Position numbers and translations under genes: made by a program. A model generated the notes under the pieces. That model was given only the letters and a program-made list of their open reading frames with translations, searched no databases and was not told the origin of the DNA. From Termitomyces sp. T153 (taxonomy: Eukaryota > Basidiomycota > Agaricomycetes > Agaricales > Lyophyllaceae), in assembly GCA_018296165.2 (NCBI GenBank), contig JACKQL020000003.1:1116001-1180000 (forward strand): a stretch of DNA of 64,000 nt, read 5' to 3'. Below, piece by piece: positions 1 to 64,000 of the stretch. How positions within the stretch are numbered: the stretch's first letter is position 1; each line of letters opens with the position of its first letter.

Positions 1-4
1 TGAA

Positions 5-475
5 GGAGGGAATAATCTCATGGTATGGGGCTGTATGGGTTGGAATGAGGTAGGAAAGCTGGTAGAGGTGGTAGGGATCATGAATGCAGAGCAGTACTGT
101 GAAATTTTGGAGGATGGAGCAAAGGAGAGCTTTGAAAAATTGGAGATGGAGGAGGGTGCCTGCTACTTTTAATAAGACAATGACCCCAAACACAACTCCA
201 AGAGGGCTAACAAGTGGTTTGAAGACAACAACTTTGATGTCCTCTGGCAGTCAGCCCAATCCCCTGATCTTAACCCTATTAAACACCTCTGGGAGTACCT
301 CAAGGAGCAGCTTAAGCAGTATGAAACACCTCCTCATGGTGTGCATGAATTGTGGGAGAGGGTTGCAAAGGAGTGGAATGGAATACCAGCAGAAGTATGC
401 CAAAGACTGATAGAAAGCATGCCTAGAAGGATTCAAGCAGTTATCAAGGCAAATGGAGGACATACAAAGTACTAA
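5..475 (+). pseudogene. Tc1/mariner transposase, C-terminal fragment
   Basis: The frame from position 5 to the TAA at 473-475 encodes the C-terminal half of a DDE transposase of the Tc1/mariner superfamily. The visible signature is DNDPKHNS followed by a segment ending SPDLNPIKHLWEYLK, which carries the second and third catalytic acidic positions of the family. The N-terminal DNA-binding part lies outside the window or is lost. Two adjacent in-frame stops (TAATAA, 170-175) precede DND, where relatives have two glutamines, so CAACAA to TAATAA by C-to-T change is the simplest explanation. The copy is therefore dead. The identification is confident; whether a 5' part exists upstream cannot be seen. 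Confidence 0.85.
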
Positions 476-498
476 ATACCAAAATTAGAGATGCTCAA

Positions 499-691
499 AA
501 AACTGTCCCAATGAGTGAATATTTTAAAATGGCCATTACTCCATCAGTTTTGATTTAAATTACATAAGCTAAGATGCAATTTGTAGCTGTGATGCCATAG
601 TATCTTACATGATTGAACCAGAATTTTAGATACTTCCAACCTTTCATACCAATGTCATCTTTCAAAAAGTATAAAATATTGGGACAGTTTT
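499..691. repeat. 14-bp perfect inverted repeat pair just 3' of the Tc1 relic
   Basis: AAAACTGTCCCAAT at 499-512 recurs as its reverse complement at 678-691. The arms enclose about 165 bp of AT-rich sequence with no ORF. They lie 25 bp after the transposase stop, so they could be part of the terminal inverted repeat of that element or a small non-autonomous derivative. No target duplication was identified. Confidence 0.5.
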
Positions 692-1640
692 GTGAGCTGC
701 TGTAACTGACTTCTATTATGAGGAAACAGAAAACTGTCAAAGAGTGATTCTGTGAGTTTTCATCATTGACCTGTCTATATTTCTGTAACTCTCATTCATT
801 TATCTGTATTTCTTGATCTGGTTTTGAGAACAGAAAAGGAGTGACCTGGTCTGACTGTACACTTTCATGAATCTATTGCTGTTTTGCTATTTCATATTTT
901 TGTTACTCATGCCTTTTTATTCCATCACCAATGTGTCTTAGTTGATATGATTATTATCTTCTACACTTGTACAATTTCATTCCATTGCCACAAAAATGAC
1001 TGGTTAAGACAACATATCACAAAAAGGTAAGTAAAAAAACACAAATGCTCCTTGAAGGCACTGCAAACAAAGTTCTCATGCTTCATTTGCAGTGCCTGAC
1101 CTTATGCTCCAAGTCACAGACAGACTGCTTATTGGACTTTATGTTTCCCTTTTATCTTGCTGTTCAAGAGTGCAGTATCAAGATTGCTCAAATTTCTTTT
1201 TGTGGCTGAAAAGATTTTGCAAATTGAATGTCCTCATACAAAATGGGCAGCTGGTCAAATGAGTGTCACTTGAAGCCATTGAATACAGTGTTGATCAGTC
1301 AAAAGACAGAACAAGCAGCAAGCAACAATGTTTACAGATTTGTACAGGCATGCACAACTGCAATGAGAGATAGTAAAAAGTGATATGAGTTGATTTGAAG
1401 AAGTGGAAAGAGGCAAAAAAATCTGAGATTTGAAACAGAAAATAAAATCAAAGTACTCTTGTTGGGCATGTCAGTACAATGACATTATAATGAAGTGGGT
1501 ACTTGAGATTCATGAGGAACTAGAATACCAAATACAGACCCCTCAGATTGTAAAAAGAGCCTCTTGTGTCTTTTTCAGTTGATATTCTAGTAAGAAAATT
1601 TCCATCATTCATGAGTCAAACTCCAAGCAGCTAACATGTG
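692..1640. other. AT-rich, CpG-free sequence without recognisable genes
   Basis: I see no coding potential or known element here. The sequence has the same near-absence of CpG as the rest of the left island, so it is probably decayed transposon or pseudogene sequence. Confidence 0.4.
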
Positions 1641-1649
1641 AAGGTGCTC

Positions 1650-3410
1650 TCATCTGATCATGCACTTAGTACTTCCATACTGCTCCTCAAACACTCCACA
1701 AGTTCATTCTCATTACCCTTAACACTCTCAGGCTCCATATTTCCTGACAACTGCATGTGAGAAATTTCTTGAATAAAGACATGACAAGCTGCTGCCAAAA
1801 GTGTCTAGATGAACATGAATACCATACAAATACATACCAGAAAATAAATGACTTACACTCATAATTGGATTGATGTGTCCCACCTCAAGAATGCTGAAGC
1901 CACCAAAAGCAGCAGTTCATCAAGCTGCCTCTACACAGTATCAGTTCAATGAAGGATTGGCAGAGGAGAAGCTGATGTGGAGTTTGATTGTTGCTGTGTT
2001 GGTGAGAGCATGGATGAGAATAAGAGTTTGAGCAGCTGAGTGCTTGATATACAGGTGAGTATATGGTGGGAAAATAGAACAGAACATTTCAGTGAGTCCA
2101 TGAGTTGAAAGAAACTCTATGGTATAAGATTGCAATTACTGCAGTTGCATATCTGACATCAGATGAAATATCAGATAGTGTTGGTTGGATCAAGGAGGAA
2201 TTTCATACTTGAGAGCCATTGGCCTGCAAGCTGAGCAGACCTATATAATAAGATTGCAGCTTTGACATTCAGCACCATTCAAGAGGTCCCAGAGTGTCTT
2301 TCCACTATGCCAAGCAGAAAGTTGTGTATGGTGTTGTTTTCACAAATTTCAGGACTCATACCCTGAGAGGAATATCTATAGCATCCATGTAATATTCAAT
2401 AGCTTATATACCTCTGAAATTAAGATGTCTAGAGGCCAAGGAGCATCCACTTGTGTACCAGGCACTTCCAATGCTCCACAGACACTTGTAGGTAGTTCCA
2501 GAGTGACAGTTATATACTTGTGAAGTACTAGCACAGCCCAGAGCCTGTTGATCTGCTCAACTTCTTTAATAGTATTGTGGGGCAAGGGAACTGAGACAGG
2601 TGTGTCAAAGGACAATCCTAGTATCAAGGGTATGAAGTGAATAGATCTCATCTTATGCAGACTGGCCCTGAGAATGAGTGATACTGCAGTTGGCATGTGG
2701 CACCTGGCCTCAACAAAGCAGCCTACACAGAGCAAGTAGTATAATAAAAGTATTTCAACCTGGAGAGTGTGAAGAATGACATCTAGATGACTTCCAAAGA
2801 TGTCAGTAATGGAGTAGTGTAAGGCATGCAAGATGAAGGATGGCTCTTGTTGGAGCAGTACCTTGGATTGTGATAGGTGCATGCCTCACAGATACACAGC
2901 ACTGAGTATGGCAGGTGTTGGTTGAGATGCAAAGAAGAAGAAGAGTCACTTCGCTAAATCTATTAGGATTGAGAAAAAAGCCAAATTGTTAGCAATGAGG
3001 CAAGAATTTATTGAGACTGTAGTGATCATGTTGAGGTTGGTCTAAAGCAAATGAGGGGAAAGACAAAACTTACAGACTCTGTGTTATAATGAATTCAGGT
3101 TTCTTGAAAAGCCATTGGGACAAAGGTATATGAAAGGACCATGTTTGTTCACTTACCTCTGCTCCCAAAAATGGAGAGCTAGTGTCTTATGCACAAAAGA
3201 CTACTAATTCTGGGATTTTGGAACTGTAGAAGAAAAGGGAGATGATGGTTTGCATAGCACCTCTGGTATTGATACTGAAGGCTGGAGAGCAGAGGGTGTC
3301 AACTCTTCCAACATCTGGAGGTGTGCTTTCAACTGACTAAGAACCCACCATACTCCCCTCACCCTCACCCTTGCTTTCACACATCCCTTCCTTGCCATTG
3401 TCATCACCCT
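1650..3410 (-). pseudogene. Decayed Zn2Cys6-type transcription factor (Fungal_trans domain)
   Basis: Minus-strand blocks resemble the fungal-specific transcription factor domain typical of basidiomycete zinc-cluster regulators. The block at 2376-2882 keeps the pattern around EARCHMPTAVSLILRASLHK, then EEVEQINRLWAVL-like and VDAPWPLD motifs. In relatives these read 'sAAVSLvLsaGLHki', 'GERInaFWtVl' and 'DTPWPLD'. A downstream block at 1941-2135 carries LIHALTNTATIKLH, matching 'vHtLthAATIqLH'. A block at 3204-3407 may hold the coiled linker that follows the zinc cluster. No zinc cluster with six cysteines is visible and the blocks are separated by stops, so this is a pseudogene. CpG is almost absent, so C-to-T decay probably made the stops. 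The family call rests on remembered motif patterns. Confidence 0.55.
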
Positions 3411-4647
3411 CCATGCTATTATCTTTAGGGATTCAGTAATTATGGAGCCTGGGTTTGTGGTGAGCTACAGAACCAGATCAGATATAAAAGAGAACAGAAA
3501 AGTCTGTTTTGATATTTATTCCAATGCCAGACTCAGCACAGTAGGAACAAAAGGAACAAAGCCCAAGTATTTTCTCCAAACTGTGACTATGTTGGGTACC
3601 TAGCTTCACTGTGGTAAAAAAACAACTACAAGTAAATGTCATCACCTTATCTGTCTTTATTTTCCCATTTATAACCCCTTTTTGCAAGTCCATCACCTAG
3701 TTTTACTTAACACATTCCCCAGTATAGCACATGCTAGCAGATGCCAGTCAAATTGACCAATTTCACATTTTTCATACTCTTGGCAACATGATACCAAAAA
3801 GCCATCAAATTATCCATATGGAGCATGAATGTATTTGGATGTTCTCCTTCTGATTTGATTTTCTCAGTCTGTATATGGACTGATTCTAATACAGATCTGC
3901 CAATGCATGAGACTGACCACTAAAAGCTCTCCCACAGTATTCAGATTTGTACAAGTATTATCAACATATAATTTGCATCATGTGTTTAGCTTGGGAAGCC
4001 CAGCATAGCATAAACTGTGAGTACTGTACAAGCAGATAACCATGATGTGTCAGGTATATAAATCAGTCTCCTCTCTTTCAATTTTGATCTTGACATCTTT
4101 TCAAGAAAATGCCACCTATCACCCTCACCATGGCTCAAGCACTTTGCCACTTGTGAGAAAAAAACACTGTTGCATGCATAGTCCATCACCAATCTCCAGA
4201 CATTATCAGTAACCAACTGTATCCAGGTACTGTTATTATTGCTCCATACTTTGGCCCTTGTAGAGCTCTACCTCAAGTTTGTGTAGTTAAAGACTGCACT
4301 GTGGCATGTGATGAGTTGTCTGACAGCTCTCATGACCCTCACTGTGAAGTGTGTTACAGTGCAATATGATCCCTCCCATCAGCTCAGCACATCATTTCTT
4401 CCAAATCTCCAACATCTAACAGCCCCACCATTCTTCTTGTCAGTCATTGCTAATATATCAATTTGATGGATGGCATTCAATTTGACACCATGAAATCATT
4501 CACCCACCTGACTTTGCAATCCAATGAAGTTTTTGGATACTTCATGTGATCCTCTTTGAGCCTCATATCTCTCTTGATTCCACTCAAGTTTCCTGATCTC
4601 CAGAGTTTGACTATTATGATAGGACACCTAAACTTAAGCCATTCATA
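3411..4647. other. CpG-depleted sequence with no supported gene
   Basis: Only short, non-conserved ORFs are present on both strands. The composition matches the surrounding transposon island. I cannot assign any element here. Confidence 0.35.
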
Positions 4648-4963
4648 TGAGACTGTCATTATCAATGATGATGTTTGTCATTGTTTCTAATCTGTGAGTG
4701 GTTACAGCCTTTACATCATAGCAAAGTCATCAAATAAACTATTGTGCTGCAGTTCATCAACAAATGTGACAACAAAGTGGCCCCCTGCTCCATCTACCTA
4801 AGCCATTTATATAACACTGTCATTATCAATGATATTTGTCATTGTTTCCAATGTGTGAGTGGTTACAGCCTTTACACCATAGCAAAGTCATAAAATAGAC
4901 TATTATGCTGCAGTTCATCAACAAAAGTAATGACAAAGTGGCTCCTGCTCCATCTGTAAAGTC
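4648..4963 (-). repeat. Tandem duplication of about 150 bp, probably Copia integrase-derived
   Basis: Two copies of about 150 bp (near 4648-4801 and 4812-4963) share long stretches such as GTGAGTGGTTACAGCC and CTGCAGTTCATCAACAAA. Read on the minus strand with frame changes, they give FVTFVDELQH-like text, which resembles the core of a Ty1/Copia integrase. They lie on the 3' side of the Copia element on the same strand, so a shuffled Copia fragment is the best explanation, at modest confidence. Confidence 0.4.
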
Positions 4964-5283
4964 ACTCAAGCTGAACCATGCTAGAAGATTCACTTCTTGG
5001 TATTTATGACAGCATATTAGACACACAGTGACTCAGTTCATGTGGTAACAACTGTATTGCAAGGTATATACCTATTGAACACACAGCAACTAGTATAGTC
5101 TGTTAGTACTAGTATGTCAAATGATATAAATATACTACCCACCTCAGTTCATGTGGTAACAACTGAGGTGGTCCAATATCTGCTTCAATCCTTATATTTC
5201 CATACTGTACAGTCCATCACTTTACTTCTGCAGCAGCAGTGCTAGGTCACATGTGCTTGCACCTCCACAAGCCATCCTCAACA

Positions 5284-5767
5284 CTCCTCCTGACTTGTGG
5301 TACACATTATTGATCAACAAGGCACATGGCAATACAGAACTTGTGGTGTTGTAGCCTCACTAACAGTTTTGTAAAGACATCCACAAGATTTTCTGTGCTC
5401 AGCACATACATAATGAAAATCCTCCCATTCTCTATGGTGTGGCATGTGAAATGGTGCCTCACATTGATGTGTTTCACTCTGTTGTGATTTCTCTTATGTT
5501 TAGCAATAGCTATTAACCTGTTGTTGTTGCTCTTGAGCCCAGCCAGGTATGGGACTTCCATTTCTATTTCAGCTAACACTGAAAAGATCCACTAAATTTG
5601 TTCTCCCACTTTTACTAGTGCAATGTACTCAGCCCCAGTAGTTGATGTTGATACCATATCCTGGAACTTTGAGTTCCAGCTCATTGCTCCTCTTGCTTGC
5701 AAGTATACCCCTCCTGACTCTGACTTCCTTGTATTTATATCTGCTGCATAGTCCAAATCATAGTATC
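5284..5767 (-). mobile_element. Copia retrotransposon 3' part: RNase H C-terminus and polypurine tract
   Basis: The minus strand encodes a Ty1/Copia RNase H end. GYYDLDYAADINTRKSESGG is followed by SWNSKFQD, AEYIALVKV and then HNRVKHINVRHHF and NLVDVFTK, all standard landmarks of the Copia polyprotein terminus. The reading has frame breaks, so it is inactive. A purine-rich stretch just outside (reverse strand AGGAGGAG) abuts a TGTTGAGG start near 5283, which looks like the 3' LTR start; its other end was not located. The RNase H is cut at 5767/5768 by the full Gypsy element, and the upstream Copia part resumes at 11381. Confidence 0.85.
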
Positions 5768-5772
5768 CTTGT

Positions 5773-6113
5773 TGTAAGGGCAACCTCAGCAGAGGAGAAT
5801 CCAAAGTATATTAGTGGAGTAGACAACAATATAATTAGTAACTAATCACTTAGCAGAGGGGAATCCAAAGAGAACAAGTCTAAGGATCCCTGCTGCTCAG
5901 TGCAGTGCATTAGTGGGCAGCAGAGGTGTGGGAACTACTGTACAGAAGACCAGAGCTACTCTTGACCCTAGGACAATGGTTGCTGAAGTAATATGGAGAA
6001 CTTCATGGTTCTCTAGAGATCTCTGGGGTTCTAGAATGAGTTCTGGAGATGTCAAATAAGCTGTGGAGGTGCTGGAACAAGTTGTGGAGGTTGGAAATGG
6101 AAGTCCCCTGACA
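5773..6113 (-). repeat. Gypsy 3' LTR
   Basis: This is a 341-bp LTR. On the plus strand it begins TGTAAGGGCAACC and ends CCCCTGACA. It matches the copy at 11027-11375 and related LTRs at 55110, 57705 and 59921. Confidence 0.9.
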
Positions 6114-6149
6114 TCACCCCCCCTCTAGCATGTGGCATCTCAATGTGCA

Positions 6150-6420
6150 GAGTAAAAGAAGTCCCTGATCACTTAGTCTGCTGGCAAGATAGATTAGATC
6201 CCTTGGATAAAGCACAGAGCATCTGGGTGCCTCTTGTGGAACTCCATGATGAGTCTAGGGGCATGTATGTTCTCCCATAGTTCCCAGGAGATATCCTTGA
6301 TCCTGTAGCCCTTCCACTTCACCTTGTATTGTAGTCATCTCCAGAACAAACAGCTATCCAGTATTTCCTCCACCTTGTATTCCTTGTTGTTGTTAACCAC
6401 CACCAGAGGTGGCAGGGGTG
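6150..6420 (-). pseudogene. Gypsy chromodomain (integrase C-terminus)
   Basis: Minus-strand translation gives YKVEEILDS, then LQYKVKWKGY, then DISWE. This is the chromodomain core that defines chromoviruses. In this branch the domain binds histone marks and guides integration. The intact-looking version of the same domain at 55747-55960 confirms the reading. Stops within the arm make this copy non-functional. Confidence 0.8.
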
Positions 6421-6429
6421 GCAGGCATC

Positions 6430-7600
6430 ACCCCAGAATAGGATCTTTTGGAGCCAGAATCAGTTTGACCATATTGAACACTGGATGGAGCTGGCACATC
6501 CCTGTGGGGAGCTGGAGTTAATAGGCTAGGGGCCCTACCTATTGTTCTACCACAAACAGTCCCAGCTGATAGTGCAATAGTTTTTTTGAGGGCTGAGTAG
6601 TTGTGATGTTGGAGGCATCTAGATAGACTCAATCCCCAGGCTGGTATTTGTGCCCTGGAGTCCTCCCACAGTTGCAGTATCTTGCCATGTTATTCTTTGC
6701 CTTTACTAGCACTGCTCAGGCCTTCTCCTATGACCTCCTCATCCAGTCCACAAACTTGTTTACTGCTTCATTCTCTGAGAGTCAGGCCCAGGGTTTGAAG
6801 CCCATGTATGGGTGCCATTCCATGTCAAGGAAGAGTGAGGAGAACTGGGTGGATGCATGAATGTGGTTGTTGTACTGGAACTCAGCATCAGGAAGGAGTT
6901 TGTCCCAGTCATCCTGGCATTTGTTGCAGAAAAGGCAGAGATACTGCTCCAACTCCTGGTTCACATGCTTGGTCTAGCCATTGGACTGCAGGTGGTAGGC
7001 AGTGGAGGTGTGAAGCTTTACTCTAAGCAACCAGTAGAGCTCCCTGGTAAACTCTGCTATAAATCGCAATACCCAGTCAGAGATATAAGCATTGGAGAGG
7101 CCATGCAGTTTCCAGACATTCCTCTGGTATAGGTTCACAGCACTCATAGCAGAGCAGGTGGTGTGAGTCAGAATGAGGTATGCTTGCATGCCAAACAGGT
7201 CCACCACCACCATGATTGCATCATAACCATGAGTGTCAGGGAGTTCCACAATGAAGCCCATAGATGCTACACTCCATCATTCTGCAGGCACAAGTAATGG
7301 ATGCAGCTGTCTGGAGGGGAGGTGATGTTGGAGCTTGGTCCAGAGGCAGAGATTGCATGTACTAGTGTAGGATCCAATATACCAGGACATCTGGGGCCAC
7401 CAGTAATTCCACAATACCAGCTCCAGCATTTTCCAATGTTCAGGGTGCCTTGCAATGCAGGAGTCATGGTGTTGCTCCACAATCCTCTGATGGAGCTCCA
7501 GAACATTGGGCATGTAGATGCAATTCCTAAAAGTCAGGATCCCATCCTAGAGGGCCCATTCATCTGCATAGACTGACTTAGCACCAGTAGCATGCTCTGA
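6430..7600 (-). pseudogene. Gypsy integrase core
   Basis: Minus-strand fragments give the integrase zinc-binding region (VEQHHDS, KMLELVLWNYWWPQM), then the catalytic core with VELPDTHGYDAIMVVVD and YLILTH, then EFTRELYWLLRVKLHTSTAYH and the downstream ELEQYLCLFCN block. The order matches a Ty3/Gypsy integrase. The reading changes frame several times, so the copy is dead. Confidence 0.85.
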
Positions 7601-7717
7601 CTTCAGCACTCAAGCTGCCTGTGCAACAAGTTCTTCCTGCTGACTGTCCTGATTACCCTGCCAGATGTTCTGGAGAATGTCCAACTCTGCCTCATCAATG
7701 ACTAGACCCTCCATAGC

Positions 7718-8128
7718 TCAGATTGCAAACAGTTCAGGGCAGAGGAGCACAATGTTGCTGTTATCCTCCCCTCCTGTGCCATGGTCTGCTCCTTGGAATA
7801 GAGCATTTGGTTTTCTCATGCTCTGGCCAGGCCTGTAGTACAGCAAGAAGTCAAAGTTGGCAAGGTAGAGGGACCACCAGGCCTGTTGGTGGTTGAGCTT
7901 CTTGGCTGTCCAGAAGTATTTGAGGTTCTTGTGATCTGTCCAGATCTTGAACTTGTGCCATGCATCTTCCAGGAAGTGCTGCCACTCCTTGAATGACTGG
8001 ATAATGGCCAGCATCTCCTTGTCATGGATCTCATATTTCTGCTCCACCACATTTAGGCTTTTGGAGTAGAAGACCACCAAATGCCACCTCCCATCCTCTA
8101 GGGATTTCTGCAAAAGAACAGCTCCCAT
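7718..8128 (-). pseudogene. Gypsy RNase H domain
   Basis: This open stretch of 136 codons begins MGAVLLQ and contains VVFYSKSLNVVEQKYEIHDK, EMLAIIQSFKEWQHFLEDA and the DHKNLKYF motif, all standard for Ty3/Gypsy RNase H. It follows the reverse transcriptase directly. It is the best-preserved open frame of this element. Confidence 0.85.
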
Positions 8129-8960
8129 GGCAAAGTTAGAGCTGTTGGCTTCTACTCAGAAGGAGGAGTTGTCATCAGAGAAAAGGAGAACAGGCCCAGA
8201 GGTGATGGTGCACTTGAGGGCATTGCAGGCCACATGCTCTAGAGGTCCCCAACTCCATGCAACATCCTTCCTAGTGAGGTCAAATAGCAGGTGGGCATGG
8301 TGTGAGAAGTCCTGAATGAATCTCTAGTAGAAGTTTGCAAAGTCAAGGAATGCCTATACCTTCTTCTTGTTCTTGGGCTCTGGCCACTCCACTACACTTG
8401 CCATCTTCACCAGATCCATCTCCACAGCTCCATGCAAGATGATCAGACCAAGATACTTGATTCAGATCTGCTCAAACTCACACTTTTCTAGTTTGAGGTA
8501 GAGTTGGTGCTGGCAGAGGTGCTCCACAAGGCAAGTGATCCAACAGTGTTCTTCCAGCATCTTGGTATAGATGGGAATGTTGTTGAGGTACACAGCTGGA
8601 GGGCATGGAGTCTGGCAACAGTTTGATGGTGTGGTCTCACTTCTTGCACTTCAGAAGCATGTCAAACAAGGCTTTGGAAAACATGTCTTCAAATGCATAG
8701 AGGTAGAGGGGCACAACATCTCAGAACTCCTGGGGCACAGCATTGGTAGAAAATGCTTGAGCCAGCCTCTGGAATGTGGTCTGGCTAGCCTAGATCTCTG
8801 TGATGGAAGGCGGCAGGTATATGGTAGTAGTATAGATCTAGTCCCCCACTTCTACTGCCTTATCTGGGAACTCTGGCTTGCATACACCACCAAACTCCTC
8901 TCCACATTCTTTGTCCTTGTAGAGGGCCTCTCTATAAGGGAACACCAGAGGTGGGAGATC
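8129..8960 (-). pseudogene. Gypsy reverse transcriptase, degenerate
   Basis: Minus-strand fragments include CLVEHLCQHQLYLKLEKCEF, then YLGLIILHGAVEMDLVK, KKV-AFLDFANFY-RFI and FDLTRKD. These are the palm/thumb landmarks after the catalytic aspartates in Ty3/Gypsy reverse transcriptases. In-frame stops occur, for example inside the FANFYRRFI-type motif. I did not find an intact catalytic YVDD-type motif. Confidence 0.75.
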
Positions 8961-9035
8961 CAGGAGGTTCAGATCTGCAAAAAGGAGAGGGCCAGCACAA
9001 CATGCACAGATGGCTGCATGTTCCTGGACTCAAGT

Positions 9036-9470
9036 CTAGCATTCTTTCCTGTTCTTAGCAGCATAGGTGGGGCACTTCTGAGGGCACCTGCTCATAATTA
9101 CTTCTCCCTTGGTCCAATCCACCTCGGGGTTGTGCTTGTGAAGCCACATAAAACCAAGGATTATGTTCTGCCTATCCAAGCTAATGATGGCAAATACAGT
9201 GTGCTCTGCATAATTCCAATAGCAGAGGACCAGTTCAACCATGGATCTAATGGCACTGGCTTTGTTAAGCATTCTGTTGATGTTGTAGACTAGAATTGGC
9301 TTGGGGAGGGGCTGTGTAGTCAGGCCATGGCATTTGACAAACTCCAAGTCTAAGAACAGTTCTGTCACTCTGCTATCCAGCAGGGCCATGACTCTATAGG
9401 CTTGCTGGGTGTCCATTATCTCAATCTCTACATCAAGGCACAGGAAGTTGGCAGACAGGCTGGAAGCCAT
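9036..9470 (-). pseudogene. Gypsy retropepsin-like protease
   Basis: This open frame contains ALLDSRVTELFLDLEFVKCHG. It aligns by eye with the catalytic ALLDSGAT motif of Ty3/Gypsy proteases followed by their conserved FLD/FVKCHGL segment. The catalytic aspartate and serine are kept, but the normally invariant glycine is arginine and the alanine is valine, so the enzyme should be inactive. It sits between gag and reverse transcriptase, as expected. Confidence 0.75.
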
Positions 9471-9499
9471 TATGTACTGTCAGGGCATTTGGCATGCTC

Positions 9500-10860
9500 A
9501 GGTGGGGCCACATTAGCAGACCCTTGGAGGTGTTAGGGAGCTTGGCAGGGGCTCTGGAGTTAGTATTTGTATGTCTGGAGGGGAGCATTAAGGTTCTTCT
9601 GTCTTAAGATGAAGGGCACCAGGAAGCACAATTTCATTTTCTATTGACAGACATGAGAACTTGTTAGCACCTAGTGACAGATGCATACACCTCATCTGTC
9701 ACTCCACTAAAAATTCTCTGCCAACTCCAGGGGTGACACACACTCACTAGTCTCCTCCAGTATCAACTCTAGCATGGGTGCATCTGGCAGTGGAGCTCCA
9801 GTGGCATCCTTTGTAGCTAGCAGCTGCAGGAGGAATTTCTTTTATTTTGCCATGGAGAGATAATGCACCTCCAGGCTTAGGGGACAATGCTATGCAAAGT
9901 GCCCAGGCTTCTGACATTTCTGGCACAACAGCAGCATAGTGCAGAGCTGCTTGGCCATGTCCACATCCATGGGGATGCCTGGTAGCAAGGAGCACAGCAC
10001 AGAAGTAGCCAGATCAAGGGTGGGCATTGGGCAAGCAGGTATGGGATAGCAGAGATTGGTGATAGAAGCAGGGCACATCACAGAATGTGGGCAACAGAGC
10101 TTCCTCCAAATCTCTATGAGTTGCTACTGGTCCCTTGCCAACTCATACTATAATGCAATCTTTTCATCATCTGGGCAACCCTCTGCAAGATTGTCAATGT
10201 GTTTCACCAGCATAGGGTGCAGGCCATCCTAGAAGGTGAGGCATAGTTGAAGGCCATCAGAGTAGGTGGCTTGCTTGACCAGAGCTCAGAACAAGTCAAT
10301 GTACTTGTCCAGCATACGTTTCCCTTGCCCATACTGCTCCCAGTCACATAGTGTCAATGCCATGGTCTTGGCAGGGTCCAGTGAAAAAAACTCCATGCAG
10401 AAGTCCTTCTTGAAGGTGGCCCAGTCTGAAAAACTCCCAACAACTCTGGAGTAATGGAAGACTTATAATGTGTAGGTGGAGGCACATCCCATCTTCATGT
10501 ACAACAGTACCCAGGCTATTTTCAATGCATTGGAGTCAAAGGCATCCCTACTGAGGTGGATGTAGGTGAGGCAGGATTGAAGGAATTGTTCCCTGCTGGA
10601 GCAGGCACCATTGTATGCATCTGATAGTGTGGAGAGCAGGATCTGTGGCTGTAGGGTCACTGGAGCTGCAGAGACAGGTGCAAACATGGTCAGGGCTGGT
10701 TCCACAGCCACAGGAGGGATGGAGATAGGAGTTAGGTGCTTGAGCAATGCCTGGAGTGATTGGGAGATAAGATCTGGTGTTTGACAGAGGGTAGAGAGTT
10801 TGGTAGTATGGTGGGTGAGAGATAATTGTGTTAGTTGCACCTGGGTTTCTAGGTGTAGTA
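9500..10860 (-). pseudogene. Gypsy gag with zinc knuckle
   Basis: Minus-strand blocks resemble the capsid region of this family (compare 60478-61640 on the plus strand). A zinc knuckle reading CQKCQKPGHFA then H-C appears near 9888-9930, the usual CX2CX4HX4C nucleic-acid-binding motif. Frames are broken repeatedly. Confidence 0.75.
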
Positions 10861-11013
10861 GGCAAGTCCAGGCTTTTTCCTATGGGTCTGGGGCCTCTAA
10901 GAATGTGTCTGGATTGGCAAGCTGAGACATAGAACTCTGCAGTGAGTGAGGAGTAACAGATAACAGCTTGGAGATTCCTTGTGGCTATGAGAGGCTTCCA
11001 GACCAGTTTTAGG

Positions 11014-11026
11014 AGACTTGTTCTGC
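11014..11026 (-). promoter_or_regulatory. Predicted primer-binding site of the self-priming (Tf1-like) type
   Basis: Just inside the 5' LTR end (after a 2-nt GC spacer) the sense strand reads AGAACAAGTCT. The same LTR contains AGACTTGTTCT (sense, 11153-11163), its exact 11-nt reverse complement. In Tf1/sushi-type chromoviruses the transcript 5' end folds onto the primer site in this way instead of using a tRNA. By analogy, transcription should start at or near 11163. Tf1 biology is established; its use here is inference. Confidence 0.55.
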
Positions 11027-11375
11027 TGTAAGGGTGACCTCTGGGGTGGCAGATCAGAGTCACACAGCTAGCAGAGGGGAATCTGAAGTATATTAGCAGA
11101 GTAAACAATGATACAATTAGTAACTAATCACCTAGCAGAGGGGAATCCAAAGAGAACAAGTCTAAGGATTCCCACTGCTTGATGCAGCACATCAGCAGGT
11201 GGCAGAGGCATGGGAACTACTGTACAGAAGGCTGGAGCTACTCCTAACCCTAGAACAATGGTTGCTGAGGTAATACAGAAAACTCCAGGGTTCTAGAATG
11301 AGCCCCAGAGACATCAAACAAGCTGCAGAGGTGCTGGAACAAGTCATGGAGGTCAGAAATAGAAGTCCTCTAACA
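11027..11375 (-). repeat. Gypsy 5' LTR
   Basis: This 349-bp LTR has ends TGTAAGGGTGACC and CCTCTAACA on the plus strand. It pairs with 5773-6113. The small length difference and many substitutions show that the element is old. Confidence 0.9.
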
Positions 11376-11380
11376 CTTGT

Positions 11381-11775
11381 GGCATGTAATCCTGGTATCT
11401 GTCTCTGCCATATTGTAGCCTATAGTGTAGGGTAGCCTTGATATAATGCATGATGTATTGCAGTGCAAGCCAATGAGGTTTTCCAGGGTTTGATATATAC
11501 TGGCTGAGAGATGTGATAGCAAATGCAATGTCTGGCCTTATTCACACTTGTGCATACATTAACAATCCAAGTGCCTCCTTGAATGACTTGTCTTTTATGT
11601 ATTGACACTCTTTCTCTATACTTGGTGCCTGTGCTTGATTAAGGATGATACCTGGAGAAAGAGGTGTGTATTTTCAAGTACAGTCCATGATTCCATACTT
11701 TTCAAGGGTTTTTCTCAAGGACTCCTCCTGATCCAGCATTAGTAGGTGCATAGGAGGATGTGGTTGTCCAGGCTG
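11381..11775 (-). mobile_element. Copia reverse transcriptase C-terminal part (upstream half of the split Copia)
   Basis: The minus strand gives KEALGLLMYAQ-like text in broken frames, then RPDIAFAITSLSQYISNPGK- and HYIKATLHY-like motifs, the usual end of a Ty1/Copia reverse transcriptase. It stops exactly at the CTTGT target duplication. The continuation is the RNase H at 5284-5767, so the two pieces are one Copia element split by the Gypsy insertion. The left edge of this piece meets another Gypsy fragment near 11775. Confidence 0.8.
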
Positions 11776-13701
11776 TGCAGGCCCTACAAGCTTGACAGAT
11801 GAGTGGAGTCAAGTCAGTGCATACAGATGAGTGGGGTCTTCAAGATGGGCTTTTGACCTTCAGAGGATGTATTTATGTGCTTAACATTCCAGAACTTTGC
11901 CAGTGCATTGTAGAACAACATCACAACTCTGGGGTAGCCAGACATCCTAGAAGGTGGAAGATGCTTGAGCTAGTATCCTAAAATTATTGGTGGCCACAGA
12001 TCTCCTGATATGTAGGCACTTACACTAGCACCTATAACCTCTGTCTCCATACTAAGCCTTGCTGCCAAGCACCCATGGGCCAGCTCCACCCACTCCCTAT
12101 TCCAGCTGCTCACTAGAGTGTTGCATCAGTGGAACTCATTGTGGAACTCCCAGATGCTCATGGGTAAAATGCTGTGATGGTAGTGGTGGACCTCTATGGC
12201 AAATGAGCTCACTTCATACCTACCCATGCTCTGCCTTGGAAGCAGCCAGCCTGTATTAGAAGAATGTCTGGAAACTCCATAGTTTGTCAGATGAGTATGT
12301 CTCAGACTAGGGCCCTCAGTTTGTGGCAGAATTCACTCAAGAACTGTATTGCCTGCTAGGAGTGAAGCTTCATACCACCATGGCCTATCACCCTCAGTCC
12401 AATGAGCAGACAGAACATGTTAATCAGGAACTGGAACAGTATCTCTGCCTGTTTTGTAATGAGAGGCAGGATGACTGGAATGAGCTGCTGCCAGACATGG
12501 AATTCCAATACAAAAATGACATCCACTCTTCCACACAGATGACTCCATTCTTCCTGGACACTGGCAGACACTCTCACATGGAATTTGAATCTCAGGCATG
12601 CCCCTCAGAGAACAACTCTGTCAACAAGTTTGTGGATCTGATGAAAAGGGTACAGGAAGAGGCAAAAGCTGCATTGGTGAAGGCCAAGAAGGACATGACA
12701 TGGTACTATGATTGCAGATGGACACCTGCCCCTGTTTACAAGTCTGGAGACCATGTGTACTTGGATAGCTCAGACATTAAGACAACAAGGCTATCCCAGA
12801 AGCTATCACATTGTCATCTTGGCCTCTTTGCAGTGGAGAAGAAGGTAGGGCCTTTGGCATACTGATTTAAACTCCTAGCAGGCCTATGCCAACTGCACCC
12901 AGCCTTCAATGTGGTCAAACTATTTCCAGCCCTGGAGGATCCAATCCAGGCTGCATTGGTTTTCTGTCCATAATTCCAACAAGTGTTGCCCCTTCCACAT
13001 GGCCTCTTACTAGACCCCTGGATTGTTTCCTATATTCCAGGCCTACCACTCATTGTAGGCCTCCCATCTTTGGACCACAAGTACTTTCAACTAAGGGCTA
13101 TCCTTTGATTATATTGGTATGTAGTCATGTGCTGGGAGTCTGGAGATTGAGGCCATTTACAATGGATTTCCACTTTTTGATTGGACTCTGGATTTGATTG
13201 TTGTTAGGTGTTGTTTCCAGAAGCTCTAGAGTAAATTTTCTGAACACTGGCATTGGGAATCCTCAGACTTGTTCTCTCTGGATTTCCCTCTGCCAGGTGA
13301 GTAGCTAGAACTCTAGAACTTCTTGTAAATACTGAATAGACTTTAGATCTCCCTCTGCTAGTTGTGTAATTGAGCCACAGCCTCCAGAGGTTGCCCCTAT
13401 GCCCACCACCAGTTTTAGTTGACAATGAGGAGGAGTATGAAGTGGAGGAAATCTTGGATAGCAGAATATTCCAAGAGAAGTTGCAGTTCAAGGTGAAATG
13501 GAAGGGATATGGCATTGAGGACATTTCTTGGAAACTGCAGGCTAATGTATATGCACCAACCCTGGTCCAGGACTTCTACCATAGGCATCTCAATGCTCCA
13601 AAAGCCATTTGAGGCATATACCCCTTTTCAACAGCTGACTAGGCAATTCATGACTTCTTCTACCCAGTATGTCAAGATGCCACATGCTAGAGGGGGGGTG
13701 A
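11776..13701 (+). mobile_element. Gypsy chromovirus 3' fragment: integrase and chromodomain
   Basis: The plus strand holds an integrase of the same family (VEQHHNSGVARHPRRWKML, then the 12323-12865 frame with EFTQELYCLLGVKLHTTMAYH and ELEQYLCLFCNE). A chromodomain follows at 13400-13612 (EYEVEEILDSRIF, FKVKWKGYGIED). After it comes a purine tract (AGAGGGGGGGTGA), where a 3' LTR should begin, but foreign sequence follows at once. The 3' LTR is therefore missing and the breakpoint is near 13701. An LTR segment lies inside, between integrase and chromodomain. Confidence 0.85.
12948..13399 (+). repeat. Truncated Gypsy LTR lodged between integrase and chromodomain
   Basis: From 12948 the sequence follows the LTR at 57705-58236 (GGCTGCATTGGTTTTCTG versus GGCTGCACTGGTTCTCTG) to its end near TTGCCCCTA. 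The first 100 or so bases of the LTR are absent. The chromodomain coding resumes immediately afterwards (CCACCACCAGTTTTAG). Confidence 0.75.
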
Positions 13702-13702
13702 T

Positions 13703-14262
13703 TCAAGTTGAACATCACCCCAATTCCCAGGATCAGCACCCTTTCCCTTATGGAGGGAGGGCTCACCAAGCTGGTTGTAAGGCATGAAATTGATTTTATT
13801 CATGCACTGCTTGACCCACACTTGTTGCTCATTGGTCATATTCCTTCAAGCTTCTATGATTGGGTCATCCGGATGTTGAGTGGGATCTTCACTTGGCTCA
13901 TCATTAAGTACAATATTTTCATTTTTATGCATAATATTATCAGAACAATCTAATACAGGAGATAGTGCTGAACTTTCATGACAATCATCATTGTCAGACT
14001 CAAAACTTGTAAGGCTAGAGTCCATGTCATTGTTCACAATGGAAGCAATGTTCCCACTGGCCTGAAGCTCAGCAGCATCCACCTTTGGATCAGTGGGCAC
14101 AAAGTGCAGTCCTTGACCAGCAGCTTTGGTACTTGCATCTCCAGTCCCTGCCAATATCACGGGACATTGGATAGGACCGGTATTGCGGACAGCTGTGGGG
14201 CTCATTTGGCAAACTGACGTTCTACCCACAGGCTGGTTTTGGAATGGATATCTAGTAGCCAT
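13703..14262 (-). pseudogene. Conserved-looking agaricomycete hypothetical protein, truncated by Gypsy
   Basis: The minus-strand frame starts MATRYPFQNQPVG at 14262 and runs 138 codons to a TGA at 13846-13848. It then stays open in the same frame (EQQVWVKQCMNKINF, then YNQLGEPSLHKGKGADPGNW) until it hits the Gypsy end near 13702. The interrupting TGA sits where CGA would read through (A-R-R-N), a CpG-to-TpG change. The acidic middle and the KGKG-DP-NWG ending resemble a multicopy agaricomycete protein family of unknown function that I recall only loosely. The truncation means the original gene was longer. Confidence 0.55.
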
Positions 14263-14644
14263 TGGTTAGTAACAAATTGAGATTGTATTGACTCACAGTT
14301 ATGGATGTCCTCGGGTGATCAGACCAAGGTAAGTCAAAGACAGCAAGTCAAGGATTTCGGGTAAGAGAAAAGCTAGAGCTTGGTTACATTCAAAATATGT
14401 AACCTCAGCGTGAGGTAACGGTGAGGTCACACGAGAAGTAAAGAGTCTTTGCACAATAATAGGACAGGTGTAAGCTCTGAGAATTGGGAAGTACTGTCTA
14501 CTTAGTACACCACGAGGGTTTATATACCTGTAGCTCCGCAATAGGTCAAAAGTAGTAAGCAACAGGAAGGCACGAAATATAAGAGGAATAGGTGATCAAA
14601 GATAAGTCTGAAATAACTAGAGACCAGTCACGGTCGCTACACAA
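14263..14644. other. Spacer with normal CpG; no supported gene
   Basis: CpG returns here after the island. A minus-strand ORF of 87 codons exists but shows no recognisable feature. Confidence 0.4.
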
Positions 14645-15028
14645 ATGACCAGAACTGTATTTTACGTGATCAATGAGGCCAAACGTGGGGATGAGTTTGT
14701 AAAGGTCCAACAGAAACGCAAGAAAGGCTTTGACGAGGCCGAGGAATCATGCAAGTCTGAATTCCAGGATGCTCAGGAGCGTTGTGAATCCAAATTTCAA
14801 GCTAACGAACGTAAACGAGAACAGAATTTTCTCTGAGATGAGATGGAAAGAAATGCTCAAGCATGGAGGGCACAAGAAGATCGAGAGGAACGATTTCAAT
14901 CGACAATGTTAACCCTGCAAAGGAATTGCATTGAGGCAAATGAATGGCGATTGGGTGAATTAGAAGTGTGGGGCCAGGAGTTGTTGATGAGCAGAGAGCC
15001 AGGACAGGAAAGGCTTCGTATGGATTGA
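14645..15028 (+). pseudogene. Decayed paralogue of the short coiled-coil gene
   Basis: This is a clear duplicate of 18976-19361, in the same orientation about 4.33 kb away. The reading is EAKRGDEFVKVQQKRKKGFD, then EFQDAQERCESKFQANERKR, and it ends in a TGA at 14836-14838 where the sister copy has CGA (arginine in FLRDEM). After the stop the frame continues to match (ERFQSTMLTLQRNCIEANEW and onward to the same terminal TGA). Most differences from the sister are CG in the sister versus TG or CA here. Confidence 0.8.
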
Positions 15029-15106
15029 TACAATGTTATTTGACAATTTGTGCTAAAAATCAATGCTTACTCAACATCAATCCAGATATCTTTGAAATAA
15101 GCTAGG

Positions 15107-15325
15107 ATGAAAATTCAAACTGTCATGACCAAGTGGTCTCATATATCCAAGTCCCATACTTTCAGACTGTCCTATGCTGCTGCTGCTAAGAACCACAGAA
15201 AGGATAGTGACCTAATGCCAGCTCAAAGTGAAACAAATAAGAAGCAAATTGTACCACTCTCATGGACAAGTGACCTATCAAATACTGCATACCAGAGGGG
15301 CAAAAACTTCTGACATGACAATCAC
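15107..15325 (+). repeat. Spacer shared with 19440-19634 and 19980-20140
   Basis: The stretch containing ATATATCCAAGTCCCA and CAGACTGTCCTATGC occurs three times in the window, each time upstream of a tRNA-like unit on the other strand. It belongs to the duplicated block. The copy here has lost CpGs that the 19.4-kb copy keeps (ATTCAAACTG versus ATTCGAACTG). Confidence 0.75.
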
Positions 15326-15327
15326 AA

Positions 15328-15433
15328 TAGCAGCAACTCAATTTGAATGACTGGCCTCAGAGTTGTTAAACTTGCATGTACATGTGTTGCATTAGATACA
15401 AACCCAGCCAATACCAGACTGCATCATGCTGCT
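15328..15433 (-). pseudogene. tRNA relic (family 2)
   Basis: The ends match the AGCAGCA...TGCTGCT acceptor pair and an A-box-like GATGCAGTCTGG. The T arm is altered (TTTGAAT without CpG), and about 24 bp are inserted compared with 19637-19722. It is not expected to fold as a tRNA. Confidence 0.6.
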
Positions 15434-15690
15434 GTACATAGTATAGCTCAGAAAAATACATGAAGCAAAGGAATCAACAAACATAGCACTGACAAGAATA
15501 GATGGTTAAATCTGGTTTGAGCAGTACAATTCGTCATGCTGCTGTACAGCAGTATAGGTTCAAGTTCAAGTCATCAAAAGAACAGATGAAGCAAAGGGAT
15601 CAACAAACATAGCACTGACAAGAATAGATGTTTAAATCTGGATTGAGCAGTATGGTTCTACTGGTAAGTGTTGAATAAATGACAAACGGC
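15434..15690. repeat. Tandem duplication of about 120 bp containing partial tRNA 5' ends
   Basis: ATGAAGCAAAGGAATCAACAAACATAGCACTGACAAG-type sequence occurs at about 15460 and again at about 15589. Each copy follows a CATGCTGCTGTACA segment, the reverse complement of a tRNA 5' acceptor end. A third partial copy lies at 20240-20280. Confidence 0.65.
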
Positions 15691-15786
15691 AAGACACACA
15701 GTACAGCAAAGTTGAATAAGCCTCAAGGCGCACGCCAAGGGGTAACGTAAACTAAAATTGAAAGTTTATAATATAAAATTCAATAA

Positions 15787-15874
15787 TAGCAGCAACTTGT
15801 TTCGATCAAGTGACCTCGGGGTCGCAAAGTATAGACATATGGGCCCCGCGCGCTTCCAGCTGCGCCATGCTGCT
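15787..15874 (-). tRNA. Initiator tRNA-Met(CAT) with 15-nt intron
   Basis: Read on the minus strand, this folds as a complete tRNA. The acceptor is AGCAGCA/TGCTGCT (7 perfect pairs), the D stem GCGC/GCGC, the anticodon stem CGGGG/CCCCG, and the T arm ACTTG-ATCGAAA-CAAGT with discriminator A. The loop CCCATA carries anticodon CAT, and a 15-nt intron (15823-15837) follows position 37, the canonical site. Initiator hallmarks are all present: A1:U72, three G:C pairs at the foot of the anticodon stem, and A54/A60 in the T loop. The A box TGGCGCAGCTGG fits consensus. A TTTT pol III terminator follows at 15775-15778 (as AAAA on the plus strand). The mature length is 73 nt before CCA. Confidence 0.93.
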
Positions 15875-16126
15875 CGATATGTGTTTTGGATTGATGGATG
15901 GAGTGAAGGTGGGAGATTGAGCGTGGATGTACACCTGGCATATATATACGAGACGGGAGATGGAATGAGTGGCGAAACCCGGACATGTACGCGTGGCAAG
16001 TTGCATATAAGGAACAGTAAGTTGATTTGAACAAGATTTTGATTTTGCGAGTCCGAGTCCGAGTCGGTTGGATGTGCTTAACTCGACCGGGGGAGTCACA
16101 AAAAATCCGGCATGATGCCTGGCCCA

Positions 16127-16233
16127 TAGCAGCAACTTGATTCGAACAAGTGGCCTCGGGACGACTTGGTGTACATGAACCTCTCACTGGGATAATACAA
16201 GTCCCGTGCGCTGCCGTGCTGCGCCATGCTGCT
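16127..16233 (-). tRNA. tRNA with UGU anticodon (tRNA-Thr?) and 33-nt intron
   Basis: All arms pair: acceptor AGCAGCA/TGCTGCT, D stem GCGC/GCGC with GG in the loop, anticodon stem CGGGA/TCCCG, T arm ACTTG-TTCGAAT-CAAGT. The loop reads CTTGTA then a 33-nt intron (16163-16195), which puts TGT at 34-36 and predicts a threonine tRNA. The intron contains TACACCAAG, which can pair with CTTGTA, a common feature of pre-tRNA introns. The T loop is elongator type (T54), but the acceptor stem and D arm match the neighbouring initiator gene, including A1:U72. A run of six T (16100-16105 as A) lies downstream. The tRNA call is firm; the threonine identity rests only on the anticodon. Confidence 0.75.
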
Positions 16234-16358
16234 GGGCTTGGAAGCTATTGTGTGGTAGGATGAGGAGAGTCCAGAGTGGTGAGATTGTGAGTCTATACGA
16301 GGAGCACAGTACGCCTGGACTACTGGCAAGTCACAAAAAATCCGACCTTCGGTAATTA

Positions 16359-16451
16359 TAACAGCACCTTGATTCGAACAAGTGACCTCGGGGATAATCG
16401 ATGACGATCGAGAAGGATGTGGTGCCGTCCCATGTGTGCGACGCTGCTGTT
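16359..16451 (-). tRNA. tRNA-like unit with compensated acceptor stem, isotype unclear
   Basis: The acceptor is AACAGCA/TGCTGTT: both strands changed together compared with AGCAGCA/TGCTGCT, so pairing is kept. The T arm ACTTG-TTCGAAT-CAAGG has one end mismatch. The D and anticodon region (GTCGCACACATGGGACGG and onward) does not fold into a standard arm by eye and may contain an intron. A T6 terminator sits downstream (16335-16340 as A). It could be a tRNA with an unusual intron or a decaying copy. Confidence 0.45.
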
Positions 16452-16533
16452 ATCTGCTGTGTGTGTATGCGATAGAGTGAGGATGGAAGAGGGCACTTGC
16501 GCAAGGCAAAAGAGGTTCTCTAGGAACAGATCA

Positions 16534-16608
16534 TAGCAGCAACTTGATTCGAACAAGTGACAACTGGGACACATCACCCGGTGCGCTTCCAGTCTGCACC
16601 ATGCTGCT
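16534..16608 (-). pseudogene. tRNA-like unit with faulty anticodon arm
   Basis: Acceptor, D arm (GTGC/GCGC) and T arm (ACTTG-TTCGAAT-CAAGT) are intact, but the anticodon arm CCGGG-TGATGTGT-CCCAG has an 8-nt loop and one mismatch and lacks U33. No intron fits. A TTTT terminator is present at 16507-16510 (as A). It is probably a recently decayed tRNA. Confidence 0.55.
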
Positions 16609-16702
16609 GTATTTGGAGTTGAGAGTTGATGGTACTAAACGGTGATATTGCGTTGGTGGCCTCGAGCATTAGTGACAAGAAACTGAACGTGATAACTTGC
16701 CA

Positions 16703-16800
16703 TAGCAGCGACTTGATTTGAACAAGTGGCTGCGCCATGCCGGCCAGGACAGCAACTTGATTTGACCAAAAGATAACTCTAGCAGCAACTTGTTTTGCTG
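16703..16800 (-). pseudogene. Fragments of tRNA 3' halves
   Basis: Three short stretches (16703-16740, about 16750-16770 and about 16784-16800) retain TAGCAGCRACTTG with T-loop-like sequence, but lack most of the 5' half. They are remnants of the same tRNA family. Confidence 0.55.
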
Positions 16801-17118
16801 GGATAATCGCATCAAAAGCAGTGCGGTTGCTGTGTCATGGAAACAGCTGCTACGAGTTCCCAGAGTTACGCAGCTGGGAAATTAAATAGGACAACTTGAA
16901 TATCAATCATTGAATCAGCTCGTCCATTACTTGCAAGTCATCTCATACGGAGTCGGACTCAACCTGGAAACATGTCACGCCTAAGGTCTGTAACCCAACG
17001 AGCTACATAATGACGAATTCAAGTGGAACTTGTACTGATAGTCAGCAGGCAGCTCTTGTCTCGAGGAACGACTCACCAGACTAGTCCTACACTGCCTGTG
17101 ACCTTAGAGACATCCAAA

Positions 17119-18704
17119 ATGCGCGAAAAGGAATACACGCTCTCCGAAGCGCAACGTGACATCTTCCAAGAGAGCCTGCATGACTTCCAGCACAAGTTTG
17201 AAGCAGAGGAGGAGGTCCGGTCAGCTGGAGAGCAAACACGAGAGGACAAATTCAACTGTATGATAACAGACTTGGGTGCTATCTTCTTCGAAAATCAACT
17301 ACGACGACAAGAACTGTACTATAAAACCGACGCACTTCAAGAAGAAAGATTTCAAAAAGCTGATGCAGCTCGGGAAGCCATATTTGCTCAGGGACAGACA
17401 GACCGTGCACGCGCTTTTGAAATTGACCAAGAGATGCGTGGTAAGCGAGCAGAGTGGTATAATGCAGCGCGACAGGAGCTGGTGGGCGACGGTCGTCAGA
17501 GACTGAAAGACAAATGTGCCGCTCTCAATGCTACCTTAATAGGACAATTTGAGAGACTGATGAAAAGCAATGCGCCGAGGAACAGCCAAGCAGCCGTGTG
17601 AGCGTTCGTCACCCAAATTGCACTCAATTTCACTCATCTCTTTGCCTTCCATCCAGGGAACCCGTGTATCTTTGGCGAATACTCACCACGTCACCTCCTT
17701 TGTCGGTACCTACGAGTGGGAACTCTTCTCCAACTCGTGTCGCCGATAAATTGATACAGCCAGCGTTGGATCTAGACGATGACGATATCCCCTCCTTAGT
17801 CGACCCTCCACAATCACCTCCATTGGGACGGACTCTGCCTACAAGCCCTGTATTACTAAGAGACCCTTTTGATTCTTCTAGTGTTCAAAGTCCCTTCGAT
17901 CTCTCGATACAGTCAACGTCTACTGAATCCCATGATCAACAGGAGGAACCTCTCCATTCTCTCACTGAACAGGGCGATCTTGAAGAGAACACAAATGAAT
18001 CAGACCAAGTCGTGGACAACAACCATTACACATCCTTTACACACTCCCAAAATCAGCGGCAAGAAACATTCTTAAAAGATGAAAGCGAAAGGGAGCATAG
18101 ATTTCATGCATCAGAAGCTACACGGAATAATAGGGAGTCACAACGCAGTGGTACCTTTGAGCAAAAAATACTGCAGTGGTCTCAAAGGTCGTTGCGATGG
18201 AAGGAGTCAAGGGTGAGGCAATTTCATGGTCGAGAAGAAGAACGATCAAGGGGCAGCAATCGACGTTCAACTGCCTTCAAGGCTGCCCAGCAACAATACT
18301 CCCAGGTATTCAACATGTCATTGTCGCACATCATAAGACAAGCCGAGGCAGAGGTGGATTTAGAGGAGGTTTGGTTCGAACGTCAGAAGGGCATGCTATT
18401 GGCGTTGTACAAATGTCAAGCCAATCAACTCGCTGATGCAAGTCACCGTCAACTCACCTCTTCCTATGTTACAATGTTGTCAACTTGGTTACTGGATTCT
18501 ATTGAACGTGTTATGGGACGTCTTTCAATGTATGAAGATCGGGACCATGAGAGTCCTGAGCGTGTTGCAGGCTCACCAGCAGGATATGAAGAAGACTTGG
18601 GTGAAAAGACGTCTTATAAGCCGCTGTACCGGCGAAATGTGGCTTCCGGTGCGAGTGTTGTGAGTTGTTACAGCATCCACTATAATCTTCTTTTGGAACA
18701 CTAA
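17119..18704 (+). CDS. Coiled-coil protein of the F-x10-F repeat family, two exons
   Basis: Two adjacent open frames join through a 59-nt GT-AG intron (17598-17656): GCAGCCGT then GGAACCC gives V-E-P in frame. With the ATG at 17119 (MREKEYTL) the protein is 508 residues; the frame is open upstream to 17023 and a small 5' exon may exist (ATGTCACGC near 16972). Residues about 1-150 are charged helix with regularly spaced Phe between Glu/Arg runs. The middle is Ser/Pro/Asp-rich and disordered (DLDDDDIPSLVDPP). The C-terminal third returns to charged coil (ETFLKDESEREHRFHASEAT). No catalytic domain is visible. It lies between the duplicated tRNA blocks and is related in style to 18918-19361. The function is unknown. 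Confidence 0.65.
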
Positions 18705-18812
18705 TCATAAGGACAGACGCCATTGTATAGAGCTGATGCGAGTTTTGTGAGTTGTTACAGCATCCACTCTAATCTTCTTTTGAAACACTGATCATAAGGA
18801 CAGACGCCATCT
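18652..18812. repeat. Tandem duplication of about 80 bp at the 3' end of the coiled-coil gene
   Basis: GTGAGTTGTTACAGCATCCA followed by CTTCTTTTG and CATAAGGACAGACGCCAT occurs at about 18660-18723 and again at about 18749-18812. The first copy covers the last codons of the preceding gene. Confidence 0.8.
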
Positions 18813-18917
18813 GCATTGTTCAGAGCAGGTGCTTTCGTTCAAAATGCACTTCCCATACCCCATATTGCAGTTAGTGCCAACAGCAACACATCTCAACGGA
18901 TTGGTGAGCAAAGGAGG

Positions 18918-19361
18918 ATGCACAGAGAGTTTGAGGAGTCACAGGAGCTCAGGGCCAAAGCTTTCAAGAAAGGTGCAAATGACCGGAACCGCATTCACAC
19001 AATCAACGAGGTCAAACGTGGCGGCGAGTTCATGAAAGCTCAACAGAAACACAAGGAAGACTTTGACGAGGCTGAGGAATCACGCGAGTCTGAGTTCCAG
19101 GATGCTCAGGAGTGTCGTGAATCCGAATTTCAAGCTAACGAACGTAAACGAGAAGAGGATTTTCTCCGAGATGAGATGGAAAGAAATGCCCAAGCACGGA
19201 GGGCGCAAGAAGATCGAGAGGAACGATTTCAATCGACAATGTTAACCCTGCAAAGGAATTGCGTTGAGGCGAATGAACGGCGATTGGAGGAAATAGAAGC
19301 GTGGGGCCAGGAGTTGTTGATGAGCAGAGAGCCAGGACAGGAAAGGCTTCGTGCGGATTGA
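18918..19361 (+). CDS. Short hendecad coiled-coil protein
   Basis: The in-frame ATG at 18918 gives MHREFEESQELRAKAFKKG and 147 residues to the TGA at 19359-19361. The frame is open upstream to 18816 and probably begins in an unseen upstream exon, because CTGCATTGTTCAG before it looks like an acceptor. The core repeats every 11 residues: F-DEAEESRESE, F-QDAQECRESE, F-QANERKREED, F-LRDEMERNAQ. This predicts a long, highly charged right-handed-type coiled coil. A decayed duplicate lies at 14645-15028. The protein is not recognised beyond this and has no enzymatic motif. Confidence 0.65.
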   Translation: MHREFEESQELRAKAFKKGANDRNRIHTINEVKRGGEFMKAQQKHKEDFDEAEESRESEFQDAQECRESEFQANERKREEDFLRDEMERNAQARRAQEDREERFQSTMLTLQRNCVEANERRLEEIEAWGQELLMSREPGQERLRAD

Positions 19362-19439
19362 TACAATGTTATTTGACAGTTTGTGCTGGAAATCAATACT
19401 TGTACAAGATTAATTTAGATGTCTTTTAAATAAGCTAGA

Positions 19440-19634
19440 ATGAAAATTCGAACTGTTATGACCAAGTAGTCTCATATATCCAAGTCCCACACGTCCAGAC
19501 TGTCCTATGCCGCTGCCGCTGAGAACCAAAAAGGATAGTGACCTAATGCCAGCTCGAAGCTAAAACAAACAAGAAGTAAGAAGCAAATAGCACTATCATA
19601 CACGAGAAACAAAAACTTCTGACATGGCAATCAC
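19440..19634. repeat. Duplicated spacer, second copy
   Basis: This matches 15107-15325 nearly base for base but retains CpG dinucleotides that the first copy has lost. It precedes the tRNA unit at 19637 in the same way. Confidence 0.75.
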
Positions 19635-19636
19635 AA

Positions 19637-19722
19637 TAGCAGCAACTCGATTCGAACGAGTGCCCTTGGTGTTGCATTAAATACAAACCCGACCGCGCGT
19701 TACCAAACTGCGTCATGCTGCT
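19637..19722 (-). pseudogene. tRNA-like unit (family 2), probably decayed
   Basis: Acceptor AGCAGCA/TGCTGCT and T arm ACTCG-TTCGAAT-CGAGT pair perfectly and the A box region TGACGCAGTTTGG is present. The anticodon arm (TCGGG TTTGTA ... ACACC) does not close properly. TTGTA in the loop suggests descent from the UGU-type tRNA at 16127. A T5 terminator follows near 19611-19615 (as A). Confidence 0.55.
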
Positions 19723-19849
19723 GTACAGCAGTGTAACTTAGAAGAATACATGGTACCGCCCACAAGATAGTGTAGATGTTTTTTCGGTGAATGAAATCTT
19801 GATTGACTAGGTGCGATTTTACGAAAGAGTTGTTCGATTTTTTGGGAGC

Positions 19850-19923
19850 AACGACTTGAACTTGGTCAAACAAATGACCCAGTGGCAGGCCCTGATATGG
19901 GCGCTGCATCATTTTGCTGTTTA
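19850..19923 (-). pseudogene. Highly decayed initiator-tRNA relic
   Basis: The minus strand reads AACAGCA..., GATGCAGCGCCCATATCAG, TGGGTCA... and ...GTTGCT, preserving the layout of the initiator tRNA with many substitutions. It is flanked by the same spacer sequence as other units. Confidence 0.4.
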
Positions 19924-20140
19924 AGAGTATAAGATGGTAGAGAACGCGAGGATACAAGCTTGCTTGCCATCACAACCAACGGTCTCGAATATCCAAGTCC
20001 CACACGTCCAGACTGTCCTATATTGCTGAGAACCACGGAATGATAGCGACTTAACGACAGCTCAAAGCTAAAACTAATAAGAAGCAAATCGTACGACTAT
20101 CATAGACGAGAGGCAAAAACTTCTGACATGACAATCACAA

Positions 20141-20215
20141 TAGCAGCAACGAGTGGCCTCGGTGTTGCGGTCAATACAAACCCAGACGTGCGTTACCAGA
20201 CTGCGTCATGCTGCT
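20141..20215 (-). pseudogene. tRNA relic (family 2) with deleted T arm
   Basis: The acceptor ends and D region match 19637-19722 (TGACGCAGTCTGGTAACGC), but the T arm is reduced to CACTCGTTGCTGCT, so the stem-loop is missing. Confidence 0.6.
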
Positions 20216-20418
20216 GTACAGTAGTATAGCTTAGAAGAACACATGAAGCAAAGGAATCAGCAAACGTAGCACTATTAAATCTGGATTGAGCAGTACTGTT
20301 TTACTGGCAAGAGTTGACCAAAGTACAAACAGAGTTAGAAACTACTCTATAATCCACACCGGTGCGCCGTAAACTAATACTAAAACGACAATCAAAATCA
20401 TAAACTAAAATTCAAAGA

Positions 20419-20498
20419 TAGCAGCAACTTGTTTCGATCAAGTGACCTCGGGGTGGCATGATATGGGCCCCGCGCGCTTCCAGCTGCGCCATGCTGCT
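20419..20498 (-). tRNA. Initiator tRNA-Met(CAT) with 7-nt intron
   Basis: The mature sequence is identical to the gene at 15787-15874, with all initiator hallmarks (A1:U72, A54/A60, G:C-rich anticodon stem, CAT). Only the intron differs: 7 nt (20455-20461) instead of 15 nt, at the same site. A TTTT terminator follows (20407-20410 as A). It is the corresponding gene in the second duplicated block. Confidence 0.93.
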
Positions 20499-20585
20499 TG
20501 GTGTAGGTTTTGAATTGATGGATGGTGTGAGGTGGATGTACACTGGCGCATGTGTAAGCGAACATAAGCCATGACGACTGGTCCA

Positions 20586-20649
20586 TGGCAGCAACTTGAA
20601 TCGAACAAGTGGCCTCGGGACGACAGTGAACGTGCTGCGGCATGCTGCT
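20586..20649 (-). pseudogene. Internally deleted copy of the UGU-type tRNA
   Basis: Both ends match 16127-16233 (AGCAGCATG... and TCCCGAGGCCACTTG), but most of the D arm and the 5' half of the anticodon arm are missing. Confidence 0.65.
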
Positions 20650-20735
20650 GGGGTTGTAAGGTGTCGTGAGAGGGTGAGATTGTGAGGAGCACAGTACGCC
20701 TGGAGTGACACCAAAAATCCGACGTTTGGTAATTA

Positions 20736-20821
20736 GAGCAGCACCTTGGTTCGAACAAGTGACGTCGTGGATGATTGAAGGATGTGGTGCTGTCCCATGC
20801 CATGTGTGCGACGCTGCTGTT
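20736..20821 (-). pseudogene. Second copy of the 16359-type tRNA-like unit
   Basis: The sequence GTCGCACACATGG...ACCACATCC corresponds to 16359-16451. The acceptor now reads AACAGCA against TGCTGCT, so one pair is lost, and the discriminator is C. A T5 run lies downstream. Confidence 0.5.
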
Positions 20822-20894
20822 GTCTGCTGTGGATACGCGCCAAAAGAGGTTCTCTAGGAACAGATGATTTGAACAAGTGCGACGCAGACAACTG

Positions 20895-20946
20895 TGGCAG
20901 CAACTTGTTTGGATCAAGTGACGGCTTCCAGCTGGGCCATGCTGCT
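20895..20946 (-). pseudogene. Initiator tRNA lacking the anticodon arm
   Basis: AGCAGCATGGCCCAGCTGGA runs directly into the T arm (ACTTG-ATCCAAA-CAAGT) and acceptor. The whole anticodon arm is deleted. The 3' side lies only 96 bp from the SET1 start codon. Confidence 0.65.
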
Positions 20947-21041
20947 GTGTCAGCAGAGCTGAGATCAAAAGGGAATGGTGAATTGTTGGGACTTGATCCA
21001 TCCACATCACGGTGATTTTTTTTCGACCAGGACGGGGCCGC

Positions 21042-24000
21042 ATGTCAGGCAAGGCGCCGCCCAAGGGCCCTCGAGCGCTGTATGGGCCGAGCCAGCAACA
21101 GCAACGGATACCGACGGGGCCACGGAGTCTGGGGGGGAGCCGGCGACGACGCGAGGAGACGGAGACGCGGGCAGCGATTTCGATTGCGATCCCAGCGCCG
21201 CCGACCAAGGTGCTGCAGCGACCGGACGTCTTTCATGCCGAATCTCCGCCGCCGCCGCCGCCGCCGCCGCCTGATTACGATCCCCCGCCGCCAGAGCCGA
21301 CGCCTCCCCCGCCGCCGCCGCCCCCGCCAAACGAGCAGCCGCCGCCCCCGCCGCCGCCGCCGCCAACTCCGCCAACTCCGCCGTCGTGGCCGCCGCCGCT
21401 GTCAGCGTACCCGCCGTCTGTGCGGACGTACAAAGTGCTGTACGACCCGCAGCTGGACTTTGTGCCGCCGCCCAGGCCCGAAAAGGACAGCGCGGGCATC
21501 GTGCCGGCGGCTCCCAGCGCCCTGGCAGCGCAGAACCACGCCGCGCTGGCACTGCTCGCAGACCCGAAGAAGGACGTCAAATACTACCGCGCGCTGACCG
21601 AGCACTGCCGCCGCCACCACCCAAAGCGCATCAAGGGCAAGACCAGGGCCCTCCTGCGCATCGACGGCGACGTGCTCCCCGCCACCGAGTCTGCCCCGCC
21701 CGAGCCCCCGCCCGTCCCCCGCGACCCCCGCCGCGACCGCACCCCCAAGCTGGCCCTCGCCCGCCCGTTCAGGGAGGTCCTCCACGAAACAGCGTACGAG
21801 GTGCGTCTGCTTGCCCCGCCTGCGTGTCCGCGCTGACTCTCGACAGTACGACGCCCACTCCCCCACGCCCCCGCCGCTCTCTGTCGTCCTCGCCTCCCTC
21901 CCCCCCCTCGCGTCCCCCGCCGTCCTCCGCAGCCACTACCGCACCTACGGCCACCTCTCCGCATTCGAGTGGCAGACCAACCGCGCAAACGGCGCCCCCC
22001 TCGGCGTCCTCCATCTCCGCTTTGCGTCCTGGGAAGACGCCGCCCGCTGCGTCCGCGCCGAGGACGGCCGCAGGCCCGTGTTTGGCGTTGCCTTTCAAGG
22101 CGCACCCGACCCACAGGGACAGCCCGACGACGAGGAGAGGGTCCGCGCAGTCCTTGATCCAGACGGGAGGATCCTCAAGGCCGTCGTGCGCCAGTTGGAG
22201 GCGAGGAGGAAGAAGGAGAGGGGGGTGCCCCCGACGCAGACGCCGCGCACAGAGGGCAAGGGCACCCCACCACAACCACAGCAACTCCACCCTACACTCC
22301 CGCCTAAACCAGTCACGGCCGCTGCCGCCTCTCCCGGGACACCAACCAACGTCCATCCAAATATCGCACAGGCACTCCAGCAGCAGCAGGGTGCGCCCCC
22401 GGTTCCTACGCGCGCCCAGCCTATGCGCGAGCGCGCGTTTCGCACCAGGGACAGAGCCCGCGTAGACTCGTATGTCCCCGCGTCGACGACGCCGCCGCCG
22501 TACTATCGCGGCGTGCGGGATACGTGGAGACCCCGCGCGGGCCGGCGGTTCAGTTCATCTGGGGAGCGCGACGCGTCCAGGTCCAGGTCGAGGGGGCGCG
22601 GACGCGGAAGGAGTTGGAGGGGGGGATGGAGTCGCAGTCGCAGTAGGGAGAGGAGCTGGAGTAGGAGTAGAAGCAGGGAGGGAAAGAGGGAGAGGAGGGA
22701 GGAGAGGGAGGAGAGGCACAAGTGTGTTGTTGAGATGCTGGCGAGGAATGGAAAGGAGCATGTTAGGTTTGGGCTGTTGGGCGGTGTGAGGGAGGAGGAT
22801 GTCGGTGTGTTTTTTGACGGGTTCAAGGTCGATTTGGTGCGTTGCGGGTTTTGGGTTTCTTTTGCGTTTTGGGTTTGCTTCTGGGCTTTGGGCTTTTCTT
22901 ACGGGCTTTGGGTTTCTTTTGCGTTTCCTTTCGCGTTTGGGCTTTTCTTACGGGTTTTCTGTCGAATCTTTGGTTTTCTTTCGGGCTTTCTTTGCCCGTT
23001 TCCTTACTCACTTCCTCACTCCTTCCATCTCTTTTCCTCATTTATCATCTCTCTCTCTCTATCTACTACTACTACTAACCCCCCACCCAGATCCTCAAAG
23101 ACCACCTCGGGTGGTACGTAACATTCACAACGCCGGACCAAGCCCTGCGCGCCTCCCGCGTCCTCTCCAACTCAAGCACCAAAAAGCTCGCCTACCAATC
23201 CGTCCCACTAACCGTGCACCCCGCGCCCGCGCGCTCTCCCTCCGGTCCACGCGACACCAAAAAGTGGGACGCGCACGCGCTGGTGGAGGCTGCCAAGGCG
23301 GAGATTGAGGAGGAGCTCAAGGCGGTGTTGAGGATGGATGTGAAGGAGGTGTTGGGGAGTGGGGAGATGATGAGGGGGAGGGTGGGGAGGGGGATGGTTG
23401 AGGCGATTGGGAGGGAGAAGTTGAAGTTGAGTGGGGGTGGAGGGGAGGGGATGGGGATGGGGAGTGCGGGGGGTGTTGGGTTGAAGGGGCTGTCGTTTAG
23501 GAAGGCGAGGCCGAAGGTGGAGGTGGAGGTGCCGGTGGAGGTGAAGGAGCAGGAGGTGGATGGGGAGAGACCGAGGAAGAAGAGGAAGGAGGTTGTGAAG
23601 AGGGTTAGTAGGAAGGTTGTGGATGAGGAGGTTGAGTCGGAGGAGGAGGTGCGGGATGATAGGAAGAGGAGTGTGGAACGGGAACAGGAACAGGAACATG
23701 ATGTGATGCCTGTGCGTAAGAAGCAAAAGGTGCAGGTGGAGATTGAGGTGGAGACGACGACGACAAAGACGAAAAAGGGCGCGGCGAAGAAGAAGACGAC
23801 GACAACGACGACCACGACGACCACGACAAAGAAGACGCTCAAGAAGACGCTTGAGACGGTTCAGGATGTCGTGTTCACCACGACGGAGGAGGACTACGAC
23901 GTTCCTTCTATCGCGCAAGTCCACATCACGCCAAGTTCGTCACGCTCACAATCACCAACAACCCGTCCACGCCTAGTCACGCCTCCTCTCGACCCATACA

Positions 24001-24978
24001 ACGCAGGGTTATGCCAAGACGACGAAGACGTCTACTTCCTCAAGCTCGCGCTCAGTGGGTACCAATTCCCCGCCGCCGCCGACGACGACGCCGACGCCGA
24101 CGAACCGAAACTCCATACCCCCGAGACGCCCGCGTTCCGTAAACACATCACGGGCTCCGCGCGTACGGAAGGCTATTACAAGATCACACACGCCGAAAAG
24201 GCCGCGTATGTCGCGCAGTACCAAGCGCGCGCTGCAGCTGCATCAGTCGAGGCCGCGTCTGCGGCCGAAGAGCCGCAGCAGCAGCCCATCACATCATCGC
24301 GGTCTAACCGCGCGAATGCGCGGAGACGCGCGCAGGGGCTCGAGGAGATCAATCAAGTCCAGCGGGCCGTTGCGTTGTCCAAGGGGGAGAGCGCAGCGAG
24401 TGAGTTGACGTTCAAGTTTAACCAGCTGCAGACGAGGAAGAAGCATTTGAGGTTTGGGCGGTCGCCGATCCATGATTGGGGGTTGTATGCGATGGAGAAG
24501 ATATCGAGGGGTGAGATGGTTATTGAGTATGTTGGGGAGGTGATTAGGGCGCAGGTGGCGGAGAAGAGGGAGAAGGCGTATGAGCGGCAGGGGATTGGGA
24601 GCAGTTATCTTTTTAGGATCGATGAGGAGATTGTGGTTGATGCTACTAAGAAAGGGAATCTGGGGTATGTGGTGCTTTGTGTTACTTGGTGGTTAGCTGA
24701 TGGGTGTGGATCGAATCAAAGGCGGCTGATCAACCATTCTTGTGACCCTAACTGTACGGCAAAAATCATCACGATCAGTGGTGAGAAGAAGATTGTTATT
24801 TATGCGAAACAGGATATTGAACTTGGTGATGAAATTACTTATGGTTCGTGTCCCCTCCGACGTTTCGATTTCTTTTTACCTTGCTGACTGTTCCATACTA
24901 GATTATCACTTTCCGTTCGAGCAGGACAAGATCCCATGTCTATGTGGATCTGCCAAATGCCGTGGTTATCTCAACTAG
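21042..24978 (+). CDS. SET1: Histone H3-K4 methyltransferase SET1 (COMPASS catalytic subunit)
   Basis: Five exons join in frame: 21042-21800, 21847-22836, 23091-24664, 24722-24843, 24902-24978 (1173 residues). The enzyme methylates histone H3 lysine 4 in the nucleus within COMPASS. In order: a proline-rich N-terminus (about residues 65-125), an RRM-like domain (about 275-340), an SR/RS-rich stretch, a SET-associated segment spanning intron 2 (VRFGLLGGVREEDVGVFF then DHLGWYVTF), a lysine/threonine-rich linker, the N-SET region (HITGSARTEGYYKI), the SET domain (RKKHLRFGRSPIHDWGLYA, RLINHSCDPNC) and a post-SET C-x-C-x4-C ending CRGYLN. An upstream in-frame GTG at 21012 was rejected in favour of the ATG. 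Intron 2 is unusually long (254 nt). Exons 1-3 are far more GC-rich than neighbouring genes. Confidence 0.95.
22837..23090 (+). other. SET1 intron 2 with GGGTTT/GCTTTT internal repeats
   Basis: This GT-AG intron (GTGCGT ... CCACCCAG) is four to five times longer than others in the window. It consists largely of repeats such as TTTGGGTTTCTTTTGCG and GGGCTTTTCTTACGGG, followed by a CT-rich tract and a short CTA repeat before the acceptor. Confidence 0.8.
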
Positions 24979-25560
24979 AACCTCCCCCCCCCCCCATCAT
25001 CCTCTGTGTGTTTATGTATATATACCCTACGCTCATCACATTCTGTCCGCATTGCACGTCGTTTTTTGTATTGTCTACATACTAATTTTTGTGTTCTCCC
25101 CTCGTATCATCTGATGAAAAACAAACAAACGATAATTCGAACACCCTCGTTCGATGCACACAAAGAGTTGGTTTGTCATATATAAAAAGAAAAACTTGCC
25201 GTGCCTCATGAACATGAATAATCGAGCGGGGTGGTGTTTGGATGGCTTGACAACCAGTGATACAGCACTACCCCATATACATCGACGTATTTTGATCCCT
25301 TTGAAAGGGCGCGACTCTGATCACTATCAAGTTCAGTAACCACTTGCAGTTCTCAGTCTCAGTCTGCCCTTGCTCCTACCATCACGAATGTCAGGAGGCG
25401 GTTTCTCATCATCATCATCAGGATGTTACAGGCTATTTATCAGAAAAGCGACGTCCTGTTGAAGGGAGTGAGTGAGTCCTGGGATCATGATGGCTTTCCC
25501 AGGCTTTTTTCCGAGTCATGCGCATAGGTCATGGGTTGGCCCGTGGCGCGCGTGTGTTGT
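24979..25560. other. SET1 3' flank, no gene seen
   Basis: It holds a 13-base C run shortly after the stop (near 24986), AT-rich sequence likely to be the 3' UTR, and no conserved ORF. Confidence 0.4.
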
Positions 25561-25599
25561 GATCTGCCAGGGATGATGGATCATCTACTGGATTTCGAG

Positions 25600-27200
25600 A
25601 GTATTCGCGGTAGGGTGACCGGGATGATGGATCACCCACTCTACCGGATTCCGAGAGCTGTTCGTCAAGGTTGAGAAAATTCGCAGCAAGGCGACCAGTC
25701 GTGTATGTTCATAAATACAGAAAAATCATCGAGGTGTTCCAATTGGAATGTAGTGCTTGATCATCGCCATGGACGTAGTATAGCTTTGAACCTGGTCTCA
25801 GTTGGCAAAGGTCACGATTATAATATCATCATTGTAGATTGCGCCCCTTCTCAAAAGAGCCAGTCCCAGTCCCAGTTTGTTTTCCGTCTTATCTGCATAG
25901 TCCAAGTTGATCGGCAATGCCACGCTGGAATTTCTGTTCTATTTGCGTAGGGCCAGTTCCATATCGAAGAAGGCAATCTCGGCAAGATGGATAGTAAGTT
26001 TGGAGATGTAGTCGTGTAAAATAAATACATGATAGTTCATCACCCTACCTGTTATTCAGCTGTTCGACAGGGTAGAAAATTCGCAACAAGGTGGCCGGGA
26101 TGATGTATCACCCTACCAGATTCCGAGAGTTATTCAGCTGTTTGTTCGTTAGGGTTGAGATTCGCAGAAAGGCGACCAGTCGTGTATGTTCATAAATAAA
26201 GACAAATCATCGAGGTGTTCCAATTGGAATGTGGTGTTTAAGCATCGCCATGGACGTAGTATAGCTTCAACCCTGGTCCCAGCTGGCAAAGGTTACGATT
26301 ATATCATCATTGTAGATTGCGCAGTTTCTCAAAAGAGCCAGTCACAGTTTTCCGCCTTATCTGCACAGTCCAAGTTGATCTGCAATGGCACGCTGGAGTT
26401 TCTGTTCTAATTGCGTGGGGCCAGTTCCATATCGAAGAAAGCAATCTCGGCAAGATGGATAGTAAGTTTGGAGATGTAGTCGTGTAAAATACATGACAGT
26501 TCAGGGGACCGGAAGAAATACGAGATTCATCGCTCTTGTTGTCTCATTCTTGATCGTCTTTTTAGATATGAGATTGACCTACGTATTCAGAGCGGAAATT
26601 CCAGTGTGCTCCGCCCAGATCAGTGCCGATCAACTTGAAATTCGCAGCAAGGTGACCGGGATGATGTATCACCCTACCAGATTCCGAGAGTTATTCAGTT
26701 GTTTGTTCGTTAGGGTTGAAATTCGCAGAAAGGCGACCAGTCGTGTATGTTCATAAATAAAGAAAAATCATCGAGGTGTTCCAATTGGAATGTGGTGTTT
26801 AAGCATCGCCATGGACGTAGTATGGCTTCAACCCTGGTCCCAGTTGGCAAAGTTACGATTATATCATCATTGTAGATTGCGCAGTTTCTCAAAAGAGCCA
26901 GTCCAGTTTTCTGTCTTATCTGCATAGCCCAAGTTGATCGGCAATGGCACGCTGGAGTTTCTGTTCTAATTGCGGAGGGCCAGTTCCAGATCGAAGAAGG
27001 CAATCTCGGCAAGATGGATAGTAATTTTGGAGATGTAGTCGTGTAAAATACATGATAGGTCAGGGGACCGGGAGAAATACGAGATTCAACGCTCTTGTTG
27101 TCTCATTCTTGATCGTCTTTTTAGATATGAGATTGACCTACGTATTCAGAGCGGAAATTCCAGTGTGCTCCGCCCAAATCAGTGCCGATCAACTTGGACT
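25600..27200. repeat. Tandem array of about 480-558-bp units
   Basis: Unit A (CGACCAGTCGTGTATGTTCA then TCATCGAGGTGTTCCAATTGG) starts near 25610, 26078 and 26637. Unit B (GAAATACGAGATTCA then TTTTTAGATATGAGATTGACC) occurs near 26503 and 27061 only. The array is thus A-A-B-A-B, with the A+B pair repeating at 558 bp. Copies differ by small indels and substitutions, and none keeps a common reading frame, so it is probably non-coding. Confidence 0.85.
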
Positions 27201-29200
27201 ACCGTGCATCTGGATTTCCAATTTAAGCAGCTCAATCTATATCATAGTACTGTGGTTCCACTTTTCTCATTACAAACGCAGTCGTGTATCGTCTAAATGA
27301 TCGATTGAGTATTCGTCGAAGCTGGGATCAGGACATCTTTCCGGCGCCAAGGTGAGGACCGAGAACGAGGACGCATTTGACGACAGCTCGTCATAGAATA
27401 CAGGTCGACCACTCGTGTAGGCTGAATGCTGCATCCCAACTTTCCCGGCATCGCCAGAGATCAGGCCATCGCGATTTGTTCAAGGTAAGCTGGTTCAAGA
27501 TCAGTATCACAGCCGACGTACTATATCAAGATATCCTGAGATAACACATCATTTCATGTGCTCCAGTCATCCCAAAATGGTCGTTTTCGTTGGTCTTTTG
27601 ACATAGAGTCCGTCGCCACCGCAGAAACTGAAACACACATGTTTGTGTCACAAGGTTGTGGGCAAAGGATTGTATCGCGCCAGATCTCCCCAGTGATATG
27701 TCGGGGATGCTATACACTTGACGAGATAGATTATTACTAAGCGAATTCTCGATCGCAATTCAGGCAGTGAACGATCCGGACAAATTCACAGTAATATCCT
27801 TGTCTCAAAACAAAAAGTTGATATCCAGCCAGCAACCAGCTCGCGATTTTACAAAATAAGATTGCGTTTTCAGGGCCATAACGAGTGGTTCGAACAGGAA
27901 GAGCCAGAGAAGATACTCATCAAGTCAAGGTACTTAGGCACACTTGAACTTTTGATTAGTACAAGACAAAAAAGGTCCAATGCAATAGAGAAGTCCCGGG
28001 TAATCGGAGGAAATGGAGTCAGAGTCCGCCCTCGTCTTAGGGTACCTTGCACGGTAAGACATATTATCACTGGTTAGCCATCAAGACATATTGGATGGGC
28101 AGTTGCGCAACTGGCCGAGGGGATCGCCTCACAAGATCAACTTAAACTGGCAGCTCCGACGTGTAGTAGAGCTTAAACTCTGAATGATGACACACACTCG
28201 CCATCTTCGACACGTTGTTAAGCCATGATCGGACAAACTTGATCTCTGAGACTGTCCCGGGCTCTCACCGGCAGAGAGGATTGATTTATTACCTACCAGG
28301 CTATCCTTACACATCATTATGATAACGCGGTATTGTAGGCACGTACGGTGTACAACCGTTCGTGGCCGTACCGTGTGTACTAGGTAGACGTAGACCTTTG
28401 AAAGTACAAGTATGGTAGCCATATTATACGGCAATGACATCTAAGCAAGTTCGACGATCATCGAATTAATTAATCTAATCTTATCGTGATCGCGCCACAA
28501 TGCACATCCCTCTTTTCACCGGCTACTTACGTAGGAAGTCATGAGGATCCTGTTTTTTTTCGATACTCTCCAGGTTAACCATGAGTAGCCTCTGAATGAT
28601 TCACAAAAGTTGTAGACCGACCGCTCTGACTTTATGCAGCATCCTATTATCGCTCGGCGAGCACGATTGATCAAGGAGCTGAGCAATGATATCAAGGAGC
28701 AATGATACATCATACGTGAGCTAGTGCCTGCTTCTGTTATGCTAATAGTGGAAACTATACTTTACCAATTCGGTCACCGAACTCTGATGAATCATGATCG
28801 TCGAGGAATCTGGTTAAATCAGGTGTGACCATTTTGTAAGAAAAGCAATCATATACACGAGGATTAAGAATTAGTAGTAGAGCTGTTGTTACACTTTTAA
28901 GCATGTGATGAAGACATCTAGTGTGAGATCCCAACCTACGTGATAGTACCATAATACAATGGAATAAAGACAGATAACAAACACAATAATGGAATCGATG
29001 TAGGTAAAGTTTACAGAAGGTCATTGTTGTATGCCAAGGTTCGATACTTGGAGTGCAGCATTACTCAAGACCTCGAACCCTGGCATCATGTGATGTAGAC
29101 GTTTTCGTGGAGGAAGTCCTGTCATGCCCTATAATGACAGTGTAAGTCTTACCCATAAGTAAACAAGCTATAACTTGCTTGAACCTCGCATCCATAGTGG
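27201..29200. other. Intergenic, no supported gene
   Basis: Only short ORFs on both strands, none conserved between frames or showing a motif. CpG content is normal. Confidence 0.4.
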
Positions 29201-29218
29201 CCGTCTGACGGAGACTCG

Positions 29219-30674
29219 TCAGGAAAACGTGGGACGGATGTTATTTTCAAGATTACTCACCATGTATTTGGTTACCTTGTTCCCATGTCCGCAGGTGTTT
29301 TCGAGGGCGTACATGATCCTTCGAATATGATTAGGTATTTCCACTTTTGGGGTAAGGTAGCTTACTTCTAACTGCGTCATCGGCTCAGTTGTATACACAT
29401 CTTGGTCATCGTTAGTCCAGTCAAGTTTCTCGGTGATACGCGAGTGGCCGAAAGAATCGGTTGTACGAATATCCTGAGTCAAATTAGCAAAGAGTCTCAT
29501 GATTCTCCCTGAGAAAGCTCCTACTTCTGTATGATATTTTGATGGACTTCTTCGTTCCCCTCCTGAGAAAGAAGAGTTCCTTGATCGCGTTTCTATATCA
29601 TTCAATCAGTGATTTCACCATGGATACTCAGCACAGCTTCAGGCGCACCAAAAGAAGACTGATTTTCTGTGAGTAGAGTACCCACTGTCAAGAAATATAA
29701 GCGTCGCATTCGACCATCGAGTTTCGTTGGAATAAACTCACTGATCTCGTCTCGCCTTTTCTCTGCGATGGCAAGGGCATGCTGAGCTTGACGCTCACTT
29801 TCAAGACACGCATTATATCTTACTAAAGCATCTTGGGTGTCTTTGTGAGCGCGTGATAGAGCATTTCGAGCAGCTTGTAGACTTTGATCTAGCCGAGAGG
29901 TAAGTTCAATCGAAGTTGGGTGGCAAGAAATAGAAACACGCTTGATGAGTTTACTTTTATATGATAAAGGTCAGTAGTATGAACTAGAAGGTTGGGAACA
30001 GTGCTGACTTGAGCAATCAGATAAACGATCTAAGGTGGTATTAGTCTCATCTAGTGTATCGTAAGATGAAGGAAGGTAGTATTACCATGCATGGGTTGGT
30101 GCTCAGCAAAGCTTGCGTCCGATGGTTCTGGAGTTATGGAATCGTCATTTAGGTGGTCTCGCGGATATGGATGGCCGCTGATAGGGTTTCGTAGACGTGG
30201 ATTATGAGGGATGCCATTGGCCTGACGTTCAATAAATTTTCGTAGAAAGGTGATCTCGATGTCATCCGGCATCATATACGGTGGACCTTGAATATCGCCT
30301 TTTTGCATAAGTAGTTCTAGATGTGACATGGTCTTGTCCTTCAACTGTTGCAACCATTCGTGAAGCTCCATATGATCCTGATCTGCGCGAGCATCGTAAT
30401 CTTGACGTCTGCGAGCTTTGCGCCAGTATGTTTTCGTTAATTTGAGGGCGCGATTAACTTCGCCATCCAGTATACGGTACCAATCACTAGCTTTGTGGTT
30501 GAGTCGTACCGCGAGAACGCCGGGCTGGACACGAAGTTGAAGAACGCAGCGACCTTCGCTATCAGGTGGCCCAAGGACACCTTTTTGACCTTGATTACCA
30601 CGAGTAGCCCCGCGAGAGACGTTCCCAAGCTCTGGCCATGGAAGATCATCTAGCGTTGCCATGTAATGATGCAC
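29219..30674 (-). CDS. Hypothetical coiled-coil protein, several exons
   Basis: The first exon (30674 to about 30085) encodes MATLDDLPWPELGNVS-type sequence with a charged helix (ARRRQDYDARADQDHMELHE) and a Pro/Asp-rich tail. A likely intron follows (GTAATACTACC...CACTAG). Further exons on the same strand give a strongly coiled segment near 29740-29900 (RLDQSLQAARNALSRAHKDT, AIAEKRRDEI) and a last open stretch at 29219-29605 (HIRRIMYALENTCGHGNKVT). Several GT-AG introns are needed, and I did not fix every junction or the stop. No known domain is visible. The charged-helix style resembles the 17-19 kb coiled-coil genes, but homology is not established. Confidence 0.5.
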
Positions 30675-31122
30675 GATGTGGGTGGTAATACTTGTTCAAA
30701 AATGAAGGAATCAAGGAAAGTCGAGGCACCTGACAGAACAGGGAAGAAAGTCTTTTAAACATTTGTTCAATAAATATATAGTTCTTGGACAGATTCGTAG
30801 TGATGGCAGATATTCAATTGACTGTTCGACATCAAGACAAATCCACATCTTTGGGACCCCTGGTTACATACAACTGGTTTCCCAAATGGAGACAAGTGGG
30901 TCTCCATGCGTTCTGATGATGTGACAGCTCGATACGATACACAGTTGATACACAGTCAGTCAGACTCATGATACATATCCCATTGAGTAGGTTTGGGATT
31001 GCATCCTGGAAGAATAATTATTTATATCGCATTATTGTTTTGTAGACGTCAAGACAGAAAAATCACCGAACTTGTGGCAAAATCCGGACACAAAGACCTA
31101 CATTCAGCAAACGTTCAGAATA
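30675..31122. other. Intergenic, likely promoter and 3' UTR sequence
   Basis: Lies between the start of the coiled-coil gene and the stop of ALDH7. No ORF or repeat noted. Confidence 0.4.
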
Positions 31123-33397
31123 TCATATAGAGTCAGCAGCCTGTATAAAGTGAACGCCCTGTGCCAAAGGGGCATGTTCCGAAAAATTTACTGTGGCCAG
31201 ATTAGATCAAGGAAAAGGGTATAGAACGATTTACTCACTTGTGCAAGCACTCCAGCGCACATATTGTTTCCATGCGTCGCCGCCAGACTCACGGCCCCTA
31301 TTAAGACGAATATCGTAAATGGGGATTTGTATTTCGATTACCACCTGTGACTTACCAGCCGGTGCTCTAGCCGAGCCGAAATATTATTAGCCTGCATCAC
31401 GCCACATGCACAAGTACCAACCTTGTTCCCGCCGAAAGCAGCTCCGATTTCAGCACCACTGGTGCCCACATTCACCTGCGGGGCGGGATCCATAAGCAAT
31501 CCGATTGATGAAATACTTATAGACGAGGTACTTACATTGACTATGCCCGTGTCGGATCCGCCGGGCCCGATCCACTTACCTAGATTCCGGATGTCCCGAG
31601 TCCACAAACTGCTTGATAAACCCTGGCGGTCCATTTCAGCATTTAGAATCAGCAGTCACACTGGAAGCTTTTACCTGGGGGACAGCATTATTCCAGCCGA
31701 TGACTTCATCGAGATCATCAAATATAGCAATGTTCAAAATTGGAGCAAACGTCTCTGTTGACCAGATCTGTTCCTCCGGATTAACAGACTTGGGGATTGC
31801 TATTGTTGGTTGTACAAAGTTCCCAGCGTCGAGAGGCGCTTCAGTGTACCTGTATCCACCAATCAGGATTTCCGCGTCAATCGAACGCAGATGTTTGATG
31901 GTATTGTTGTAGGTCTGAAGCGCGGCAGAAGAGTGCAGCGGACCTAAAAGAGTTCCCTGGACGAGTGGATCACCAGGTTTCACATCGGCATAAAGCTTTT
32001 GGAGGCGCTCAAGAAACTCAGACGCTATATTCCGATGAAGGTAGAGCCTCCTTGTTGACGTGCACCGTTGTCCTGCCGTACCTACGGCACCGAAAAAAAC
32101 TGAATGCACTGCAAGTGAAAGGTCCGCATCTGCCATCACAATTGAAGCTTGATAGAGCGTGATGAGTTTCGACCAGGAAGCTGTAAACAGACAAAATCTA
32201 ACCATTGTTGCCGCCCAGCTCGAGAATCGTTTTACCAAACCTAGACATCACTGTCTTGCCAACGACGCGACCAACTTTTTCACTTCCGGTGAATGACACT
32301 GCAGACGACCAGATTCAATGCTGAACCAGGAGTCTATGGAATGATGTACGGACCTAATTCAATGTCACGGCTCTCTGCAAGAGCTGCACCTACGTTCTTA
32401 TCGCCAATGACAAGACCAGCGACAGCACCTGGGATTTCATTATTTTTTAAAACACGTGCCACTATCTTTGTGACAGCGATAGAGCACAAAGGAGTAGTAG
32501 GAGAAGGCTTCCAAATAGTCGCGTTTCCAGCGGCTAAGGACAAGGCCAGGTTCCTAGGTCAAGTCAGAAATAGACGCTTTCACAAAAAAAATACAATATA
32601 CCACCCATAAACTGCTATGGGAAAATTAAATGCAGATAGAACGGCCACCACTCCGAGAGGGTTTGGAACTGAACACGTCAACGAGGAATATATTAGTATG
32701 CCATAAGGTTACGGACCTTCCAAGATGGAGTGCCCCGGGCGTTCTGACGCAACGACGTTACCATTCATCATCCTGGACAATCCTACACCATAGTCACACT
32801 GTGTTCCACTGTGAATATAGCTTTGCTTGACGCGTGATGAAGGAGATCGTGACACACGATATCAATAAACTCTTGAACTTCCCCCTCCCCTTCGGTTCTG
32901 ATCTTCCCCATTTCCAGAGATACAAGCGCTCCAAGCTCATTCCGCTAGATGGCACTTCAGCATTACCAAGCAAGGCACATGTCAATCAGCATGATACCTT
33001 GGCGGCGAGAGCCTCTCGTATCTGTCTGAGAATCTCGCCTCTACGAGGCGCCGGAATATCTATATAGTGTCAGAGATGAGCAAGAACGAAGTCAGGAACT
33101 TGGATCACGGTGATTCGGCTCACATCGAAAGAAAGTGTACGCCTCCCGTGCACGCGCAATGGTATCGTGAAGCTCTTTAGGAGAGGCACTTCTGACACGA
33201 GCAAGAGTCTCTCCAGTTGTTGGGCAGACCGTAGAAAATATATCCCCAGACCCTCTCCATTGTCCGTCATAAACTCCTGCTATCTCCTCGGTCGTTGCTA
33301 AGTCCAAGGAAGAGAGAATAGCAGAAGCTCTGGTGGACAATCTACGTGTAGAATTCGCCCTTCCTACCCTGCATAACGCCCGGTTTGCGAGAAACAT
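31123..33397 (-). CDS. ALDH7/antiquitin-type aldehyde dehydrogenase
   Basis: This multi-exon gene encodes an NAD-dependent aldehyde dehydrogenase of the ALDH7 (antiquitin, piperideine-6-carboxylate dehydrogenase) group, involved in lysine breakdown and aldehyde detoxification in its relatives. Visible landmarks in order: [20 protein letters not shown], a basic N-terminus suggesting mitochondrial import; [62 protein letters not shown]; catalytic glutamate in ELGGNN; catalytic cysteine in [64 protein letters not shown]. The last exon ends FIQAADSI at the stop 31123-31125. At least eight short GT-AG introns interrupt it. Active-site residues are intact, so it is probably functional. Confidence 0.92.
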
Positions 33398-34202
33398 AGG
33401 TTCGAGTAAATGGTGAAGCTAGAGCCGTCCGAGCGCGAAGCCATGACCCCAAGTTGGTTAGCCACGGAGGCAATGATCCGCCCTTTCACGTGACAAGTTG
33501 AAGTGCCGCGGACGTTGGCAGAACTCCTTGACTGTCAGAACGACCTTTGTAACTCGTCCAGTGAAACAGTTCTTATCCTCAGTCAGCCTTAAAAGTTTGA
33601 ACCCATTATGACACCTGACGCGACTTTTGAATGTTGCTTTACTCACCCATCGCCGGGTTCCGAGAACGCACGGGCCGTTGCTGGTGGTACGATTTTCCAT
33701 CCACGGTCTATCTTGTCATGACCCTTATTCCATTCAATTTCTGTGTTGTCTTGGCATTTTGTCGGAAGTCCGCATGATATCTTTTGCTTCTAATGTCAGT
33801 AACGCTGGCAAGTGCTGTTACTCTCGGCTCTGGAGAAGTCGACATCATGTCTCAAAGTTTACTCTGGCTCCGACATGGAAGTTGTGTTTCCATACAACAA
33901 GTTGATGAAATACAATCACGGTGGCTTGGCTATTTCCTTGTATCATGTATCTGGTAACTAATTGTGTCACATCTTGCGATTCCAATGGAATTCGCATGTG
34001 GCTGACTGTTTCGGCACTATTCTTTTGTGATACAGGGTACCCGGGGCTCAACGTTCAACCTCGACGATGTACATATCCTGGATTGACTTTCTTGATCACG
34101 GAAACATGGGCTTACATAGCAATTTCTTCGCCTCGAGGTCATGTGAACTCAAGTGACATGTAATTATCCTAGAGGAGAAAAACTCGCCCATATCAGTGAG
34201 AA
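33398..34202. other. Intergenic between ALDH7 and JIP5, no gene seen
   Basis: Two short ORFs overlap on opposite strands but neither shows a domain, splice support or composition different from intergenic sequence. Confidence 0.4.
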
Positions 34203-36038
34203 CTAAAGGTCGTCAAAAAATGTGACTTCAAAAACATCCACGGCATTTTTCCCCTTCTTGTTTACTGCGAGTGAATTCTTCTCTGGTTTGCGTTTACGTT
34301 TCTTCCCATTTGGAGCCTCTTCTGCATCTGACTCTTCATCTCGATCAGATTGATCTTGCTCCTCGACAGTTGGTCCATCGTCGTTAGATTGTTCACTTGC
34401 ATCGTCATCCCCTTTGGCATCCTCGACTTCTCTGTGTTCTTCATCAGTGTCCATAATTTCCTGAACATCCTTTCTTTCATCCTTGCTCGCCTCGTGGAAG
34501 AATGCCTCTAGGTCTGTCAAACGCAGGGTCTCTTCGTGACCCACACTCCCGACCCACCACCTTGTCCATGGTTTACCCATATCCTCCACGTTATCGTGAT
34601 CATTTTTTTTGTCCACATTTGTTCCATTTTTGTCTACCTCAGGTGCGTCGAAGGTTAGTTGGTCTGTCCCGCAGCCAATAGCTATCCGTTCCACTGGCCA
34701 GTCCCCGTGATCGGCCACAACCCCCAAGAGCTTCGTGGGCAGAATTTCAATAGCGCGAACGTATCCATCCGACGAACCGGTCAATATTGTACTTGTAGTA
34801 TCTACGCCAGAGAGTTCGGGAGGCAGAGTACAAAGAGCATCAACTGAATGTGGGTGTCTAACATAAACGAATAGATACAAGAATGAATAAAAGATCTGTT
34901 CAAAGAAGTAATCAAGAGCATACCCAGGAATTCGATCAACACAATCGCCCCAGCCAGCGCTGCGGTTGAAAATAGACAGGACTCCGATCTGAGTTCCCAC
35001 TACTACTTTTGAAGCTCTACGAAAGCACCAAATCAGTCAAAGACGTCAAACATCTTTCATTCAACAAAGCAGGAAGACGGAGCAACATAAAAAAACACTT
35101 CTCTAACACATCTGTAGTGCAATGACATGTAGCGTGGGCGTCGCCATCAAACAAGAGTACATCGGAAGTAGGGAAAACGACAGCCGTTCTAAAAATAACC
35201 CACCTCTTGATGGAGACGATGGAGAGAAGCTCGTCTTCTTGATCCTCAGACTGTGCGAAGGGTTCTGTTTTTTTCGAGCGAACGTCCATCACAGATAAAG
35301 TTCCATCACCGCTGAGTAACTTGTTTTTAGGAGGAATTGCGGACATGTTTACAGATACGGTTTGATATAAAAAATACCTGGTGGCAACCAAATGCTTTTT
35401 ATCTTCCAACCACAAGAAATCGGTGATGTAGTCGAAATGATGACTGTATTTTCGAATACACTCTTTTTGACGAGGGTCCCATAACTGGCAAATGTGATCT
35501 CTCGCGAGCACAGCAATGGAAAGCTGAGACGATACCTTGATGATTCCATCATCGTCACCCGTACAGAGCAGCGAAGGCATGATATATTTGATACGATTGA
35601 TGGCTGAGCTTGAGAACGGTAGACATATCGTAGATGTTGCGATGCCACAGTGCATACTTACTCATGCGCACCCGCCCGAATCTCGACGGCTTCGGTGATA
35701 GTGTCAATGATGCTGCAAGACCGGTGTAACTAAAGAGCTGACCAGTAGAATCATTGGACGTACTTCAGCGCCTTTGATTTGCCTACTGCATATAGATGCG
35801 ACCCATCATGGTCAAGACATATGGCTCGACATGATCGTTTTGAAGGCCGAACCGAAAAGGTACGTTTTGAATGGCCCTGGTCATTGTACGCAAAAGCTCT
35901 CACATGTCCAGTTAGAAGTCCGGTATATACTGTCGAGTGTGTTGGATGGAAAGCAAGATCAAAGACTTGAGCGCCCGCAGAAATTTCTGGCATAAAGGTT
36001 GATGACAAGTCAGTATAATTTTTGATCACCCCCATCAT
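34203..36038 (-). CDS. JIP5: WD40 protein JIP5 / WDR55 homologue
   Basis: Several exons on the minus strand give a WD-repeat protein. The N-terminal exon reads VFDLAFHPTHSTVYTGLLTG, typical of JIP5/WDR55. Later exons carry LLCTGDDDGIIKV, WDPRQKECIRKYSHHFDYIT, LVATSGDGTLSVMDVRSKK (across an intron), QEDELLSIVSIK, VVVGTQIGVLSIFN and LTGSSDGYVRAIEILP. The C-terminus is acidic then lysine-rich (KKRKRKPEKNSLAVNKKGK), as in nucleolar proteins, and ends VTFFDDL. Relatives act in nucleolar ribosome biogenesis. The start at 36038 is the first ATG of the open exon; a short intron right after it (GTGATC...TGCCAG) is possible, so the first residues are uncertain. Confidence 0.88.
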
Positions 36039-37854
36039 GATGTTTGTGATTATCTGATCTACTATTTATATCCTTTTTTTTATCTTCCACTCGTTCAAGT
36101 TTTTCACATTCACTGTTGAACGTTCAGCGCCCAGTGAAAATATGTCAATCAACCACGATAACTTAAGAGCACTGTTTCACTCTTTCGATCCGGGCCACTG
36201 GGTATGATTCGAAGGTCCGCAATGACCAATAGTCACAGTTTAGGCCCGGTCCGTCTTCAAGCTTTCAAGTGTTGCGCACTGCATGGTGTCGGTCAAGGAT
36301 ATTGCACCTGTGTGGGTACTCAAAGCTACTCGAGATACCTGTCGATACGAGTGATAATTTCAAGACACAGGGAACATCGATTTCCCTCGGTCACCTTTGG
36401 ACAAGTGTGTGGGCAACGAGCCCGAGATCATGACTTTTCTGGAGCGCCGTGTTTCGCAATGACCACCTAAGGCAACCCCCAAGATACATCAGAGTGCTTC
36501 AAGGCTTCTCCCATCAGGCCAGGGTTTTCACTGTGTCTCCATGAGAACTGTTGGAGTCTTATGGATTACAATTCCCGATCGTTTATGACATGCAATGTTA
36601 CATTGTAGGCTGTGCGCACTCAGGAGACTTGCATCAATTGTCGGCGCGGATTCTTCTATCTTCTTTGTGCCATCTTGTTTTTTATTCATCTTCCTTTTCC
36701 TGGCACGACAGGCGATGGACTTCACTTCCCTACTTATACTACTTATACCAAGTGCATGAAAAGTCGTGGCACCCACCGTACTTCAAGTCCATTGCTGTGA
36801 CTCGTAGCATCTTTGGCATCTCTCAAACACGAGACAGAGACTGCCAGTCATTCGAGTTGATACATGACTCTACTTCAGTCAAGCCCAGGCTATCCTCGAG
36901 TCTGCTCGGCATTATGGGTTTCGAATGAAGTAGAGCGTGCTCAAGGAAAGAACCATCAGACGTCGACTGCCTTGTTCATGATCGGTTGTTCGTGTCAGAC
37001 GCATCGCCAACTTGTCTACAAGCTACTCTGATTGTCGTCATTATTATCGCCGCGGGCTCGTTGTAAAGCCCTGCAGATAAGCGAGGATTGCCATTTCTCA
37101 GGTGTTTGGCTTTTACAGGTACTTACAGCTTTCACTTTCATCACCAATGAGCGGATGTAATCATTGTAAGCTACATTTTCAGGCCTAGGTTCACATCACA
37201 CTGCCCTTTCTAAGTTCCTTGCATACTTCTTCCGTTTTTCATCATCTTTTCCGTCGGCTTGAAGGCTTCATCTACATCGCGTGATCTGGGTGGCTGTAGA
37301 GTTGATCGTCCGAACTGGCAGACTGACTTCCTAGACGGCCATAGGAATTCGGAATGAACAAGTATATATGTTCCAACCTGGCGATTACGGACAGCATGTC
37401 CTTCCTTTTGTTTGTTCAGGTCGACTTCTTTCAAAGTGTCGAAAGTAGGTGGTTTACGCATCGTTGGATTGCGCTGTGCCATTCGATATTGTAGGACGAT
37501 TTTCAGCTAACCAGACGCGACCATATCGTGAACAGTTTATTGGCTCATCCTTCCCTCTCCATAGCAAAGCCTTTCACTGGATTTTCTTATCAGTTACCTA
37601 GAGGCTTGTTAAAATGCTTGTGCAAATTCGGTTGCAACTCTCCCACAAATCGGAGTCAAAGTCCCTTGTGTCATTGCTTACTTTCTCATAACGGGCTCAA
37701 TGTGTCTTCAATGTCAACATGTCGCCAACAGCTCATCATGACACCGTAAAGGGAGGACAGATTGATAAAGTCAAATCAACCTATGTACTTATGTAAATCC
37801 TATCTAAATGACGATCAACGTCATGCCAGCGCAAGTACACTACATAAAGGTACC
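36039..37854. other. 1.8-kb intergenic stretch without a supported gene
   Basis: Contains several 60-125 codon ORFs on both strands with no domains. The minus-strand ORF at 37210-37482 (MAQRNPTMRKPPTFDTLKEV) is the most protein-like and could be a small gene, but nothing confirms it. Confidence 0.35.
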
Positions 37855-39540
37855 TCAATCTGACTCTATTAGCGTCCGTAGTCTGAAATAATGTCGTTGA
37901 GGAGGAGCATTAGAGGGCCAATGACTTCGGTAGACTGCATATCGTCCCGTTTGCAACGCCGGGTCTTCCCTCAGCAACCCACGATGGTCCCATAGGAGAT
38001 GCGGCACATATCCTTTGATTTCGTTCAGCACATTCATAGTGATGTTGCTACAACGGGAGATGGAAAGACTACGGAGAGATGTACTGCAGCGTTTCCGGTC
38101 CTCAAGGTATGCGGAGACAACCTCTAAAAATCGCGAATCGTCAAGGTCACAATGCAAATTGACACTTGAAGAAGACACCATGAATCCGCCGGCGTGGCAA
38201 TTGATATTGTAGAGATAAATGTCCTCCAACGAAGGTAAGAGGAGGGAGCTCGTATCATCATGCTCAAGATGAGAGTGAGATCGAGCATTCATAAGCAGAG
38301 TCCAAAGTAAGCCACTCGGGCAATATCCAGCGATCTCGATGACGCGAAGATTCGAGAGTAAAGAGAGAAGTCGCGGCCATGATTTCTGGGTAACGATGTC
38401 GAGATTTTGGAGCGTAAGACTGTGGATGCTCATCAATGGCAGTGCATCCCAGACGGAAACAAGGGCAGAGATGATGACTTCATCGTGTGCAGTGCTCGCA
38501 TCTGGACCAATGACGAGATCAAGTAACGGTTGTATATCCTCTGTAGCCCTGAACACCTGAATGCGGAGAGCCTGTCGAAAGTCCGGATTCAAAATATTCT
38601 CGTCTGTAAACCGCTTAGAATCCTCACGAGCCTCAATAACGAGGGCGCCTAGAGGGGCTTCATCAGCGATGGCGTGGAACTGAGACCCGATGATCCTTGC
38701 AAACTTCCAGAAGTTAGTTTTGAAGTCATCCATCTTGTCGACGTGGCAATAGATGCGCCCGGTGGTTTGCAAACTTATAGATTCTAGAATGTTTACCAAT
38801 TCTAGAATGGAGCCAGTCAGGGAGACTGTGCGTAGATTAGGAATATTGATGATGCGCCCAGGTGCACAGCTTCCAGCAGCTACATTCTTGGGAAATGCAT
38901 GGACGAGGGTGAGGTGTTCGAGCATAACAAAATGTTCCAGAAGACTGAGAAAATCATGTCGAGAAAGTCGTTCGGAAAATGGAAGGTGGTGAAGGGATAG
39001 ATTCCGCAAGTTCGTATATCGAGGCGACACAAGACCAATTGGAGTCCTGTGAAGTTCCAGATAAAGCATAGACGGTAAGGGTGGACCGCACGAGGAAGTG
39101 AATCGTTTCGAATATCGCAAGTCATTATTCGCATTGTCAGGGCGTAAGACGGTTACAATGAGGGATTCTAGGGAGGGATTAGGGTTGCTTAGAGCACCCA
39201 TTAAGGGTCCTATGTCGTATATGGAAGATATGATATGGATGTCTCGAATCATGGGTGCATGGTGGAGTGTACGAAAAACTGGTTGCTGATTCATCGCATT
39301 GATTATCGCTCGCACGGATATTGGCAAGGATCGTGACCGATAAAGCGAAAGATCTGTCCATCTAGGATGCGAGAAATCGATATAGCTCCATAGCTCACGA
39401 CAATCTAGTGCTGCCTGGCGCCAGGTAGAACAGACGAGAGTGAGGTCTGTCCAACTCCATTTTGGTATGTGAAAAGATGTTTGTGCACAGGCAATGAAGA
39501 TACGCTGTAAGACTTCATGCGGAAGGCGACATACGAGCAT
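37855..39540 (-). CDS. F-box protein, 561 aa, single exon
   Basis: The N-terminus MLVCRLPHEVLQRIFIACAQ is an F-box (about residues 4-45), followed by the agaricomycete pattern WTDLTLVCSTWRQAALDCRELW. The rest is a long irregular leucine-rich region (for example LRNLSLHHLPFSERLSRHDF and LRTVSLTGSILELVNILESI) that probably forms LRR-like substrate-binding repeats. F-box proteins link substrates to SCF ubiquitin ligases. Agaricomycetes carry very many such genes, so the target cannot be inferred. The frame is intact with no intron. Confidence 0.85.
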   Translation of the reverse strand: MLVCRLPHEVLQRIFIACAQTSFHIPKWSWTDLTLVCSTWRQAALDCRELWSYIDFSHPRWTDLSLYRSRSLPISVRAIINAMNQQPVFRTLHHAPMIRDIHIISSIYDIGPLMGALSNPNPSLESLIVTVLRPDNANNDLRYSKRFTSSCGPPLPSMLYLELHRTPIGLVSPRYTNLRNLSLHHLPFSERLSRHDFLSLLEHFVMLEHLTLVHAFPKNVAAGSCAPGRIINIPNLRTVSLTGSILELVNILESISLQTTGRIYCHVDKMDDFKTNFWKFARIIGSQFHAIADEAPLGALVIEAREDSKRFTDENILNPDFRQALRIQVFRATEDIQPLLDLVIGPDASTAHDEVIISALVSVWDALPLMSIHSLTLQNLDIVTQKSWPRLLSLLSNLRVIEIAGYCPSGLLWTLLMNARSHSHLEHDDTSSLLLPSLEDIYLYNINCHAGGFMVSSSSVNLHCDLDDSRFLEVVSAYLEDRKRCSTSLRSLSISRCSNITMNVLNEIKGYVPHLLWDHRGLLREDPALQTGRYAVYRSHWPSNAPPQRHYFRLRTLIESD

Positions 39541-40840
39541 TGTAAAATTGAGCTTCCTGAGCTCGGGGACACGACCCGGCTTGACGATATTACTCTAGAA
39601 GGGTCACCACCTCACAATTGAGTTATCGAGGAAGAATACTGCTGTTGTTTTGTATTTTCGAACGTCGAAACTTTTTGATACTGGTCCCTCAATCGATGGC
39701 GGCAGTACCGTTCCTAAAGATACAATTCGCTCTAAACAGTCAGCTAGAATTTAAACGCAAGGGACAGGTGGATGCGCTCACAAATCTTGTGGAGTAAGAA
39801 CGGGATGGGAATCAAGTGGGATGTACTGAGCGGGTTCATAATTGCGATCCTTCACCGTCAATTAGATACAAGGATCACGTTGACGTGTAAGAACAAAAAA
39901 GTTTGACAAGAAAGCCTGTCAACGTGGGAATACACATTGGAAGCTCCGAAAGACAATGAACGGAGAGCTGCGGAGAGCGAAAAACCGTCATGACAATAAC
40001 AGTGGCCTTATTGTTGTAAACAATCCGCAGTAGCTTATTAAGTACTAGAAGGCTCTGGCATTCAAGTGAAATGATACTAACAATGCGGGACATGGATGCC
40101 ATGTCCAGAGTTAGATTCGAGGAGATAAGTAGTACACAGCAGCAATGACTATTTTGTAGCCTGTACGTTCTAACTTCTCGCGATTGTCAAGCTTAAGATT
40201 GTCAAGGTCGTCTATTGACCGAAACAAATCAGTCCGATCTCCGGAGGGATCAGCGATATATGCATAAGGGGACATATCGTCTTGAATGCCCAAAGATCTG
40301 GACGTCTTTTGGACATTCAGATTTCAGCGCTAAGCCTTCGTGTTATACGGACCATTGGCAATTGACGATAGTTAATTCGAGGGTGCCGAGTGAGAATAAC
40401 TTTCGCGACGATGATGGATTTAACGAAGGGTGACCGAAGGTAGTCCGCCAACACTCATATCTCCATGAAGATTGAGTACTTTTGATGATCTACTACTTTG
40501 AAGTCTCACATAGAATAAAAACTTGACATGTGGATGGACCTTGAAAATGTTAGAACTGTTACCGATAGGATTCTACTGACAGATAAATGACATTTCGTCC
40601 TGACAGTATTTTACAAATGTCAACTCATCTAAACCCGCTTCGAAGATAAAAAGCTATATATTTAGTAATGATTCGAGATCGACACCCGTTTGCTACGTAC
40701 AAAGAAAGATCGACAGATATAAACTAGGTATGATGTACACGATACAGAATTGTGAGGTATGATAGTATGCGAATGGCTGTAATCATCACAGAGATAGATC
40801 ACGAAAACTAGTACACGTTACAGAAGATGACGAGGGCTCA
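39541..40840. other. Intergenic between the F-box gene and IRE1
   Basis: No ORF with coding features. IRE1 is transcribed toward this gap and its 3' UTR is expected here. Confidence 0.4.
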
Positions 40841-43800
40841 TCACTCGGGCAAATCAAAATATCCTCTAAACATAGACTCTGTCCGAAGGCTAGTGCTCCG
40901 TACTGTGGAGTGAACGTGGAGAAAGAGCCGAGGGAAACGTCGAGTAAAGTACGACAAATATCCCTCAGGCATAGGTCCGAGGTGACGCTTGACACTGTCA
41001 GGCAAGTCCTGGTAGTGGTGTTTCTGAAAAAAAAAACGCCAACGTGAGTGAAATGGTCCAACTCAGGAACCGTTCCTGACCTTATTCCGCAATGCTCGCA
41101 TGAGATCCTGCACAGAACGTCCATCATATTTCCGGAACTTCCCTAGATTTTCCAGAAAGATTTTATCCAAACGTGAATGCCAATCGTTTCCGACAATCGC
41201 GAATGCATTCGTTTCCAGCACAATCAAGTTGGAATCTTTGGGATCTCTGCACATGATTTCAAACCGATCGGACGCATCTTGCAAGAAATTCAAACGTCGT
41301 GCAGGATCCCAGAAGAAAGGATGTAATAGACATGTCATCGTATCAGGCCTACAAACTTCAGTTAGTATATTGGTACGGAATGCGGGTTAGACGACCGCTA
41401 CACACCTTGCCTGAGCCATCGGATCGAGCATCTGTGTAATTAGATCTACCGCCTCCGCCCCTTCCTCTCCAAATCTTTGCAGTCCATCCAGATTTTTTTC
41501 GTTTTTCAAAATGCTGACTTCCCTCTCGAAGCGATCACCGAAGGGATGGCTTCCATTTGTCAAAACATAGTAGAACAAGCATCCAAGTGCAAAGATATCC
41601 ACCGACTTCGTCAGGCGTGTCGTCCTAGTCGTGCCCGGTGCCCCTGTTGCAGTGCCCGTGCTCCCCCGCGACGACATCGAATGATCATCGGACAAATCAT
41701 CCAGCTTCACCTCGTCTCGAAGGATCTCGGGTGCGCGCCATCCAACAGTTCCTGCTGCCATAGATCCATATGCCGTGGGGAGGAAGCTCGTCTGGTCAAC
41801 ATCAAGCTTCTTGCACAGGCCAAAGTCAGATATTAGCATCCGATAGACAGTCTTGCCGCCAGGACCCGGCTTAGCGCCAGAGACGAGGATATTTTGAGGC
41901 TTGATATCACGATGAACAAGCTTGAGGGCATGAAGGTGCCGTAGTCCGCTTGTGATCTCCTTAAGTGCTTTTTTGGGTTCGAACGCGATAGCGATGTCGC
42001 GCCACTGATCCCTGTCGGGATTTTCTATGATGTCCGCGAGGGACGCAGGACATAGCTCGAGAGCAATGTAGAGAAAGTTGGCCTGAGCTTCTTGATAGTA
42101 GTATCGAATGACGTTGGGATGATCGTCACTTTGTTGCAAGATGCTCACTTCCCGGGATGCTAAGGTCACGAAATCCTGAAGCAGTCGTTTCACAGCCACA
42201 GCACGGCCTTGTAGTGACCCCTTGAATACTACTGTTCCGTGAGACCCGAAGCCTAGAAAATGACCCGACTCTATCAAATCAATCGGTAGAGAGTAGACAC
42301 AATCATACCTAGAACTGCATCCGATACAACCAAAGAAGGCATGGAGGGTTGAGGCTTCGTCGAATTTATGACCAGTGAGGGTATCGGAGGCGATTCTGGT
42401 CTCTTATTAACAGACTTGGCACTCCCATTGGCAGGCGGAGTCTTTTCCTCCTCCCTTTCATCTGTCTCCGGCACAGCGATGGCCACTTTCTTCTTTTTCC
42501 CGCGTTTGCCACGTCGAGTCTTTCGTTTCCCGGGAATTACAGGGAGATCCTCATTCACGTCCCCTTCTTTATCACTCTCGTCCCCGACAGCGGTATCATC
42601 AGACCCTGCGGAACCATTTGATATGAGTTTTGAGTTTGTCGTATCAGGTACTGGAGGTTCTGAGCTGGTTTGCTGAGGAGAGGTCGGAGCGGGGTCTACA
42701 ACGGTTTCCGTTAGGGGTGGAGGGTACAACTTCAATAGTGTCTCTGTTCCTGCGACGGTTGTGGCCCCGTCATCAAGGTGCTTGATAACTTGTGACTTTG
42801 TACTGTCGTCGTCGGGTGTGACGCTGCCTTGAGAAAGATTTTTAAGGAAGCGGAAACGCTTGACGCCTATCCAGAGTGATACGATACCAAGAATGAGGGT
42901 GATAGCAGCCACCTGCAAAAAGTTTCCTCGCACTGCTTTGGCCCATTCATTCTCCATAGAACCCTCAATCGTCGGCAATGAAAGGTCCGAATCAATTTCT
43001 GGAGGGCCGATAACAATCGAATCATTGTTAAGAACTTCTACGGGCTGCGCAACACCGGGCCACGGGAGAGGGAAACGTCCGTCAGCGGGACCGTCCAGAA
43101 GCCTCTTCAATCTGTCTTCATGACCATCGCTTTCTTCCAATCGTCGCATACCCACGAGACACCGGCGATCGGTATACGCGGTCCCGGAACACGTCTCACG
43201 TTCCCATGCTTCCCTCTGCTCTTTGTATTTCCGAGCTTTGGTAATGGCATCGACCTCTGTCAGTAATTCATCATCCAATTCCCCATGATCGGGTCCCTCA
43301 ATCAGTCGCACTGTCCCAGAGCGTTCAGGGCTACCAAACGCGACGAGAGGAAAGCGGTTAGGACTCATGGCAAAGAGGCTTCCTGTTTCTTTCACCATTC
43401 CAATGTAGGCAGCCTCACTGTTGGGAAGGGGAGTATCAGGCGTCAGATTCGGAAGAACGTCTTTGAGAAGGGGGCGAGGTTGGAGCAGAACAAGGGCATT
43501 ATTCCGAGAGTGAGAGCCTGTCCTACGAAGGACATCGAAGATCGCGACACTGAGTAAAGGTCGTCAGAGGACTTCCGAATATGAAGTAAGGTTACTGACA
43601 CAGGTGTAGAGAATGTATGCCCCCACATAGGCATAGAATCTCCTTGCCCATGAAGACCATTCTTCGGCTGTGTTTTGAAAGCAATGACTTCACCGTTGGG
43701 CAAGCTTTGAACGTATGTATCGTCTTGCGTACGCCTGTAAGTCGCTTGGACGACGTTATCCTTATTGTTCGGCCCATAGATAGAGAACGACAGATTTTGA

Positions 43801-44610
43801 GTAGGCAGTCTAGAGCCAACATTACGACGTGTATCTCGAATTGATACGTAGTAATCTTTTCAACTTTCAGTGTCGTTCCCGGTGAAAGAGGCGCTCATAC
43901 TGACCGGTCCGGCCTATATACACCTCAGTAGGAGTCGACATCGGGGGTTTGCTACCTTCCAACTCGTCCAAATCCAACTCTTCATTCTCATCGTCTGGCT
44001 GCTCCCATACACACTCTGAGTTCAATGTGGCCTTGATCCTCCCCGTTTCCAACTCTATCAACAACAACGATGTCTCCTTCCTCCCAACAAATACACGACC
44101 GTCATCAGAACCAGGTAAAGTAAAAGGTGACATGTCAACAAGCTCGGACATAGAGAAAGGGAAGCGCTGAAGGGGGCTCTTCGGTGTAGCCATAACATAA
44201 ATGTCGCCCGACTGCGGTTCAATGGCATATAACTCTTGTGGTGTTGTTTCGTCCGTCAAATCTGGGTCGTTGTCTACATGGGTGGTGCGAACGAGAGGTC
44301 CAAGAGTCGACGGCGCTGAAATGCTGGTGGAAGAAGGGGAAGACGACATGGACCATAAGATATTCCCAGATGTTCTGTTCAGTGCATGGAACTTTCCGTC
44401 AACTGAAGCAACGAGAACAACATCCATTAAATCGAAATCGTTCGTTCCCGCACCACTTTCTCTGCTCGAAGAGATAAAGGAGTATTCAGAAGGCCCACGT
44501 TCGGCGAGAGCATGGCTCCCGCCTGGGTTTGTTGTTCTAAGTGCAATAATCTCAGCCAAACATGCAGAGAGGAGTGCTAAAGTCACAGAGAAGTAGATTA
44601 GCGGGACCAT
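40841..44610 (-). CDS. IRE1: IRE1: ER-stress sensor kinase/endoribonuclease
   Basis: Six exons join in frame: 43905-44610, 43600-43855, 42309-43549, 41406-42270, 41081-41348, 40841-41023 (1172 residues). The protein spans the ER membrane, senses unfolded proteins and splices a bZIP factor mRNA. The start MVPLIYFSVTLALLSACLA is a signal peptide. A luminal beta-propeller-like sensor follows (VVLVASVDGKFHALNRTSG). One membrane helix lies near 531-550 (LQVAAITLILGIVSLWIGVK). A basic/acidic linker leads to the kinase (about 735-1023: GFGSHGTVVFKG, AVKRL, HRDIKPQNIL, DFGLCKKL, WRAPE). The C-terminal RNase (KEN) domain contains DRFEIMCRDP, NDWHSRLDKIF and GYLSYFTRRFPRLFLHV. Catalytic Asp and DFG are intact. 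Introns are 38-57 nt. The small insert SSRGSTGTATGAPGTT after the activation loop looks lineage-specific. Confidence 0.96.
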
Positions 44611-45360
44611 CTGCGCTCATCCCGCGCTAAGGATAGAGGTAGAGGACAATGACAGCAGGAACGTCAATCGGGTGGACCGAGCTAGAGGTGAGTACCGTGG
44701 CTGTGCTATTTCTTCTCATGTCAACAGTCATCACGCCGTACAAAGCAAAGACCGCGTTTACAGCACATCTACTTGTCAGGAAAAAGTTGACTCTACCTGA
44801 GTATCTCAGTGGTACAGATCCGCGATCACGGCTAATAGCCAGCCATAAATTCTTGATCACCACTTTTTGGTTTTCTCCCCTTCCACTCTCGGTCCCGCCA
44901 AGCTCAAGGTTTTCATCATGAGCGTGAATACACTACATGGAACTTGGTACCCTATGGACAGGCTTTCAATTTTCAGACGCATCAATCGGACAACTTCAGC
45001 AGTTCGCTACGTCAGAGCTGAAGTTCAAACGTTCATCCTTAACTACAAAAGCCTGGACGTAATTATGTACCTGCTTGACACTCACACCTTAAAATGTCCA
45101 TACTGTCGGGAAAATCCACAAAGGTAGTGCTTGTTAATAAATCAAAGTTACTCTGCCTTCTTCAGTGATATATAGGCCCTTTTGTGGCCCCAAAGTGGCG
45201 CAAGGTACCCTCCGATCAGTGTTACAAACTTTACAATTGCGTTAGTTTCGTTAATTGATTACGTGGCTGCTACTATCGTCACTTACAAGTTTCTCCAGAA
45301 AAATGAAATGGCCAGGAAACGCTAGATATCCATCTCCCCAATAGAATGCAACTATCATGT
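44611..45360. other. IRE1 upstream region
   Basis: Short ORFs occur on both strands just upstream of IRE1 (plus 44649-44921; minus 44627-44863), but neither has a domain or a convincing splice model. I treat the stretch as promoter and spacer. Confidence 0.35.
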
Positions 45361-45860
45361 CTAGGAAATTAGGAGGCCATCCCATCCCTTGGGTATGAGA
45401 TTGCGGAAGAAAATCTCTTTCTCCTCATCCTCACATTTTCTCACCTATTTAGTACGTGTGTATGATTGAAGAAGCGAAATAACCTACCATCGGGTCAGTC
45501 CTTTCGTAGAAAACACACTCTTCACCTTTAAATGTCCGGAGGGAGTGCACTACACCTTTCCGGACGACCACATCCCCGTCTTCAGGTGTGAAAATCCTGA
45601 CATTCGAGTCGAGCTTAACTTCCATTCTGCCTTTAATCAGGCGAAAGATCTCATCATGCGTTTCGTGCCAGTGCGGAGGAATGTAAGCGGCATCCGCTTC
45701 GCTAGAGAAGCGGTTCAAAACCAGGTATCGTTCGTTTCGGAGGAAAGTCTAATATGTAAGGAGTCAGGCGAATAGAAGCCTTCTGGTAAAATGAAGGTAC
45801 CATTGTGGCTCCTTTCCCTAGTGAAATGGTCTCAGGTAGCTCTGCCGAAAAGGTGGACAT
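45361..45860 (-). CDS. Small cupin-domain protein, 129 aa
   Basis: Three exons join in frame: 45801-45860, 45488-45748, 45361-45429. Removal of the 52-nt intron at 45749-45800 (GTACCT...CTGAC...ATTAG) gives GATMTFLRNERYLVLNRF, and the 58-nt intron at 45430-45487 links DPM to DEEKEIFFRNL. The cupin core shows PPHWHETHDEIF (H-x-H-x5-E-type metal site), then GDVVVRKGVVHSL. The fold usually binds a metal and a small molecule or serves as a sugar/oxalate-type enzyme; the substrate cannot be told. An in-frame ATG at 45935 would add 25 residues. Its neighbours give no functional hint. Confidence 0.8.
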
Positions 45861-45935
45861 GACAGATATCGTTACAGGGACGTGCTGGGTTTTTATGTGA
45901 TCTGTCCCTGTCATGTGTTGGGAAACGGTTGTCAC

Positions 45936-46751
45936 TTGTCTTTCTCAAGTGTGTTAATGTATATGATGGCATGGGACAAAAAAGCTATTTGACGATGATC
46001 AGCGGAAGACGTGGTTGGTTGGGTTGATTGATTGTTATTACCGCATGGTCCGCGTGCGAACAGCCGGGGACCGCATACTACATTGGTCGCGTTCCAGTGT
46101 AGTCGCTAGCGAGTTCTCCCATTGGCCACATAACTCGTAGGGCGCCAAGAGATAATGAAATGACAAAGTGAAACTCTGCTGGAGACCAGTATCTCAAGGT
46201 CATGATACCAGCCCCATAAAGAGGGGTGCAACGGAAGATCGAGATCCAAGCGCCCCAGAAGGCATCTACAGTACGCCATCTGAACGTTCTCCAGAGGGCG
46301 TAACATAGTTGGTGGTGTTCACAGTGCAAGACGCGATAAAGACTGTATTTACAATGCTCAAACGACTTTGCCAGCCCTGCACCAAGCAATGTCAATGTCG
46401 TGGTGCTCGGGAATCACGGTGATCACTCGTAGTGGTCATAGTGTCTGTACATCAACCAAGGATACAAGCCATAGTGTCATAAGAGGTGAAATGGCAGGAC
46501 TTCGGTGTCCGCATTATTCTCATCCAGCGCAATTCTTCATTGAAGGAGCCGGCTGAGCGGATCAAGACTGCTACTGCTATGCTGCCACTCTTGAGTGCAC
46601 TGGTGTTGAGAGCAGCATTCACACTGCTGTCTATTCCATAAAGTTTGGTGTAAAGGTTTATTCATTGGTCTTGGAACAATGACGATCCGAGTCATAAATT
46701 ACAAATTCTGATTGTTTGGAACAATGAGAGGGATGGGTCCGACAGACACAA
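45936..46751. other. Intergenic, no supported gene
   Basis: A minus-strand ORF of 105 codons (46078-46395) is rich in Trp and Tyr but has no recognisable domain and no matching splice sites. Confidence 0.35.
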
Positions 46752-47200
46752 TTATACGATACGAGGACTCTCCTTTCGGCGTCGTTCTTCCTCTTGCTCC
46801 TTTCGTTCGACTCGATGTTCTGCCAGTTTGACTTCGAAAATTTCGATGGTGGTCAAAACATTGTCGAGCATCGCGGCTTCGGATAATTCTACCAACTTGT
46901 CGCCAGCTGACGCGCCTAGCCTCGGCTAAGCATCTCTTTGTCATGGCTACTCATCAATCATCGTCTCTAGGGCGATGTCATTAACGGTCCTAGACACTCC
47001 ATGCGCACAGCGCCCTCCAGGGATCGACGCAGTCCGTTTGGGTCGACAAGACAGGTTGTTGGACGGTAGGACAGACATAGTTGCTATGACTGTACCACTC
47101 TACTCGTCCTTGATGCCTCGTCCAAAGTGATGTGGCGATGGCGCCAAAGGCGAACCAAAGGATACGGCTGGGGTCGTAGCACCCGCTTCTGTACCTGGGC
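46752..47200 (-). CDS. Small hypothetical protein with one hydrophobic segment
   Basis: The minus strand holds an exon reading YRSGCYDPSRILWFAFGAIA, then TSLWTRHQG (near 47085-47195). The last exon reads AAMLDNVLTTIEIFEVKLAE, then HRVERKEQEEERRRKE, with stop at 46752-46754. Together they suggest a small protein with a membrane-like or amphipathic segment and a charged C-terminal coil. The layout resembles small basidiomycete hypotheticals. The 5' exon with the start codon and the intron boundaries (acceptor CTTAG or GCTAG near 46920) are not settled. Confidence 0.5.
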
Positions 47201-47529
47201 CGTAAAGATGAATAATAGAGGTTGTAGTAATGGGGAGTTATGACTTCAGGTATAAGTGAGTTGTTTGCATGCTCTCGAGATATGAGTTTTTATAATCAGT
47301 TAACGAGACGCAAATCCTCTCGGCGGGGTTGCTGAATCGCCCTGGTCATATACATGACACCGCAGCTCATGGTATAATAATTCGATACGTACTTATACGT
47401 ACCCAGGGCTTCGTACAAGTTCTTATTCAGTGAGATGTATATGTATCAATGCTCAATGTTCATCTGCAATGAAGATTCTGATAAAATATATACGATGAGT
47501 CAGACGAGTCACAAACACCTTCGCATTTG

Positions 47530-48906
47530 TTATAGTTTGAGCTCCAGTATCCGGCTATTTTCGCCTTTCTTCTCTGCAATCTCCTCATCGCTCACTACAC
47601 GTCCACTTATCTCCTGTTCTACCTCACTCGCTATTTCTGCGAGGAAAAGCGACTTGCCGTCCTCCTTCTGACCGCAAGGATCACCCCCAATGAGACTCAC
47701 GAAAACACCTTTACCAAGAACAGGATATGATCCTACTTGGACCCGTTTCTGTAAACGTTCCTGTAAAGAAGATAGATAGGGTGCAATATACGATTCAGGG
47801 CGCCTGTATCTTCAGAATGAACCCCAAACGCCCTATGATCAGATAAAACAAGATGGCCTACTCGGTGAAGATTTGTATCCGTAAAGGACGCTCACTCTTG
47901 GATGGTAGTGGAAGAAATGGAGTCAGACCGGTCAACATCCGTTGGAACAGTGACGGAATACCGGGGAATACACATAGGCGCCCCTCGAGTCTCACTACAG
48001 GCTAAACGACCTATTGATTAGGCAGTCTAGGAGAGAAGGAAGAACTACGCACAACCCATACATCTTCAGCGATGAATATCACCTCTGCATCCTTCGGAAA
48101 TAGTGCCATTCTTCGAGCGGCTTCGCGTTGTTGCTCGTTAGTATGCGAGAACAGTTGGCGACTCCGGCTGAGAGCCTCCATACGTCGTAGTGTCTCAGCA
48201 TGGTGTACTAGGGGCTGGCTGAAAGATCTTGCAAGGGAACTGTACGTGATATCTAGCCCGGATTTGCGATCTTGAGTAGCTACGAGATGATGGGTCAAGG
48301 TTATAGGAGGCGTACCATCGTGTGTAGGCCCAATACCCCCAGTTGTGATCACAAGATCATACTTTTCCACCATCCGTCTGCTAGCCTCGATGCTAAAGGT
48401 CAACACAGTATTAGTGCGAGTAAACTCAAAACCCGATCCAGCGTACATCTCCGACTCATCGTCAGGGATAACCTCCACTCGTTTCCTGCAGGTAATTTAT
48501 CAACCTATACAAAGCGGAATAAGGAAAGAAATGCACAGCTGAACCCCGTGCTCAAAACAATAACGCGCAAAAAAATTCGAATTCAGGTCAAGTGTTTTCC
48601 CGTTCAGAATCTCGTCACTAAACGCGTTTCCGCTAAGCAGTCGACTACCGGATTATGCCACACAACACACCCTATGACGAGTGCAGCGGCAGTGCGTATG
48701 TGGCGGCCTTCTCCCAGCGGGTTTGGTGGCATGGGAGATACTGGGAAACCCGGAGCATCATTACTGATTGGGTCCTTTGTTGGAGGGATATTGGATGAGG
48801 CCATGTTCAGATTTCGTTGTCTTGGAAATAGAGTTCGTGTACTTAGGCGAGTCGCTAAACAAGGCGTGGATGGAAACACTGCTAGAAATCGAAGTGACGA
48901 GGACAT
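47530..48906 (-). CDS. Molybdopterin-binding (MoCF/CinA-like) domain protein
   Basis: The spliced reading starts [20 protein letters not shown], a basic, Ser-rich leader that may direct mitochondrial import. The domain begins [19 protein letters not shown] (exons 48671-48906 and 48537-48617). It continues [55 protein letters not shown] and [14 protein letters not shown], all hallmarks of the MoaB/CinA-like fold ([11 protein letters not shown] is the phosphate-binding loop). Further exons give [20 protein letters not shown] and [20 protein letters not shown]; the stop is 47530-47532. Related domains occur in molybdenum-cofactor enzymes and at the N-terminus of FAD synthases, but no second catalytic domain is seen, so the reaction is not assigned. 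Confidence 0.88.
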
Positions 48907-49898
48907 AGTCCGTAATCAGCTCTGAGCCGCTTCGGCGTGGCCCTCAGATGACTATCATTGGAGAGTGTGGGGAACAGACTCGTCTGCGCAATATAGACAA
49001 CTCGTGGTCATGCTATTCCCCACGAGTTATATTTAATATTGGCATTATGTACCTAAATTCAAAATTAAGACGATTATCATCCATTTATGACTGGGTACCC
49101 TTTATTTATGCAATTTCAACATCTCGCTTGAATTCGAGGTTAGAATGTATCTCGTTTCGTAGACATCACTGGCGTTTTCAACGAGCTTCCTTGACCCGGG
49201 TGTTCAAGCGTCCTTGACCTATGTTTCGACGTTAATGATTTTGTACCTTCCGGGGTTGGTTCAGTGCGGACCTTGGTGCGGGACGCCAGACTCGATGCTG
49301 CGTTGTACACTCATGGTTCATAGGTATTTTGAAATAACGTGAGATCTCCGATGCAGCATGCCCCCTTCAAGTTTACAAGGTGCTCGTTTCAAGGACGATA
49401 TTCATTGGGCACATGTGCTAACCAAGATGATCGCTGGTCTACAGTAGTAGAGGTTGCCCGGATATGAGGTGGTCATAATTGAAATGTTGAAGAAATCATT
49501 AGTATCTAGTAGGAATCTATTGGAGATGCTGCTGCTTCTGGCTGGGCGACAGAAACAATGAACTGACGTACAGACGCTTCCAGTGATTAGGCACTGACTT
49601 CTCATACTCATGATAGATATGCTTTTGTTTCGGTATTAATGACTTCAGCATATGTATGCTCAGGAAGCACCTTTTTGATCGGTCGAAAATCTAGGCTCAC
49701 ACTAATGATCACTCTCAGGTTATACCTTCAATTAAACAGGCTTAAGTGTTACACTGACGTAACTTGAAGTCTCATGCCTTCTAACGTCGTCATTTTCTCT
49801 CGAAGTACGTTAAGATAGACAGAGATGTCGACCAGACTAAGAATAGACTGCAGGTAATATATGGACTGTTGTCCGATAGTAGCGAAGTACTACGGAAG
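48907..49898. other. Intergenic, no supported gene
   Basis: AT-rich with short ORFs only. Confidence 0.35.
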
Positions 49899-50390
49899 TT
49901 AAGATTGTCTCTGCCCCTCTGGCTCCTCCAGTAGCCACTTGAAGCCAGTCAGGCCCTCAAACTGCTTCGCGGGGCCCGACTGTACAACGAATCTCCACAC
50001 GAATGGAAAGCTGGTAAGTGACTGTTTACCGTTGGCGATGAATATATCATAGGCCTCGAAGCAATACAGTCCGGATTCACGGTGGTACTATATACTAGTT
50101 CGGAGCCATCGACCGAACTGTACAACCAGGCTCACCAATCAGCTCAGTAGTGCCTGTTTGGAAATTTCGCACTGGTGACTTCGATTTGGTTCTCGTGCTC
50201 TCACCTTCCAAACTCAGGTTGCCTCCAGCCGACAGCAATCCGTAACAGGCTCTGTCGAATTTGAGCTTCTCAGGGGCTATGCTGGAGCTTATGGCAGCTC
50301 TTTCTGCTCGCGGAAGCTAAGCTCGTAGACTTGACATACTTCGAGATTCAAATATACTGACCAGCATCGTCCCACTGTCATGGGACGAAA
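49899..50390 (-). pseudogene. Gene-like minus-strand sequence, possibly a damaged hypothetical gene
   Basis: A 62-codon open run ending at TAA 49899-49901 reads like protein (ESGLYCFEAYDIFIANG, then FPFVWRFVVQSGPAKQFEG). An upstream stretch, 50140-50330, reads LKFDRACYGLLSAGGNLSLE. The GT-AG intron between them (GTGAGCC...TATATAG) would shift the frame, and other joins hit stops. Either the splice model is wrong or the gene carries a frameshift. The family is not recognised. Confidence 0.35.
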
Positions 50391-51917
50391 TGTTTTTTTT
50401 TCTTAGGGGATTCTGTCGCAACTTTTCCTTACTTTCAAAAGGTCCTCTTGACGGACCGGAATTCCGTTTCCGTTCTCACTTGTGGTTGCGGTCCATTGAC
50501 AATAGAATTATTTGACTTCATTGACGGCATTGTACCGCCTTTGTACAGTTTTATGGAAAGCTGTAAAACACTATGATTAACTCCTCCTTCTCGAATCAAA
50601 TGTGGCAAGGAGGATGAAGAATTTCACTGCGTTAAGAGTGCATCTGTTGTGGGGTACGTTTAGCTGTGAGAGATTGGAGCCAGATTTGAAAGGCATCTAA
50701 ACATATCATGGCAGCTGATGTAAAGGCAGATAGTCCAAGATGTTGATTTGCTGATGTTGGCTGTTCCTACTAAATAGATGACAATAAGTGGCTAAAAAAG
50801 TTTGGGCTAGCTTTGTGTGGTAAGCAAGATCTCTTACTTAGCTTCTAGCCCCTGGCTATGTCGCATGGCAAGAGCCATCTGAAGCGAGGTCTGTCTAAGA
50901 CTCGTCGTTCAATAACGTAGTGTTTATCATACTTTGATTATACTGACAGTTCTAGCTGTAAGACAGTATAATCAACTTCTCCTTCTTGATTCAAATATGC
51001 AAGGAAAAGTTTATTCTACTGACGGTTCCAGCTTAGAACTACCTATCGATACTGACTATATATGTGACCGGTCTCTTTACTTATTTTCGAAATGGTTCGA
51101 CATGGAAGCAGTGCCGTCTTCCCTCCTGAATCCTCGGCGGCTGTAGAACATCCACGGTCAGTCTGACCAGTTCCAAGGTTACCGATGTATCTAGATCTGA
51201 GTACAAAAATCACAACTGCAAGTTGACCAGTTCAAAATGAAATGCATACAGAAAAGTGATTTACTATTCCTTGTGAACCTTGTGAAGGAAGTGTGTTAGA
51301 CAATGAGGTATCTTGACCAAGCTATATGAATCATCGTGAACAGAAATGCCAGATGGAATTGAGGGAACTGAGGCAAACAAAGAGTTGGATTGAATATGGT
51401 GATAGTGGCACCTAGCAGAAGATGTGACACGTATTTTGTGTGAACTCTCAGGAGATGGTGAGGTTATCTATTGGCAGAAAAGGTTGTATAGGTGAAAGAC
51501 AGCAACCATGCACGATTTAGCGCAATACTACAATGATGTCGCCTACGAAACTTGAAGCTGCAATGTTGGCGCAGCGCATGGGCGATCTGCACTGTCTAAC
51601 GTTCAAATTTCAATCTTTTATGGAGCACTCGAGAACCCTCGGTCACCCAGCAGCGTTCGGAGTTCTTTGGCTTTCCAGAACTAGTAAGTAAACTTGGTTT
51701 GATTTACCTTCGAAATCTCAATTTAGAACATGCCGTCAACCTATTCTAGCTACTCATGTGTCCAGCGACCCGTGCCGTCAATCCGGATTCCTCGTTGCAA
51801 CTGCGTAGCTTCAGACTTGGAGTTTTTCTTCACGTGTGTGATCGCGATTACTTACACGACTCCTATATCATGGTCCCATATCCTTTCTTGAGCCCGACTT
51901 CCTCATTCTGATCCAAC
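50391..51917. other. Intergenic upstream of the DUF6534 gene
   Basis: Nothing coding is seen. Two related sentences of sequence around the words ACTCCTCCTTCTCGAATCAAAT (near 50580) and ACTTCTCCTTCTTGATTCAAAT (near 50975) suggest a small duplicated segment. Confidence 0.35.
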
Positions 51918-53475
51918 ATGTCGTCAACGCTCCCTCCAGATGTGGTCAAGAGGTGACAGTCTTCTGTCCATCCCAGCGTGTTTCAACCTCTGAATGTACT
52001 GATAGCTCTGGACCTCTCGTAGGCAGGGTACCCTTTGTTACTCCCCTTCTAATGTGCTCCGGTCTTTTTCCTCTTACAGCTTCTTGGGTACTTGTTCAAT
52101 TGGGGTTTGTTTGGCGTAGTATCAATCCAAGTTTGTGTGTCATCTATTTTTTTCCCACGAATTCGTTCTAATTAGTCTTTCTTGAATTTCTATAGACTAC
52201 TACTACATTGCTTTCCCTGACGATCGTTTATATTGTAAAATCCTTGTCTATGGAGTTTACCTATTAGAGTCCCTTCAGACCGTCATTATCACACACGATG
52301 CATTTGCAAGCTTTGGGGCTGGCTTCGGTAGCTTCGAGGCTCTCGACAACATACAACTTACGTGCTTGAGTATTCCTATCCTGAGTGGCATTGGTAAGCC
52401 TTTTCAGGACCTGATCAGCTTGTTATGTTCATTCATTTTGTGGTATAGTTGGGTGTGTGGTCCAGATGTACTATGCATATCGGATCAATATCCTTTCGAA
52501 AAGTAAAGTACTTGGATCTGTGATTGCGACTGTAAGTGGGCCATGCAATTTTTGTTCATATTATTAAACAACGAGTGAACAGATTTCATTTGTAGGATGC
52601 GTCGCCGGTATCGTTACTGGTGTTAAGTCATTTGAGTTGGGCAGTTTGAGCAAGCTCACTCAAACCACCGTATTCATAAGTGCTGGGGTAGATTTCATCG
52701 ATCTCTCCTCCTTCCAATTGTTGCTGAATAATGTCTTAGTTTTGGTGGGGATGCTGTGCTTTGTGCGATGTCATCATCGCGTTTGTCATGACATACCTGG
52801 TACGGCAGGGTTTTCCCCCAAGTGGGACGTCCCCTTGACGCATCTAGTCGATAAGAAAATTTTCTGACTAATTCGTACTATCAGTTGTCACGCCATGATA
52901 CCGGATTTAGATCAACCCATTTGACGATCATCCGGCTGCAGCGTTTAACAATCGAGACAGGAACTGCTACAGGTAGAAGTATAAACTCTCAAACAAGTCA
53001 AACGAGCATTAATCCCAGTGGGCGTCTACAGCATTGGTCGCTGTCACCAATTTATTACTGTTTTTCAAATATCCTCAAACAAATTATTACACTTGCCCTG
53101 TGCTGATCATCGCAAAACTCTACTGCAACACATTACTTGTCCTTTTCAACAGCCGTATGCGGATTACTGGAGGGAGAGAAGAAGCTCGTCATACTACACA
53201 TACCACCACCGATATTCTGCATACACAGTCTCATCACGTCGCCTTTTCACGTTCTCCTTCAATGTACTTGCAAGAGCGGAGATCTTCGCGTAAAGATGCA
53301 CACGACAGTGAGTTTGGGGAGGTTCGTTGAAACATCTGACAATATTGTATTTGCGATTTTAAATCAAGCGTTCTCGTAGGGTGTTTCCCCCAAATCAGGT
53401 GTTCAGGTCACAACCGATGTTTATGTGGCTGACGACTCGGGCAAAAGTCGAGAGTATGAACTTCAAACTGTGTAA
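51918..53475 (+). CDS. DUF6534 multi-pass membrane protein, 343 aa
   Basis: Ten exons join in frame: 51918-51952, 52006-52027, 52080-52134, 52196-52393, 52449-52531, 52583-52687, 52740-52799, 52885-52972, 53032-53321, 53380-53475. The reading matches the agaricomycete DUF6534 family: GPLVG, GYLFNWGLFGVVSIQVYYYY, YCKILVYGVYLLESLQTVII, VQMYYAYRINILSKSKVLGS, FWWGCCALCDVIIAFVMTYL, SRHDTGFRSTHLTIIRLQRL and IAKLYCNTLLVLFNSRMRIT. Six or seven membrane helices are expected, with a long Ser/His-rich cytoplasmic tail ending SGVQVTTDVYVADDSGKSRE. The function of this expanded family is unknown. The exon count is high for a gene this short, but all junctions are GT-AG and keep phase. Confidence 0.9.
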
Positions 53476-54130
53476 CAAAACGTCGCACCACTAGAGGAAT
53501 ATGTATACAGTAGATGCAAGTATATCGAATTCATTGCGAAGATTCTTACTGCGTTGATCCCAGCTTAGAACGAACCGTGTTACAATGTTACAATTTTCGG
53601 TAATTACCTCCGTCACGTAATAGAGCTAAGGACAAATCAGTGAAATGTTTGTGAGTTCCTCACCTATGGAGTGGGGAGCTTGCTGTCTCCAAGTAGCCAT
53701 ACAATGTTGAGTCCAGTCAAAAGTGGCTCATTATAAAAGTGGCTCATTATTGAAGACGTATTCACCAAGATCCATGCCATAAATATTTAATGTAAATCTA
53801 AAAATTGCACATCTGATGTTATTCTCTTTTGATATTTTCACTGATTCTGCCTTCTCTGCCTGCTGAAGTCAACCAATTCCAAGTGGAGTTTGAAAAAGCA
53901 AACCTACAACTTTCCTAACATTCACATGAGAAATAGCAACAATGTTAAATGTAGGGACGGCGAAGGAGCAAGAGAACACGAGAAAACATGCGAGAGGGGC
54001 ACAGAAACCTTTTCAGGTCCACAGAGATGCACACAATGCACCGAACACGAGATGACACGGTAGTGTTGCGATGGTTAGTGAAAGATCTACGGAATGTCGT
54101 GGAACCCAAACTATGATGTATGTACGTATA
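53476..54130. other. Spacer between the DUF6534 gene and the MITE
   Basis: No coding feature; contains a short doublet AAAGTGGCTCATTAT repeated around 53725-53755. Confidence 0.4.
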
Positions 54131-54335
54131 CCATTGCTGGCAGCCAACAATTTTTCCCAAGGAAAAACTGAGAAGGAAACCTGTTATACCATTTCTGGAC
54201 AGTGTATTTCCAATGGAAAAAGGCTTTAAACAATGGAAGAAGCCTTTTTCCAAAGGAAAATCCTGTCAAAGAAATGGTATGACAGGTTTTTTTTTCCATT
54301 TTCCTACTGGAAACAGGTTCCAGTGCCAGCAGTGG
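54131..54335. mobile_element. Foldback MITE, 205 bp, TA target duplication
   Basis: The ends CCATTGCTGGCA and TGCCAGCAGTGG are inverted repeats with one mismatch. Inside, a longer imperfect hairpin continues (AAAAAGGCTTT...AAGCCTTTTT near the centre). TA flanks both ends (54129-54130 and 54336-54337). Length, foldback shape and TA duplication fit a Tc1/mariner-type MITE. No coding sequence. Confidence 0.75.
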
Positions 54336-54387
54336 TATTAGAATCCAAAGGGGGGTGTCACGTGCAGACACTATGACCACTTCAACA

Positions 54388-54431
54388 AACAAATGTGATT
54401 GATGATTGATTGATTGATTGATTGATTGATT
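54388..54431. repeat. TGAT microsatellite
   Basis: About nine near-perfect TGAT units mark the left edge of the right-hand transposon island. Confidence 0.9.
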
Positions 54432-54475
54432 ATCCATTCTATTCTTTCAATGCTATTTTCATGTGAAATACATCA

Positions 54476-54807
54476 TGTTAGAGGTTGAACCTAGAACACG
54501 AGTAAGTACTCAATGTACCTCAGTTGTTGTGTACTTGACTCTATCAAGCTTACCTAGAATATGAGTAAGTACTCAATATACTAGGTAATACTAGTAAGTA
54601 TAATATCCGTTACATGTATGTATGGTCACTTACCCTCAGTTGTCATGTACTTGACTGAGGGAAGTGTCCATTGATGATGTGTATATATATCTATGTGAGT
54701 TGTATTAAGGGTGAGGTTGAGCAGAAATGACAATATATCAACCCTTTGTTGGTCATCAAAGTCTAGGACACTTACAGTGTTTACTGGTGCAATGCTAGCA
54801 TCTAACA
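54476..54807 (-). repeat. Copia 3' LTR
   Basis: The 332-bp segment has terminal TGTTAGAGG and CATCTAACA, an imperfect inverted pair with TG...CA ends. On the minus strand a purine tract (GGTGAGGAGGAG) lies immediately before the LTR start, and the Copia RNase H end precedes that. Internal short direct repeats (GAGTAAGTACTCAAT twice; CCTCAGTTGT...GTACTTGACT twice) are present. Confidence 0.75.
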
Positions 54808-54879
54808 CTCCTCCTCACCATAAGTGGTGAAAAAGTGGGGCAGAGAAAGCTCCTCGCATGGAATCATGGTTAGGACAAC

Positions 54880-55109
54880 CCAAGTATGTGCTGTAAACAT
54901 GAGAATCGAGGTAGGGGAAGGGGTTTAGTAAACAAGTCAGCAATATTGTCCTTCATATTGATATACCATATGGTGAGCTCATTTGGCACAACACATTCTT
55001 GTAAGAAATGGTACTTGATATCCATGTGTTTGACTCATGAGTGCAGTAATGGGTCTTCTGAGAGATTAATTGCAGTGTTGTTATTGCACACAATTGTCAC
55101 CTTGCTAAG
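54880..55109 (-). mobile_element. Copia RNase H C-terminus (downstream half of a split Copia)
   Basis: The minus strand reads SKVTIVCNNNTAINLSEDPL, then KHMDIKYHFLQECVV and the terminal NMKDNIAD motif of Ty1/Copia. It starts exactly at the end of the Gypsy LTR (55110). Its missing upstream half is the plus-strand Copia piece ending at 57704, now in the opposite orientation. Confidence 0.85.
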
Positions 55110-55660
55110 TGTAAGGGTGACCTCAGGAGGCTGTGGCTCAATCACACAACTGGCAGAGGGAGATCTAAAGTCTATCCAGTATCTACAAGGAGTTCTAGAG
55201 TTCTAGCTACTCACCTGGCAGAGGGAGATCCAAAGAGAACAAGTCTAAGGATCCTCAATGCCAGTGTTTGGAAAATTTACTCTAGAGCTTCTGGAAAAAA
55301 CACCCAACACCAACCAAATCCAGAGTCCAATCAAAAAGTGGAAATCCATTGTAAATGGCCTTGATCTCCAGACTCCCAGCACATGACCTCCTACTGATAA
55401 GTCCAAAAGATAGCCCTTTGTTGAAAGTACTTGTGGTCCAAAGATGGGAGGCCTAGGATGACTGGTAGGCCTGGAATATAGAAAACAATTCAGGGGTCTG
55501 GTAAGAGGCCATGTGGAAAGGGCAACACTTGTCATAATTATGGACAGAGAACTGCCTGAGGGCTAGACCTGGGATCAGCAGATAGGGAAAGCAAAGGAGA
55601 ATAAAGGAAAAACATAAGGAGGGAGAACAGGACAAAGGGGGAATGGGACATCCCCTGACA
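55110..55660 (-). repeat. Gypsy A 3' LTR, 551 bp
   Basis: Plus-strand ends are TGTAAGGGTGACC and TCCCCTGACA. The five bases before it, CTAAG (55105-55109), correspond as CTTAG on the minus strand to TTTAG beside the other LTR of the same insertion at 57700-57704. Confidence 0.88.
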
Positions 55661-57115
55661 TCACCCCCCTAGCATGCAGCATCTCAATGTACTGGGTAGA
55701 AGAAGTCACAAATTGCTTGGTCAGCTGTTGAAATGGGATAGATGCCTCAAATGGCTTTTGGGGCATTGGGATGCCTATGGTAGAGGTCCTGGACCAGGGT
55801 TGATGCATGTACATTAGCCTGCAGCTCCCAAGAGATGTTCTCAATGCCATATCCCTTCCATTTCACCTTGAACTGCAACTTCCCTTGGAATAATCTGCTA
55901 TCCAAGATTTCCTCCACTTCATACTCCTTCTCATCATCAACCAGAACTGGTGGTGGGGGTGGCTTAGGGTGGTGGCCTGGGATTGGATTCTCCAGGGCTG
56001 GAAATAGCTTGACAACATTGAAGACTGGGTGCAATTAGCATAGGCATGCTGGCAGTTTAAGTCAGTATGCCAAAGGCCCTACCTTCTTCTCCACCATGAA
56101 AGGGCTAAGATGATAAGGTGATAGCTTCTAGGATGGTCTTGTTGTCTTGATGTCTGAGCTATCCAAGTACACATGGTATCCAGGCTTGTAAACTGGGGCT
56201 GGTGTCTGTTAGTGATTGTAGTACTATGCCATGTCCTCTTTGGCCTTCACCAATGCAGCTTTTGCCTCCTCCTGTGCCCTCTTCATCCAGTCCACAAACT
56301 CATTGACAGAGTCATTCTCAGAGGGGCATGCCTGAGGTTCAAATCCCATGTGAGGGTGCCTGCCAGTGTCCAGGAAAAATGGAGTCATCTGCATGGAAGA
56401 GTGAACATGGTTGTTGCATTGGAATTCAGCATCTGGAAGCAGCTCATCCCAGTCATCCTGTCTCTCATTACAAAACAGGCAGAGATACTGTTCCAGTTCC
56501 TAGTTAACACATTCTGTCTGCTCATTGGACTGAGGGTGATAGGCTGTGGTGGTATGGAGCTTCACTCCTAGCAGGTGATACAGTTCCTGAGTAAACTCTG
56601 CTACAAACTGGGGCCCTAGTCAGAGACATACTCATCTTACAGACCATGGAGCTTCCAGATATTCTTCCAATACAGGCTGGCCACTCTCAAGGCAAAGTAT
56701 TTGGTGTGGGTAGGGATGAAGTGGGCCTGTTTGCCATAGAGGTCCACCACTACCATCACAGAATCATATCCATGAGCATTGAGGAGTTCCATCATGAAAT
56801 CTACTAATGAAACACTCTAGCAAGCAGTTGGAATAGGGAGAGGGTGGAGCTGCCCTATGGGTGCCTGGTGGCAAGGAACATCTTCCACCTTCCAGAATGC
56901 CTGGCTACTTGAGAGTCATGATGTTGCTCCACAATGCATCAGCAAAGTTCTACAATGTTAGACACATAGATGTGTCCTTAGAAGGTCAGAAGTCCATCCT
57001 GAAGGCCCCACTCATCTGCATGCACAGACTTAACTCTGCTTGCTTGTCAAGCTCATAGGGCCTGTGCAGCCTAGGCAATAGCATCCTCTGCACACCCTCC
57101 CAGTTGAACAGGCCT
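55661..57115 (-). mobile_element. Gypsy A internal 3' half: chromodomain and integrase
   Basis: The minus strand has a well-kept chromodomain (EYEVEEILDSRLF, LQFKVKWKGYGIENISWEL; open frame 55747-56034). Then, in broken frames, it carries the integrase of the same family as the left-island elements (ELEQYLCLFCNERQDDWDEL-like on the reverse of 56400-56510). Homology to the element stops near 57115, where plus-strand Copia sequence begins. Confidence 0.85.
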
Positions 57116-57116
57116 A

Positions 57117-57704
57117 ATTGAGCAGTATACCTTTTACAAGCACCAATAATTGACAGACTAATATTACAATTTTGCAGAAGGACACAAACCCATTTTCTTT
57201 GCTAATGGAACCAGGTCTAAAACTCAGACAGACCAATCACTACAAGCTCATGCAGAGAGAACATGATGACATTGTGAAAATGCCATACCAGAGGCTAGTA
57301 TGGGGACCAATCTGGTTGGCCATATCCTCATGCCCTGACATACAGTATGCTGTTCAACAACTGAGTTAATACTTCAATTCATATTCAAGTGACCCATTGG
57401 AATGCCACAATTTGTGTGGTTCAATACTTGAAGGGAATGAAAAACCTTTGACTTCATCTGGGTGGAACATCTCTGGTCTCACTCACCAGCTTTACTGACT
57501 CAGACTGGGCTAATTGTCTTGATACAAGGCAAAGTGTGGGCAGATATGCATGGTCTCTGGGGTCAGGTGTTACTTCTTGGGCTTCACAGAAGCAGAAAAC
57601 AGTTGCTGCTTCCTCCTGTGAGGCCAAGTATATGGCCCTTTCAAAGCTGCACAAGAGTGCATATGGCTGAGGGCCCTTCTTTGGGCAATTGGTGATGACT
57701 TTAG
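57117..57704 (+). mobile_element. Copia reverse transcriptase/RNase H piece
   Basis: The plus strand reads MPYQRLV, PDIQYAVQQLS, then in shifted frames FTDSDWANCLDTRQSVGRYA, SWASQKQKTVAASSCEAKYM and AAQECIWLRALLWAIGDDFS. These are consecutive Ty1/Copia landmarks. The sequence ends at GACTTTAG, the Gypsy A insertion point. Confidence 0.88.
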
Positions 57705-58236
57705 TATCAGAGGATGTTCCATTCCCCCTTTGTCCTGTTCTCCCTCCTTATGTTTTTCCTTTATTCTCCTTTGCTTTCCCTATTTGCTGGTCCCAGTTCT
57801 AGCCCTCAGGCTGCACTGGTTCTCTGTCCATAATTATGACAAGTGTTGCCCCTTCCACATGGCCTCTTACAAGACCCCTGGATTGTTTCCTGTATTCCAG
57901 GCCTACTACTCATTCTAGGCCTCCCATCTTTAAACCACAAGCACTTTCAATTAAGGGCTATCTTTTATGCTGGGAGTCTGGAGATCAAGGCCATTTACAA
58001 TGGATTTCCACTTTTTGATTAGACTCTGGATTTGGTTGGTGTTGGGTGTTTATCCAGAAGCTCTAGAGTAAATTTTCCAAACACTGGCATTGGGGATCTT
58101 TAGACTTGTTCTCTTTGGATCTCCCTCTGCCAGGTGAGTAGCTAGAACTCTGGAACTTCTTGTAGATACTGAATAGACTTTGGATCTCCCTCTGCCAGTT
58201 GTGATTGAGTCACAGCCTCCTGAGGTTGCCCTTATA
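57705..58236 (+). repeat. Gypsy A 5' LTR, 532 bp
   Basis: It starts TATCAGAGGATG (decayed TGTCAGGGGATG) and ends GCCCTTATA (decayed GCCCTTACA), in plus orientation. It is homologous over its whole length to 55110-55660. Confidence 0.85.
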
Positions 58237-59920
58237 GCAGAATAAGTCCCTAGATTTGGTCTGGAAGCCCTTTTCTTGATTGCCTGAGTTTCTACTTGGT
58301 TCCTCAAAAGATCTCTCCTCCACCAGTGTTTTAGTGTCTCCTGTGTTCCTTCCATGACCTAACCAACCCCTCCAGCACCTCCTCCTGATGCTTTAAGCCC
58401 CCAGGATGATGCCTGGAGTCATTTGTTGTCCCTGGAGACATAGGTTCAATTTACTCAAGCCTCCCTTACCTCCCACACTGCTAGACTCTCTAGGCTCCAT
58501 CAAACCACTAAAGCAGTGTTCCTCTCCTTCCAGGCCCTCCTGAAATGTCTCCCCCTCACTCCTACTCCTCCATCTGGACCCCCAGCAGCTGCAGCAAGGT
58601 TTTTCTCTGCACCTAGCCTGGAGGTTTCAGCACCTTGCTCCAAACTTCCTTGCCCTATGCTTCCTGACATCTTTGATGGGGACTGTAGAGTTGGGGAATG
58701 TTTCCTCTAGTTTTGCATCACCTATATCTAGTTGAGTGGTGAAGCCTTACCTTTGATGCCTTGAAAATTGCCTGGGTTCTCTCCTAGATGAAGGCAAGCA
58801 GAGCCTTGACCTACACACTGCCCATTTTTGATGCCCAGGAGGAGTTGACAGTTTTTCTAGCTGGATGGAGTTTGAGAAGGAGTTCTACGCTAAGTTCCCT
58901 TGACCCCACCAAGACTGCAGCTCTTTCCCTTCAAAACAAAACTCAGTACAGTCAAGGGAAGTGATCACTTGACAAGTACATTGACTTTTTTTGTGCTCTA
59001 GATGAACAGGCTGGCTATCCAGATGGTCTGCAACTCTGCTTTACCTTCTGTAATGGACTCTATCCCTCTCTCATAGATCATATTGATAGTATGGCTGAGG
59101 GGCACCCAGATGATGAGCATATCAATACCTGGTACAAGGTGGCACATGAGCAGTGGCAGTTGATGGAACTGCAATATGAGCTGTGGCAGATGCAACCCTC
59201 AATGTTTCCTTTCTTTCATAGTGTGTTCACCCCTCAAGCTTCACCTTCCATGCCTGCTTTAGCAGCTCTACAAGCAGGCACAACTTTTCCTCTTCCATCC
59301 CATGTTGGTTCCTTGCACTCCCTACCCTAAGAAGTCCCAATGGACATTGATGCCTCTTGACAGCAATTCTTTACCCCCCTGTAGTGACAATGCTACAAAA
59401 AGGCAGGTCACTTTGCCTGCTACTGTCCTCAAGGACTAAAGGTCCACTACCTATCTGCATTAGAGCAGGAGTAGCTGCTTCTCCAACTCCTAGCAGCAAA
59501 GGATGCAATAGCAACCCCCTCTCCCAATGCACCTATAGCTGTCCACTCTAATGAGGTGGCCAATGTACTGGAGGAGTTTCCTGCAGAGTTGGAAGAGGAT
59601 TTTTAAAAGGGCAATGGATAAACAGTACACTACTGTTGCCTAATGCTAATCTGTTCACTCCTCTGTCCATAGAATCAAATATATCTGTTGCCATTCTTGA
59701 TACTACATCCAAAATGATAAGCTCCTTCTCAGACATACAAACCTCCTCCCCAGCTAAAGTCTCTGCAAAAGACATGCCTCCTAACCCACACCTCCAGATT
59801 CTTGCATGGGAATGCTGTGTCCCCTATTGTTACATTGTGGTTTCCACCTTCCACCAACTCTCTGAAGTTCCAGGTAGAAATTAAGATGATGGATACCTAG
59901 CAGACCCAAAGTGTAGTTGC
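58237..59920 (+). mobile_element. Gypsy A gag and start of protease, decayed
   Basis: Immediately after the LTR comes AGCAGAATAAGTCCC, the decayed primer site. Gag-like blocks follow in broken frames: a Pro/Ser-rich N-terminus, then LPFVMDSIPLS-region capsid text matching 60478-61400. The last part reads FQVEIKMMDTQQTQSVV, the lead-in to the protease (compare EIEIMDTQQAYRVMALLDS in the left element). The coding is cut at 59920 by another LTR. Confidence 0.75.
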
Positions 59921-60361
59921 TATCAGGGGACATTCCACTTGTTTCCCCTTCTCCTTCACCAGTTCTTGTCAGATTTGCTCTGCTGTAGTTTTCCTTTATT
60001 CTCCTTCCTTTTCCCTATCTATTGATTCTAGTTTCAGCCCTCAGGCTGTACCAGTTCTCTGTCAATAATTCAGACAAGTGTGGCCCCTTTGACACTGCCA
60101 CTAGCTTATGTAACTGCTGACCAATTGCTAACACATCACTTTTGTCTTTTTTCTCTGTCATACTGTACAGTTGTTTCTCACACTTCTGAAGCCTCTGAAG
60201 TGTCACACCTGGCCTAGGGAATCCCCAGACTTGTTCTCTTTGGATTTCTCTTTGCCAGGTGAGTAGTTATCTCAGTAGACACTATACAGTACTGAATAGA
60301 CTTTGGATTTCCCTTTGCCAGCTGTGTGATTGAGCCACAGCCTCCAGAGGTTGCCCTTACA
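59921..60361 (+). repeat. Gypsy B 5' LTR, 441 bp
   Basis: It starts TATCAGGGGACATTCC and ends TTGCCCTTACA. It interrupts the Gypsy A protease. The primer site AGAACAAGTCT follows (after GC), and its complement AGACTTGTTCT lies inside the LTR near 60227. Confidence 0.85.
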
Positions 60362-61640
60362 GCAGAACAAGTCTCTAGATTTGGTCTGGGAGCCCCCTTT
60401 TCAGTTACTTGAGCTTTTACTTGGTTCCTCAAAAGGTCTCTCCCCCACTAGTGTCTTAGTGCCCCTGTGCCCTTCCTATGACCCAGCCAACCTCTCTAGC
60501 ACCTCCCCCTAATGCTTCAAGCCCCCAGGACAATGCCTGGAGTCATTTTCTATCTCTGGAGGCACAGGTTCAACTTACCCAAGCTACCCTTACTTCCCAC
60601 ACAGCTGAACTCACTGGACTTCATCAAACTACTGAAGCAGTGTCCCTTTCTCTCCAAGCCCTTCTAGAACATCTCCCTCTTGCTCCTACCACACCTTCAA
60701 TGCCCCCAGCAGATGCAGAACAGTTTGTGTCTGCACTTAGCTCAGGCATTTTGGCTCCAGCTGCTGCAGAACAGTCTGTGTCTGCATCTGGCTTAGGCCT
60801 TTCATCTCCTCATTCCAAACTCCTTTGTCCTGCACTCCCTGATGTATATGATGGAGATTGTGAGGCTTGAGAACATTTCCTTCAGTCCTGCATCATCTAT
60901 ATGCAGCTGAGCAGTGAAGTCTTTACCTCAGATGCCTTGAAAATTGCCTGGATCCTCTCCTACATGAAGGCTGGTAGAGCCTCAACCTATGCATTGTGTA
61001 TCTTCCAACACCCAGGAGGAGTGGAGAGTTTCTCTGGCTGGACAGAGTTTGAGAAGGAGTTCTGAGCAGAGTTTTTCCCCCTTGACCCTGCCAAAACTGC
61101 AGCTCTTTCTCTTTGAGACCAAACTCAGTATGGTTAAGGAAAGAGGTCACTTGATGAGTACATTGACTCCTTTCATGCCTTAGTTGAACAGGCTGGATAT
61201 CTGGATGGTCTACAACTCTGCCTAACCTTCTGTAATGGACTCCACCCCTCTTTCAGTGATCATATTGACAGCATGGCAGAGGGGTGCCTAGATGATGAGC
61301 ATGTCAATACTTGGTACAAGGTGGCATGTGAAAAGTGGCAGCTCATAGAACTGTAATGTGAGTTGTGGCAGACACAACCCTTAACCTTCCCTTTCTCTTG
61401 TGGAGGATTCACCCCCTGAGCTCTCTCTTCTGCACCTGCATTAGCATCTCCACAACCAGGTGCAGCTTCTTTCTTCATGCCTCATGCTGCTCCTCTGCGC
61501 TTCCTACTCCAAGAAGTCCCAATGGATGTTGATGCTTTCCAACAGCAGTTCTCTACCCCTTTGCTATGTTGACACTGTGGGAAGGCAGGTAATTTTGCCC
61601 ATTACTGTCCTCAAGGGCGAGAGCACTTTAGGATTTCAAT
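60362..61640 (+). pseudogene. Gypsy B gag
   Basis: The open part at 60478-60870 encodes MTQPTSLAPPPNASSPQDNA and a Ser/Pro/Ala-rich N-terminus. After a stop at 60868 the capsid continues in frame-shifted blocks (LKIAWILSYMKAGRASTYAL, LTFCNGLHPSFSDHIDSMAE). A zinc knuckle reading CRHCGKAGNFAHYC-like ends it near 61610 (first residue TGA/TGT context decayed). No downstream protease follows, so the element is truncated here. Confidence 0.75.
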
Positions 61641-64000
61641 GAGGCTAGCAACATTGCTAAGAGTCCAGCAGCATCACTAAAGAGACTTAAAAACTCTCTG
61701 AAAAGTAAGGGGAAGGCCAAGGCAGTGAAGGCACTAACAGTAAGCACTTTCTTCTTGTTGCAGTGGGCTAGCACTAATGTTATCCATCAGCTACTGACAC
61801 AAATGACCTTCTCTGAGTGGGAGCTGGTCAGCCTATTGAAATGGAGAGAGAGGACAATGGTTCTGGACAAGGGCAGAAGTATGGATACAATGGAGATTGG
61901 TTGCAAGTGCAAAGTGGCAGTGTTAGCAGCAAAGTGACAGGCATTCTGTAACAAGCAAGGGGCAGTAAGCTTGCTAATGCTTATACAATGCAACAAATGC
62001 TGGGTAATCAACAACTCCAAGTTGTGCTAATATCCAGCAGGTACCTAGCCCTGTTATGCCTGCAACTTTGCTAGGAAGAAGCGTTCCTACACTGGTGAGA
62101 CACTGTATGGTCAAGGGAGTCTTAGTGTTGTTAGGAATACAGAAAAAGCAGTAAGGGTCAAGCAGGCAAAAAAGTACATGATAGTGCAGAGGGCATTAGT
62201 AGAGGCAAATCTGCCAATCACAATCAAGCAGTTAAGTTTGGACTTGCTTATATTCTAGGAGAATTTAATGATTGGCAGGCCCATGGAGGAGAAAGGAAAG
62301 AAGAAGAGCAAGGCAGTGGCAAAAGATAGCAATGAGGAGGAGGAGGAGGTGCTAGCAATAGAGAGTAGCAAGTGATGCTACTAGCAGAGCAGTGGGACTT
62401 GGAGATAGCAGTTGCCAGAAGTCTAAGCAACAAGATAGAGGTAGAGGAAGGGCCTGTTGCTGATCCTAGCAACACCTAGCAAGTTGTTGCTTTTGGCCTG
62501 TAGATTCCTAGACCTAACAAACTCCTCTAATGCTAGTAAAACTCCAGTGCCATAGCAAGCAGTTCTGGTATGCAACCATCTATTTTCCACTGACTTTAGC
62601 TAATATTTTTCTTAGCAACTTGGGGAGTGGACATATACCTCTCATTTCCTGGTGACTCTGATTTTAACTGGTTGAGTACTGACTTTGTGGTGCCTGTGTT
62701 GGCTCTAGACTTGTGAGCTCATTTAGAGAGCAACAGGAAGTGGGCTGCAGTAGTAAAGAGGATGTTTGAGAGGGAGTTTGTAGCAGTGGAGCAGGATTTG
62801 GTTGTTGCTCATACTCAATACCAGGTCCTGGAATGCACAGTGGAAGTCCTTCAGTATCTTTAAGACAAGTGTAACACCACTATTGCTTGGCAAGTAGAAA
62901 ATGGGCTAACTAATAAGAACCTAGCACCCATTAGCCCTCCACCATTGCCTCCTAGCAACTTTGAGGCAGCTGATGATCTCATGGACTTTGGAGCCTAACC
63001 CACCTAAGGGGTCTTATACCTTGTAGTGTTGTGAATGGACTAGCCCCTCTAAGGGGCCTTAGCATAGAGACTGACTCTTTTAAGGGGTCTTGTAGCATAT
63101 TCATAGTAGTGCCCACTTCAGGGGAAAATATAATGTTTTGTAATGTCAACTGAGTGAGAAATAAGAAGTGTGAAAGGTTTGCTAGTGCTTAACACATTAG
63201 TGCTAGCAACTGAGAGTGAACACTAGAAAGACAGAAAAACACATAGCAAAAAACAAAAATTGGAGGGGAAATGCTCAATAGGTTATCATAGCAAGAAGGC
63301 TCCTGGAGGTTTGCACAAGGTGGCTTGGTAGAAGGTGTAGTGCTGCATTTTGATGATAGAAACTAGTAGCTAAAGAAACAAACATAGGGGTGTAAATTGA
63401 GAATACAAGAGAAGAAGGGACATAAGGACTTAACAAAAGACTTGGAAACAGTAGTCTCCATTGTTGCTAGCATTATCTAGAAGGTTGTTTTCCACAGTGG
63501 AAGGGAAATATTGAAGTGATGAGGGATAAATGCTAGGCCAGTCAATATGCTGCTTTAGCAACACCAGATCATAGGTAAAAGACATCCACTTGTCTTCACA
63601 ACTGAAATTGGAAACTATTGCTAGTCAAAGCAAACAACAGTAACTAAGAAGGAAGAAAGCAAAATATACTACAAAAATGACAATTCTTGAGATAATGACT
63701 TGTATTGTACTTGAAAACCCAGAGGGCATAGGATTGCCAGTACTGGTGGAGGGAGTGCTTATCAAAGTGCTAGTGCTAATGGTTCCATTTCACAGTTGTC
63801 TAGAATCAGAGATGTAAAAAGTATTGCCTAGCAAGATACTGATAATGGATGGAGTACAACTGGTAAAAATGGGAGGTTATATGTTTGTGGGTTGAGCAAA
63901 AGCTTTGAGAGCTGTAGCAACATTAGATCTCAAATGGAGAGTGATAAACATTGTAATAGTTGGTATGAACAGTGACCATTTAGAGGTCTATAAAAATGCA
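61641..64000 (+). mobile_element. Unassigned decayed repeat-like sequence
   Basis: CpG-poor sequence with several plus-strand coding relics. One near 61975-62095 has spaced cysteines (QCNKCWVINNSKLC then PCYACNFARKKRSY). A Lys/Glu-rich run follows at 62280-62375. A helical relic at 62720-62990 reads KWAAVVKRMFEREFVAVEQD and ends PPSNFEAADDLMDFGA. The motif TAGCAA is conspicuously frequent. The style (Cys cluster, acidic linker, charged helix) resembles multicopy agaricomycete proteins of unknown function found with transposons. No terminal repeats were found, and I see nothing else between 63000 and 64000. Confidence 0.4.

Follow-up and report, generated by a model that had tools for sequence, protein, structure and literature searches.

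The tRNA-like sequences beside SET1 very probably form a local birth-and-death array of tRNA genes, produced by tandem and segmental duplication, with two initiator tRNA-Met genes held under constraint and the rest decaying. The evidence includes a contrast in conservation between its two blocks (A and B), each of which carries one intact initiator gene. The exons of the two genes are identical (73 of 73 positions), compared with 91 of 115 for their flanks (p = 5e-6), while four of five relic pairs between the blocks diverge in the unit as they do in the flanks. For the pair 16127/20586 the unit is better conserved (60 of 63 positions, against 79 of 103 in the flanks; p = 0.002), so some non-initiator unit is perhaps non-neutral; for 16534/20895 homology is doubtful.

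Fourteen tRNA-like units or fragments, some with ends placed by eye, were counted in the two blocks, all on the minus strand of the window (the whole 64,000-nt stretch of DNA analysed); the first-pass annotation had given at least twelve. Matches to the 3' half (T-arm and acceptor) with up to three mismatches occur 11 times, all in minus orientation and between 15328 and 20920, with none in 100 shuffles. The 5' half, at the same tolerance, has 14 matches across the whole window, compared with a mean of 1.13 and a maximum of 5 in shuffles; 11 of them, each in minus orientation, fall within 15419-20947, with one further match at 15167. A run of four or more T is found no more than 30 nt downstream of 10 of the 14 units, as against 15% of the positions in the region, in keeping with the earlier statement that most units have their own T4-T6 terminator. 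Spacing within each block is below 1 kb, as in tRNA gene clusters with pseudogenes. The Rfam tRNA model (RF00005) found nothing in the window at its own cut-off, and relaxing the limit to E = 10 produced no match either in 14500-21500 or in 3-kb loci around the six initiator genes found in the genome; because it misses all six it is unusable as an arbiter here and was dropped. ARAGORN with lowered thresholds, which made 122 to 495 calls in the window, was dropped as well.

The two intact initiator genes, both recognized in the first-pass annotation, are at 15787-15874 (gene A: exon 15874-15838, 15-nt intron 15837-15823, exon 15822-15787) and 20419-20498 (gene B: exon 20498-20462, 7-nt intron 20461-20455, exon 20454-20419), on the minus strand, each with TTTT 8 nt downstream. 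Eukaryotic initiator identity features are A1:U72, A54/A60, a CAT anticodon, and three G-C pairs in the anticodon stem. All are present in genes A and B, along with a full cloverleaf, a canonically placed 37/38 intron, and a pair between position 32 and intron position -3. An initiator-Met call had been anticipated at both sites. With introns allowed, ARAGORN places gene B at precisely 20419-20498 as tRNA-Met(CAT) with a 7-nt intron. It also recovers the precise span of gene A, 15787-15874, though with the identity Ala(tgc); CAT is obtained there by a manual split at the CCCATA/ACCCCG borders, giving a 15-nt intron and the same 73-nt exons as in gene B.

Pattern searches of the 72-Mb assembly found six initiator genes, all with introns, including the two in this array. 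Four of the six are identical over the 73 exon nucleotides and the remaining two have 1 and 3 differences; the introns, of 7-21 nt, are mutually dissimilar. The pair between position 32 and intron position -3 can form in five (the chance of at least five of six is 0.005), the one without it being at C3:1583063. Dozens of identical initiator genes elsewhere, which would have made the cluster ordinary, were not found, there being just four by pattern searches and BLAST, with no further unit in the 9.9 kb around each. No report of introns in fungal initiator tRNAs was found in open-licence literature, including the available parts of PMC4090602, PMC8450103, PMC2888827, and PMC4981973; since coverage was limited to such literature, this is weak evidence of absence. 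Judging from their sequences, genes A and B are probably transcribed and spliced: RNA polymerase III would probably act from internal A and B boxes and stop at the T-runs, and the short 37/38 intron would be removed by the tRNA splicing endonuclease.

The earlier description of the locus as an array of initiator genes holds for these two genes and fails for most of the other units, only three, perhaps four, of the 14 being of initiator type. By eye, the initiator T-loop or its remains can be seen at 15787, 20419, and 20895, doubtfully at 19852, and eight units have an elongator-type T-loop. It is unlikely, then, that amplification and retention of the cluster reflect an advantage of having extra initiator tRNA. 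The array does contain two of the six initiator genes found, both apparently constrained, and with that share an effect of initiator dosage on translation start is possible; but besides the small initiator-type fraction, most other copies are decaying, and as a matter of general knowledge six initiator genes is not a high number.

Four units share a UGU-type loop. One, at 16127-16233, forms a full cloverleaf; it has a UGU anticodon, all 21 stem pairs, a 33-nt intron (16195-16163), and T6 downstream, and fits the intact UGU tRNA noted earlier. ARAGORN calls it Thr(tgt). Its T-loop is of elongator type and its acceptor stem initiator-like, and its body does not resemble that of the genome's ordinary tRNA-Thr. 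A pattern for tRNA-Thr(UGU) had three matches, against one for a reversed-pattern control, and one of the three is a tRNA when examined by hand. The gene at C20:525139, with another body and located between two ARAGORN Thr(agt) genes, is Thr(UGU) by hand and Ala(agc) according to ARAGORN. The other three units with this loop, like all those below on the minus strand, are relics at 15328-15433 (no CpG left, and an intron like that of 16127-16233 by eye), at 19637-19722 (its counterpart, with acceptor and T-arm intact and three of five anticodon-stem pairs), and at 20141-20215 (T-arm truncated). Compensatory pairing in the first was considered as evidence of function and dropped; its T-arm changes relative to 19637, among them the loss of all three CpG, require no selection (by eye).

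The remaining units are in varying states. In block A, 16359-16453 has a 3'-half match, an intact B-box, and T6, with a D-arm unrecognisable by eye; 16534-16608 is near-complete, with an elongator T-loop, a single anticodon-stem pair broken, and an anticodon loop of 8 nt (by eye); 16703-16750 is a 3'-half relic with a corresponding match, and 16780-16850 a weak 3'-half fragment. A 5'-half fragment with a 5'-half match, at 15529-15544, is outside the count of 14. In block B, 19852-19920 is a weak relic with a 5'-half match and CCCATA, possibly initiator-derived (by eye); 20586-20649, the counterpart of 16127-16233, has a 3'-half match and no anticodon arm; 20736-20823, also with a 3'-half match, is the counterpart of 16359-16453; and 20895-20946, with 5'- and 3'-half matches, is an initiator-type relic without an anticodon arm and the unit nearest to SET1. 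The SET1 gene region (21012-24887, plus strand) is divergent from the array, and SET and N-SET domains in its ORF 23214-24887 bear out the neighbor named in the first-pass annotation.

A protein gene was duplicated along with the array. Between the blocks, at 17023-19361 on the plus strand, are three ORFs of a coiled-coil-like gene (coiled coil by eye), none with a Pfam match. The last ORF is also found at two other places, C3:1094291 and 14.65-15.02 kb; the latter, a truncated 3' end (14642-15017, plus strand), represents the left copy in the segmental duplication. When the block B array was used as a BLAST query, the matches outside the locus were the four other initiator genes and a single fragment, at C3:1095104, adjoining another copy of the coiled-coil-like gene; only the best candidates were scored in these genome DNA searches, and block A was represented by a single unit. 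So many tRNA-like relics in one place might suggest a tRNA-derived SINE family spread by retrotransposition, a reading that is highly improbable and was largely refuted, as dispersed copies with a common tail were not found with the queries used. With these queries the only relic elsewhere is the fragment beside the co-duplicated gene, and the units retain tRNA 3' ends and T-runs.

On the birth-and-death reading, an initiator tRNA gene would first have been duplicated in tandem; one branch would then have acquired an elongator-type body with a UGU loop and multiplied; and a segment of ~4.3-4.6 kb, comprising array and coiled-coil-like gene, would have been duplicated last. On this reading purifying selection still acts on two initiator genes; one UGU unit is structurally complete, and the rest are in decay. 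The suggestion that an initiator cluster with ongoing birth and decay is unusual stands as to birth and decay, though not as to rarity. Groups of one isotype occur elsewhere in the genome (three Thr genes within ~1 kb, and Val and Ser pairs whose starts are separated by 376 and 175 nt), which makes the array fairly ordinary as a birth-and-death cluster.

The locus can be compared with known systems as described in the available portions of the sources. In eukaryotes, rapidly evolving tRNA gene clusters that contain pseudogenes and turn over fast (PMC2888827) likewise have parallel orientation, units less than 1 kb apart, and interspersed pseudogenes; here, however, the founder is apparently an initiator tRNA, several units bear introns, and a neighboring protein gene is co-duplicated. 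Alloacceptor remoulding (PMC4981973) also gives tRNA bodies with changed anticodons, mostly fated to be pseudogenes, whereas in this case an initiator-like body would have become an elongator type with UGU, its T-loop altered and a G-C pair of the anticodon stem replaced by A-U. Intron-rich fungal tRNA sets (PMC4090602), such as that of Cryptococcus neoformans with introns in 132 of 143 tRNA genes, resemble this one in that, across many isotypes, introns follow the anticodon with one nucleotide between; the difference here is that all six initiator genes found carry them. As a case study, the array illustrates how tRNA genes arise, are remoulded, and decay around initiator genes, every one of which carries an intron.

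Not far from the array is a transposon block with hardly any CpG. This CpG desert, with retroelement-like repeats, covers 1-14159 (observed/expected ~0.01; change-point 14159). Tentatively, and compatibly with a birth-and-death origin since it concerns the position of the array, polymerase III and TFIIIC on the intact genes, and perhaps on leftover B-boxes, could form a chromatin barrier that stops CpG methylation or heterochromatin spreading from the transposon block to SET1. A local change-point at 15686, 101 nt from the 3' end of gene A (within ±700 nt), would fit this. The main desert edge at 14159 fits less well: gene A is 1.6 kb away and the first relic 1.2 kb, and the intervening DNA includes a stretch of normal CpG content. 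Over ±1450 nt the density at gene A is 0.018, above the limit of 0.006 used at other loci, the window edge at 54125 has no tRNA call nearby (ARAGORN), and the relic units are mostly no better conserved than their flanks.

Elsewhere in the genome, some tRNA genes are associated with desert edges. Among 34 other tRNA loci there are seven sharp edges, none more than 200 nt from its tRNA gene and six within 50 (3' side: 0, 1, and 0 nt; 5' side: 32, 32, 50, and 200 nt). Under uniform placement over the inspected span, such closeness has a combined p of ~2e-8. The other 27 loci, among them one within a desert, show no edge that satisfies the rule, and in L108, L117, and L091 weaker changes are located at the far ends, away from the gene; all of this counts against barrier activity. 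L119, the weakest tRNA match, is inside a desert with 0 CpG. The 34 loci, some of them close together (C10), comprise 29 of 51 places taken as nuclear, together with a single Thr locus and four initiator loci; contigs C226, C232, and C236, which account for 9 of 60 rows, were taken as mitochondrial and left out. The barrier idea was set before the second batch of 12 loci, and both edge rules after both batches had been seen; the earlier rule puts 5 of 33 loci at an edge (3 of 11 in the second batch), the later one 7 of 34. The null rate of 0.5% derives from 1319 non-desert positions, taken in the surroundings of this window and of initiator or nearby loci rather than at random genome-wide; the 7 positions behind it are all in this window and non-independent.

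Such edges would also arise without barrier activity if transposons inserted beside tRNA genes and their CpG then decayed, a somewhat doubtful explanation here. Retrotransposable elements do tend to integrate at tRNA genes (PMC2888827, available part), repeat sequence starts ~280 nt from the edge gene at L098, and at L102 part of the desert beside the gene resembles other desert stretches. Over 568 nt of desert adjoining the gene at L116, however, all but ~80 nt matched nothing else, although very old insertions could look single-copy, and the nearest ~280 nt at L098 likewise matched nothing; both favor a barrier, and the occurrence of edges on both sides of genes, with those on the 3' side falling at the gene end, is also awkward for target-site preference.

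Matches to DNA methyltransferase families are present and speak for a barrier, and tRNA genes may be barriers to CpG methylation. In its fuller form, put forward with less than even confidence, the barrier reading is that tRNA genes in this genome would limit the spread of CpG methylation from transposon blocks, CpG loss marking each barrier at nucleotide scale (at the 3' end, or ~30-50 nt upstream, about the site of the polymerase III initiation complex), and that the array by SET1 would be a compound barrier to which decaying B-box copies may contribute. No report of tRNA genes as methylation barriers in basidiomycetes was found in the open-licence literature covered, which is similarly weak evidence of absence. 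In the available part of PMC2040200, S. pombe tDNA barriers work in either orientation, and the limits of the mating-type region are set by B-box repeats with TFIIIC alone, although one tDNA beside cen1 has no barrier activity. In both systems some domain borders carry tRNA genes, which are of several isotypes and may face either way; the record here is a mutational one of CpG loss, in place of heterochromatin marks or a barrier assay. If tRNA genes do set the borders of CpG-depleted domains, sequence alone would record past methylation barriers over evolutionary time. Block A itself includes a small CpG-free stretch at 15018-15531, with 0 CpG compared with 15 in 19351-19740 of block B.

The window spans C3:1116001-1180000, and the genes, an intron-rich tRNA set and a SET1 gene point to a eukaryotic genome, taken as that of a fungus and probably of a basidiomycete. 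In it, two blocks of tRNA-like units, both on the minus strand, extend from about 15.3 to 16.8 kb (block A) and from about 19.6 to 20.95 kb (block B). The 3' half (T-arm and acceptor strand) was matched 11 times with at most three mismatches, and not at all in 100 shuffles; the 5' half gave 14 matches across the window, of which the 11 within 15419-20947 are all on the minus strand. Altogether 14 units or fragments were counted, which bears out the first-pass annotation's two-block array of at least twelve. Its statement that most units have a terminator of their own holds as well, since ten of the 14 are followed within 30 nt by at least four consecutive T, as against 15% of positions in the region (six of eight when homologous units are counted singly, by our own grouping).

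The array had been described as one of initiator genes and relics, and this is true only of part of it. Judged by eye, and naming units by their start coordinates, three (15787, 20419 and 20895) keep the initiator T-loop wholly or in part, 19852 possibly descends from an initiator gene, and eight have a loop of the elongator type, TTCGAAT or a variant of it (15328, 16127, 16359, 16534, 16703, 19637, 20586 and 20736). The T-arm of 20141 is truncated and the T-loop type of 16780 is indistinct. Four units (15328, 16127, 19637 and 20141) have a UGU-type loop in common, and the intact UGU tRNA claimed among them was found at 16127-16233. Its structure is complete, with all 21 of 21 stem pairs formed, and it has U33, a UGU anticodon, an intron of 33 nt and a T6 run. 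One of its anticodon-stem pairs is A-U, as against G-C in the initiator. This unit is dissimilar to the gene at C20:525139 (on another contig), an ordinary tRNA-Thr(UGU) by hand reading that ARAGORN reads as Ala. Its counterpart at 20586-20649 is without the anticodon arm, and in 16534-16608 the anticodon loop is 8 nt long and one pair is broken.

Searched by pattern and by BLAST, the assembly (72.4 Mb, 307 contigs) yielded six initiator-like genes, and a reversed-pattern control of the pattern search found none. Two are in the array (15787-15874 and 20419-20498, both minus strand) and four outside it (C3:721221, C7:483706, C13:418342 and C3:1583063), well short of the dozens of identical genes elsewhere that would have marked the cluster as ordinary. 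A search with the 3' half only (up to three mismatches) returned the same six and four other array units, with no intronless initiator gene among its matches. In each of the six, positions 37 and 38 are separated by an intron; the introns are 15, 7, 21, 12, 11 and 15 nt long and their sequences are unlike one another. The 73-nt exons are identical in four; those of C3:1583063 have one difference and those of C3:721221 three, one in the D-loop and the others on both sides of one T-stem pair. ARAGORN made a Met call for just three of the six, because of the introns. None of the six was matched by Rfam RF00005, even at E up to 10. The eukaryotic splicing endonuclease expects a pair between position 32 and the third base from the intron end, and these can pair in five of the six genes; PMC4090602 mentions the A-I pair. 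Other isotypes of this genome commonly have introns as well, so an intron-bearing initiator fits it, and in Cryptococcus neoformans 132 of 143 tRNA genes are reported to have one (PMC4090602). No report of introns in fungal initiator tRNAs was found in the open-licence literature searched.

Blocks A and B, 4.3-4.6 kb apart, are collinear copies that have undergone rearrangement, and the duplicated segment takes in a coiled-coil-like gene (17023-19361, plus strand) with a truncated copy at 14642-15017 and a third at C3:1094291-1094824, adjoining a fragment of a tRNA unit. This gene has no Pfam match, and its last ORF was detected at three sites, each of them on contig C3. Among the best-scored BLAST candidates outside the locus, with block B and unit 16127-16233 as queries, there were only that tRNA fragment and the four initiator genes located elsewhere, and no further array unit was found in the 9.9 kb surrounding each of these four. 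Between copies A and B, the initiator exons are identical at 73 of 73 positions and the flanks at 91 of 115 (p = 5e-6). Four of five relic pairs lack this contrast, with unit and flank identities of 75/84 and 85/94 for 16359/20736, 52/62 and 83/100 for 16534/20895 (a pair whose homology is doubtful), 70/82 and 89/111 for 15328/19637, and 65/75 and 96/107 for 20141/19637. In the fifth, 16127/20586, the unit is more conserved (60/63 vs. 79/103, p = 0.002). The reading that suits the array best is a tRNA cluster of the birth-and-death kind, with two predicted working initiator genes.

Initiator clusters with ongoing birth and decay had been called unusual, but clustering as such is not peculiar to this locus, as same-isotype groups are found elsewhere in the genome: a Val pair with starts 376 nt apart, a Ser pair with starts 175 nt apart, and three intron-bearing genes in about 1 kb (locus L097, 1128-2139), counted as Thr. 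The outer two of these are Thr(agt) by ARAGORN, and the middle one is Thr(UGU) by hand and Ala(agc) by ARAGORN. Clusters with pseudogenes, mainly in parallel orientation and with fast turnover, are described in a survey of 74 eukaryotic genomes (PMC2888827), and anticodon remoulding followed by rapid pseudogenisation from primates and flies (PMC4981973).

The window also has CpG deserts at 1-14159 and 54125-64000, with sharp edges, an observed/expected CpG ratio of about 0.01 and an excess of TpG and CpA, while CpG is near normal between them. CpG methylation and deamination over a long time would be expected to leave such a composition. Matches to DNA methyltransferase families are present in the genome. 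The desert DNA is repeat-rich; one repeat has a weak Tf2-type match, below the curated cut-off.

Thirty-four other tRNA loci were compared (29 of the 51 tRNA places taken as nuclear, with the four other initiator genes and one Thr locus). In seven of them CpG drops sharply to desert level, on the 3' side in L098, L112 and L116 (0, 1 and 0 nt from the gene) and on the 5' side in L102, L113, L092 and L105 (32, 32, 50 and 200 nt). By the same rule no edge was found in the other 27, among which L119 sits inside a desert; L108, L117 and L091 have weaker CpG changes far from the gene. Compared with uniform placement over a detectable span of about 735 or 1450 nt, the combined p is ~2e-8, and a simpler rule puts five of 33 tRNA genes at an edge vs. 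seven of 1319 non-desert positions (0.5%), with both rules set after inspection of the data and the latter null drawn from around the window and nearby or initiator loci rather than from a random genome sample.

The edge pattern fits tRNA genes acting as barriers. The tDNAs of S. pombe cen1 are reported to have barrier activity as a general property, in either orientation and dependent on an assembled polymerase III complex, although one tDNA on the left side is without it; B-box repeats of the mating-type region require TFIIIC alone (PMC2040200), so that relics with only a B-box could by analogy form a TFIIIC-type barrier or have no effect. The main rival explanation is target choice by transposons, which would place insertions directly against tRNA genes. 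However, apart from about 80 nt, the 568 nt of desert adjoining the L116 gene have no match elsewhere, nor do the nearest ~280 nt beside the L098 gene, in a search that skips very common words. This favours spreading into unique DNA over an abutting insertion, although old insertions could look alike.

The array locus would not by itself demonstrate a barrier, since the main desert edge at 14159 is 1.6 kb from initiator gene A (15787-15874) and the gene fails the edge rule of the other loci at ±1450 nt, where the change-point is at 15728, 59 nt away, and the low side has 0.018 CpG per base. The narrower span of ±700 nt puts the change-point at 15686, at a distance of 101 nt from the 3' end of the gene. 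Block A, which is close to the desert border, has no CpG in 15018-15531, vs. 15 in 19351-19740 of block B. Farther along, 25603-27196 consists of three tandem copies of a unit of ~440-560 nt, 84-96% alike.
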